From contig JADGHL010000031.1 in the NCBI GenBank assembly GCA_019686135.1, forward strand, positions 1 to 44,825: DNA of 44,825 nt. Direction: 5' to 3'. Source of the DNA: Myxococcaceae bacterium (GTDB lineage: Bacteria > Myxococcota > Myxococcia > Myxococcales > Myxococcaceae). Position numbers and translations under genes: made by a program. The first letter of the stretch is position 1. Each line of letters starts with the position of its first letter. Shown piece by piece: positions 1 through 44,825 of the stretch. Below the pieces are notes generated by a model. That model did not search any database and had not been told where the DNA came from. It saw only the letters and a list, made by a program, of their open reading frames with translations.

Positions 1-1
1 C

Positions 2-1951
2 GCGGGTGGGCGCGGCGGGAGTGGCTTCAGCTTCGGCGATCGCGGAGGCGGCCGCGGCGGCCGTGACGGTGGAGGCGGCGGACGGGGCCGGGGAGAGCGC
101 GAGGGCGGCGGCAGCGGCGTGTACCGCATCGCCAGCGAGCTGCCCAACCTCGAGAAGGCGCTGACGAAGGGCGATTTCCCGGCGCAGAAGGCGTCGCTCG
201 AAGCGATTCTCAAGGCGTTGCGCCCGCTGCGGCTGAGCTCGCTCGAGGGCATGGAGCCGGCCACCCGCGGCAAGTTCCTCACGTCGATCGTGCGCGTGCA
301 GCGCCAGGCGCGGCCCGCCGGGTTCGAGGCGCTGCTCGAGCATCAGCGCGCGGCGCAGGCCAGCAAGGCGGGGGCGAAGGCGCCGGACACGGGCAGCGCC
401 CAGGAGGCGGCGCCGCCCGAGACGACCGTGGACGGCCCGCAGGCCGAATCGCCGGCGACGCCGGCACCGGACACAGCGCCCGCTCCCGCAGCGGAGGGCG
501 CGGCCGAAGCCGGGGTGACGTCCGCCGCCGAGGCGGCTGCGGTGCCCAAGGCTGCACCCGCCGAGGGTGCGGCGACTGAGGTGCCGCCGGCCGAGGCTTC
601 GTCTGCGCCCGCCGCGCCGGCGGAAGCGGCGCCCGTCGACGAGAAGGCGCAGGGCTATCAGGACGTCCTGTTCCTCGTGGGGCGGATCTGGCGCGCGGCG
701 GGTGAACCCGAGCGCGCGGCCTCCGCGTTCGAGCTCTCCGGGAAGGCTCCGCCACAGCAGGAGGAGCCGGTGGAGGCGGAGCCTTCGCGCGAGGAGAAGC
801 GGGAGAAGGGCGCGCGCGGCGAGAAGCGTCCGCGCGGCGAACGCCCACCGCGCGAGAAGCGCGACCGTGGCCCTTCGCGCGAGCCGGTGAACATCCCGGT
901 GGGCGGCAACTGGCAGGAGGTGGCGAAGGAGTACGAGGCCGCGGGACGGACCCGCGACGCGGCCCGCGTCCACGAGCGCAACTCGTCGTGGGCGGAGGCG
1001 GCGCGCCTGTTCGAGGCGGGCGGCAACCCGCGCGAGGCGCTCCGCTGCGCGCTCGCGGGCAAGGACACCGAGACCGCTCGGAGGCTCGCCGCCGCGCTGC
1101 CGATCGACCAGGCCCGGCCGGTCCTGGAGAAGGCCGGCGCGTGGGAGATCCTGATGGAGCGCTACGTCGGGGCGAACGACTTCGAGAACGTGGCCCGCCT
1201 CTACGAGCGCTCGCGGCAGTTCGACCAGGCGGCGCTGGCCTGGGAGAAGGCCGGCAAGTTCGGGCTGGCCAGAAAGTCCTACGAGCGCGCCCGCGACTTC
1301 AAGAACGCCCAGCGGGTGAAGAACCTCGAGGTGGACAAGCTGATCGAACGCGGCGACCGGCTGGGCGCGGCGACGCTGCTCGTCCAGAGCGGACGCAAGG
1401 ACGAGGCGGTGGCGGCGCTGCTCGCGGTGCCCGCGCCCAAGGCGTTCCGCTTCATGGAGCGGCTCGGGCTCAACGAGGCGGCCAAAGCGCTCGCCGAGCG
1501 CGAGCTGGCGAAGGCGCTCGAGGAGAAGAAGCCCTCCGCCGCGGCGCGCTGGTACGAGATGCTCGACGACCAGGAGAAGGCCGCCGAGGCGTGGGAACAG
1601 GCGGGCCGGCTGGAGCGGGCGTCGGTCTGCAACGAGAAGTGCGGCAGGCTCAAGAAGGCGGCGGAGCAGGCCGAGGCGGTGGGCGATCTGGACCGCGCGC
1701 AGGATCTCTACCGGCGCGCCGGCGATCCGGAGAACCAGAACCGCGTCGCCGCGCTCCCGCGCCTCTCGCCGGAGGAGCGCAAGAAGCGTCAGCGGGTGAG
1801 CGCCGAGGAAGAGGCCGCCGACCGGGAGCACGCGGCGGCCGAGGAGTCGGGCCGCACCACGCCGGTGTCGTCCGAGGAGACGCCCTCCGAAGAGGCGCCC
1901 ACGGAGCCCGAGCCTGCGGCGGCGCTGGAGCCCCTACCCGGCGAGTCGTGA
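2..1951 (+). CDS. Alpha-solenoid (TPR-like) protein with Gly/Arg-rich segment, 5' partial
   Basis: The reading frame is open from base 2 and codes in the same style as the rest, so the true start is left of the window; the GTG at 119 is internal. The first 39 visible residues are Gly/Arg rich with RGG-type repeats. Then come a short helical stretch, an Ala/Pro/Glu low-complexity linker (about bases 350-640), a basic Arg/Lys/Glu linker (about 780-880), and from about base 900 a run of helix pairs resembling degenerate TPR units (patterns such as ARLFEAGG, ARLYERSRQFDQAA, AWEQAGRLERA). The tail is acidic. No enzyme motif is visible. It sits 111 bases upstream of the giant TPR gene in the same direction. 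RGG plus solenoid suggests a scaffold, perhaps nucleic-acid binding, but that is inference. The product is not recognised. Confidence 0.8.
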   Translation, partial: AGGRGGSGFSFGDRGGGRGGRDGGGGGRGRGEREGGGSGVYRIASELPNLEKALTKGDFPAQKASLEAILKALRPLRLSSLEGMEPATRGKFLTSIVRVQRQARPAGFEALLEHQRAAQASKAGAKAPDTGSAQEAAPPETTVDGPQAESPATPAPDTAPAPAAEGAAEAGVTSAAEAAAVPKAAPAEGAATEVPPAEASSAPAAPAEAAPVDEKAQGYQDVLFLVGRIWRAAGEPERAASAFELSGKAPPQQEEPVEAEPSREEKREKGARGEKRPRGERPPREKRDRGPSREPVNIPVGGNWQEVAKEYEAAGRTRDAARVHERNSSWAEAARLFEAGGNPREALRCALAGKDTETARRLAAALPIDQARPVLEKAGAWEILMERYVGANDFENVARLYERSRQFDQAALAWEKAGKFGLARKSYERARDFKNAQRVKNLEVDKLIERGDRLGAATLLVQSGRKDEAVAALLAVPAPKAFRFMERLGLNEAAKALAERELAKALEEKKPSAAARWYEMLDDQEKAAEAWEQAGRLERASVCNEKCGRLKKAAEQAEAVGDLDRAQDLYRRAGDPENQNRVAALPRLSPEERKKRQRVSAEEEAADREHAAAEESGRTTPVSSEETPSEEAPTEPEPAAALEPLPGES

Positions 1952-2037
1952 GATTTTGCAGTGCCGGCAGACTCACGGGCGCGGCCGGCCGGTCTGCGCC
2001 CGTGCGGCCATTCCGTCAGTAGTTCCCGAGAGTTGCG

Positions 2038-2046
2038 TGCTACGCT
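2038..2046 (+). promoter_or_regulatory. Extended -10-like box upstream of the giant TPR gene
   Basis: TGCTACGCT ends 16 bases before the ATG at 2063. No Shine-Dalgarno sequence is present between it and the start. The same TGCTAnnnT form recurs upstream of other genes here (33818, and 40185 on the minus strand). No good -35 match is visible. Confidence 0.4.
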
Positions 2047-2062
2047 GCGCGCTCGCGGCCCC

Positions 2063-5000
2063 ATGGAAAACCGAACGCAGGACGCGTCCTTCGCCGACGC
2101 GGAGGCACAGCTCGAAAAAGCGGGGCGCGTCGAGGAGCTGATCCGGCTGTACGAGACCCGCGCCCGCGAGGTGCCGATCAGCGCGGAAGTCGGGCGGCTG
2201 TTGCACAAAGCCGGCGAGCTCGCGCGCGATCGTCTCAAGCGCTTCGACCGCGCCGAGGACTTCTTCCGCCGCGCCGCCCTCGCCGATCCCTCGGAGCGCG
2301 CACCGCTCATTGGCCTCAAGAGCCTCTTTGAACAGAAGCAGGACGCGCAGGGCCTGGCGGAGACGCTGGAGCGGCTGGGCGCGCACTCGAAAGGCGTGGA
2401 GGCGGCGGCGCTGTTTCTGCGCGCGGCGGATCTGTACGAACAGAAGCTCGGCCGCCGCGACCGGGCGATCCTCTGTCTGCAGCAGGCCACGCGCGCCGAT
2501 CCGCAGGCCCGCGAGGCGTATGACCGGATCCGCCGGATCCTGATGGCGGACTTCAAGCTCCAGTCCGCGTTCGAGTGCCTCGAGCGGCAGCGTGCCGCGC
2601 TCGGCGGGGGCAAGTCGCTCGCGGAGCCGTACACCGAGATCGCCGAAGCGGCGCTGGACATGCCGGAGGCGCACCCACTGGGGCTGCGCGCCGCGCACAT
2701 CGCGCTCGAGCTGGATCCGGCGTTCGACCGCGCCCAGGCGGCGATCCGGGCGATCGAGTCGTCGAAGGAGAACTGGAAGACGCGGGTGCGCGTCTTGCGC
2801 CAGGACTCGCTGGAGGAGCGCGACCGCCGCAAGGCCGCGTACCTCTCCCTCGCGGTGGCCCGGCTGCACGCGGCGTGGGATCCGAAGGGCCGGGCGCGGA
2901 TGAAGGACGCGCTCGATCGCTGCTTCCTTCTGTGGCCGGCGATGCCGGACGCGCTCGACCTCATGGTGCGCACTGCCGAGGCCGACGGCGCGCTCCCTGC
3001 CGCGGAGCAGGCCATCGAGAAGATGGCCACCGCGTACAAGGAGAAGACCGCGCAGGTGGACCTGTGGCTCTACCTGGGCCAGCTGCGCCTCACGCGCCTC
3101 GACGACAAGGTCCGCGCGCTCGAGGCCTTCGAGAAGGCCACCCGCATCGACCTCTCCCGCACCGACGCGGTGAGCCTGTGTGCCGAGCAGCTGCTCGAAC
3201 AGGGGCGGACGCACGAGGCGATCGCCCTCTACGAGCGGCACCTGCCCGCGCTCAAGGATCGCCAGCAGCAGATCTCCTTGCGGTTGCGGATCGCCCGGCT
3301 GTGCACGACGGTGCTGCGGAATCCGTCGGCGGCGCGCACCCACCTCGAGGCCGCGCTGGCGCTCGAGCCGCACTCGGCCAACGCCGCCTTCGAGCTGTGC
3401 CGGATCCTCGCCGAAGCGGCGGACGCGGAGGCGATCGCCCCGCTCCTGGAGCTGGCGCTCCTCGCGCCGCGCCCGGTCAGCGAACGGGTGTCTCTGTGCG
3501 AGGGCGTGGCGCTCCTGTGCGAGGAGCGCGGCGAGGCGAAGAAGGCCTTCGAGGCGCTCGCGCGCGCGCTCGTGCTCGATCCGGCGAACCCGTCGCTGTT
3601 GCAGGGCGCCGCCGAGCACGCGCAGAAGGCGAACGCGGCCGGGGAGCTGGCCCTCTGGCTACGCCGCGCGGCCACCAACGCGCCGGGCGACGCGGCGACG
3701 GCGTTGTGGCGGAACGTGGGCCGGCTGTTGTCGACGCCCGAGGCGGATCCGGCCCTCTGGCGCGAGGCATGGGAGGAGGTGCTCCGGCTCTCTCCGGGCG
3801 ACGGCGAAGCCACCGCGGCGCTGAGGGCGCTGCAACAGGCGGCGCAGGCCGCTGCACCCGGACCCGCCGACGAGAAGGCCCGTCTCGAGGCGGAGGCGCG
3901 TGCGCTCGAGGCGAAGGGCGCCGATCCGGAGGCGGCGATCGTCCTGTACCGCCGGATCCTGGAGCTGGCGCCGGACGACGTGACCGCGCTCAAGCGCCTC
4001 GGTGCGGCGTGCGCGGCGCTCGGCCGGTGGGAGGATGTCGCGTACGTCGCCGCGCGGATGGCGGAGCTGTCCCTCACGCCCGCCGAACAGCAGGAGTGGC
4101 GCGCGCGGCTGGCCCAGGTCTACTCCGAACGGCTCGGCCGGCGGGACGAGGCGGCGGGGCTCTACCTTGCGCTTCTGGCCGAAGGGGTCCGCACCGAGCC
4201 CATCCTCAACGCGCTGGAGAAGCTGGCGCGCGCGCACGTGCGCGAGGCGGAGATCGCCCGCGCGCTCGCGCCAATCTACGAGACCGCGGGCGATCACCAG
4301 CGGCGAGCGGCCTCGCTTCTGGTGCAGCTGTCCACCACGAAGGACCGTTCCGAGCAGAAGTCTCTCATCCGCGCGCTGGCCGGGCTCCACGAACAGGCGC
4401 TGATGGACGGGCGCGCCGCGCTCTCGTTCTGGTTGCGGGGGATCGCCCTGGATCCGTCCGACGGATCGATGCGCACCGAAGCCGTGCGCCTTGCGCGCGA
4501 TCTCCACGCCCAGGCCGAGGTGGCTCGCCAGTGGATCGACCTCGCCGGGCGGCTCTCCGACGCGGAAGCGGCCAGCGCGCTGTTCCTGGAGGCGGCGGAG
4601 CTGGCGGAGGAGGCAAGGTCGCCCGAAGACGCGATCCACGCGCTCCAGGCCGCGTTGATGAGCCGGCCGGGCGACCCGGAGATCTTCACGCGGCTCCTAT
4701 CGCTCCTTCAGGGCTCGCGGCGGCTGCAGGAGGCAGAAGGCCTGGTGCGGCGCCGGCTGGAGGCGCTCGCCGGGGACCAGACGCCCGCCGCCATGTCCGA
4801 GCGGCTCCGGCTCCTTTTGTCGCTCTGCGACGTGCGCGCGGAGCTGGGCCGGCCCGCCGACGCCGCGGACGCGCTCAAGGAGGCGCTCGCCGCCGGCGCG
4901 GACGAGGCCGAACACCTTCCCCGGCTGTGCGACCTGTACGCGCAGGCGGGACGCAACACCGAGCTCGCATGGGCGCTGGCGCGGCACATCCAGCTCGCGC

Positions 5001-8000
5001 AGACCCTGGGGGATGCCGATCTCGTGGCGCGGCTTTCGCTGCGTCGCGCGCAGGTTCTGGAGGCAGCTTTGGGTGACCGCTCCGCGGCCGTAAAGAACTA
5101 CTCGGACATCCTGCGTCAGAAGCCGTCGGACCCCGACGCGCTCGCGGCGCTGGAAGCGCTCCTGGAGGATCCCGACTGCGCCGCGGAGGCGGCGCACGCG
5201 CTCGCCCCGGCGTACGAGGCGGTCAACGACCACCGCAAGCTCGTCCACGCGCTCGACCGGATCGCCGCCGGCGCGAAGGCCACGGACGAGAAGGTGGCCG
5301 CGCTCCGGAAGGCCGCCGAAGTGCACCTCGTCCACCTGCGCCAGCCGGAGATGGCGTTTGCCGCGTTGATGCGTGCGGTGCAGGTGTTCCCGCTGGATGG
5401 GGGCCTGCGCTCTGCCGCGCGCCAGGCGGCCGAGGACGCGGATCTGCTCCCCGAGTTCGCGGAGCAGCTGGAGGAGCTGACCGCGCGCGCGGAGGGTGCG
5501 GTGGCCGCGGCGCTGCACCGCGAGCTCGCCGACCTCTACGAGAAGAAGCTGGACGACCGCGATCGGGCGATCGCCCACCTCCGCGCGGTGCTCGCGCAGG
5601 AGCCCGCCCACCTCGACGCGCTCAAGGCGCTGCAGCGATTGCATCGCGGCGCGGAGGCGTGGGCGGCGCTGGCGGAGGTGCTGGAGCAGATGGCCGCGGT
5701 GGCACCCACGCCGGCCGAACGGATCGCCGCCCTGCGCGAAGCCGCCACGCTCCACGAGCAGAAGCTCACCGACACCGAGAGCGCCGCGGCGGCGTGGCGC
5801 CGCATCGCCGAGGCCGACGCGCTGGACCGCGAAGCCGCGCTCGCGCTCGATCGGCTCTACACCCAGGCGGAGGATCCGCGGGGGCTGGCGTTCGCGCTCG
5901 AGTTGCGCCGGGCTCAGGAGGGCCAGTCCCCCCAGGGCCGCGAGGTCGCGTTCCGGCTGGCCGGTCTCAAGCGCGCCGTGCTGGGCGATCCCCGCGCCGC
6001 GCTCAGTCTCTACCGGCAGATCCTCGACGAGGACCCCGGCCACGCCGGCACGCGCGAGGTGCTGGAGCAGTGGGCGCGTTCGGACGTCGAGCTCTCCGCC
6101 GCGGCGATGGAGGTGCTCGACCCGGTCCTGGCCAGAGCGGGCGATCACGCGCGGCGGATCGCTCTGCGCGAGGCGCGGCTCGGGTTCGCGCTCACCGAGG
6201 AGAAGGCCCGTCTGGCGGAGGAGATCCGCCGGATCGCGGAGGTGGACCTGGGGCAGCCGGAAGCGGCCTTCATGGTGGCGCTGAAGGCATTCTCCTGGAA
6301 CATCGACCGCGAGCGGGTGCAGGCGGATCTGGAGCGGCTGGCGAAGATCACCGGCTCCTGGGACGACCTCGCCGACATCTACGAGGCCGCCGCCGACGAG
6401 CTGTTGCCGGGCGATCCGCAGCTTGCGGGCCTGTTGCGCCGCGCCGCCGAGCTGCGCGAACAGCTCGGCGAGACCGAGGAGGCCACCCGCCTGTGGAAGC
6501 AGGTGCAGGAGGAGCTCCCGCAGGATCGCGCGGCGCTGGAGGCGCTCACCCGGCTGTACGAACAGACCTCCAACGCGCGCAACCTCTCGGAGGTCTACGC
6601 GCGACAGGCGCAGCTCGCCCAGGAGCCGCCGGACAAGCGCGAGCTGTTGCAGAAGGCCGCGCTGGCGTACGAATCCGCCGGCGACGACGCCAACGCCATC
6701 GAGTCGTTCAAGGCGGCGCTGGCGATCGAGGTCACCCGGGCGGCGCTGGAGGGGCTGGACCGCCTCTACGGGCGAACGCGCCAGCACACCGCGCAGGCGG
6801 ATGTGCTGGACCAGCTCGTGCAGCTGGCCCCGGGAGCGGAGGAGAAGCGTCAGTACCGCCTGCGGCGCGCGCAGCTTCTGGAGAAGGGCGGCCAGTACGC
6901 CGAGGCGCTGGACGAATACCTCCGGGTGCTGGAGGTCGCGCCTTCCGATCCCGGCGCGGTGCAGGGGTTGGAGCGCCTCATGCAGGTGGAGGCGGTGCGG
7001 GCGCAGGTGGCCTCGCACCTCGAGCCCGTCTACCGGTCGCTCAACGACCGCCGCAAGCTCGCCGAGGTGCTCGACCTGCGCCTTGCGACCGCGCGCGCCG
7101 AGGATCGGCCCGCGCTCATCGCGGAGATCGCCACGCTGCGCGAGGCTTTGGGCGAAAAGTCACTCGCCTTCGCCGCCCGGTTGCGCGCGTTCACCGAGGC
7201 GCCGGAGGACGAGGGGGCGCGCGCGGAGCTGGAGCGGCTGGCGGCGGACACCGGCGCCTTCGAGGAGCTCGCCGGCGCGTACGAAGACGCCATCGAACGG
7301 GGGGCGCCCGAACCGCTGGCGGTGGAGCTGTGGCGCAAGCTCGCCGCCGTGTACCTCGAGCGGCTCGAGCGGCCGGATCTCGCCGCCCGTGCGCTGGAGG
7401 AGGTGGCCCGGCGCGTCCCGGACGACCTCGTGGTGCTCGACACGCTCGCGCGCATCTACCGGAAGTCGAAGCAGTTCCGCGAGCTGGCCCACGTGATGCG
7501 CCGCCAGGTGGGCGCGCACCCTTCCCTCGAAGAGCAGGTCAACATCCTCTTCGAGCTGGGAAACCTCGCCGAGGAGCAGCTGCACGATAAGGCGATCGCC
7601 GCGAAGTGCTACCAGGCGATCCTCGACCGCAAGCCGTCCGACCTGAACGCCTTCAAGCTCCTCGGCCGCGTGCTCCAGGAGACCGAGCGCTACCCGGAGC
7701 TGGCGCAGCTCATCGAGAAGGAGATCGCGCTGGCCGAGTCGCGCGGGGCCGTCGAAGAGGCGCTGGAGCTCACCGTCCGGCTGGGCCGGCTCAAGCACTC
7801 GCGCCTGGGCGATCCCCGCAGCGGACTGGAGCTCTTCCAGAAGGTGCTCTCGCGCAAACCGCAACACGCCGGGGCGATCGGCGCGCTGGAGGAGCTGGCG
7901 AAGAGTGACAGCGCGCTCCGGGGCGAGGCGGCCAGTGCGCTGGAACCGGTGTTCGCCGGCGGGGGCGATCACCTCAAGCTCGTGCAGATGCTGGAGTCGC

Positions 8001-11000
8001 GGGTCTCCTCCGAAACCGTGCCGAAGGCGCGCGCCGAGCTACTGCGGCGGATGGCGGACATCTACGCCCAGCACCTCGACTCGCCGGAGCAGGCGTTCAT
8101 CACCGCCACGCGCGCGCTCAGAGAGCTGCCGGACGATCCGGAGTCTCTGGCCCTGTGCATCCACTGGGCGAAGCCGGCGGACGCAGAGGACGCGCTGGTG
8201 GAGACCCTGGAGGAGGTGGCGCCGCGGGCCACCACGCCCACGGCGCGCGCTGCCCTCTACCGGGCGCTCGCCCAGGCGAAGGTGCGCGAGGGCGATCCGG
8301 AGGCCGCGCTCGAGGCGTGGCGCAAGGTGGTGGAGGCCACGCCGGAGGACGCCCAGGCGCTGGAGGAGATGGGCCGGCTGCTCGCGGCCCAGAACCGCGC
8401 GCCGGAGCTTCTGGAGGTCTTGCGCCGTCAGCTCTCCACCGCCGAGTCTCCGGAGCGCCGCGCCGCGCTGCTCTTCCAGATCGGCACGCTCCAGGCGGAC
8501 ACGCTCATGGATACGGCCGGGGCGCTGGCCACCTTCCGCCGGCTGATCGAGCTCAACCCGGAGGACGCGCGCGCGCTGGAGCGGATGGACGCTCTGTGCG
8601 CCGCGAACGAGCGCTGGACCGAGCTGGCGGACGTGCTCACCCGGAGGATCGCCCTTCTCGGTGGGGACACCTCCGCCGCGGCGCTGGAGCTGAAGTTCCG
8701 CCTCGGCCAGGTGCGCGAGGCGCGGCTGATGGATCGCCTCGGCGCGCTGGATGCGTACACCGAGCTGCTCGCCGTCGATCCGCGCCACCCCGGCGCGCTC
8801 GGGCGGGTGGAGGCGATGGTGGAGCGCGAGCCGCAGAACGTCGCCGCGTCGGACGTGCTGTTGCGCGCGTACCGGGCCAGCGGCGAGGCGCAGAAGCTGG
8901 CGCAGCTTCTGGAATCGCGCGCCGGGCTCTCCCAGGACTCGTGGGAGCGGAAGGGCTTCCTCCTCGAGCTGGCGCAGCTGCGGCTGGAGGTGCAGGACGA
9001 GCCCGAGCTGGCGTTCATGTCGCTCCTGCGCGCGTTCCGCGAGGATCCGAACGACGCGGACGTGCGCGCGCGGCTGGAGCGCGCCGCCGACGCGGCGAAG
9101 ACCTGGGACGAGCTGGCCGGCGTCTACGAGGAGGATCTGCCCCGCATCGCCGAGGCGAAAGACGCCGCCGAGCTGTGCCTGAAGCTCGGGCACCTGAACG
9201 ATCAACGCCTCGGCGACGCGGCGCGGGCGGTGGAGTTCTTCGAGAAGGCGCGCACGCTCGACCCGGCGCTGTGGGAGGCGCGGGCGCTCGTGCCGCTGGA
9301 GCGGCTGTACAACCAGCTCAACCGCGCGGACCGGCTGGCGGAGGTGCTGGAGCTTCTGGCGAAGAACGCCGAGGCGCCGCAGGACCGGATCGGCTACCTG
9401 TTCCGTCTGGGCCAGCTCGCGCAGGAGATCCTGGACAGCCCGGACCGCGCCGCCCAGGCGTACGAGGCGATCCTCGAGCTGGATCCGAACCACCTCGCCT
9501 CCGCGCGGCTCCTGGAGCAGCTCTACGAGGAGAGCCACCACTCGGACCGGCTCTACCGGATCCTCGAGCACATGCGGGACCGGGTGCAGGGCCCGGAGAA
9601 GGAGCGGGTCCTGCAGAAGATGGCGGCGCTCTCCGCCGACGCCATCGGCGATGTGGCCGGGTCGATCGCCATCTACCGCGACCTTTTGCAGAAGAACCCG
9701 CGCAACGAACAGGCCTTCGCCGCGCTGGAGGCGCTTCTGGAGAAGGCGCAGCAGTACGACGCTTTGCGCGAGCTGCTCGAGAACAAGCTCAAGGCCACGA
9801 TCGATCCGCGCGAGCTGGTGCGCCTCAACGACCGGCTGGGCCGCGTGGTGTGGAAGCTCGCCGGCAAGCCGGAGGAGGCGGTCCCGTACTTCAAGGCGGC
9901 GCTGGAGCGCGACGCGCGGCACCGCGGGGCGCTGGAGGCGCTCCGGGAGATTTACGAGGCGGGCGATCAGAAGGACGACCTCGTGGTCGTCCTGCGCCGG
10001 CTGGTGCCGCTGGCGGAGGACGCGCAGGCCGTCAAGCGGGTGCGGATCCGGCTCGCCGAGGTGCTGGCTGCGCTGCAGCGCCGCGAGGAGGCGCTGGACG
10101 CCGCGCGGCGCGCGCTGGAGGTGGAGCCGCACGCGCCGGCGGAGCTGGATGCGGTCTACCAGGTGTTCGTCTCGCTCAGGGCCTTCGGCGACGCGGCGCG
10201 GGCGCTGGAGCTGCGCGCCGACGCCCTTCTGCTTCAGGAGCAGAAGGACGCTGCGGTACAGACGCTCTTCGAGCTGGCGGACCTCTGGCGGGGTTCCGGC
10301 GGCCGGCCGGAGAGCGCCGGCCCTGCGCTGGAGCGCATCCTCGAGCTGGATCCGGCGAACCGGACCGCCTACGAGCAGGCGCGCGAGCTGTACCAGCGCG
10401 GCAACGACTGGCGCGCCTGGGCGCAGGTCACCGATCGCTACCTGCCGAACCTCGTTACGGAAGAGGAGAAGCTCGCCACGCTGCGCGAGCTCATCTCCGT
10501 CCAGGAGCACAAGCTCGGCCAGAAGGACGTGGCCTTCCTCTCCGCCTGCCGCGCGCTGCAGCTGAACCCGGCCGACGACGCGATCCGCCAGGAGGTGGAG
10601 CGGCTGGCGGATGAGACGGGGTCGCACGAGGAGCTGGCGGCGGTCTACGAGGAGGTGGCGGACGAGCTCCCGCGCGGGCCGCTCGCCGAACGGCTCTACC
10701 TCACCCTGGCGAAGGTCCACGATCTCAAGTTGGACGACGCCGCGGCGGCGGAGGCGGCGCTCCGGAAGATCCTCGAGTTCGACCCCACCAACCAGGTGGC
10801 CCTGGACACGCTGGCCGCGATGTTCAGCCGGCGCGGGCGGAACAAGGAGTACGTCGTCGCGCTCGAACAGCAGCTGGAGACCGCCGGGTCGATCGAACAG
10901 CGCAAGTCCATCCTCCGGGAGATCGCCCGGGTGTTCGACGACCGGCTGGGCGATCCGGGCGAGGCGGCGCACGCGCTGTTGCGCGCGCTCGAGCTCGAGG

Positions 11001-14000
11001 CGGACGTGGACACCCTGTCCACGCTGGTGGCGCTGTACCGCCGCCAGAAGCAGTGGCCCGAGGTGGCGCAGACGCTGATCCGCTGGCGCGATCTGGCGCC
11101 GGATCCGGTCGAACGGGCGCGGCTGCAGACCGAGGTGGCCCAGGTCTACGAGCGGGAGATCGCCGACGACGAGGCGGCGATCGAAGGCTACCGGCAGGCG
11201 CTGGAGTTCGACCCCACCAACCGCGAAGCGCTCACCTCGCTGGAGCGGCTGTACACGCGGCTCGATCGCCCCGCCGAGCTTCTGTCCGTCTACGAGCGGC
11301 AGCTGGAGGTCACCCAGGACTACCGCGAGCGGGTGAAGATCCTCTTCAAGTCCGCGCAGATCTGGGAGGACAAGTACCAGAACCTCCAGAACGCCGACGC
11401 GTGCATCGAGGGCGTGCTCTCGATGGACCCGCAGAACCTCCAGGCGATCAAGACACTGGAGCGGCTGCGGCGCAGCCAGGAGCGCTGGGAGGAGCTGGTC
11501 GGCGTCATCGAGCACCACATCCAGCTGTCCACCAGCCGGGAGGAGCAGGCCGAGCTGTGCGTGGAGATGGGCGACGTCTTCCATCAGCACCTGCGTCAGG
11601 TGGACCGGGCGGTGGCGACGTTCCACCGCGCGCTGGAGCTCAACCCGAAGTCGCGCCAGGCGATGCACGCGCTGGGCACCTTGTACGAACGCAGCGGCAA
11701 CTGGCCGTTCGCGCTGGACATGCTGGGCCGCGAGGCGGAGCTGGCCGGCGCCACCCCGGAGGCGGTGGAGCTGTACCACCGGATGGGGAAGATCAACGAG
11801 GACATGCTCCTCGATCCGGCGAGCGCGAAGGCCTGCTACGAGGCCGCGCTCCGCATCGACCCCGGCTATCTGCCCTGCATCCGCGCGCTCAAGGGGATCC
11901 ACGAGATCGAGAAGGACTGGGAGGGCTACGAGCGGGCCCTCATCCAGGAGGCGCAGCAGACCGAGGACCCGGAGGCCCGGGCGAAGGCGCTGGTGGAGGT
12001 GGCGCGGTACTTCCTCGACAAGAAGGAGGACCGCGACGGCGCGTCGAAGTACTTCGAGGAGGCGCTCAAGCACGTCCCGGATCTCCTCGACGCGGCGCGG
12101 CCGCTGGCCGACATCTACGTGGCGCGTGAGGACTGGGCGGGCGCGGAGAAGATGCTCGACATCGTCGCGGTGCAGATGGCCAACCGCGCGGTGTCCGAAC
12201 AGGACGAGGCGCTGGCGCGCGAGCTGTGCCGGCAGCTGTACCGGCTGGGCTACGTCTCCGAGAAGCTCGGGCGGAAGGACAAGGCGCTCGGCGCGTACGA
12301 GAAGGCCTACCAGCTGGACGCCACCTACCTGCCCGCGCTGGAGGGTCTGGGGAACCTGCTGGTCCAGGCGAAGCGGTACGAGGAGGCGCTCAAGGTCTAC
12401 CAGACCATCCTCATCCACCACCGCGACGACCTCACCGACCTGGAGGTGGTGGAGATCTACTGGCAGCTGGGCGACGTGCACTTCGCGCTCGGCCAGCTGG
12501 ACCGTGCGCAGAACCACTTCGAGAAGGCGCTGGACATCGATCCGCACCACGACCCGTCGCTCCGGGCGATGATCCGGATCGCCGACGAGACGTCGGACTG
12601 GGAGAAGGCCGCCGAACACCGCCGCCGCCTCCTGGAGGTGCTGGACGGCGACGCGAAGTTCCAGATGGCGGTGGAGCTGGGGATCCTCGCGCGCGAGAAG
12701 CTCAACGATCCGTACCGGGCGATCGACGCGTACCTGGTGGCGCACCGGCTCCGGCCCAACGGGCTGGAGGTGATGGACGCGCTCTACGTCCTCTACCGCG
12801 AGACGAAGCAGGGCCAGAAGGCGGGCGAGATCCTCGAGAAGATGCTGGCCGAGCCGGAGCTCCGGAAGAGCACGCGCTTCAAGCGGGTGTGGTTCGCGCT
12901 GGGGGAGGTGGCGCGAGACGAGCTCAAGGATCTGGACCGCGCGGTGATGGCGTTCAACGCCGCGCTGGACTCCGACTACCGGTTCGTCGACGCCTTCAGC
13001 GCGCTCGAACAGCTCCTCGCCGCGCAGAAGCAGTGGAAGCTTCTGGAGGAGAACTACGCGCGAATGATCCAGCGGATCCCCAGGACGCCGGAGACGCACG
13101 CCGCGCGGATGACGCTCTGGCGGTCGCTGGGCGATCTGTACCTCAAGGTCCTCAAGCACAACGAGGGCGCCCTGATGGCGTACCAGGTGGTGGCGGCCGG
13201 CATGCCGGACGACGCCGCGGTGCAGGAGACCTACGCGCAGCTGGCGGGGGAGAAGCCGGGAGAGGAAGCCAAGGCGGTGGAAGCCTGGCGGCGCGCGCTG
13301 CCCACCACGACGGATCCGGCGAAGGTGGTCAGCGCGCTCGCCACGCTGCAGGCGCGGCGCAAGGAGTATGACCTCGCGTACCTGGCAGCGCAGGTGGCGC
13401 AGGGGCTGATCGGCCAGGTGGGGGATGCAGAGCGGGAGATCCTCACCAAGCTGGCCCCGTACGCGAAGCGGCGCGAGCAGGCCACGCACGCGCTCACCGA
13501 CCGGCTGTGGCGCACGCACCTGTTCCACCCGAAGGTGCGGGGGCCGCTCGCGGAGATCATGTCGCTGCTCTACGACCAGGTGGGTCACCTGTTCGCGGCG
13601 CAGCACAGTCAGTTCCAGATCTCCCCGAAGAAGCACCGGATCGACGTGGCCACGGCGCAGGTGCTGCAGATCCACCAGTACCGCTACGTGGCGCGGCTGT
13701 TGGGGATGGAAGCCGTCGAGCTGTACTCACCGTACCTGGTGGCGACGCTGGAGCGGATGGCGAAGCGCTCCAACGAACCGGCGCCGGAACCGCTGGTGGG
13801 GATCGAGATCTGCCACACGCATCCGGTGTGCATCAAAGTCGGCGGCAAGTTCTTCCCGCGCGACGCCAACGAAGCCTCGCAGAAGGAGCTGCAGTACCAG
13901 CTCGGCCGCACGTTCGCGCTGATCCGCCCGGAGCTGGCGCTCTGTCAGCGGCTGCCGGCGGAGAAGCTGGAAGCGCTCCTCCAGGCCGCGGTCTCGCTCT

Positions 14001-14371
14001 TCGTGAACCGCTTCCGCTACACCGCCGATCCGCGGGCGATCGACGAGATGCGCCGGCTGCTCGACAAACACATGACGGACCAGGCGCGCATCGCGCTCTC
14101 GCGCGAAATCAAAGCCTGGGTCGCCAACGCCTCCGCGGACGACCTCCGCCACTACCTCGAAGGCGCGGAGCTCACCGCCACGCGCACGGGCCTCTTCGTC
14201 GCCGGCGAAGTCGAACCGGTCAAACGCATGGTCCTCGGCGAGACGGGCAACGCCTACCGCGTGCCCCCGCGGTCGAAAATCCGTGACCTCATGGTGTTCG
14301 CCCTCTCCGACGACCTCCACACCCTCCGCGCCGCAGTCGGAACGAGCATCGAAATCCCGGCGCGGCGGTAA
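2063..14371 (+). CDS. Giant tetratricopeptide-repeat protein, GltI/AgmK-like
   Basis: About 4,102 residues. I place the start at the ATG at 2063 rather than the GTG at 1961, because the 34 extra residues look non-coding and a -10-like box lies inside them. No signal peptide or membrane segment is seen, so it is probably cytoplasmic. Nearly the whole chain is TPR helix pairs; the signature ALxxDPxNxxALxxLxxLY recurs about every 72 residues (for example codons at 10772, 11201, 11417 and 11633). From about base 13300 a non-TPR C-terminal domain of about 350 residues follows, containing LFHPKVRGPLAEIM and YLEGAELTATRTGL; I believe similar domains end other giant TPR proteins of myxobacteria. In M. 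xanthus the giant TPR protein AgmK (GltI) is encoded next to AgmX (GltJ), and an AgmX-like gene lies downstream here. A role as cytoplasmic gliding scaffold is inferred from this. Confidence 0.75.
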   Translation: MENRTQDASFADAEAQLEKAGRVEELIRLYETRAREVPISAEVGRLLHKAGELARDRLKRFDRAEDFFRRAALADPSERAPLIGLKSLFEQKQDAQGLAETLERLGAHSKGVEAAALFLRAADLYEQKLGRRDRAILCLQQATRADPQAREAYDRIRRILMADFKLQSAFECLERQRAALGGGKSLAEPYTEIAEAALDMPEAHPLGLRAAHIALELDPAFDRAQAAIRAIESSKENWKTRVRVLRQDSLEERDRRKAAYLSLAVARLHAAWDPKGRARMKDALDRCFLLWPAMPDALDLMVRTAEADGALPAAEQAIEKMATAYKEKTAQVDLWLYLGQLRLTRLDDKVRALEAFEKATRIDLSRTDAVSLCAEQLLEQGRTHEAIALYERHLPALKDRQQQISLRLRIARLCTTVLRNPSAARTHLEAALALEPHSANAAFELCRILAEAADAEAIAPLLELALLAPRPVSERVSLCEGVALLCEERGEAKKAFEALARALVLDPANPSLLQGAAEHAQKANAAGELALWLRRAATNAPGDAATALWRNVGRLLSTPEADPALWREAWEEVLRLSPGDGEATAALRALQQAAQAAAPGPADEKARLEAEARALEAKGADPEAAIVLYRRILELAPDDVTALKRLGAACAALGRWEDVAYVAARMAELSLTPAEQQEWRARLAQVYSERLGRRDEAAGLYLALLAEGVRTEPILNALEKLARAHVREAEIARALAPIYETAGDHQRRAASLLVQLSTTKDRSEQKSLIRALAGLHEQALMDGRAALSFWLRGIALDPSDGSMRTEAVRLARDLHAQAEVARQWIDLAGRLSDAEAASALFLEAAELAEEARSPEDAIHALQAALMSRPGDPEIFTRLLSLLQGSRRLQEAEGLVRRRLEALAGDQTPAAMSERLRLLLSLCDVRAELGRPADAADALKEALAAGADEAEHLPRLCDLYAQAGRNTELAWALARHIQLAQTLGDADLVARLSLRRAQVLEAALGDRSAAVKNYSDILRQKPSDPDALAALEALLEDPDCAAEAAHALAPAYEAVNDHRKLVHALDRIAAGAKATDEKVAALRKAAEVHLVHLRQPEMAFAALMRAVQVFPLDGGLRSAARQAAEDADLLPEFAEQLEELTARAEGAVAAALHRELADLYEKKLDDRDRAIAHLRAVLAQEPAHLDALKALQRLHRGAEAWAALAEVLEQMAAVAPTPAERIAALREAATLHEQKLTDTESAAAAWRRIAEADALDREAALALDRLYTQAEDPRGLAFALELRRAQEGQSPQGREVAFRLAGLKRAVLGDPRAALSLYRQILDEDPGHAGTREVLEQWARSDVELSAAAMEVLDPVLARAGDHARRIALREARLGFALTEEKARLAEEIRRIAEVDLGQPEAAFMVALKAFSWNIDRERVQADLERLAKITGSWDDLADIYEAAADELLPGDPQLAGLLRRAAELREQLGETEEATRLWKQVQEELPQDRAALEALTRLYEQTSNARNLSEVYARQAQLAQEPPDKRELLQKAALAYESAGDDANAIESFKAALAIEVTRAALEGLDRLYGRTRQHTAQADVLDQLVQLAPGAEEKRQYRLRRAQLLEKGGQYAEALDEYLRVLEVAPSDPGAVQGLERLMQVEAVRAQVASHLEPVYRSLNDRRKLAEVLDLRLATARAEDRPALIAEIATLREALGEKSLAFAARLRAFTEAPEDEGARAELERLAADTGAFEELAGAYEDAIERGAPEPLAVELWRKLAAVYLERLERPDLAARALEEVARRVPDDLVVLDTLARIYRKSKQFRELAHVMRRQVGAHPSLEEQVNILFELGNLAEEQLHDKAIAAKCYQAILDRKPSDLNAFKLLGRVLQETERYPELAQLIEKEIALAESRGAVEEALELTVRLGRLKHSRLGDPRSGLELFQKVLSRKPQHAGAIGALEELAKSDSALRGEAASALEPVFAGGGDHLKLVQMLESRVSSETVPKARAELLRRMADIYAQHLDSPEQAFITATRALRELPDDPESLALCIHWAKPADAEDALVETLEEVAPRATTPTARAALYRALAQAKVREGDPEAALEAWRKVVEATPEDAQALEEMGRLLAAQNRAPELLEVLRRQLSTAESPERRAALLFQIGTLQADTLMDTAGALATFRRLIELNPEDARALERMDALCAANERWTELADVLTRRIALLGGDTSAAALELKFRLGQVREARLMDRLGALDAYTELLAVDPRHPGALGRVEAMVEREPQNVAASDVLLRAYRASGEAQKLAQLLESRAGLSQDSWERKGFLLELAQLRLEVQDEPELAFMSLLRAFREDPNDADVRARLERAADAAKTWDELAGVYEEDLPRIAEAKDAAELCLKLGHLNDQRLGDAARAVEFFEKARTLDPALWEARALVPLERLYNQLNRADRLAEVLELLAKNAEAPQDRIGYLFRLGQLAQEILDSPDRAAQAYEAILELDPNHLASARLLEQLYEESHHSDRLYRILEHMRDRVQGPEKERVLQKMAALSADAIGDVAGSIAIYRDLLQKNPRNEQAFAALEALLEKAQQYDALRELLENKLKATIDPRELVRLNDRLGRVVWKLAGKPEEAVPYFKAALERDARHRGALEALREIYEAGDQKDDLVVVLRRLVPLAEDAQAVKRVRIRLAEVLAALQRREEALDAARRALEVEPHAPAELDAVYQVFVSLRAFGDAARALELRADALLLQEQKDAAVQTLFELADLWRGSGGRPESAGPALERILELDPANRTAYEQARELYQRGNDWRAWAQVTDRYLPNLVTEEEKLATLRELISVQEHKLGQKDVAFLSACRALQLNPADDAIRQEVERLADETGSHEELAAVYEEVADELPRGPLAERLYLTLAKVHDLKLDDAAAAEAALRKILEFDPTNQVALDTLAAMFSRRGRNKEYVVALEQQLETAGSIEQRKSILREIARVFDDRLGDPGEAAHALLRALELEADVDTLSTLVALYRRQKQWPEVAQTLIRWRDLAPDPVERARLQTEVAQVYEREIADDEAAIEGYRQALEFDPTNREALTSLERLYTRLDRPAELLSVYERQLEVTQDYRERVKILFKSAQIWEDKYQNLQNADACIEGVLSMDPQNLQAIKTLERLRRSQERWEELVGVIEHHIQLSTSREEQAELCVEMGDVFHQHLRQVDRAVATFHRALELNPKSRQAMHALGTLYERSGNWPFALDMLGREAELAGATPEAVELYHRMGKINEDMLLDPASAKACYEAALRIDPGYLPCIRALKGIHEIEKDWEGYERALIQEAQQTEDPEARAKALVEVARYFLDKKEDRDGASKYFEEALKHVPDLLDAARPLADIYVAREDWAGAEKMLDIVAVQMANRAVSEQDEALARELCRQLYRLGYVSEKLGRKDKALGAYEKAYQLDATYLPALEGLGNLLVQAKRYEEALKVYQTILIHHRDDLTDLEVVEIYWQLGDVHFALGQLDRAQNHFEKALDIDPHHDPSLRAMIRIADETSDWEKAAEHRRRLLEVLDGDAKFQMAVELGILAREKLNDPYRAIDAYLVAHRLRPNGLEVMDALYVLYRETKQGQKAGEILEKMLAEPELRKSTRFKRVWFALGEVARDELKDLDRAVMAFNAALDSDYRFVDAFSALEQLLAAQKQWKLLEENYARMIQRIPRTPETHAARMTLWRSLGDLYLKVLKHNEGALMAYQVVAAGMPDDAAVQETYAQLAGEKPGEEAKAVEAWRRALPTTTDPAKVVSALATLQARRKEYDLAYLAAQVAQGLIGQVGDAEREILTKLAPYAKRREQATHALTDRLWRTHLFHPKVRGPLAEIMSLLYDQVGHLFAAQHSQFQISPKKHRIDVATAQVLQIHQYRYVARLLGMEAVELYSPYLVATLERMAKRSNEPAPEPLVGIEICHTHPVCIKVGGKFFPRDANEASQKELQYQLGRTFALIRPELALCQRLPAEKLEALLQAAVSLFVNRFRYTADPRAIDEMRRLLDKHMTDQARIALSREIKAWVANASADDLRHYLEGAELTATRTGLFVAGEVEPVKRMVLGETGNAYRVPPRSKIRDLMVFALSDDLHTLRAAVGTSIEIPARR

Positions 14372-14435
14372 CTTCGACGGGGCCGTGCCGGTTTCGGACG
14401 TGGTTCGTGGTGGCTGGTGAGTGGTGAGTAGGGCG

Positions 14436-14464
14436 ATCCGCCGCCCCCTTCGGGGGCTCCGGAT
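14436..14464. terminator. Hairpin between convergent genes, possible terminator
   Basis: Outer arms ATCCG (14436-14440) and CGGAT (14460-14464) enclose inner arms GCCCCC (14443-14448) and GGGGGC (14452-14457) around a TTC loop. It lies between the end of the giant TPR gene and the end of the minus-strand gene at 14546. There is no T tract, so termination is only plausible. Confidence 0.45.
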
Positions 14465-14545
14465 GGGGTGCTTGCGGCCGTCCGTGGTGGGCGGGTGGCC
14501 CGGTTCTGGCGTGTTCGGGCTGCGCCCGGATCCGGTCCCGGGTCG

Positions 14546-15025
14546 TCAGTGCTGTTGCGGCGGTGGTTTCGGCTGGAGCGTTTCGAGGGCCCGGAGCTCC
14601 TCTGTGGGGAAGGGGTGGGCGATCCACCTTTCGAGGTAGCCGGCTTCGCCGTGTTCGGTGAGGACGGCTCGGAGCGCGGCGATGACCTGGCTGCGGACCT
14701 TCGCCAGGGTGGTCGATCCTTTGAGGCGCCGCTCCTTGACGGAGGGGTTCATCCCGCGACTCTTCCAGTCGGAGTACCAGATGACCTCTATCCCGACGCG
14801 GTCGTCGTTCAACCGGCGCAGGCGGAGGTGCGCTTCGCCGGGCTCGTCCATGAACACCACCGTCACCGCCGGTGCGCCTTCGCAGAGGGCGCGGACGGAT
14901 GACGCGAGGTCCCGCAGGGAGTCGTGCAGATAGGAGACTGCCAGCGACGTCTTGCGGCCGCCCAGCGCGATGGTCGCGAGCGCCCACCCGGCTTCTCCCA
15001 GGCGATATTCGAAGCGAAACGACAT
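14546..15025 (-). CDS. Hypothetical protein, 159 aa
   Basis: The ATG at 15025 is preceded by a GGGGGA purine stretch suitable for ribosome binding. The protein begins MSFRFEYRLGEAGWALATIA and looks like a small mixed alpha/beta protein with beta strands in the first 30 residues (WALATIALGG), a helix, then strands around VTVVFMDEPGEAHLRLRRL and IEVIWYSDW. It has no signal peptide or membrane segment. No known motif is recognised. It is 63 bases downstream of the 207-residue gene on the same strand and probably forms a two-gene unit with it. The pair lies antisense between the giant TPR gene and the AgmX-like gene. Cognate toxin-immunity proteins can look like this, but no toxin gene is adjacent, so I do not assign that role. 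Confidence 0.7.
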   Translation of the reverse strand: MSFRFEYRLGEAGWALATIALGGRKTSLAVSYLHDSLRDLASSVRALCEGAPAVTVVFMDEPGEAHLRLRRLNDDRVGIEVIWYSDWKSRGMNPSVKERRLKGSTTLAKVRSQVIAALRAVLTEHGEAGYLERWIAHPFPTEELRALETLQPKPPPQQH

Positions 15026-15088
15026 GGTGCGTCCCCCACCCGGGCGCGGTGTGCCCGACGGACCACTCCGCCGGACACAGGTTCCGCG

Positions 15089-15712
15089 CTACTGACGCAA
15101 CGCCGCCCGGCCTCGTTCCGATCCAGGCCACGAGCGGCCGCTCTCCTCGATCACCTCCAACAGCGCGCCGTCCACGGTGTTCACCGCGCACCACGCGGAC
15201 TCGTAGTCGCCCGCGTCGAGGAACGACTGCGCGAGCCAGAAGGCGGCGCCCACGAACTCGTGCAGCGCGCCGATGTCGTTGAGCGCCTCCAGCGCGCACA
15301 GCCGCGAGTAGCGCCGCTTCGATTCGTCCCTGACCTGGGCGATCAGCGCCGCCACCGCTTCGTCGAAGTGTCCGGTCTGCGCCCGCAGCACCTGCAGGCT
15401 GATGCCGGCCTCGGCGGGATGGAGCACGTCCGCCAGCTGGACGAGCGCTTCGGCTTCGGCCCGGCGGTCCGCCTGCGCCAGCTCCAGGGCCTTGTCCACG
15501 AACCAGTCCGGCAACAGCCCCACCTCCAACGCGAGGTCGGTGCGTTCCTGCTCACCGAGGTCGTCCAGAACGTGTCGCGCGCGCATCTCTCGTTCGAGCA
15601 CCCCCCGGAGCACCGACGCCTCCGGCAGCCTCCACCGGAAGAGCGCCTCCACGTCCTTCAGCACGCCCAGGTACTCGTCAAAGCCGACCCAGACCGTCCT
15701 CACCGTCTCCAT
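15089..15712 (-). CDS. Hypothetical helical protein, 207 aa
   Basis: I chose the ATG at 15712 (METVRTVWVGFDEYLGVL) because residues upstream of it are Arg/Gly/Trp-rich and non-coding in character. The protein is mostly helical and acidic, with HEAT/TPR-like helical stretches (for example LLPDWFVDKALELAQADR and LAQSFLDAGDYESAWCAV). No signal peptide, membrane segment or catalytic motif is seen. It is followed 63 bases later by the 159-residue gene and is divergent from the AgmX-like gene; the intergenic region holds an inverted repeat at 15755-15777 that could control either side. Function unknown; as a helical-repeat protein it may be an interaction partner. Confidence 0.7.
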   Translation of the reverse strand: METVRTVWVGFDEYLGVLKDVEALFRWRLPEASVLRGVLEREMRARHVLDDLGEQERTDLALEVGLLPDWFVDKALELAQADRRAEAEALVQLADVLHPAEAGISLQVLRAQTGHFDEAVAALIAQVRDESKRRYSRLCALEALNDIGALHEFVGAAFWLAQSFLDAGDYESAWCAVNTVDGALLEVIEESGRSWPGSERGRAALRQ

Positions 15713-15754
15713 CGCCCACCCCCATCGCCCCGACCACCGGCCTCCTGTTCGGTT

Positions 15755-15777
15755 CGTGTGAACAATAAGACCACACG
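15755..15777. promoter_or_regulatory. Inverted repeat CGTGTG-N11-CACACG, possible operator
   Basis: Perfect 6-base arms flank an AT-rich 11-base centre (AACAATAAGAC), which stands out in this GC-rich DNA. It lies 43 bases upstream of the 207-residue minus-strand gene and about 85 bases before the -35 of the AgmX-like gene. A dimeric regulator site is the simplest reading. Confidence 0.4.
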
Positions 15778-15860
15778 GATCTGACAAACCCCTGCGTGCG
15801 CCGCGAAGCGGACCAGCGCGCCACACCACTCACCACGCTCCAGCCACGACGGACACTTCC

Positions 15861-15890
15861 TTGACCCTTCTGAGGGGCGGCCTCTACGAT
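15861..15890 (+). promoter_or_regulatory. Sigma70-type promoter for the AgmX-like gene
   Basis: TTGACC (15861-15866) and TACGAT (15885-15890) are separated by 18 bases. Predicted transcription start is near 15897, giving a leader of about 37 bases to the ATG at 15934. Confidence 0.6.
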
Positions 15891-15933
15891 TCGGCGGGTT
15901 TTCTCTGTCTTTTCTGGAAGTTGGCGGGGAGTG

Positions 15934-18057
15934 ATGCGCTTCGTCTGTGACAGCTGCCGCGCGCAGTACATGATCTCCGACGAGAAGGTCGGCCCCCGGG
16001 GCGTCAAGGTCCGCTGCAAGAAGTGCGGATACGTCATCCTGGTGCGCAAGCCGGAGGTCGCTGCCGCTCCGCTGCCCCCGCCCGCTCCCACCGACGACGG
16101 CGTCGACGCCACCCAGGTGATGCAGAACCCGCTGTCCGGCGCAGCGCCTCCTCCGCCCGATGATCCGGACGTCACGCACCCGGGGCAGCCTCCGAGCGCC
16201 TCCAACGCGCTCGCCGGCGTGGGCGATGACGAGATCGGCGCGGTCTTCGATCAGGTCCTGCAGTCCGGCAGCCACAAGATCCCGGCCGAGGCCAGCTCCG
16301 GCAACGGCGTCAACGGCAACGGCGCCTCGCTGGGTGAATCCCCGGATGATCGGATGAGCACGCGCGTGCTCGACGCCGAGGTGATCAAGAAGCTCGCCGA
16401 CGAGGCCGCGCAGCAGGAGGGCACCGCTTCCAACGGGACGGTCTCCAACGGCAAGAACGGGCACGCGAGCACCACGATCACCGACCACGACTGGTTCGTG
16501 GCGATCGACGATCAGCAGGTCGGCCCGCTCAAGCTGGACAAGGTCAAGGAGTACTGGGACTCGGGAGAGATCGGCCCGGACTCGCTGTGCTGGCGCGCCG
16601 GGTTCAGCGACTGGGTCGCGCTCTCGGAGGTCTCCGAGCTCGCCTCCGTGCTGGCGCCCAAACCGAAGCAGCCCGTCATCGTAGGCACCGCTCCGGAACC
16701 GCCGCTGGGCTCGGTAGTGACCGTTCCGGTGGAGTCCGCCTTCACCGCCGGCGGGGTGACCCACACCGTGCGCTCCGAAGTGCCGGTGATGACCGCCGCC
16801 CCCGCCGCCGGCGAGGACGTGGGCTGGAAGCCGTCCGCCGCCTCGGCGCTCGCGTCGCTGGTGAAGGAGGAGATTGAAGCGCTCGCACGGCCCGCGCCCG
16901 CTGCGAAAAAGAAGCCAGAGCCGGGGAAGGACGAAGCCTCGCCCATCCGCGGGCTTCTCGATCTGCCTTCGCAGGAGAACCCGATCCCGGACAACGGCGC
17001 CACCATTCAACACCCGGTGGACTCGGGGCCTCCGTTCTCGGCCGCGCCCAGCGTCCCCCGCGGCGCGCCGCCGGTGCTCTCGCCGGGACCTGCGCTCACG
17101 CCGGCACCCTTCGGGGCGGCGCCGTACGCGACCAGCTACAAGCCGGCGAAGCAGACCAGCAAGGCGCTCGTGTACGGCGGCGCCGCGGCGGCGCTCGTCA
17201 TCCTCATCCTCATCGGGCTGGTGGCGTGGATGGTGATCCTCCAGCAGGAGAAGCTCGAGGAGATCGCCCAGAAGCCGGTGCAGCCGGTGGTGGTTGCCCG
17301 CGCCGGTCCGGCCACCGCGCCGCAGCCTGCGGCCGCTGCGCCCACCACCTCCACTGCGCCTTCCACGCCGGCGCCGGAGGCCAGAAAGGACGAGCCGAAG
17401 CCTGAGCCCGTCGCCGACGCGAAGAAGGACGAGCCGGCCCGGAACGAAGAGCCCACCTGCACCGCGGTCGCGAAGAAGGAGGAGCCGCCGGCGGAACGGC
17501 ACACCGAACACCGCAGCCGCCCGGACCGCGAAGAGCGCCGCGTGGCGGTCCGCGACGATCCGCCCCGGCGTTCCGAACCGGAAGAGGTCATCACTCCGCG
17601 CCACGAGGAGAAGAGCGCGCCGGACGTCAGCACGGGCGATTCGGCGGACGACTTCGCTGCGGTCTTCGGTGGTGGTTCCACGTCGTCGAAGAAGGCGGAC
17701 ACGAAATCCGACGACCGCAAGGGCCGCCGCGATTCAGTCTACATCCCGCCGCCACCCGGCGCGGTGGACATCCCCGAACGGCTCACCCAGTCGGACATCA
17801 TGACCGTGGTCGTGGGGAACAAGGCCGCGATCAAGCGCTGCGTCGACGAACAGAAGAAGCAGAACCCGGGGCTCACTGGACGCCTGGTGATGAGCTGGGT
17901 CATCCGCCCGTCGGGCACCACCACCAACATCAAGGTGAAGACGGCCGAGTACAAATCCACGTACATGGCCAACTGCATCGCCGGGTTGATCAAGAACTGG
18001 TCGTTCCCGAAGCACAAAGTGCAGGGCGAACCGATCGACTTCCCCTTCACCTTCTAG
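15934..18057 (+). CDS. GltJ/AgmX-like zinc-ribbon, GYF and TonB-like membrane protein
   Basis: 707 residues from the ATG at 15934; the in-frame GTG three bases earlier abuts the GGGGAG ribosome site and is less likely. Domains in order: an MJ0042-type zinc ribbon (C5, C8, C28, C31); a linker; a GYF_2 domain near residues 185-240 (WFVAIDDQQVGPLKLDKVKE); one membrane helix near 410-435 (ALVILILIGLVAWMVIL); a long Pro/Ala/Lys/Glu periplasmic linker; and an AgmX/PglI C-terminal domain from about 620 (IKRCVDEQKKQNPGLTGRLV, ending in IDFPFTF), which resembles a TonB C-terminus. This order matches M. xanthus GltJ (AgmX), an inner-membrane gliding protein whose zinc ribbon, as I recall, binds the polarity GTPase MglA. 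The giant TPR gene upstream supports the call. AgmX-type paralogues are common, so the exact orthologue is not certain. Confidence 0.8.
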   Translation: MRFVCDSCRAQYMISDEKVGPRGVKVRCKKCGYVILVRKPEVAAAPLPPPAPTDDGVDATQVMQNPLSGAAPPPPDDPDVTHPGQPPSASNALAGVGDDEIGAVFDQVLQSGSHKIPAEASSGNGVNGNGASLGESPDDRMSTRVLDAEVIKKLADEAAQQEGTASNGTVSNGKNGHASTTITDHDWFVAIDDQQVGPLKLDKVKEYWDSGEIGPDSLCWRAGFSDWVALSEVSELASVLAPKPKQPVIVGTAPEPPLGSVVTVPVESAFTAGGVTHTVRSEVPVMTAAPAAGEDVGWKPSAASALASLVKEEIEALARPAPAAKKKPEPGKDEASPIRGLLDLPSQENPIPDNGATIQHPVDSGPPFSAAPSVPRGAPPVLSPGPALTPAPFGAAPYATSYKPAKQTSKALVYGGAAAALVILILIGLVAWMVILQQEKLEEIAQKPVQPVVVARAGPATAPQPAAAAPTTSTAPSTPAPEARKDEPKPEPVADAKKDEPARNEEPTCTAVAKKEEPPAERHTEHRSRPDREERRVAVRDDPPRRSEPEEVITPRHEEKSAPDVSTGDSADDFAAVFGGGSTSSKKADTKSDDRKGRRDSVYIPPPPGAVDIPERLTQSDIMTVVVGNKAAIKRCVDEQKKQNPGLTGRLVMSWVIRPSGTTTNIKVKTAEYKSTYMANCIAGLIKNWSFPKHKVQGEPIDFPFTF

Positions 18058-18278
18058 CTCCAGGCGGCCCGCTCCTCCGGGGCATGACGCCTTCGTCAGA
18101 GGGCGCGCATGTCACGCTTTGCGCGCGGCGCGCGGTTCGACGTGCGTGCAGTTCCCACCGTTCGTCCTCCAAGCGTCTGGAAAAGCCCGGAGATCCGCAC
18201 GCGAACGGGGTAGGGTGAACGCCATCCCAGCGCCGTGAATGGTGGTCCACGGATTGCGTCTTGTGGGCGCCGGGCAAG
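18058..18278. other. Intergenic stretch, no gene seen
   Basis: Together with the promoter and leader that follow, this forms a 334-base gap between the AgmX-like gene and the lipoprotein gene. The short frames here lack the codon pattern of the neighbours, and I see no RNA gene. Confidence 0.5.
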
Positions 18279-18306
18279 TTGACTCGCTCGATCGAGCGGG
18301 TAGGAA
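18279..18306 (+). promoter_or_regulatory. Promoter with palindromic operator in the spacer
   Basis: TTGACT (18279-18284) is a near-perfect -35. TAGGAA (18301-18306) is a possible -10 at a 16-base spacing. The spacer holds a perfect 14-base palindrome CGCTCGATCGAGCG (18285-18298), as expected for a regulator that binds between the two boxes. It drives the lipoprotein gene at 18392. Confidence 0.45.
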
Positions 18307-18332
18307 GATGCCCGTCTCAAGGGGATGCAGGC

Positions 18333-18362
18333 CGGAGCCCCGCGTCCCGGCGGCTCCGTTTT
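18333..18362 (+). promoter_or_regulatory. Leader hairpin followed by TTTT, attenuator-like
   Basis: CGGAGCC (18333-18339) pairs with GGCTCCG (18352-18358), followed by TTTT. It lies in the leader just before the Shine-Dalgarno sequence of the lipoprotein gene (AGGGAGGAAG, 18375-18384). It could act as an attenuator or merely stabilise the transcript. Confidence 0.35.
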
Positions 18363-18391
18363 GAATCAGTCCACAGGGAGGAAGTCACCAC

Positions 18392-19381
18392 ATGCTCAAG
18401 AAGATTGGCCTGGTCGGCATCACTGCCGCTGCGACCGCAGCGCTCGTGATCGCCTGCAGTGACGGAACGACTCCGAACAGCATCGTCTGCTCGGCCGACG
18501 CGGACTGCCGCGTGGGGGAGATCTGCCACCCGGACGCGAAAGTCTGTGTCCAGACCTGCGAATCCGGTGACGATTGTCCCGACGCGTCCAAGAACTGCGA
18601 CGCGCTGAGCGCCACCGACAGCACGAAGATCTGCAAGTGCACCACCACGCCGCTGTGCCAGGGCGGCGTCGCCGGTCCGGATTCGATCTGCTCCGAGACC
18701 TTCGACGTGTGCACGCCGAAGTGCGCCTCCAACCTCGACTGCGGCTCGGGCCTCGAGTGCGACACCGCAACGGGCGAGTGCAAGCCGGCCAGCACCGACG
18801 GCGGTACCGATGGCGGCACCGGCGCGGCGTGTGACTGGGCGTCGGCCGAGACCGCGTGCGCGACCGGCGAGAAGTGCAACCTCGAGGCGAGCCAGTGCCA
18901 GGCGGCGGTGTCGTGCACCGGCGAGGGCCAGGCGGGCGTGTGCTCCTACGGGAGCGCGTGCGAGAGCGGAACCTGCGATCCGGTGGACCGCCCGGATCCG
19001 GCGAGCTGCTCGCCGTTCAGCCACAACAACATCAGCTGGAATCCGGCGACCGATCGCGGTCCGGTGATCTACTCCATCGAGAACGTGACCGACGACACGT
19101 CGTTCTGCAGCGGCAGCGCGACCGCCCAGACCATCGAGATCAAGGCCTACAGCCCGACGCCGTTCCCCACCGACAAGAACCAGCTCAACGGGTTCGTCTT
19201 CGTGCGGCAGGATGGTTCGACCGGGTCGCTCCCGCCGTCGATCAAGCCGTCGCAGTACCAGGGCGGCGGGACCAACAACATCACGGTCCGGGCGACGCTC
19301 TGCAACTCGACCACCAGCGGCGCGTTCACCCAGGGCTTCCAGTTCGCCCAGGGCAACCAGTTCTGCTTCCTGGTCCAGTAG
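18392..19381 (+). CDS. Cys-rich lipoprotein, 329 aa
   Basis: A strong ribosome site (AGGGAGGAAG) precedes the ATG at 18392. The N-terminus is a lipoprotein signal with lipobox VIAC, the acylated cysteine being C22. Residues 30-200 carry many cysteines in short repeats of the kind CSADADCRVGEICHPDAKVC, CESGDDCP and CASNLDCGSGLECD, as in many myxobacterial surface lipoproteins. A Gly/Thr/Asp spacer (TDGGTDGGTG) follows, and the last 130 residues are a Cys-poor beta-rich domain (about 19015-19378). It is likely anchored in the outer membrane or periplasm and stabilised by disulfides. No enzymatic motif is seen, and the function is unknown. The promoter and leader upstream look regulated. Confidence 0.85.
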   Translation: MLKKIGLVGITAAATAALVIACSDGTTPNSIVCSADADCRVGEICHPDAKVCVQTCESGDDCPDASKNCDALSATDSTKICKCTTTPLCQGGVAGPDSICSETFDVCTPKCASNLDCGSGLECDTATGECKPASTDGGTDGGTGAACDWASAETACATGEKCNLEASQCQAAVSCTGEGQAGVCSYGSACESGTCDPVDRPDPASCSPFSHNNISWNPATDRGPVIYSIENVTDDTSFCSGSATAQTIEIKAYSPTPFPTDKNQLNGFVFVRQDGSTGSLPPSIKPSQYQGGGTNNITVRATLCNSTTSGAFTQGFQFAQGNQFCFLVQ

Positions 19382-19464
19382 GACGATCCGCTGAATTCAC
19401 CGAACCGTAGTTCGTCGCTTCAAACGTGCGCGGTGAAAGCCGCGACCCAAAGGAGACCTGGAAC

Positions 19465-19920
19465 ATGCGTCTTTCAGTTGCAGTGGTTGTGATCGGCACG
19501 CTCGGGCTCGCTGGCTCCGCCTTCGCTGCGGATCCGGTGCTGAACTGCCCGGCCGGAACGAAGCAGCTCAAGGTGTTCGACGAAGGGTCGGGTTCGACGA
19601 CCTACAAGTGCACCAAGACCAGCAAGGGGATCGCCGGCCTCTGCCACGGGGCCTTCCTCGAGCAGTACTCGAATGGGAAGACCTCCGCCCAGGGCCAGTG
19701 CGACGAGGGGCTGATGACCGGGAAGTGGTCCTACTTCAACCGTGATGGCGTGAAGACCGCGGAGATCGAGTTCGCGAAGGGCGCCTACCACGGCACGAAG
19801 ATCGAGTACTACCCGAACGGCCAGCCGCAGACGATCGAGACCTACAGGGACGGCGTGCGCGTCGGCGACGTGAAGGCCTTCGACGTGACCGGCAAGCCGG
19901 TGCAGGTCGTCACCCGCTAG
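19465..19920 (+). CDS. Secreted MORN-repeat (YwqK-like) protein, 151 aa
   Basis: I place the start at the ATG at 19465, with AAAGGAGA 8 bases upstream; a longer frame from 19426 adds 13 non-coding-looking residues. The N-terminus is a Sec signal peptide with likely cleavage after GSAFA. The mature part has an N-terminal Cys pair and then MORN_2-type repeats: GKWSYFNRDGVKTAEIEF, GAYHGTKIEYYPNGQPQTIE, GVRVGDVKAFDVTGKPV. Such proteins are often labelled YwqK-family antitoxin, but that name is misleading for a secreted protein. It probably forms a small beta-sheet module in the periplasm. It is 84 bases after the lipoprotein gene and may be co-transcribed with it. A terminator follows. Confidence 0.85.
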   Translation: MRLSVAVVVIGTLGLAGSAFAADPVLNCPAGTKQLKVFDEGSGSTTYKCTKTSKGIAGLCHGAFLEQYSNGKTSAQGQCDEGLMTGKWSYFNRDGVKTAEIEFAKGAYHGTKIEYYPNGQPQTIETYRDGVRVGDVKAFDVTGKPVQVVTR

Positions 19921-19946
19921 TCATCCGTCAGAAGTTGCAGGACCGG

Positions 19947-19983
19947 CCCCGGCCACCCGCGCGGTGAGCCGGGGTTCGTCTTT
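19947..19983 (+). terminator. Intrinsic terminator after the MORN-repeat gene
   Basis: CCCCGGC plus CACC (19947-19957) pair with GGTG plus GCCGGGG (19963-19974), with one bulged A at 19967. A T-rich tail TTCGTCTTT follows. The stem spans a GTG (19964) that could be mistaken for the start of the next gene. Confidence 0.65.
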
Positions 19984-20011
19984 CGAAGGCTCTGGAGTAA
20001 GAGGACCGACG

Positions 20012-21160
20012 ATGGGTTCCGGTTCCCCGTACGCGCCGCTCTTCCCGGATCTGCCGCTCCGCCGCGTCGAAGAGATGGGGCTCAAGGAGCTGGAGCGCAT
20101 CCGGCTGATCCTCCGCGGGGGGTCGGTGATCGAATGGCGCCGGCTGCACTTCACCACGCGCGAGGAGGTGGACCGGTTCCTGCGCCTGTGTCTTTTGGAC
20201 CCGGACGATCCGGAGGACCAGCGCTGGATGCGCACCGTCCTCGCAGACGCGGTGGCGTATCTGCGCAAGACCTTCAACTACAAGGTGGCCGAGGCGGTGG
20301 CGAACCCGGAGGAGATCCACGACCTCTTCCTCTACGCCTCGGGCGCGAAGGAACCGGGGAAGTACCGGCGGATCGCCTGCATCGTCCTCAAGGTGATGCA
20401 CGTCATCCAGCACATCGAAGGGCGCGAGGTGCTCTTCAAGCTGGAGGTCTCCGAAGCGGAGATCGCCGAGGTGCTGGCCCGGCGCGTGGCGATGTGCGTT
20501 CAGGAGATGGCCTCGAAGGGCATCCCCGTGGTGGAGTTCGCGCTCTCCTTCAAGAGCCGCGACTCGCTCATCACCAAGCTTCTGGCCAAGAAGGAGACGG
20601 TGGCGGCGCAGGTCTACGACAAGACGCGCTTCCGGATCGTCACGCGGACGAAGCAGGACATCCTGCTCGCGCTCTACTTCCTCACCCAGCGCCTGTTCCC
20701 GTTCAACTTCGTGGTCCCGGGCCAGACGGTGAACTCGCTCATCTCGTTCAAAGACCTGCTCTCGCAGTACCCGAACTTCGCTCAGCACGCGAACGAGCTG
20801 CACCTGCACACGGACTACGAGGAGGACGCCGACGACCTTCAGACCCGCAACCGCTTCAGCGGCCCGGGCTACCGGGTGCTCAACTTCGTCGTCGACATTC
20901 CGATCCGCGTGGACCCATGGCTCCCGAGGCTGGAGGAGGACACCCGCGAGCGGAAGAACCGTCTGGCCTTCGGGCTGGTGGAGTTCCAGATCGTCGATCA
21001 GGAGACCGCCCTGCAGAACGAAGAGGGCGAAAGCTCACACGAGAAGTACAAGCAGCGGCAGAAGTACCAGGTGCTCCGGCGCCTCTCCCGCGGGCTGATC
21101 GTCCCCATGCCGGCGGAGAAGCGGAAGAAGCGCGAGCGCTCCAAGAAGCCGGGCGAATGA
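20012..21160 (+). CDS. Conserved myxobacterial protein with RelA/SpoT-type synthetase motifs
   Basis: 382 residues from the ATG at 20012, with AGAGGA 6 bases upstream; the earlier GTG at 19964 lies in the terminator stem. I believe it belongs to a family known mainly as TIGR04552 (from memory, unchecked), without assigned function. Residues 1-165 are helical. From 170 on the motif order follows the RelA/SpoT nucleotidyltransferase domain: a basic KSRDSLITKLLAKK (181-194) like the RxKxxxSIxxK helix; YDKTRFRIV (202-210) like DxxGxRIi, with D203 at the metal-ligand position; GYRVLNFVV (286-294) like GYxSxH; VEFQI (323-327) like ExQIRT, with E324 at the catalytic position; and HEKYK (343-347) like HxxYK. 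The tail is very basic. A (p)ppGpp or related nucleotide synthetase activity is inferred. It is convergent with ffh, 12 bases apart. Confidence 0.8.
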   Translation: MGSGSPYAPLFPDLPLRRVEEMGLKELERIRLILRGGSVIEWRRLHFTTREEVDRFLRLCLLDPDDPEDQRWMRTVLADAVAYLRKTFNYKVAEAVANPEEIHDLFLYASGAKEPGKYRRIACIVLKVMHVIQHIEGREVLFKLEVSEAEIAEVLARRVAMCVQEMASKGIPVVEFALSFKSRDSLITKLLAKKETVAAQVYDKTRFRIVTRTKQDILLALYFLTQRLFPFNFVVPGQTVNSLISFKDLLSQYPNFAQHANELHLHTDYEEDADDLQTRNRFSGPGYRVLNFVVDIPIRVDPWLPRLEEDTRERKNRLAFGLVEFQIVDQETALQNEEGESSHEKYKQRQKYQVLRRLSRGLIVPMPAEKRKKRERSKKPGE

Positions 21161-21172
21161 GGCCCGGCCAGA

Positions 21173-22819
<1,647 letters not shown>

Positions 22820-22970
22820 GGCGCGCTCTCTACAACAAGGTGGGGGCCCGTGCGACCTCGTGTTCCGGGGCGGCGCGAGGGCCGGACGCCACCTTAAACG
22901 CCGGCGAGCGCGCGCGCCCGCTCTCCCGGTCGCCACCCGCCGTCCAACGGTCGCGCAGCCGACCCGGCCA

Positions 22971-22976
22971 TACATT
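22971..22976 (+). promoter_or_regulatory. -10-like box TACATT directly before pncA
   Basis: TACATT ends 6 bases before the ATG at 22983, which would put transcription start at or next to the start codon (leaderless). The same hexamer precedes the tRNA-Leu at 26812. Confidence 0.4.
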
Positions 22977-22982
22977 GAGGAC

Positions 22983-23597
22983 ATGGGCCTGTTGCTGGAC
23001 CGCAAGACGGCGCTGATCGTCGTCGACCTGCAGAACGACTTCGCCGATCCGGAGGGGAGCCTGTACGTCCCGGGCGCCGAGCAGGCAGTGGCGTCGATCA
23101 ACGGGCTGCTCCGGCAGGCGCGGGAGGCCGGGAGCTTCGTCGTCTACACGCTCGACTGGCACCCCCCCTCGACGCCGCACTTCAAGGAGGCGGGCGGGAC
23201 CTGGCCGCCACACTGCGTGCGGGACACCTGGGGGGCGCAGTGGGTCAAGGGCCTGTACCGGGTGAGCCCCGCGGTCGTCATCCACAAGGGCATGGGCGAG
23301 GCGGACGGGTACTCCGCGTTCAGCGAGGCGCCCGGCTCGCGCCCGTTCGGCGGGATGCAGGACACCGGGCTCGACGCGATGCTGCGGATGCTCGGGGTCC
23401 GGCGCGTGGTGGTGAGCGGGCTTGCGACCGACTATTGCGTCAAGCACACCACGTTGGACGCGCGCCGGCTCCAGTTCGAGACGGTCGTCGTGGAAGATGC
23501 GGTGCGTGCGGTGGACCTCAGGCCGGGGGATGGCGCGGCGGCGCTCGCGCAGATGGCACGCGAGGGCGCCACCATCGCCCGGGCGTGGGACGCCTGA
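22983..23597 (+). CDS. pncA: Nicotinamidase
   Basis: 204 residues, a normal length for the family. It hydrolyses nicotinamide to nicotinate and ammonia in NAD salvage. The catalytic triad of the isochorismatase-like fold is visible: D15 (VVDLQNDF), K102 (IHKGM) and C152 (ATDYCV). Metal ligands fit D58 and H60 (TLDWHP) and H77 (WPPHC). The substrate helix GEADGYSAF is typical. I chose the ATG at 22983; a longer open frame upstream runs antisense to ffh and is not coding. pncB follows after a short gap on the same strand, so the two salvage steps are probably co-transcribed. Confidence 0.95.
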   Translation: MGLLLDRKTALIVVDLQNDFADPEGSLYVPGAEQAVASINGLLRQAREAGSFVVYTLDWHPPSTPHFKEAGGTWPPHCVRDTWGAQWVKGLYRVSPAVVIHKGMGEADGYSAFSEAPGSRPFGGMQDTGLDAMLRMLGVRRVVVSGLATDYCVKHTTLDARRLQFETVVVEDAVRAVDLRPGDGAAALAQMAREGATIARAWDA

Positions 23598-23618
23598 GCG
23601 GCCGCGCCGGAGGTGCGC

Positions 23619-25001
23619 GTGGTCGGATGGGGGAAGCCGGGAGAGGGTGACTGGATCGACGACGCGAGCGCGCCGCTCCTGGTCGACCTCTACGAGCTGA
23701 CGATGTCCGCCTCGTGGTTCGCCCACCGGCAGGGGCACTCCGCGACGTTCGACCTCTTCGTCCGCAAACTCCCCGAGCAGCGGAACTTCCTCATCGCCTG
23801 CGGATTGGATCAGGCACTCCACTTCCTCGAGACGTTCCGATTTTCGGGGGCTGCCATCGACGCGCTGCGCGGGCTCAAGCTGTTCGACGCCGGCTTCCTC
23901 GAATGGCTGGGCCGGATGCGCTTTACGGGCGAGGTCTGGGCCGTGCCCGAAGGAGAGGCGGTCTTCGGCGCCGAGCCGCTCCTTCGCGTGACCGCGCCGT
24001 TGCCCGAGGCGCAGCTGGTGGAGTCGTTCCTGCTGAACGCGATCACGTTTCAGACGATGATCGCCACCAAGGCCGCGCGGTTGGCAATCGCGTGCGGCGG
24101 GCGGCGGGGCTTCGTGGACTTCTCGCTCAGGCGCGACCACGGCCCGACCGCGGCGCTGCTGGGGGCGCGCGCGGCGTGGGTGGGCGGAGCCGCGGCCACC
24201 TCCAACGTGCTCGCGGCGATGCGCTACGGCATCCCACCGAGCGGCACCATGGCCCACTCCTACGTGATGGGCTTCGACGAGGAGGCGGACGCGTTCCGGC
24301 AGTTCGCGCGCGCCTTCCGCGACCGGGCGGTGTTCCTGATCGACACCTGGGACACGATCGAGGGCGCGCGCAAGTCGGTGCAGGTGGCCAGGGAGCTCAA
24401 GGCCGAGGGGATCGACGTGAGCGGCGTGCGGATCGACTCGGGGGAGCTGGCGGCCGACGCGCGCGCGGTCCGGCGGATGTTCGACGAGGCAGGGCTGGCG
24501 AACATCCAGATCGTGCTCAGCGGCGATCTCGACGAGCACGCGATCGCGAAGATGGTGCGCGACGACGTCCCCGCGGACTGGTTCGGGGTGGGGACGCAGT
24601 TGGGGACGAGCGCCGACGCGCCGGCATTGGGCGGCGTCTACAAGCTGGCGGAGGAGGACGGGACGCCGCGGATGAAGCTCTCGCGCGACAAGGTGACGCT
24701 GCCCGGGCGCAAGCAGGTGTTCCGGTTCGACGACTGGAGCCGGGATGTGATCGGCCTGCACGACGAGCGGATCGACGGCGCGCGGCCGCTGCTTCGGTGC
24801 GTGATGCGCGACGGACGGCGCGTACCGGGCGCGGAGTCGGCGTGGTCGCTGGCGGATGCGAGGGCGCGTTGCGCACGGACACTGAAGGATCTGCCGGAGG
24901 GCCTGAAGGCGCTCGACCGGAAGGTGGACTACCCGGTGGAGCTGAGCGAACGCCTGAAGCGCGAGCTCGAGGAGGTGAAGGCGCGGTTGCACCGTGGCTG
25001 A
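23619..25001 (+). CDS. pncB: Nicotinate phosphoribosyltransferase
   Basis: About 460 residues. It converts nicotinate and PRPP to nicotinate mononucleotide, using the product of PncA. Recognisable blocks: LLVDLYELTMSASWF near the N-terminus, VDFSLRRDHG (active-site region), PPSGTMAHSYVM, VRIDSGEL, and FGVGTQLGTS (phosphate-binding loop). The start is probably the GTG at 23619, 5 bases after GGAGG (23609-23613). The GTG at 23613 is in the same frame but overlaps that ribosome site; it would add two residues. It is convergent with the small lipoprotein gene 17 bases downstream. Confidence 0.95.
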   Translation: MVGWGKPGEGDWIDDASAPLLVDLYELTMSASWFAHRQGHSATFDLFVRKLPEQRNFLIACGLDQALHFLETFRFSGAAIDALRGLKLFDAGFLEWLGRMRFTGEVWAVPEGEAVFGAEPLLRVTAPLPEAQLVESFLLNAITFQTMIATKAARLAIACGGRRGFVDFSLRRDHGPTAALLGARAAWVGGAAATSNVLAAMRYGIPPSGTMAHSYVMGFDEEADAFRQFARAFRDRAVFLIDTWDTIEGARKSVQVARELKAEGIDVSGVRIDSGELAADARAVRRMFDEAGLANIQIVLSGDLDEHAIAKMVRDDVPADWFGVGTQLGTSADAPALGGVYKLAEEDGTPRMKLSRDKVTLPGRKQVFRFDDWSRDVIGLHDERIDGARPLLRCVMRDGRRVPGAESAWSLADARARCARTLKDLPEGLKALDRKVDYPVELSERLKRELEEVKARLHRG

Positions 25002-25018
25002 AGGGCCTACGGACGCTT

Positions 25019-25363
25019 TCAGGAGCCGCCGTCCGCGCCCACGCCGATCGGCTCGCCGCGGCTGTTCTTCTGGACGCAGTACGCGTCGCTGCCGGGACAG
25101 CCGAAGTGGAAGCACCCCACGTCGTCACCCAGCGCGGCGCAGTCGTCGTCCGTTTCGCAGAGCAGGTTGCAGGCCCGGGGTGGCTGGGTAAGCGACGCCG
25201 CGCGGCAGTTCTCGGTCTGCGTCTCGAGCTTCGGCTGAAGACACTCGAGCCCTTTCGCGCAGTCCGATGACTCTGTGCACGGGTCCTGAAGCTGACCGGC
25301 GCAGGCGGCGAGCGCCACGATCATTGCCGCTGCGGCAAGCATCATCCACGAATGCGGACGCAT
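25019..25363 (-). CDS. Small Cys-rich lipoprotein, 114 aa
   Basis: The start is the ATG at 25363 (MRPHSWMMLAAAAMIVALAA), with GGAGGA just upstream; a longer frame to 25381 would include that ribosome site. A lipoprotein signal ends in LAAC, with the acylated cysteine at C21. The mature part holds about ten cysteines in a compact pattern (CTESSDCAKGLEC, CNLLCETDDDC, CFHFGC), similar in style to the first repeats of the 329-residue lipoprotein at 18392. It ends in a Gly/Asp-rich tail. It is likely periplasmic or surface exposed and disulfide stabilised; no further function can be read. Confidence 0.82.
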   Translation of the reverse strand: MRPHSWMMLAAAAMIVALAACAGQLQDPCTESSDCAKGLECLQPKLETQTENCRAASLTQPPRACNLLCETDDDCAALGDDVGCFHFGCPGSDAYCVQKNSRGEPIGVGADGGS

Positions 25364-25518
25364 CGAGTCCTCCGGGAGCACGGCCGGTCAGGCGGGGACG
25401 CGGAAGCTACCAGAGCCGGGCGAGCAGCCACGCAGGCCCGGTGCCGTTACCGAAAGGCGGCGAGCAGCACCCACGCCGCCGACGGGAGGTGCGCATCGTT
25501 CAGGGAAAGGAGCCACGC

Positions 25519-25995
25519 ATGAAGCCAATGAACAGCGAGCAGGCGCTCACGCTCGGCTACGGGGTGTTTCCCATCGTCGCCGGAGCGGACAAGTTCACCA
25601 ACCTCCTTTGCCAGTGGGAGAAGTACCTGAGCCCGCTGGCGCGGCGGGTATTGCCGATGCGCGCGCGGACGTTCATGCGGCTCGTGGGCGTGATCGAGAT
25701 GGGCGTCGGCGTCGCGGTGCTCTCACCGAAGCTGCGCAGGTACGCCGCGTACGTGGCCAGCGCGTGGCTGGCGTCGATCGCCGCCAACCTCGTGCTCAAC
25801 CGCGACTACGACATCGCCGCGCGGGACGCGTGGCTCGCGCTGGGAGCCCTGGCGCTCGCCCAGATTCAGCCGGCCGTTACCGCCACCGCCGGAAAGCCGA
25901 GGCTGCAGGCGCCGCAGATGGAGCCTGAGCACGCACCGGCCGTCTTCGAAGAGGGGCAGGGCGTCCGGGTGGACGAGCCCGTGCTGCAGCACTAG
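25519..25995 (+). CDS. Small membrane protein, DoxX-like
   Basis: 158 residues from the ATG at 25519, with AAAGGAG 6 bases upstream. There are about four membrane segments: LGYGVFPIVAGADKF, FMRLVGVIEMGVGVAVL, YAAYVASAWLASIAANLVL and DAWLALGALALAQI. The layout, with GADKF early in the first segment and RDAWLALGALAL in the last, resembles the DoxX/SURF4-like superfamily, whose bacterial members are small four-helix membrane proteins of mostly unknown role. The last 40 residues are a polar, acidic cytoplasmic or periplasmic tail. No partner gene is evident nearby. Confidence 0.8.
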   Translation: MKPMNSEQALTLGYGVFPIVAGADKFTNLLCQWEKYLSPLARRVLPMRARTFMRLVGVIEMGVGVAVLSPKLRRYAAYVASAWLASIAANLVLNRDYDIAARDAWLALGALALAQIQPAVTATAGKPRLQAPQMEPEHAPAVFEEGQGVRVDEPVLQH

Positions 25996-25998
25996 AAA

Positions 25999-26015
25999 GG
26001 CGGTGCCCAACCGCC
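25999..26015. terminator. Short hairpin after the DoxX-like gene
   Basis: GGCGGT (25999-26004) pairs with ACCGCC (26010-26015) around a 5-base loop, starting 3 bases after the stop codon. There is no T tract. Confidence 0.3.
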
Positions 26016-26153
26016 AGAAAAGGCAGCCCGGTTATCGGTGAGCCCCGGGCACCCCGTCGGGGACAATGTCCAGCTCGTCATCGACGACGAGCGAGGACCC
26101 GTGGCGGCGGCGCTGGGCACGCGTGTGCGCAGCGTTCCTGACGGAGACATGCC

Positions 26154-26498
26154 ATGCAGCTCACCATCCATCACCTCGGGTTGACCACGCGCGACGTCGC
26201 GCGGAGCGCGGACTTCTACGTGCGGCTTTTCGACGCCACCGTGGAGCCGGCACCGAAGACGGGACACAGCTTCGTCTGCTTCGGCGGCCTGCGCCTCGCT
26301 CTGGTGCCATGGCGCGAGGGCGATCCACAGCACCACGCCTGGGGCGACCACCTCGCGGTGACCTGCCCCGCCCACGAGCGCGACGTTCTGCTGAACCGCC
26401 TCGCGAAGCTCGGCGCCAGGACGCAGGAGGTGCACGGCCGGATCTACGCTCACGATCCCGACGGCTACACGCTGGAGTTCACCTTCCAGGACTCCTGA
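26154..26498 (+). CDS. VOC-fold (glyoxalase/dioxygenase superfamily) protein, 114 aa
   Basis: The ATG at 26154 has CGGAGA 6 bases upstream. It is a single VOC domain of normal length: beta-alpha-beta-beta-beta units beginning LTIHHLGLTTRDVARSADFY and ending YAHDPDGYTLEFTFQDS. H7 near the start, H66 in the middle and the E of YTLEF near the end fall where VOC metal ligands usually lie. Such proteins cover lactoylglutathione lyase, fosfomycin resistance and extradiol dioxygenases; the substrate cannot be told. A perfect 7-base hairpin (26073-26092) lies upstream. A copy of this gene's 3' end recurs at 26726. Confidence 0.85.
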   Translation: MQLTIHHLGLTTRDVARSADFYVRLFDATVEPAPKTGHSFVCFGGLRLALVPWREGDPQHHAWGDHLAVTCPAHERDVLLNRLAKLGARTQEVHGRIYAHDPDGYTLEFTFQDS

Positions 26499-26672
26499 GG
26501 CGCGCCGAAGCCGGCCACCCGCGCCGGCACAGGTCATGTTGGGCTACGCCATGGTCGCGCTTCCTCCCGAAGGAAAAGGAGGAGAAGTCCTTTGCCGATC
26601 CTGCGCGCTCGATCGTCGCGGGCGCGCTGCCAGCCCAGGACCTTGACCCGAATCGCGCGGATGTACTTCGCG

Positions 26673-26750
26673 CAGTGCTCCGCTTATGAGCGGTTCGGCG
26701 GCCGAAGCGAGGACGGCAACACTTCGGAGGTCACCTTCCTGAACTCCTAA
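26673..26750 (+). pseudogene. Decayed duplicate of the VOC gene 3' end
   Basis: The last codons read EDGNTSEVTFLNS-stop, matching DPDGYTLEFTFQDS-stop of the intact VOC gene about 250 bases upstream. The DNA match continues past the stop codon (AGGCGGCGCCGAGGCC against AGGCGCGCCGAAGCC), so this is a DNA duplication and not only protein similarity. Upstream of it no VOC frame can be followed. The rest of the 328-base gap 26499-26826 holds no gene I can support. Confidence 0.45.
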
Positions 26751-26781
26751 GGCGGCGCCGAGGCCTGCTGTGCCCCCACCG

Positions 26782-26800
26782 GTTCTCGTTCTGAGAGAAC
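26782..26800. repeat. Inverted repeat upstream of tRNA-Leu
   Basis: GTTCTC (26782-26787) and GAGAAC (26795-26800) are perfect arms with a 7-base spacer. They could be a weak terminator for the upstream region or part of the tRNA promoter. Confidence 0.3.
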
Positions 26801-26811
26801 GGCAGGTGGCC

Positions 26812-26817
26812 TACATT
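26812..26817 (+). promoter_or_regulatory. -10 box TACATT of the tRNA-Leu gene
   Basis: TACATT ends 9 bases before the mature 5' end of the tRNA. TTCTGA (26789-26794) is a weak -35 at a 17-base spacing. Confidence 0.5.
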
Positions 26818-26826
26818 CAGCGCGAC

Positions 26827-26912
26827 GCACGAGTGGCGAAACTGGCAGACGCAGCGGACTTAAAATCCGCGGCCCCGAAAGGGGCGTCCGGGTTCGATTC
26901 CCGGCTCGTGCA
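26827..26912 (+). tRNA. tRNA-Leu (UAA anticodon)
   Basis: Acceptor arms GCACGAG (26827-26833) and CTCGTGC (26905-26911) pair perfectly, with discriminator A at 26912. The anticodon arm GCGGA-CTTAAAA-TCCGC gives anticodon TAA. The long variable arm (GCCCC-GAAA-GGGGC) is the class II form expected for leucine. The T arm is CCGGG-TTCGATT-CCCGG. No CCA is encoded. It reads UUA, a very rare codon in DNA this rich in GC, and UUG. Confidence 0.95.
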
Positions 26913-26989
26913 CCTCCTGCCGGCGGACCGCTCGCGCTGCTGCTCCCTGCGCGCCGGGTCGGCCGGCCGGGGCTGTCTACCGCTCAGTC

Positions 26990-27914
26990 ATGGAGCTCGC
27001 CGTCGCTATCGGCATGGTGCTGGTCGCCAATCTGCTTCTGTCGACGGAGCGGATCCCCATCGAGGTCAGCTCAATCGCGATCGTCGTCCTCCTGGTCGTC
27101 AGCGGGCTGTCGACTCCGAAGGAGGCGCTCGCCGGGTTCTCCAGCGACACGGCGATCTTCCTCTTCGCGCTGGTGGTGCTCGCCCAGGGTCTGGGCGCCA
27201 CGGGTGTGATGCAGATGACCGGCCGGCGGATGCTGGTCTTCGCGCGCGTGGGCCGGAAGGTCTTCATCGCCATGCTGCTGGCGGTGGTCTGTCTCTTCTC
27301 GTCGGTCGCCTCCAACACGGCGGTCACCGCGGGCTTCCTCCCGATGGCGATGGCCTCTGCGGAAAAGGCGAAGATCCCGCACGGCGAGCTGCTCATGCCG
27401 CTCGCTTTCGCCTCCATCCTCGGCGGCACGATCACTCCGTTCGGCACCTCCACCAACCTGGTGTCAGCGCTGCGATGCGGAGTCTGGGGATTCGGCCGAT
27501 CGGCTTCTTCGAGCTGGTGCCGGTCGGGCTGACGCTGGCGATCGTCGGTATCGCCACCACGCTCGTTGCGGCGCGGTACCTGTTGCGGGTCATGGCGCCA
27601 CGGGCGTGGACACGACGCTGGTCCACCGGACGTACTTCAGCGAGGCGGCGTTCACGCCGGGGTCGCGCCTCATCGGCCGGCGCCTCGCGGAGCTCACGGA
27701 GACGATCGGGCTTCCGGTGCATGCGATCCTTCGCGGGGCGCGCTGCTCCGCCCGGATCCGGACGAGGTGATCCGCCCGGACGACCCCCTCGTCATACCGG
27801 TTCAGCGACTACCTCCGCGTCGGCGGGCCGCTCACGGCGCTCGCGGTCGTGCTGCTGCTGTTCGCCGTCCCGCTGGTCTGGCCCTTCGTCCCCGCGCCGG
27901 TTCCGGCCACCTGA
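26990..27914 (+). pseudogene. Broken SLC13-type (DASS/CitT-like) permease
   Basis: The intact first part (26990 to about 27465) reads as membrane helices of an SLC13-type permease, including SVASNTAVTAGFLPMAMA and GGTITPFGTSTNLV, the usual Na/substrate loops. The frame then shifts about four times: near 27470 (continuing MRSLGIRPIGFFELVPVGL), near 27600 (TYFSEAAFTPGSRLIGRRL, part of a TrkA_C/RCK_C domain), near 27742 (LLRPDPDEVIRPDDPLV) and near 27797 (RFSDYLRVGGPLTALAVV, a late membrane helix). The stop is at 27914. About half of a normal protein (second RCK_C domain and several helices) is missing between the last two pieces. Several independent breaks plus a deletion make decay more likely than sequencing error. 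Its end overlaps the 3' end of the efflux channel gene on the other strand. Confidence 0.75.
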
Positions 27915-29323
27915 GGCGTCTGCCAGCCGCCACCCAGCGCCCGGTAGAGCTGCACCAACGCCTGCGCCCGCCGTGTCCGCGCCTGGGCCAGTGCCAGCTC
28001 GGCCGGGAAGAGGCTGTTCTCGATGGTGGTCACCTCCAGGTACGACGCCACGCCCGCCTTGAAGCGCGCCTCCGCGAGACGGCGCTGCGTCCCAAGCGCC
28101 GCGACCTGCTTCTTCAGCGCGCCGATCTCCGTCCGGAGCTGCTGCGCCGCCCAGAGTGCGTCGGACACCTCCTGCAGTGCGGTGAGCACGGTCTGCGCGT
28201 ACGTCGACTTCGCGGCCTCGAAGTTGGCGACCGCCTCCTCGCGCGCGGCGACGAGCTGCTCGCCGCTGAGCACCGGCGCGGGCCACAGCACGCTGCCGCC
28301 ATACCGCCATGAGCTCGCGTCCGCGCCGAGGAGCTGCGAGAGCTCGGCGCTCAGATACCCGAGCGCGCCGGTGAGGCTGATCCGCGGGAAGAAGGAAGCC
28401 TCGGCCACGCCCACCTGCGCGTTGGCGGCGATCAGCAACTGCTCCGCGGCGCGGACGTCGGGCCGGCGCTCCAGAAGCTCTGCGGGAAGCCCCGGCGGAA
28501 CGTCCGGCGTCTCGAACGCGAGGCCGTCCTCCTCTGGCCGGGCAATCGCTCCGGGCGGTTGACCCAACAGCAGCGAGAGCCGGTCTTCGACCTGGCCGAT
28601 CTGCAGCAGCACGGACGCCTCCTCCGCCTGCGCCTGCGCCAGGAGCGCCTCGCCGTTGGCGACCTCCGTCGCATTCCCCACGCCGGCCTGAAGCCGCGAT
28701 CGGTAGAGTTCCAGCGTGCGCCGGCGCGTCTCGATCGTGCGCGCGGCGATCTGCCGCTGCAGGTCCAGCCCCTTGAGCTCGAACCAGGTCTGCGCCACTT
28801 CGGCGACGAGGCTGGCCACGAGCGCGCGCCGGTTCTCCTCCGCGGCCATGAAGGACGCCCAGCCGGCCTCGCTCAGACGTCGAAGCCGTCCCCACAGGTC
28901 GATCTCCCAGTTGAGCACCGCCGAGAGGCTGAACGCGTTGAACGGGCGGCGCGCCTGGGGGAACGGCACCGCGGTCTGGTTCTTCGAGCGATCGGCGCTC
29001 GCCGCGACGGAGAGCTGGGGCCAGAGCGCCCAGTCGTTTCCGACCGCCAGCGCGCGCGCCCCCTGCACCCGCGCGGCCGCCGCGCGCAGATCGAGGTTCT
29101 GCGCCAGCGCGGTCGCGATCAATCGCTGGAGCGCGGGATCGCGATACAGCGCCCACCACGGCAGGTCGGCAAGGCTCGCTGTGTCGGCGGGTGTGCCCGC
29201 GGGCGGGGGCGCGGCGAAGCGGAAGGCTGAGGGCGTGACGATGTCCGGCCGGCGGTAGTTCGGCCCGACCGCGCAGCCCGTCAGCGCCCACAGCACGACT
29301 CCGGCGCAGGCTGCGCGGCTCAT
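27809..29323 (-). CDS. Outer-membrane channel of RND efflux system (OprM/TolC family, NodT-type lipoprotein)
   Basis: 504 residues from the ATG at 29323, which overlaps the stop of the pump gene by ATGA. The lipoprotein signal ends in LTGC (C17), followed by AVGPNYRRPD, the typical start of mature OprM/NodT proteins. Two OEP repeats of long helices and strands follow, for example DLRAAAARVQGARALAVGN and LPAELLERRPDVRAAEQLL, the hallmark of the second repeat. The trimer forms the exit duct through the outer membrane. Odd: the last 35 or so residues after LYRALGGGWQTPQ are low-complexity Gly/Thr/Ser and run antisense through the broken permease, so the original stop codon may have been lost. 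Confidence 0.93.
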   Translation of the reverse strand: MSRAACAGVVLWALTGCAVGPNYRRPDIVTPSAFRFAAPPPAGTPADTASLADLPWWALYRDPALQRLIATALAQNLDLRAAAARVQGARALAVGNDWALWPQLSVAASADRSKNQTAVPFPQARRPFNAFSLSAVLNWEIDLWGRLRRLSEAGWASFMAAEENRRALVASLVAEVAQTWFELKGLDLQRQIAARTIETRRRTLELYRSRLQAGVGNATEVANGEALLAQAQAEEASVLLQIGQVEDRLSLLLGQPPGAIARPEEDGLAFETPDVPPGLPAELLERRPDVRAAEQLLIAANAQVGVAEASFFPRISLTGALGYLSAELSQLLGADASSWRYGGSVLWPAPVLSGEQLVAAREEAVANFEAAKSTYAQTVLTALQEVSDALWAAQQLRTEIGALKKQVAALGTQRRLAEARFKAGVASYLEVTTIENSLFPAELALAQARTRRAQALVQLYRALGGGWQTPQVAGTGAGTKGQTSGTANSSSTTASAVSGPPTRR

Positions 29324-32300
29324 CTGGGCGCCTCCGTGGCCGGATGTACGGCGGGGCGGCGGCGCCGCTGCCGGAAGGCTTTCCAGCGCTCGGCCAGCCG
29401 CTCCACCCACGCGTACAGCGGCGGCACCAGAAGCACCCCGAACACCGTCGCCACCAGCATCCCGGTGATCACGACGGTGCCCAGCTCACGCCGCGACACC
29501 GCGCCCGAACCGGTGGCGAACCACAGCGGCAGGCAGCCGAAGATGAACGCCAGCGAGGTCATCAGGATGGGCCGCAGGCGGATCCGCGCGCCCTCCACCG
29601 CGGCGTCCTCCACGCTCAACCCGTGCGCGCGCCGCGCCCGAGCGAACTCGACGATCAGAATCGCGTTCTTCGCCGCCAGGCCGACCAGCATGATCAACCC
29701 GATCTCGGCGAACACGTCGCTGGGGAACGCGCGGAGCGTCAGCCCGAGGTAGGCGCCGAGCACCGCCACCGGCGTGGTCAACAGCACGCTCCAGGGCAGC
29801 GACCAGCTCTCGTAGAGCGCCGCCAGCACCAGGAACACGAACACCACCGCGAGCGCGAACGACCGGCCGACGCCGCTGGTCCGCTGCTGCTGGTACGCGA
29901 GCGCGCTCCATTCGGTACGCATGTCGCCGGGAAGCACTGCGTGGGCCACGTCGGTGAGCGCGTCCATGGCCTGCGCCGAGCTGTACCCGGGCGCGGGCGT
30001 GGCGGTGACCTCCGCGGCCCGGTAGAGGTTGAAGCGGGTGATGTACTGCGGGCCCTGGCTGTTCCGGATCCGCAGCACCTGGGTGATGGGGATCATCCCG
30101 CCGCGCTGCGTCCGGATGGAGAACTGCGCCAGCGCGTCGGTGTTCGCGCGGTACTTCGGCTCCGCGCCCACGTACACGCGCCACGGGCGCCCAAAGAGGG
30201 TGAAGTCGTTGACGTACACGCCGGCGAGGAACGTCTGCAGCGTGGCGTACACGTCCGCGATCGACGCGCCCTGCTGCAGCAGCTGATCGCGATCGACGTC
30301 GATGTAGAGCTGCGGCACCGAAGCGCGGAACTGGCTCTGCACCTGGGTGAGCTCCGGGCGCCTCCGCGCGTCGACCAGAAAGCGCTGCAGGTGCTCCTCC
30401 AGGTACTCGGGCGTGTTGCCGCCCACGTCCTGCAGCTCCATCACCAGCCCGCCGGTGGCGCTGATCCCTGGGATCGACGGCGGGAGGATGGCGAACGCGG
30501 TCGCCGCGGGGACCGCCGCCAGCTTGCGGTTCAGCGCGGTGACGATCGCCTCCGCGCTCTCCTCGGGCGCCTTGCGTTCGCTCCAGCGCTCGAGCGTGAT
30601 GAAGAAGGATCCGAAGTTGGTGCTCGCGGTGGTGGAGAGGATGGAGTAGCCGACCACCGTGTTCACGTGGGCGATCCCCGGCGTGCGCCGGAGGATCTCC
30701 TCCATCTGCGCCATCGCCGCGTCGGTGCGCTGGAGCGAGGCGCCATCCGGCAGGCTGACGTTGATGAAGCAGTAGCCGAGGTCCTCGGTGGGGATGAAGG
30801 ACTTCGGCGTCCGCCGGGCCAGCAGGATCGCCGCCGCCGCGAACAGCCCCACGGCCAGAAGGCTGAAGGCGGCGCGGCGCACCAGCGCATGCGTGAGGCG
30901 CACGTAGCCACGGGTCGTCCGTTCGAAGGCGCGGTTGAACCACCGGAAGGCGCGCGCGCCCCAGCGCCCGCGGCGGCCCTCCTCGTGCGGGCGCAACAGC
31001 AGCGCGCACAGCGCCGGGCTGAGGGAGAGCGCGTTGAACGCGGAGATCAGCACCGAGAGCGCGATGGTGATCGCGAACTGCTTGTACATCCGGCCCGAGA
31101 TGCCGGAGACGAACGCCACCGGGATGAACACCGACGAGAGGATCAGCGCGATGCTGATGACCGGTCCCTGCACTTCCCGCATCGCCTGGAAGCTGGCGTC
31201 GAGCGGGGTCATCCCCTCCTCGATGTGGCGGCTGACGGCCTCCACCACGACGATCGCGTCGTCCACCACCAGGCCGATCGCCAGCACCAGCCCGAAGAGG
31301 GAGAGGGTGTTGATGGAGAAGCCGAGCGGGGGAAAGAAGAGGAACGCGCCGATGAGCGACACCGGCACGGTGAGCAGCGGGATCAGCGTGGCGCGGGCGC
31401 TCTGCAGGAACAGGAACACCACGGCCATCACCAGCAGCAGCGCGGCGACGAGTGTGATGAGGATCTCGCGGATGCCTTCGGTCACCGGCCGGGTGGTGTC
31501 CAGCGAGGTCTGGTACGCGAGGCCCTCGGGGAAGCTCTGGCTCAGCTCCTTCAACTTCTCCCGCACCCGTTGCACCACCTCCAGCGCGTCGGTGCCGGGG
31601 AGCTGGTAGACGGCCATCGTCGACGCGGGTCGGCCGTCGAAGCGCGAACGCTGGGCGTATGTCTGCGCGCCGAGCTCGATCCGCGCGACGTCCCGGAGCC
31701 GCACCACGCCGCCGTTTGGGAGGGCCCGGACCACGATGTCCGCGAACTCCTCGGGCGACCGCAGCCGGCCCTGCGCGCGCGCGGTGAGGGTAAGGTCGGT
31801 CCCCGGCGGCGCTGGCTCGGCGCCGATCTGCCCGGTGGGGTTGACGGTGTTCTGCGCGCGCACCGCGTTCTGGACGTCGACGGCGGTGATGCCCAACGCG
31901 GTGAGGCGATCCGGCTGCAGCCAGATCCGCATGGCGTAGTTGGACGCGCCGAAGACGAAGACGTCGCCCACGCCCGGGACTCGCAGCAGATCGTCGCGCA
32001 TCCGGATCGCCACGTAGTTGGAGAGGAAGGTGGGGTCGTAGCGGTCGTCGGGCGAGTAGACAGACACCAGGAGAAGCGGCGCCGGGTTCGCCTTGCGGAT
32101 GGTCACCCCGACCTGGTTCACCTGCGCCGGGAGGAACGGCGTGGCCTGCTGAAGCCGGTTCTGGGTCTGAATGTTGTCGAGGTCGATGTTGCTGTCCACG
32201 TCGAACGTGACCTGCATGGACATCGTCCCGTCGGCCGCGTTGATGGACCGCAGGTAGATCATGTTCTCGACGCCGTTCACCGCCTCTTCGATCGGCACCG

Positions 32301-32487
32301 CCACCGCCTGCTCGACGGTCAGCGGATCGGCGCCCTGGTACGAGGTCTGGATGTTGATCTGCGGCGGGGTGATGCCCTGGGGGAACTGGGCGATCGGCAG
32401 CGAGCGGATCGTCACGAGTCCGCCGAGCACCAGCACGAGCGAGACCACCATCGCCACGATCGGGCGACGGATGAAGAAGGGGCTCAT
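29320..32487 (-). CDS. RND multidrug efflux pump, HAE1 (AcrB-like) family
   Basis: 1,055 residues, the normal length. Proton-driven inner-membrane pump that works with the adaptor upstream and the channel downstream. It starts MSPFFIRRPIVAMVVSLVL (first membrane helix), then the porter domain (SLPIAQFPQGITPPQI). The proton-relay pair is D409-D410 in AIGLVVDDAIVVVE, and the partner lysine lies in AAKNAILIVEFAR. The second half repeats the layout, as usual. The ATG at 32487 overlaps the adaptor stop codon (ATGA) and the stop overlaps the channel ATG, so all three are translationally coupled. Substrates (drugs, solvents, dyes) cannot be predicted. Confidence 0.97.
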   Translation of the reverse strand: MSPFFIRRPIVAMVVSLVLVLGGLVTIRSLPIAQFPQGITPPQINIQTSYQGADPLTVEQAVAVPIEEAVNGVENMIYLRSINAADGTMSMQVTFDVDSNIDLDNIQTQNRLQQATPFLPAQVNQVGVTIRKANPAPLLLVSVYSPDDRYDPTFLSNYVAIRMRDDLLRVPGVGDVFVFGASNYAMRIWLQPDRLTALGITAVDVQNAVRAQNTVNPTGQIGAEPAPPGTDLTLTARAQGRLRSPEEFADIVVRALPNGGVVRLRDVARIELGAQTYAQRSRFDGRPASTMAVYQLPGTDALEVVQRVREKLKELSQSFPEGLAYQTSLDTTRPVTEGIREILITLVAALLLVMAVVFLFLQSARATLIPLLTVPVSLIGAFLFFPPLGFSINTLSLFGLVLAIGLVVDDAIVVVEAVSRHIEEGMTPLDASFQAMREVQGPVISIALILSSVFIPVAFVSGISGRMYKQFAITIALSVLISAFNALSLSPALCALLLRPHEEGRRGRWGARAFRWFNRAFERTTRGYVRLTHALVRRAAFSLLAVGLFAAAAILLARRTPKSFIPTEDLGYCFINVSLPDGASLQRTDAAMAQMEEILRRTPGIAHVNTVVGYSILSTTASTNFGSFFITLERWSERKAPEESAEAIVTALNRKLAAVPAATAFAILPPSIPGISATGGLVMELQDVGGNTPEYLEEHLQRFLVDARRRPELTQVQSQFRASVPQLYIDVDRDQLLQQGASIADVYATLQTFLAGVYVNDFTLFGRPWRVYVGAEPKYRANTDALAQFSIRTQRGGMIPITQVLRIRNSQGPQYITRFNLYRAAEVTATPAPGYSSAQAMDALTDVAHAVLPGDMRTEWSALAYQQQRTSGVGRSFALAVVFVFLVLAALYESWSLPWSVLLTTPVAVLGAYLGLTLRAFPSDVFAEIGLIMLVGLAAKNAILIVEFARARRAHGLSVEDAAVEGARIRLRPILMTSLAFIFGCLPLWFATGSGAVSRRELGTVVITGMLVATVFGVLLVPPLYAWVERLAERWKAFRQRRRRPAVHPATEAPR

Positions 32488-33689
32488 CGCCGCGGCGCTC
32501 CGGAGCCGCCCACGCCTGCGGGCGGGGCTGAGGGTCGCGCCGGCACGGGGTGGACCTGCTGGCCATCTTTCGCTTTGGCGAAGCCGTCCACCACCACCTG
32601 TTCGCCCGCCGCCACGCCCCGGCGGATCACCACCTCGCCGCCCACCGTCGGACCCAGCTCCACCTCGCGCACGTGCAGCACACCGCCCCGGTCCACCACG
32701 CCGACCCGCGTGACGTTCTGCAGCGCCTGGATCGCCCGCTCGGGCACGACCACCGCGCCGTGCAGCACCCGTGTCTGCAGCCGGACCCGCGCGTACTGGC
32801 CGGGACGCAGGATGCGGTCCGGGTTGGGGAAGACGGCGTCCACCTGGATCGTGCCGGTGGCCGGGTCCACCGCGCGGTTGGCGAAGACCAGGTCGCCCTC
32901 ATAGGGGTGGCGCGATCCGTCGGCGAGGAAGAGCTCGATCCTCCGCTGTGGCCCCACCGTTCCGTCCGCGCCCTCGCGGCGGCTGAGCTCCAGCCACAGG
33001 CGTTCGGGGAGCCCGAAGCGGACGCGCACCGGGTCCACCTTGCTCACGGTGGTGAGCAACGTGGGCGATCCCTGGCCGACCAGGTTGCCGATCTGGACCT
33101 CTGCGCGGCCGGCGATGCCGTCGATGGGTGAAGTGATCCGTGTGTACGAGAGGTTCAGCTTCGCCTGGTCCAGCGCCGCCTTCGTCGCGCGCACCTGCGC
33201 CGCCTGCTGCTTCTCGTTGGCGACGGCGGCGTCGTAGTCCTGCCGGCTCACCGCGTCGACCTCCACCAGCGGCCGCAGCCGGTCCCTCAGAGCCCGCGCG
33301 TTGATCCAGCTGGCGCGGGCACTCATCCACGCGGCGCGGGCGCGCTCCACCTCCGCGCGGTACTCGCGCGGATCGATCGTGAAGAGCCACTGGCCCTTCT
33401 TCACGAAGCTGCCCTCGCGGTAGCGCTGTTCGATGAGGAAGCCCGCCACCCGCGCGCGGATGTCCACGTTGATGTCGCCGTCCAGCGTCCCCACCAGCTC
33501 CGTGACGATCGGCACGTCGCGCTGTACGGCGCGCGTCACTGTGACGACGGGCGGCGGCGGGGCGGGCGGTGTCCTCTGCGCGGCATCACGGGCGCAGGCG
33601 CCCAGGCACAGGGCACACGCCCAGAGCGCGCGCGTGTGAAGGCGGTCTGCTGGAAGACGCCGGGCGGGCACGCGTGCGAGGGTGTGCAC
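32484..33689 (-). CDS. RND efflux periplasmic adaptor (AcrA/MexA family lipoprotein)
   Basis: 401 residues. The GTG at 33689 is used: GAGAGG lies 8 bases upstream and no ATG or GTG occurs between it and the lipobox. The signal ends in LCLGAC (acylated C32). The membrane-fusion layout follows: a barrel-sandwich half (VNVDIRARVAGFLIEQRY type hybrid motif, GSFVKKGQWLFTIDPREY), a helical hairpin, the second lipoyl half (LSYTRITSPIDGIAGRAEVQ), a beta-barrel (VDPVRVRFGLPERL) and a membrane-proximal domain (VVVPERAIQAL, GGEVVIRRGVAAGEQVVVDG). It is first in the operon and divergent from the ATP-grasp-like gene. No regulator gene is adjacent. Confidence 0.95.
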   Translation of the reverse strand: MHTLARVPARRLPADRLHTRALWACALCLGACARDAAQRTPPAPPPPVVTVTRAVQRDVPIVTELVGTLDGDINVDIRARVAGFLIEQRYREGSFVKKGQWLFTIDPREYRAEVERARAAWMSARASWINARALRDRLRPLVEVDAVSRQDYDAAVANEKQQAAQVRATKAALDQAKLNLSYTRITSPIDGIAGRAEVQIGNLVGQGSPTLLTTVSKVDPVRVRFGLPERLWLELSRREGADGTVGPQRRIELFLADGSRHPYEGDLVFANRAVDPATGTIQVDAVFPNPDRILRPGQYARVRLQTRVLHGAVVVPERAIQALQNVTRVGVVDRGGVLHVREVELGPTVGGEVVIRRGVAAGEQVVVDGFAKAKDGQQVHPVPARPSAPPAGVGGSGAPRR

Positions 33690-33817
33690 GCCAGTGGCCT
33701 CTCACATTGCGACGCCGGGCCGATGGCAGCGTTCAGCGCTCCGGGGTGGTGCGGACCGGCGCCTCCGAGTCCTATCGGGCAGCGCACCCGGGAGGCGCCA
33801 TCGGGCACGGACGGCCA

Positions 33818-33826
33818 TGCTAGCGT
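33818..33826 (+). promoter_or_regulatory. Extended -10 box TGCTAGCGT
   Basis: It ends 10 bases before the ATG at 33837. No Shine-Dalgarno sequence lies between, so the transcript probably has only a few bases of leader. Confidence 0.45.
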
Positions 33827-33836
33827 CGCGGCACGA

Positions 33837-35048
33837 ATGGATCAGACCTTCCGGACGGCGTGGAACCAGGCGTTCACTCCGGCGCTGTACGCGCGCTACA
33901 CGAAGCTCCTGGAGGCCGAAGTCGGGCCGATCCCCTACCGCGTCGCCGAATCGCCGCTCTTTCTCCCCGAAGACCTTCGCGACGATCTCTTCCGCGTCAC
34001 CCGCGAGCTGCTCGAACAGCTCGCCGCTCCGGCGGCGATGGCGCGGGCGCGCGAGGCGATCCCTCCGGACTTCGACGTGCCTCGCTGTGACGACGCGCCG
34101 GGCTGCATGACGGTGGACTTCGCCATCGTCGAGGGCGAACAGGGGAGGCTGGAGGGCCGGGTCGTGGAGCTGCAGGCGTTCCCGTCGCTGTATGGCTTCA
34201 CCATCAAGCAGGCGCAGGTGTTCGACACGCTGTTGCGCGAGCTCCCCGGTATCCGCCGCGGCTTCCACTGCTTTGACCAGAAGTACGACTTCGACTCGGC
34301 GATTGCCCTCTTCCGCGAGGCGGTGCTCGCCGGCGGCGATCCGGAAGAGGTCGTGCTTCTGGAGATCGAACCGGACCGGCAGAAGACCCGCACCGACTTC
34401 GTGGCCACCCGCGCGCTGCTGGGCATCGACGCGGTCTGCGTGACGGAGGTGATCAAGGAAGGTCGCCGGCTGTGCCGGACGAAGGACGGCCGGAAGGTAC
34501 CCATCAAGCGCATCTACAACCGGGTGGTGTTCGACGAGCTTCTGCAGAAGAAGCCGAAGATGGCGTTCGCGTTCACCGACGATCTGGACGTCACCTGGTG
34601 CTGCCACCCGAACTGGTACTGGATGTGGTCCAAGTTCTCGCTCCCGGTGCTGGAGCACCCCTGGGTGCCGAAGTCCCATCTGCTCTCGGAGCTGAAGGAG
34701 CTCCCGGAGGATCTGTCGGCGTACGTGCTCAAGCCGCTGTTCTCCTTCGCGGGTTCGGGCGTGAAGATCGACGTCACCGAAGCGGACCTGCGCGCCATCC
34801 CTCCCGCCGAGCGGCGCCACTGGCTTCTGCAGCGGAAGGTGACCTACGCGCGCGCGCTCAAGACGCCGGAGGGGATCGGCGTGGCGGCGGAGGTGCGCAT
34901 CCTCTGCCTCCGTGCGCCCCGCCAGCGCCTGCCCGAGCCGTTCATGAACCTGGTCCGGCTTTCGCGCGGGAAGATGCTGGGCATCGACTACAACAAGGGC
35001 CTGGACTGGGTGGGGTCCACCGTGGCGCTCTGGCCGAAGGCGGAGTAG
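33837..35048 (+). CDS. ATP-grasp-like ligase, possibly circularly permuted (tentative)
   Basis: 403 residues from the ATG at 33837 (MDQTFRTAWNQAFTPALYAR); the open frame upstream is not coding in character and holds the promoter box. The C-terminal half has AYVLKPLFSFAGSGVKI (near residue 300), which looks like the Lys and Gly-rich loop of an ATP-grasp nucleotide site, preceded by HPNWYWMWSKFSLP and followed by HWLLQRKVTYARAL. The N-terminal half (TVDFAIVEGEQGRLEGRVVE, LQAFPSLYGFTIKQAQVFD) could hold the acidic metal ligands if the fold is permuted as in glutathionylspermidine synthase. This is motif reading only. It is convergent, 12 bases apart, with the GCS2-type ligase gene and probably belongs to the same pathway. 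Confidence 0.6.
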   Translation: MDQTFRTAWNQAFTPALYARYTKLLEAEVGPIPYRVAESPLFLPEDLRDDLFRVTRELLEQLAAPAAMARAREAIPPDFDVPRCDDAPGCMTVDFAIVEGEQGRLEGRVVELQAFPSLYGFTIKQAQVFDTLLRELPGIRRGFHCFDQKYDFDSAIALFREAVLAGGDPEEVVLLEIEPDRQKTRTDFVATRALLGIDAVCVTEVIKEGRRLCRTKDGRKVPIKRIYNRVVFDELLQKKPKMAFAFTDDLDVTWCCHPNWYWMWSKFSLPVLEHPWVPKSHLLSELKELPEDLSAYVLKPLFSFAGSGVKIDVTEADLRAIPPAERRHWLLQRKVTYARALKTPEGIGVAAEVRILCLRAPRQRLPEPFMNLVRLSRGKMLGIDYNKGLDWVGSTVALWPKAE

Positions 35049-35060
35049 CGGCCTTCTCCG

Positions 35061-36209
35061 TCAGGCGCTCCGCTGCACCGTCCCCGCATTCGGGCCGAGG
35101 CCCGCCATGGTCTCGTCCACCAGCCACCGGACCACCGCGCGGGCGTCGTTGGTCTCCTTGAAGATCCGCAGCTGGTGATCCGACGAGGTCCCCTCTTCGA
35201 GGATCTTCCGCACCGCGGCCACCTCCTTCTCGGTGCCGAGCAGCGCGGCGGCTTCGGAGACGAACGCGAGCAGCTCGTCCAGAAGCTCGGGGAAGGGGCG
35301 TTCGCGCTGTTCGCCGAAGTCGATCAGCCGGGCGTGCCGCCCGTACCGGCAGGCCCGCCACTTGTTCTCTTCGATCAGCGCGCTGGGGTAGGTGCGCCAC
35401 GCCATGTTGTGCCGGTAGAGCAGGTACAGCTGCGCGGTGAGCGCCTGGATCAGCGCCGCGAGCGCCACCGAATGCTCCAGCCGGGTCGGCATGTCGCAGA
35501 TCCGGACCTCCACCGTGTCGTAGAGGTAGTGGGCGCGCACGTCCCACCAGATCTTCTTCCCGTTGTCGATCGTGTTGGTTTTGATGAGCAGGTCGACGTA
35601 CTCCTTGAACTGCGAGTAGCTCTCGAAGACGCCGGGGATGCCGGTGCGCGGGAAGCGCTTGAACAACAGCGACCGGGTGGAGTGCTGCCCGGAGGCGCGG
35701 CCCAGCCACAGCGGCGACGAGGTGGACAGCGCCAGAAGGTGCGGGAGGAAGTAGCGGAGCTGGTTCGCCATCTGGATGGCGACCTCTTTCTCCTTGATCC
35801 CCACGTGCACGTGCAGCCCGAAGATCAGGTTGGCGCGCGCCACGTCCTGCATGTCCTCCACGATCGCGTGGTAGCGGTCGTGGTTGGTGATGTCCTGCGA
35901 CTTCCAGTCCGAGAACGGGTGGGTGCCCGCGCCGACGATCCGCATCCCACCCTGGCGGGCGATCCGGTCCAGCTCCACCCGCATCTCCGCGAGCTCGTCG
36001 CGGATCTCGCCCACGGTCTGGCAGACGCCGGTGCCGATCTCCACGACCGACTGGTGCATCTCCGGCCGCACCCGCTCGCGGAGGATCGCCTTGCCATCCT
36101 CGAGCAGGCGGGAGACGTAGGAGCGCAGCTCCCAGGTCTGGCCGTCGACGATCTGGAACTCCTCCTCCACGCCCAGCGTGAACTGCCCCTCGAGGGGATT
36201 GCGCATCAT
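35061..36209 (-). CDS. GCS2-type carboxylate-amine ligase (YbdK-like)
   Basis: 382 residues. The start is the ATG at 36209, overlapping the stop of the preceding ATP-grasp gene by ATGA and preceded by AAAGG. The signature TLGVEEEFQIVD (residues 11-22) and the later FGLHVHVGI, AHYLYDTVEVRICDMPTRL and MAWRTYPSALIEENKW are typical of the GCS2 family, which uses ATP to join the side-chain or alpha carboxylate of an acidic residue to an amine. YbdK itself has weak glutamate-cysteine ligase activity, but most relatives have unknown substrates. It is last in the minus-strand run of amide-bond genes. Confidence 0.92.
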   Translation of the reverse strand: MMRNPLEGQFTLGVEEEFQIVDGQTWELRSYVSRLLEDGKAILRERVRPEMHQSVVEIGTGVCQTVGEIRDELAEMRVELDRIARQGGMRIVGAGTHPFSDWKSQDITNHDRYHAIVEDMQDVARANLIFGLHVHVGIKEKEVAIQMANQLRYFLPHLLALSTSSPLWLGRASGQHSTRSLLFKRFPRTGIPGVFESYSQFKEYVDLLIKTNTIDNGKKIWWDVRAHYLYDTVEVRICDMPTRLEHSVALAALIQALTAQLYLLYRHNMAWRTYPSALIEENKWRACRYGRHARLIDFGEQRERPFPELLDELLAFVSEAAALLGTEKEVAAVRKILEEGTSSDHQLRIFKETNDARAVVRWLVDETMAGLGPNAGTVQRSA

Positions 36210-37255
36210 CGGACACCGCCTTTGTGGGTACGGGTGGTCGTAGCCTGCTCTGCGATGGGAGGCGCTGCGACCGCAGTCGGAGCCGCGGAGGCGGCCTCCT
36301 TCAGCGACGCGGCGATGGGCGAAAGGTGGGCGAGGTACTGCTGCCAGGCGTAGGTGATGGGCAGCGTCCGCTCCTCGCGCGCGACGTCGATGCAGAAGCG
36401 CGAGAAGGTGTCCAGGCACCACTCGTAGTTATCCGCGTGGATGTGGTGCGGGTACATGTCCGGCGCGGGGTTGGTGAAGTCGATCGCGTACGGCACGCCG
36501 TCCTTGATCGCGAACTCCACCGAGTTTTGGTCGTACCCGAGCGCCTGACAGAGCGTGCGCGCGTACCGGACCAGAAGCTCCTCCAGCGACTTCGGCCAGT
36601 CGCGATCGGCGAGGTAGCGCCGGTTCCGGCCGTCGTAGTGGATGACGCGGATGTTCGTCTTCCCGATGCAGATGCAGCGGTAGTAGTCGTCGAAGTCGAT
36701 GAACTGCTGCAGCGTCATCGCCGCGGTGCCCGAGTCGTTGTAGGCCACGAGCAGCTCCTCTATCGACGAGACCTTCGTGACGTTCCGCCCGCCACCGCCG
36801 TCCGCGGGCTTGAGGATGGCCGGGAAGCCCACGTAGCGGGCGATCGCCTCCCAATCGAGGGGGTAGACCAGGTTGCGCAGCGACCGGTTCTTGTCGATGG
36901 ACGGGACGTAGTCGCGCTGCGGCAAGAGCATCGTCCGCGGCACGGGCACGCCGAGCTTCGCCGCCAGGGAGAAGCCGAAGAACTTGTCGTCCGCCGAGAA
37001 CCAGAACGGATCGTTGACCACGTACACGCCGGCCAGCGCCGCGGCCTTGAGGTGGAACCGGTAGAACGGCACCTCGTGGCTGATGCGGTCCACCAGCACC
37101 GCGTAGCGCGAGGTGAACCGTTCGGGCGTGGCGTCGATCTGTGCGAGCTCCGCCGTCACGCCGTCGCCGATCCGGTTGATGCGATCGATCAGCGCGGCCG
37201 GGAAGAACGGCCCATCCGCTTCCATGCCCGCGAGGATTCCGATGCGCTTGGCCAT
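36206..37255 (-). CDS. ATP-grasp ligase (Ddl/RimK-like)
   Basis: 349 residues from the ATG at 37255 (MAKRIGILAGMEADGPFFPA), 5 bases after the esterase stop. The first 100 residues are a pre-ATP-grasp domain. The nucleotide site is visible at FPAILKPADGGGGRNV (K149 and the Gly-rich loop), and the metal ligands at SVEFAIKDGVPYAIDFTNP (E247, D259, N262). It is expected to activate a carboxylate as acyl phosphate and join it to an amine or amino acid. The C-terminal 40 residues are an Ala/Pro/Thr-rich tail. It is coupled to the GCS2-type ligase by a 4-base overlap, so the two ligases probably act in sequence. Confidence 0.9.
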   Translation of the reverse strand: MAKRIGILAGMEADGPFFPAALIDRINRIGDGVTAELAQIDATPERFTSRYAVLVDRISHEVPFYRFHLKAAALAGVYVVNDPFWFSADDKFFGFSLAAKLGVPVPRTMLLPQRDYVPSIDKNRSLRNLVYPLDWEAIARYVGFPAILKPADGGGGRNVTKVSSIEELLVAYNDSGTAAMTLQQFIDFDDYYRCICIGKTNIRVIHYDGRNRRYLADRDWPKSLEELLVRYARTLCQALGYDQNSVEFAIKDGVPYAIDFTNPAPDMYPHHIHADNYEWCLDTFSRFCIDVAREERTLPITYAWQQYLAHLSPIAASLKEAASAAPTAVAAPPIAEQATTTRTHKGGVR

Positions 37256-37260
37256 TGTGC

Positions 37261-37980
37261 TCACCAGGGGAGGTAGTGGTTGAACTGCAAACGCCAGACG
37301 GGCCAGTCGTGGTGGTAGCCGTTCCACGACGTGAGGTGGTTGCCGATCCCCTTTGCCCACAGCTTCTCGGACAGGCGCGAGGTGGAGTCGATGCACGGGT
37401 GGTGATCGTGCTCGGCGATCGCGAGGATGATCTCCTGCCGCTGCGCTTGCTGAATGAAGACGGGGTCGTGCAGGTTGGAGACCCACTGCAGCGGGCTGTG
37501 AAAGTAGACCCGCAGGTCGTGGTAGCCATCCAGCCAGCGCTCGGTCTCGAAGATCGCGGACAGAGTGAGGACGCGCTCGAAGGTCCAGGGGTGGCGCAGG
37601 CCGATGATCCCCGCGAGGAACCCGCCGAAGCTGGGGCCGGCTGCGGTGAGGCGGCCCGGCGAGGCGCGGGACCGGGCGAACGGGACCACCTCCTCCACGA
37701 TGTACGACTCGTACTGTTCGTGGCGCAGCACGCGGTCATGCGGGTGGGCGTTGCGGTTGGCCCAGCTCTCGGTGTCGACGTTGTCGACGCAGAACACCAT
37801 GTAGCGGCCGGCGCGGATCTTCTCCCCGATCGCGCCGATCATTCCCATGTCCTCGTTGAGCCAGAAGCGGCCGAAGGAGGAGGGGAAGAGGATCACCGGT
37901 TCGCCCTGGTGACCGAACACCAGGAGCTCCATGTCCCGGCCCAACCTCGGGCTGTACCAGCGGTGGTATTCGCGGTTCAC
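37261..37980 (-). CDS. Alpha/beta-hydrolase esterase
   Basis: 239 residues from the GTG at 37980, which overlaps the amidotransferase stop codon by GTGA. No signal peptide, so it acts in the cytoplasm. The nucleophile elbow is GPSFGG (S117); H224 in the C-terminal HHDWPVW is a good catalytic histidine, and an aspartate such as that in AEHDHHPCID may complete the triad. The fold resembles the esterase D/putative esterase family. Its place inside the ligase run suggests it hydrolyses an ester or activated intermediate, or acts as an acyltransferase. Confidence 0.9.
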   Translation of the reverse strand: MNREYHRWYSPRLGRDMELLVFGHQGEPVILFPSSFGRFWLNEDMGMIGAIGEKIRAGRYMVFCVDNVDTESWANRNAHPHDRVLRHEQYESYIVEEVVPFARSRASPGRLTAAGPSFGGFLAGIIGLRHPWTFERVLTLSAIFETERWLDGYHDLRVYFHSPLQWVSNLHDPVFIQQAQRQEIILAIAEHDHHPCIDSTSRLSEKLWAKGIGNHLTSWNGYHHDWPVWRLQFNHYLPW

Positions 37981-38921
37981 GTCGCGCCCCTGGCCTCCAA
38001 CGCTTCGTCTCCGGGTTTCCCGAACGCGCCCAGCGCGGTGGCGTCATACGAGGGATCGGCGATTGGATTCCAACCGCGCGCGGGCGCCAGCGCGTTGAAC
38101 TGTCGCGAGAGCCAACCGGGCAACAGCAGGTTGTAGGTCCGCGCCAGCCGCGTGGGGTCGTCGATCGTCCGGAGCATCCGCTCGTAGGTGACCTCGCCGT
38201 AGGCGTCGATGACCGCCTTCGCCTGCTCGGGGCGTTGGATCCAGGCCAAAACGCCCGGGCGATCTGCTTCGGGGTGGAAGATGGTGCCTTCGATCCCTGG
38301 AGCGAACCGGAAGGACATCAGCCCGCGCCCCTTGGAGACGCCGTCGCGGCTCTCAAGCGCGTAGAGCGCGCCGCCCAATTCGCGCAGCCGCTTTTCGTCG
38401 AGATCGATCGCCTGCCAGCAGCGGTGCTCCCAGGCGAAGAGGCGATCGCCGAAGGGCCGGAACAGCGGCGAGGCCCGGCCCTCCTCGGTGGGGTACACCG
38501 GCATCGACCCGAACTTGCGCTCGCGCGGCGCCATCGTGGCCACCTGGAAGTGCAGCGTGGCGATCTCGAACGAGTAGCAGACGACGAATGCGGCCGGCGA
38601 GGTGGGGCCGTGCGCCAGCTGACCTTCGACGATCCGATCGAGAAACGTGCGATAGGCCGGGGTCCACGCCTCTTTGAAGCCATCGAGCGGCGAGTCGGGG
38701 CCGCCGGTGGAGAGGTACAGGTCGCATCCCTCCGGCGGCGCCTCGCCGAGGTTGCGCGGCTGCACGTGGGTGACCTGGACGCGCAGCCCCGGGTTGGCCG
38801 CCGAGGCCCGTTCGCCGAACGCCGCGATCAGGGAGCGGAACGACCGGATGGCCTGGTTGGCCACTCCGTTGTTCATGTCGATGAGTCCGATGCGGAGCGG
38901 TGCGCGGGGAGCCTCGGCCAT
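37977..38921 (-). CDS. Class I glutamine amidotransferase-like protein
   Basis: 314 residues from the ATG at 38921. The N-terminal half is a GATase1 fold: IGLIDMNNG, the loop LYLSTGGPDSPLD, the nucleophile elbow FVVCYSFEIA (C115) and TIFHPEAD (H216 and E218 as the rest of the triad). About 95 residues follow the domain (SRQFNALAPARGWNPIADPS). It could supply ammonia to one of the ligases or act as a gamma-glutamyl hydrolase, as some relatives do. No synthetase domain is fused to it, unlike GMP synthase. It overlaps the esterase by GTGA and lies 12 bases after the subtilase stop. Confidence 0.85.
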   Translation of the reverse strand: MAEAPRAPLRIGLIDMNNGVANQAIRSFRSLIAAFGERASAANPGLRVQVTHVQPRNLGEAPPEGCDLYLSTGGPDSPLDGFKEAWTPAYRTFLDRIVEGQLAHGPTSPAAFVVCYSFEIATLHFQVATMAPRERKFGSMPVYPTEEGRASPLFRPFGDRLFAWEHRCWQAIDLDEKRLRELGGALYALESRDGVSKGRGLMSFRFAPGIEGTIFHPEADRPGVLAWIQRPEQAKAVIDAYGEVTYERMLRTIDDPTRLARTYNLLLPGWLSRQFNALAPARGWNPIADPSYDATALGAFGKPGDEALEARGAT

Positions 38922-38930
38922 GTGCGGACG

Positions 38931-38936
38931 AGCCTA
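38931..38936 (-). promoter_or_regulatory. -10-like box TAGGCT before the amidotransferase
   Basis: Reading on the minus strand, TAGGCT includes the subtilase stop codon and ends 9 bases before the ATG at 38921; no Shine-Dalgarno sequence is present. It could be an internal promoter of the operon. Confidence 0.3.
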
Positions 38937-40166
38937 GCGCAGAGCAGGGGGCCGCCGTCGTTCGGCCTCCATCAGCGCCTGCGCCGGGTTCACCACGCCC
39001 CAGCCCTGGCGCTCGACGGCGACCCCGGGGAGCCGGCGCGCGGTGTCGATGATGATCCGCTTCACCTCCTGCGGCGTCAGCGCCGGGTTTGCCTCTAGGA
39101 GCTGCGCCACGATGCTGGTGACGATGGGCGCGGCGAACGACGTCCCGTCGACGTGCTTGTAGGCGCCGTTGATCACCTTCTGATCGCGCAGCCGCGAGGA
39201 GATGAACTGGCGGATCAGGTATGGGGGATCGTCGCGCACCGAGTCGATCGCAGGGACGATCCCCGCGTGCTCGCGGATCACCCGGGGGAGCTCGTCGTCC
39301 GGTGTGGTGTTGAGCAGGGAGAGCAGCTCGGCCTCCTGCGCGGTGGGCGTCCCCGGCAGGATCGGCGCCACCACCCAGATCGCCGGCGCCACCACCTCCG
39401 GCTTCTGCAGCCCGTCGATGGTGGGGCCGTAGCAGGACCAGTAGGTGCCCATCTTCCCCCGTCGCGGATCGCCGCGGTCGTCGATGCCGCCCACGGTGAT
39501 CACCGCCGGCGTGCTGGCGGGGGCGATGATCCGGTTCTGCCCGTGCGCCGCGTTCCCCACCGCGCACACCACGACGATCCCCGCGCGCACCGCGTCCTCC
39601 GCGGCGCGACACAGCGGGTCGGTGAGGTAGCTGGACTCGTAGTCGCCCCCCGCGGAGATATTGAGGATGCGGATGTTGAACTCGTCCTTGTGGTCAATCA
39701 CCCAGCGGATGCCGCGGGTGATGTCGTCGTGCTTCACCCGCGAGAGGTGCCCGACCTTGACCAGCACCAGATCCATCTCCGGCGCCAGCGAGCGCCACTT
39801 CCCTTCCGAGAGGAAGCCGTTCCCGGCGGCGACCGTGGAGGTCATCATCCCGTGCCACATCGATCCGTCGGGTTCGCGGATGAGGTGCACGCCGCCCTTG
39901 TCGAGCAAAACGTCGTAGTAGGCGCGGATCCGGTTGCGCGGCTGCGTGAGATCGGGGTGTGCGAAGAAGCCGGAGTCGAGGAACGCGGCGGTCACGCCCC
40001 GGCCCAGGTAGCGCGGGTCGATCGCCAGGCGCTCGGCGATGGGCAGGATCGCCTCGGGCGGCGGTTCGCCCTCGGGCCACACGGCGGCGGGCTCCTTCCC
40101 GAGGAGCGGCGCCTCACCGTACACCACCACGTCCCGCTGCCTGTTCGCGTCGTCGTCGCCGGACAT
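38934..40166 (-). CDS. Subtilisin-like (S8) serine protease, cytoplasmic
   Basis: 410 residues from the ATG at 40166. The catalytic triad is D64 (AAFLDSGFF), H105 (SMWHGMMTS) and S343 (DGTSFAAP), with N205 (AVGNAAHG) as oxyanion residue. Unusual for the family: no signal peptide and no recognisable inhibitory propeptide, and about 65 extra residues (about 270-335) lie between the oxyanion region and the serine. It is therefore expected to act inside the cell on a specific substrate. It is first in the minus-strand run with the amidotransferase, esterase and two ligases, which suggests processing of a peptide precursor or product. Confidence 0.9.
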   Translation of the reverse strand: MSGDDDANRQRDVVVYGEAPLLGKEPAAVWPEGEPPPEAILPIAERLAIDPRYLGRGVTAAFLDSGFFAHPDLTQPRNRIRAYYDVLLDKGGVHLIREPDGSMWHGMMTSTVAAGNGFLSEGKWRSLAPEMDLVLVKVGHLSRVKHDDITRGIRWVIDHKDEFNIRILNISAGGDYESSYLTDPLCRAAEDAVRAGIVVVCAVGNAAHGQNRIIAPASTPAVITVGGIDDRGDPRRGKMGTYWSCYGPTIDGLQKPEVVAPAIWVVAPILPGTPTAQEAELLSLLNTTPDDELPRVIREHAGIVPAIDSVRDDPPYLIRQFISSRLRDQKVINGAYKHVDGTSFAAPIVTSIVAQLLEANPALTPQEVKRIIIDTARRLPGVAVERQGWGVVNPAQALMEAERRRPPALR

Positions 40167-40176
40167 GCGGGCGGGA

Positions 40177-40185
40177 AACGTAGCA
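40177..40185 (-). promoter_or_regulatory. Extended -10 box TGCTACGTT before the subtilase gene
   Basis: On the minus strand the box ends 10 bases before the ATG at 40166, without a Shine-Dalgarno sequence. It sits in the 58-base region shared with the divergent aminopeptidase gene, where CATGTT (40210-40215) lies 9 bases before the ATG at 40225. Confidence 0.45.
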
Positions 40186-40224
40186 GTCGGGAACCGCTCC
40201 GGCCTGTGTCATGTTGCGCGCGCC

Positions 40225-41784
40225 ATGACGATTCCTGCCCTCGTGAGCGCGGACGATCGCGCCCAGTCGTTCGATGCCCTGGTGGTGGTCGCCCCCTCGC
40301 CGCTGACGCAGACCCTAGCGCATGTGGACCTGCCGCAGCCCGTCCGCCGCGCAGTGGACCTGGCGCTCGCCGCCGACCGCGCGCTGGGGCGGGGACCGGT
40401 GCCGCCGGCGTTGCTCCCCTGCGCCGAGGTCCCGGGCGGGCGCGTGGTCGTAGCGCCGATGAACGCGCTCGCCGACGACGTGGACGACGTGCGCCTGGTC
40501 GGCGAGGCCACGTCCTCCGCGGTGATGCGCGCGATGCAGGCCGGCGCGCGGCGGCCGAAGGTGCTGGTGCACGTGCCCGACGACCCGAAGTTCTCGAGCG
40601 CGAAGGAGATCGCCGCGCTCGCCGCGCTGTGCGCGGGCTGGGAGCCGCTGGAAGCGCGCGAGGCGCGCGGCACCGCACCACGGGACATGGCGCTGGAGGC
40701 GGTGGCCGTCGCGGGGCTGAGCCCGTCGTCCCATCCGTTCGTCGAGGCTGTGGAGCAGGGCAGGGTGCTGGCGCGCGACTTCACGACGGCCGGGCCGGAA
40801 CGGATGACGCCCCTACGCGCGGCGGAGCTCTGTCAGTCAGCCTTCGAGGGCGTGCCCAACGTGCGGGTGGAGATCCGCCGGGACATCGACGGCTATCCGC
40901 TGCTTTCCGCGGTGGCCCGCGCCTCGCGCGTCGTCGAACGGCACCGGCCCTGCGTGATCCGCCTGGAGATCGTGCCGGATGGCGTGCCTACGAGGACGCT
41001 GCTGCTCGCCGGCAAGGGCGTGACCTACGACACGGGCGGTGCGGATCTGAAGACCGGCGGCGGCATGGCCGGGATGTCCCGCGACAAGGGCGGGGCCGGA
41101 TCGGTCGCCGGGCTGGTGCAGACCTTGTCGGCGCTCCGGGTGCCGGGCCTGCACGTGGTGGCGCTTCTGGGGATGGTCCGCAACAGCATCGGCGAGGAGT
41201 CGTTCGTCTCGGACGAGATCATCACCTCCCGTGGTGGGGTGCGCGTGCGGATCGGCAACACCGACGCCGAGGGGCGCCTGGTGCTGGCGGATCTTCTGGC
41301 GGAGCTCAAGGACGAGGCGAAGGACGCCCCGGCGCCGACGATCGTCTCGATGGCCACGCTCACCGGGCACGTGTTCCGCGCGTTCGGACCGTACGTGGGT
41401 GCGCTGGAGAACGCCGCCGCCCGCCAGCGTGGGTTCCTCGCGAAGCTGATGGCTGCCGGCGAGCAGGTGGGCGAACCCTTCGAGTCCACCCGCCCGCGCC
41501 GCGAGGACTACGCGTTCTGCGCGCCGAAGACGTCCGCCGAGGACGTCCTGTCCTCCAACCGGCTCGCCAGCGTGGACACGTCCCGCGGGCACCAGGGGCC
41601 GTTCGCGTTCCTCGACGTGGCGTCGGGCCTCAAGAACGCCGGGCTGCCGTTCGCCCACCTGGACATCTCCGGCGTGGTGGTGTCGCCACCGGACTGGCAG
41701 GCGGGGCGGCCCACCGGATCGCCGATCGCCGCGATGACGCAGATGCTCCTCGACGCGGCACGCGGAGCCGAGGTCCCGCGCTGA
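40225..41784 (+). CDS. M17 (leucyl aminopeptidase) family peptidase
   Basis: 519 residues from the ATG at 40225; the open frame upstream is antisense to the subtilase gene. The C-terminal catalytic domain has LAGKGVTYDTGGADLK (K264, D269, K276), MSRDKGG (D287) and NTDAEGRLVLAD (D347, E349, R351), which are the two-metal ligands and catalytic residues of PepA-type enzymes. The N-terminal domain is divergent. It is a cytoplasmic metallopeptidase removing N-terminal residues from peptides. The close divergent arrangement with the subtilase suggests shared control and perhaps a shared substrate. Confidence 0.92.
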   Translation: MTIPALVSADDRAQSFDALVVVAPSPLTQTLAHVDLPQPVRRAVDLALAADRALGRGPVPPALLPCAEVPGGRVVVAPMNALADDVDDVRLVGEATSSAVMRAMQAGARRPKVLVHVPDDPKFSSAKEIAALAALCAGWEPLEAREARGTAPRDMALEAVAVAGLSPSSHPFVEAVEQGRVLARDFTTAGPERMTPLRAAELCQSAFEGVPNVRVEIRRDIDGYPLLSAVARASRVVERHRPCVIRLEIVPDGVPTRTLLLAGKGVTYDTGGADLKTGGGMAGMSRDKGGAGSVAGLVQTLSALRVPGLHVVALLGMVRNSIGEESFVSDEIITSRGGVRVRIGNTDAEGRLVLADLLAELKDEAKDAPAPTIVSMATLTGHVFRAFGPYVGALENAAARQRGFLAKLMAAGEQVGEPFESTRPRREDYAFCAPKTSAEDVLSSNRLASVDTSRGHQGPFAFLDVASGLKNAGLPFAHLDISGVVVSPPDWQAGRPTGSPIAAMTQMLLDAARGAEVPR

Positions 41785-41800
41785 CCCACGCGCCGGCCGT

Positions 41801-41945
41801 GCGGCGCGACGCGCTTGGAAAAAACCTCACGTCATTTGCGGTTTTCCGGCCTCCACTCCGCACGCACGCTGGAAAAGCGCCGTGAGGTGGCGCCTCGGAC
41901 CCCGGAAAATGACATTCGATGAGAGGTTTCGTCCAAGCGGCGCGA
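41801..41945. repeat. Palindromic MITE-like element
   Basis: The arms 41812-41849 and 41902-41939 pair in four blocks in the right order: CGCTTGGA with TCCAAGCG, AAACCTC with GAGGTTT, GTCATTT with AAATGAC, and TTTTCCGG with CCGGAAAA (the last two right-hand blocks overlap). A further small hairpin GCGCC/GGCGC sits in the centre. The 9-base sequence GCGGCGCGA is directly repeated at both ends (41801-41809 and 41937-41945), like a target-site duplication. It lies between two convergent genes and has no coding capacity. A structured RNA or bidirectional terminator is the alternative. Confidence 0.55.
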
Positions 41946-41973
41946 AGCCTCGGGCCCGGGCGGTGGTGGTCGG

Positions 41974-42948
41974 TCAGGATGTGCTGCGGCGTCGGCGCCG
42001 GGCCGCGCGCGCCAGCCGGGCCGACATCGCGCGCAGGTGATCGATGAGCTCCGGCGGCTCGTGAACCTCGAAGTCGAACCCGAGGTACGCGAGGTGGAAC
42101 GCCAGACCCTCGAGGCCGTTTCCGCCGGTGCGGACGCTGCAGCGCTGTCCGTCGATCGGCTCCACCCGGGCAGCGAGGCCGGACCAGCGCCTGCGCACCT
42201 CATCGGCCGGTGCGAACACGGTCGCGTGGGCCCGGTAGCGGTAGACGTCGGTGGACACGCTCTGCGAGACATACGCCGCTATGTCGTCGCTCGGCAGCGC
42301 GCGCGGTTGGAAGCGCCGGTCCGGTTTCGGCTTCGAGGCAATGCGATCCACCCGGAAGGTCCGCCATTCCTCTTTGTCGAGATCGAACGCGAGCAGGTAC
42401 CAGCGCGAGCTGGTGTGCACGAGCCGGTAGGGTTCGACCCTGCGCGCGGTCGGAGTGCCCGAGCGGTTCCGGTAATCGAAGCGCACGCCCTCCGAGTCAC
42501 GGCAGGCGTTCGCCAGGGCCGTCAGCACCTCCGCATTCACCCGCGGGCCGGCGTCCTGGATCCTTACGCTGACCGACTGCAGCGTGTTCACGCGGCGCCG
42601 CAGCCGCTTCGGGAGCACCTGCTCCAGCTTCGCGAGCGCGCGCATCGAGGCCTCTTCGAGCCCGGTGACCACGCCGGTGGCGGCCGCCCGAAGGCCCACC
42701 GCCACCGCGACCGCCTCCTCGTCCTCCAGCGGGAGCGGCGGGAGCTCCTTGCCCGCACCGAGTTGGTAGCCGCCGCCCACGCCTGCGGTGGCGTGCACCG
42801 GGTAGCCCAGGCTGCGCAGCCGATCGATGTCGCGGCGGACGCTGCGCTCCGTGACGCCCAGCTCACGCGCGAGGTCCGCGCCCGCCCAGAAGCGCCGCGA
42901 CTGCAAGAGCGAGAGGACCCGGAGGAGGCGTGCGGAGGTCTGGACCAT
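41974..42948 (-). CDS. YafY-type transcriptional regulator, HTH and WYL domains
   Basis: 324 residues from the ATG at 42948, with AGGAGGAGGG upstream. The N-terminal winged HTH (residues 5-60) contains DLARELGVTERSVRRDIDRL. A linker leads to the WYL domain (about 140-225) with RWYLLAFDLD (W183-Y184-L185) and the conserved RTFRVDRI, a ligand-sensing fold. A C-terminal WCX-like domain ends in a basic tail. It is divergent from the GFA-family gene, a common arrangement for YafY regulators, which usually control the divergent gene. The intergenic region holds two GGAC/GTCC inverted repeats. Confidence 0.92.
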   Translation of the reverse strand: MVQTSARLLRVLSLLQSRRFWAGADLARELGVTERSVRRDIDRLRSLGYPVHATAGVGGGYQLGAGKELPPLPLEDEEAVAVAVGLRAAATGVVTGLEEASMRALAKLEQVLPKRLRRRVNTLQSVSVRIQDAGPRVNAEVLTALANACRDSEGVRFDYRNRSGTPTARRVEPYRLVHTSSRWYLLAFDLDKEEWRTFRVDRIASKPKPDRRFQPRALPSDDIAAYVSQSVSTDVYRYRAHATVFAPADEVRRRWSGLAARVEPIDGQRCSVRTGGNGLEGLAFHLAYLGFDFEVHEPPELIDHLRAMSARLARAARRRRRSTS

Positions 42949-42973
42949 GGGTCAAAAGCCCTCCTCCTACTGA

Positions 42974-42988
42974 GGACCGAATCTGTCC
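42974..42988. promoter_or_regulatory. Inverted repeat GGAC-N7-GTCC, possible operator
   Basis: It lies between the WYL regulator and the GFA gene, 26 bases from the regulator start. It shares the GGAC/GTCC half-sites with the repeat at 43018. Confidence 0.35.
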
Positions 42989-43017
42989 GCAATGGTCCCT
43001 AGCTTGCGCGCACCACC

Positions 43018-43033
43018 GGGGACGGACGTCCCC
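43018..43033. promoter_or_regulatory. Palindrome GGGGAC-GGAC-GTCCCC, possible operator
   Basis: Perfect 6-base arms around GGAC, just before the ribosome site AAGGAG (43041-43046) of the GFA gene. It is well placed to block transcription or the leader. Confidence 0.4.
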
Positions 43034-43054
43034 ACACCTCAAGGAGCATCCGAC

Positions 43055-43492
43055 ATGAGCCAGATCCCCAATGGAGTCCGGACCTACCGCGGCAGCTGCC
43101 ACTGCGGCAACGTGAAGTTCGAGGTCGACCTCGACTTCGGCGCCGGCAGTGGCCGCTGCAACTGCACCTACTGCACCAAGGTGGCGCTGTGGGGCGCGAC
43201 CGTGAAGCCCGCTGCGTTCCGGTTGCTCAGCGACCCGGAGATGCTGGGGGACTACTCGCGGTCGTCCTTGGTGCACCACCGCTTCTGCAAGCGCTGTGGC
43301 GTCCGGACGCACGGCCACGGCGACATCCCGGAGGTCGGCGGCGAGTTCGTTTCGGTCAGCCTCAACTGCCTCGACGACGTCGACCTCAGCGGTGTGAACG
43401 TCCGGTACGTGGACGGCCGCCACGACACGTGGGCGCTGATCGCCACGCTGCCGCACACCAGCCCGTTCTCACAGAGGAACGCGCGGGCATAG
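43055..43492 (+). CDS. GFA-family zinc protein
   Basis: 145 residues from the ATG at 43055, with AAGGAG upstream. Zinc ligands of the GFA/CENP-V fold are in place: C15 and C17 (GSCHCGNV), C35, C37 and C40 (CNCTYC), and C78 and C81 (FCKRCG). The family is named after glutathione-dependent formaldehyde-activating enzyme, but most members have no proven glutathione reaction. It is divergent from the WYL regulator, which probably controls it. Confidence 0.92.
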   Translation: MSQIPNGVRTYRGSCHCGNVKFEVDLDFGAGSGRCNCTYCTKVALWGATVKPAAFRLLSDPEMLGDYSRSSLVHHRFCKRCGVRTHGHGDIPEVGGEFVSVSLNCLDDVDLSGVNVRYVDGRHDTWALIATLPHTSPFSQRNARA

Positions 43493-43590
43493 CCACCCCG
43501 GGCGCGGACGTGAAGGTCGCCACGGAGTCGCCGCCGATCATGGTCTCGGTCGCGCTGTTCGTGCCCCGGGACGCGCCTGCGCCGGTGCCC

Positions 43591-43630
43591 GCACCCGTTC
43601 CGCCGCTCCGCGGAGCGGGTGCTGCTTTCG
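43591..43630. terminator. Hairpin between convergent genes
   Basis: GCACCCG (43591-43597) pairs with CGGGTGC (43616-43622); inside is a perfect 16-base palindrome CCGCTCCGCGGAGCGG (43603-43618), an alternative stem. TGCTTTC follows. It lies between the GFA gene and the ATP-grasp gene. Confidence 0.45.
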
Positions 43631-43635
43631 GCCGG

Positions 43636-44825
43636 CTACGAGGTCGCTCGGTCGGCCGGGGGCAACGCCGCGTGGAACTCCACTGCGATCCGCTGCATGT
43701 AGCTCGTCAGCAGCTCTTCCACGCGGTTCGCATCCGGCGATCGCACGACCAGCCCGATGTGGTGCTTCTTGTCGAGCCGGTACCAGATCTCCGGATCCGT
43801 GAAGCTGGAGGTGTCCGGGACCTCCTGGCGTGCGAGCGAGATGATCACCCCGCCGTACGAGTCCTTCGCGGCGGGCACTTCGTACGCGAAGTCCGGCCCT
43901 TCGATCTCCAGCTTCGCCCACTCGCTCCACAGGTTGAGCCCCGTGGCGCCCTCCACCATCTCGGCGATGTTCGCGCCGCCCACGCGCGCGGAGGTCTCGA
44001 TGAAGTATGCCTTGCCGTCGTCCCGGCCGATGATGAACTCCGTGTGCGACGCGCCCAGCCGCATCCCGAAGCCGGGCAGAAGCTTGGCGTTGATGGCGGT
44101 GAGCGTGGCGCGCTCCTTCGCGTCGCGCGGCAGCATCCGCGTGGCGTAGATGCCGCCGCCCTGCGCCACCTCCAAGAGCGGCTTGTGGTACCGGCTCACC
44201 ACGGCGAACACCACCTGCCCGCGCGAGACCAACGAGTCCACGTGGTACATCTCGCCGGCGATCATCCGTTCGATCAGATGATCGCTCCGCGCGTCGCCGA
44301 GCGCGTGGATGTGCGCCCACGCCTCGTCCTTCGTGTGCAGCTTCCGGATCCCCACCGCGGACGCCTCCGCGCGTGGCTTCAGCAGCCACGGTGCGGGGAC
44401 GGTCTCCAGAAAGTGCGTCACGTCCACGTCATGGAAGAGCGGACAGAAGTCCGGGGCCCGCACCCCGAGCGCCTTCGCCCGCATCCGCATCGCCAGCTTG
44501 TCCCGGAAGAAGCGCGCGTCCGAGTCGCCCAGACCGTCGATCCGGAAGTGCTCGCGCAGCGCGGCGGCCACCTCCACGTCGTAGTCGTCCAGCGCGACGA
44601 TCCGGTCGAACCTGATGCTGCGGAACAGATACGCCACCGTGTGGATGAGCTCGCGGCGGTCGGCGAACGTCCGCACCAGGAACAGATCGTCGAGCGCCTC
44701 GCGCGCCCAGGGTTCGTGCCGCGTGGACTCGGTGGTGAGCAGGAACACACGGCAGCCTTCGGCCTTCGCGCGTTCGAGGAACCGGTTGCCTTTGAAGTAG
44801 CTGGAGAGGGCGAGCAGGGTGGGGC
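43636..44825 (-). CDS. ATP-grasp protein (carbamoyl-phosphate synthase/biotin carboxylase-like), 5' partial
   Basis: The frame stays open to the right edge and its codons there are clearly coding (TLLALSSYFKGNRFLERA, then AKAEGCRVFLLTTE), so the start lies outside the window and the GTG at 44748 is internal. The N-terminal part is a Rossmann-like pre-ATP-grasp domain. ATP-grasp motifs: APWLLKPRAEASAVGI (Lys and Gly/Ala loop) and KAYFIETSARVGGANIAEM (metal-binding Glu and the following Asn). It is expected to form an amide or similar bond with ATP. It is convergent with the GFA gene. Whether it joins the amide-bond pathway at 33.8-41.8 kb is unknown. Confidence 0.9.
   Translation of the reverse strand, partial: PTLLALSSYFKGNRFLERAKAEGCRVFLLTTESTRHEPWAREALDDLFLVRTFADRRELIHTVAYLFRSIRFDRIVALDDYDVEVAAALREHFRIDGLGDSDARFFRDKLAMRMRAKALGVRAPDFCPLFHDVDVTHFLETVPAPWLLKPRAEASAVGIRKLHTKDEAWAHIHALGDARSDHLIERMIAGEMYHVDSLVSRGQVVFAVVSRYHKPLLEVAQGGGIYATRMLPRDAKERATLTAINAKLLPGFGMRLGASHTEFIIGRDDGKAYFIETSARVGGANIAEMVEGATGLNLWSEWAKLEIEGPDFAYEVPAAKDSYGGVIISLARQEVPDTSSFTDPEIWYRLDKKHHIGLVVRSPDANRVEELLTSYMQRIAVEFHAALPPADRATS

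Follow-up and report, generated by a model that had tools for sequence, protein, structure and literature searches.

A conserved cluster of predicted amide ligases and hydrolases in Myxococcota and Bacteroidota with a possible role in gamma-glutamyl metabolism

What do the enzymes that form and cleave amide bonds, encoded side by side on a contig of a Myxococcaceae bacterium, make or turn over? The window analysed here is this whole contig (JADGHL010000031.1, 44,825 nucleotides), which belongs to a genome of 5.5 Mb. The original prediction had described five packed minus-strand genes together with a convergent ligase gene and a divergent M17 peptidase gene; all seven genes are present, and their coordinates and junctions agree with that description. 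The genes considered here are the following:

33837..35048, plus strand: grasp2, an ATP-grasp ligase of the glutathione-synthetase/glutathionylspermidine-synthetase/YgiC type (403 aa); core member, assigned from its open reading frame, AF2 fold and co-occurrence
35061..36209, minus strand: GCS2, a carboxylate-amine ligase of the GCS2/YbdK family (NF010039; 382 aa); core member, predicted gamma-glutamyl ligase
36206..37255, minus strand: ATPg, a RimK/D-Ala-ligase-like ATP-grasp ligase (349 aa); core member, and the most widespread one
37261..37980, minus strand: alpha/beta-hydrolase, putative esterase (PF00756, 45 bits; GxSFGG with nucleophile S117, H224)
37977..38921, minus strand: GAT, a protein with a class I glutamine-amidotransferase fold; core member with triad C115/H216/E218, predicted gamma-glutamyl hydrolase or transferase
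38934..40166, minus strand: subtilase (S8; PF00082, 133 bits) with Asp, His and Ser motifs present; accessory of Myxococcota
40225..41784, plus strand: leucyl-aminopeptidase-type peptidase (M17; PF00883, 191 bits); accessory, in close relatives only
43636..44823, minus strand: grasp3, a third ATP-grasp ligase (PF18130/PF13535), its gene cut by the contig end

On the minus strand, transcription would run from the S8 gene through the GATase1-like, esterase and ATP-grasp genes to GCS2, with a 12-base gap between S8 and GAT, a 4-base overlap between GAT and the esterase, a 5-base gap between the esterase and ATPg, and a 4-base overlap between ATPg and GCS2. The ends of grasp2 and GCS2 lie 12 bases apart as a convergent pair, and the M17 gene diverges from the S8 gene. 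The cluster probably continues beyond position 41784 and includes grasp3 as a member outside the range originally reported, because grasp3 is kept beside the same genes in relatives, where it adjoins grasp2 or the M17 gene (loci L022–L024, L028, L029, and L149). The M17 peptidase itself had been counted as a full member of the cluster, a status it loses here: it is linked in the close relatives L022–L024 only, and in L028 and L029 the neighbour of grasp3 is instead a gene for an M61 peptidase. As expected from the original prediction, the cluster contains neither an NRPS part nor a conserved membrane part, and no export signal was evident by eye in the subtilase. Other genes of the window were considered as members and rejected, namely the RND efflux genes (29320–33689), whose adaptor has no good match in the cluster neighbourhoods of relatives, and the WYL and GFA genes, which were not found next to it in relatives.

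Within the Myxococcota, the GAT family was found in 14 of 195 genomes (E below 1e-97), which are spread over several families and patchily distributed within them. Exactly these 14 genomes also encode grasp2, with a weaker relative in one other genome, and ATPg is present in all 14 plus one. This co-occurrence corresponds to Fisher p values of about 1e-20 to 1e-21, which are nominal and, as shared ancestry is ignored, descriptive. GAT and ATPg are adjacent in Myxococcota, and the S8 gene adjoins GAT, codirectionally or divergently, in 12 of the 13 other carriers. Subtilase, M17 and M61 peptidases, and grasp3 are myxobacterial accessories.

To extend the comparison to other phyla, genome contigs were scanned with a profile built from the GATase1-like alignment; the matches listed come mostly from Bacteroidota. 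Among these listed matches, 35 of the 74 non-myxobacterial loci carry the esterase, ATP-grasp, GCS2, GATase1-like and grasp2-type ligase genes in that order and codirectionally, and further ones carry subsets of the five genes, some being cut by contig ends. An S8 gene was not found at the listed non-myxobacterial loci, including the Bacteroidota operon. ATPg was present in all eight genomes tested (8/8), including those in which it lies away from the GATase gene, and it adjoins GCS2 in Calditrichaceae (Calditrichota), Sorangium cellulosum So0008-312, and Candidatus Tanganyikabacteria. The phylum containing the latter (Cyanobacteriota lineage) has a strong ATPg match in 8 of 244 genomes, and GCS2 lies near ATPg in all five further loci retrieved from it. 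In 247 Bacteroidota genomes, strong matches were obtained for GAT (n = 59), ATPg (n = 86), and grasp2 (n = 73); ATPg accompanies 58 of the 59 GAT and 70 of the 73 grasp2 carriers, counts in which kinship is ignored. ATPg and grasp2 occur without GAT in 25 of these sampled genomes, and GAT without grasp2 is also seen, so that the module does not form a single linear pathway with obligate steps. Instead, ATPg and GCS2 form the most widespread pair, to which GAT and the glutathione-synthetase-type ligase were added partly independently. The original prediction had named a neighbourhood confined to close relatives as the finding that would speak against it; the core, often together with the esterase gene, recurs in both Myxococcota and Bacteroidota, and the proposal that these amide ligases and hydrolases function together as one set is supported by neighbourhood and genome-wide co-occurrence across phyla.

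Of the two core ligases on the minus strand, GCS2 reaches 508 bits against NF010039 (curated cutoff 371), a family of carboxylate-amine ligases that belongs to the gamma-glutamyl-ligase superfamily, and it also exceeds the cutoffs of TIGR02050 (297 bits, cutoff 176) and PF04107 (217 bits, cutoff 21). It belongs to NF010039, an uncharacterised branch, and falls far below the cutoffs of the characterised GshA families (TIGR02048, 81 bits; TIGR01436, 19 bits); many columns of its alignment are 100% conserved. Compared with the carbamoyl-phosphate-synthetase-like type, ATPg consists of one RimK/Ddl-like ATP-grasp of 349 aa. It reaches 42 bits against TIGR00768, below the cutoff of 143 bits, and matches the Ddl structure 3r23 with an E value of 3e-7, with D-x-x-N in the position where D-Ala ligase carries E-x-N. 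Searched against Pfam at E 0.01, ATPg, GAT, and grasp2 gave no match.

For grasp2 and GAT, we compared AF2 predictions with known structures by VIA Z scores. The grasp2 model (pLDDT 92.2, from 41 sequences) matches YjfC (Z 26.1), YgiC (Z 25.7), human glutathione synthetase (Z 24.1), GspS (Z 23), and the fungal Cp1B (Z 22), and these top matches span its full length (330–373 residues, Z 22–26); RimK, LysX, and D-Ala ligases reach only Z 6–8. An R2K/CDC123-type ATP-grasp identity, suggested by a published paper, was abandoned when the structure matched YgiC and glutathione synthetase. On the strength of its model, grasp2 is a predicted glutathione-synthetase/YgiC-type ligase; its co-occurrence makes it a core member of the module. 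YgiC and YjfC ligate peptides with spermidine, and Cp1B forms amide bonds during the synthesis of E-64 (PMC12568646 and, for the former, work cited there). While grasp2 has the fold of these E. coli and fungal ligases in common throughout, its sequence identity to them is 12–15%, and in the alignment with YgiC an ELQ stands opposite ENN (ExN replaced by ExQ), FAG opposite REG, and the Arg of the RxD motif is lost. E352, R354, and N386 of grasp2 show little or no variation and may replace the lost canonical residues; with altered metal-binding and catalytic residues, the protein could also perform other chemistry or be inactive. The assumption that all catalytic residues of the cluster are intact therefore holds for the examined motifs of GAT (C115, H216, E218), the esterase, the subtilase, the M17 peptidase, and GCS2, but not for grasp2.

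The GAT model (pLDDT 91.5) is closest to TM1158, homoserine succinyltransferases, the plant gamma-glutamyl peptidase 1 (GGP1), and DnfC (Z 21–22), with lower values for the coupled glutaminases TrpG, GuaA, and CarA (Z 16–19). Because this ordering puts the GGP1-type group (Z about 21) ahead of CarA and TrpG (Z 16–18), the model favours a stand-alone hydrolase or transferase. The triad is conserved in 95 of 95 sequences, all of which have the nucleophile motif CxSx[E/Q], not CxGxQ. GATase1-fold relatives of GAT include acyltransferases and ammonia donors, the shared fold not in itself proving an activity.

The same combination of roles is also found in a divergent sister cluster of other Myxococcota, where the gene of a distantly related ATP-grasp paralogue (28% identity) precedes that of an equally remote esterase (29%). 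At the four sister loci examined (L143–L146), CBS domains are fused to a GCS2-like domain, the gene upstream encodes a Fes-type esterase, and an adjoining one encodes an S51-like hydrolase whose nucleophile motif contains Ser; two sister-cluster loci also contain a glycogen synthase gene. The recurrence of the five roles with divergent proteins speaks for a functional combination and for a hydrolase in the position of the GATase1-fold protein.

Taken together, we favour, with moderate confidence, a cytosolic module that makes and turns over a gamma-glutamyl (pseudo)peptide similar to glutathione or glutathionylspermidine, and that is distinct from glutathione synthesis itself. From the observed gene content and order, conservation, co-occurrence, predicted folds, and conserved residues, we infer the activities, the substrates, and the order and direction of the steps as follows. 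GCS2 would join the gamma-carboxyl group of glutamate to an amine, and ATPg and grasp2 may extend the product by one or two acid-amine bonds. GAT would cut or transfer the gamma-glutamyl bond, the esterases may act on, and release, an ester or thioester intermediate, and the S8, M17, and M61 peptidases may process a peptide form in myxobacteria. The product is probably a small glutamate-containing compound. Its identity with glutathione is improbable because the genome has separate GshA-like and GshB-like proteins: a plant-type GshA-like protein on contig C9 of the genome (TIGR01436, 368 bits, under the cutoff of 463) and, as best GshB-like match, a protein on a different contig, C122 (202 bits). 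Among the cluster proteins, no match to PF02955 (GshB) was found. More tentatively, the product may be a new low-molecular-weight gamma-glutamyl conjugate resembling glutathione, possibly capped with an amine or polyamine, and made by a dedicated cross-phylum module with a recycling hydrolase; this narrower possibility covers Myxococcota, Bacteroidota, a Calditrichota genome, and bacteria of the Cyanobacteriota lineage. Of the function originally proposed, the making and trimming of a gamma-glutamyl or peptide-like compound thus remains likely, and the option of a peptide tag is not supported.

The biosynthesis of glutathione and of glutathionylspermidine/trypanothione is similar in combining a ligase family acting on the glutamate gamma-carboxyl group with a ligase of the eukaryotic glutathione-synthetase/GspS/YgiC fold, in the cytosol and independently of NRPSs. 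In contrast to these pathways, the window cluster uses a GCS2 of the uncharacterised NF010039 branch and a grasp2 with changed metal and catalytic residues, adds a RimK-like ATP-grasp, a GATase1-fold enzyme, and an esterase, and resides in a genome with its own GshA-like and GshB-like proteins. In PuuA/PuuD putrescine degradation and butirosin-type protection, a gamma-glutamylating ligase is paired with a gamma-glutamyl-cleaving enzyme, which in the case of PuuD has a GATase1 fold. The window differs from both in that its ligase is a GCS2, accompanied by two further ligases and esterases, and that the conserved set lacks an oxidase or aminotransferase. Neighbourhoods of amidoligases and hydrolases are already known as a kind; Iyer et al. 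reportedly described, in 2009, predicted amidoligase operons in which peptidases and GATases occur alongside ligases of the ATP-grasp or GCS2 type. A description of this particular gene set was not found in the open-access papers searched, although an earlier mention is possible. Three of the five core families (the GATase1-like protein, the RimK-like ATP-grasp, and the glutathione-synthetase-type ligase) lack a Pfam assignment in the window, yet are inherited together across phyla. The module offers four or five defined enzymes that can be tested for one metabolite in culturable Pedobacter, Mucilaginibacter, Spirosoma, Dyadobacter, and Sorangium, and, if the proposed function is true, it would point to a gamma-glutamyl compound that is new and to a further, novel use of the glutathione-synthetase fold.

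Other functions of the same gene set deserve consideration. GAT might hydrolyse glutamine and channel the ammonia to ATPg, which would form a carboxamide, with GCS2 and grasp2 adding further bonds. ATP-grasp enzymes can accept ammonia, as CarB does when supplied by CarA, and this option is consistent with the complete GATase1 triad of GAT, with ATP-grasps as CarB-like ammonia acceptors, and with the close association of GAT and ATPg in both Bacteroidota and Myxococcota. We nevertheless consider it unlikely, as GAT is structurally nearer to stand-alone hydrolases and transferases than to coupled glutaminases and deviates from the CxGxQ motif, 25 of the sampled Bacteroidota genomes have ATPg and grasp2 but no GAT, and the sister-cluster counterpart of GAT is a serine-nucleophile, S51-like protein. 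This last protein is of the cyanophycinase class and, together with the glycogen synthase genes of the sister cluster and the peptidases linked in Myxococcota, could by analogy point to the storage or turnover of a cyanophycin-like isopeptide polymer or oligomer, built by the ligases and degraded by GAT and the peptidases for nitrogen or carbon. Such a role is also unlikely, given that the cluster contains no multidomain enzyme similar to cyanophycin synthetase and that the enzymes matched by grasp2 couple one amine to a short acid.

A target of larger size is also conceivable, in that ATPg, being RimK-like, might attach glutamate, or a unit containing a gamma-glutamyl group, to a protein, with GAT, the subtilase, and the aminopeptidase removing or processing it, a scheme in line with the cytosolic-looking subtilase and the aminopeptidases linked in Myxococcota. 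We regard this as improbable: the S8 protease is missing from the Bacteroidota operon, GCS2 and grasp2 resemble ligases for small molecules and short peptides, and that operon and its surroundings contain no conserved ORF for a small protein or a tag. The peptide tag of the original prediction lacks support on the same point, as a conserved small ORF was not found in the operon or its junctions. A search for small ORFs around the Bacteroidota operons, covering graspetide-type precursors, recovered a single recurrent one, which encodes a Cys-rich membrane peptide and lies downstream of the operon, not within it, and a ribosomal precursor or tag peptide was rejected on this basis. Finally, a grouping of unrelated housekeeping genes by chance or local conservation would fit the dense gene packing common in bacteria and the nearby M17, WYL, and GFA genes, which are not widely conserved as partners, but is very improbable in view of the cross-phylum synteny and of a genome-wide co-occurrence that holds even for unlinked copies.

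Variability is also found in the position of the esterase gene. Among the myxobacterial loci examined, it lies between the GATase and ATP-grasp genes only in the window, where the encoded protein is 57–59% identical to the stand-alone esterase in a Myxococcus-like genome and in another carrier of the module (G099), and about 40% identical to the esterase of the Bacteroidota operon. The gene is often unlinked in Myxococcota, though a member of the operon in Bacteroidota.

Other Myxococcota carry a sister cluster, found at four loci:

L143, 4568-12951, sister cluster
L144, 7040-13108, sister cluster
L145, 7105-13499, sister cluster
L146, 7426-13559, sister cluster

It encodes an S51-like serine hydrolase, a Fes-type esterase, an ATP-grasp protein, a second esterase and a GCS2-CBS fusion, and a glycogen synthase gene lies close by in L143 and L144. 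Esterase genes sharing 57-59% identity with the operon esterase of the window also occur alone, with none of the remaining module genes nearby:

L147, 9953-10687, lone esterase
L148, 9268-9990, lone esterase

Downstream of the Bacteroidota operon, a conserved Cys-rich membrane peptide (~52 aa), with similar ORFs at 23 loci besides L042, is probably a member of a neighbouring gene set:

L042, 12059-12215, plus strand, Cys-rich membrane peptide ORF

Further genes were noted in the window:

27809-33689, minus strand, apparent RND-type tripartite efflux set, made up of an outer membrane efflux protein, an RND pump and an adaptor
41974-43492, genes for a regulator with a WYL domain and a protein with a GFA domain
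1961-14371, plus strand, TPR-repeat-rich ORF

The efflux set is divergent to the convergent ligase gene, and its adaptor was not found adjoining the cluster in relatives. The WYL and GFA genes, flanked by the M17 and third ATP-grasp genes, are absent from the corresponding place in relatives. The TPR-rich gene is one single ORF of 4136 aa with many repeats.
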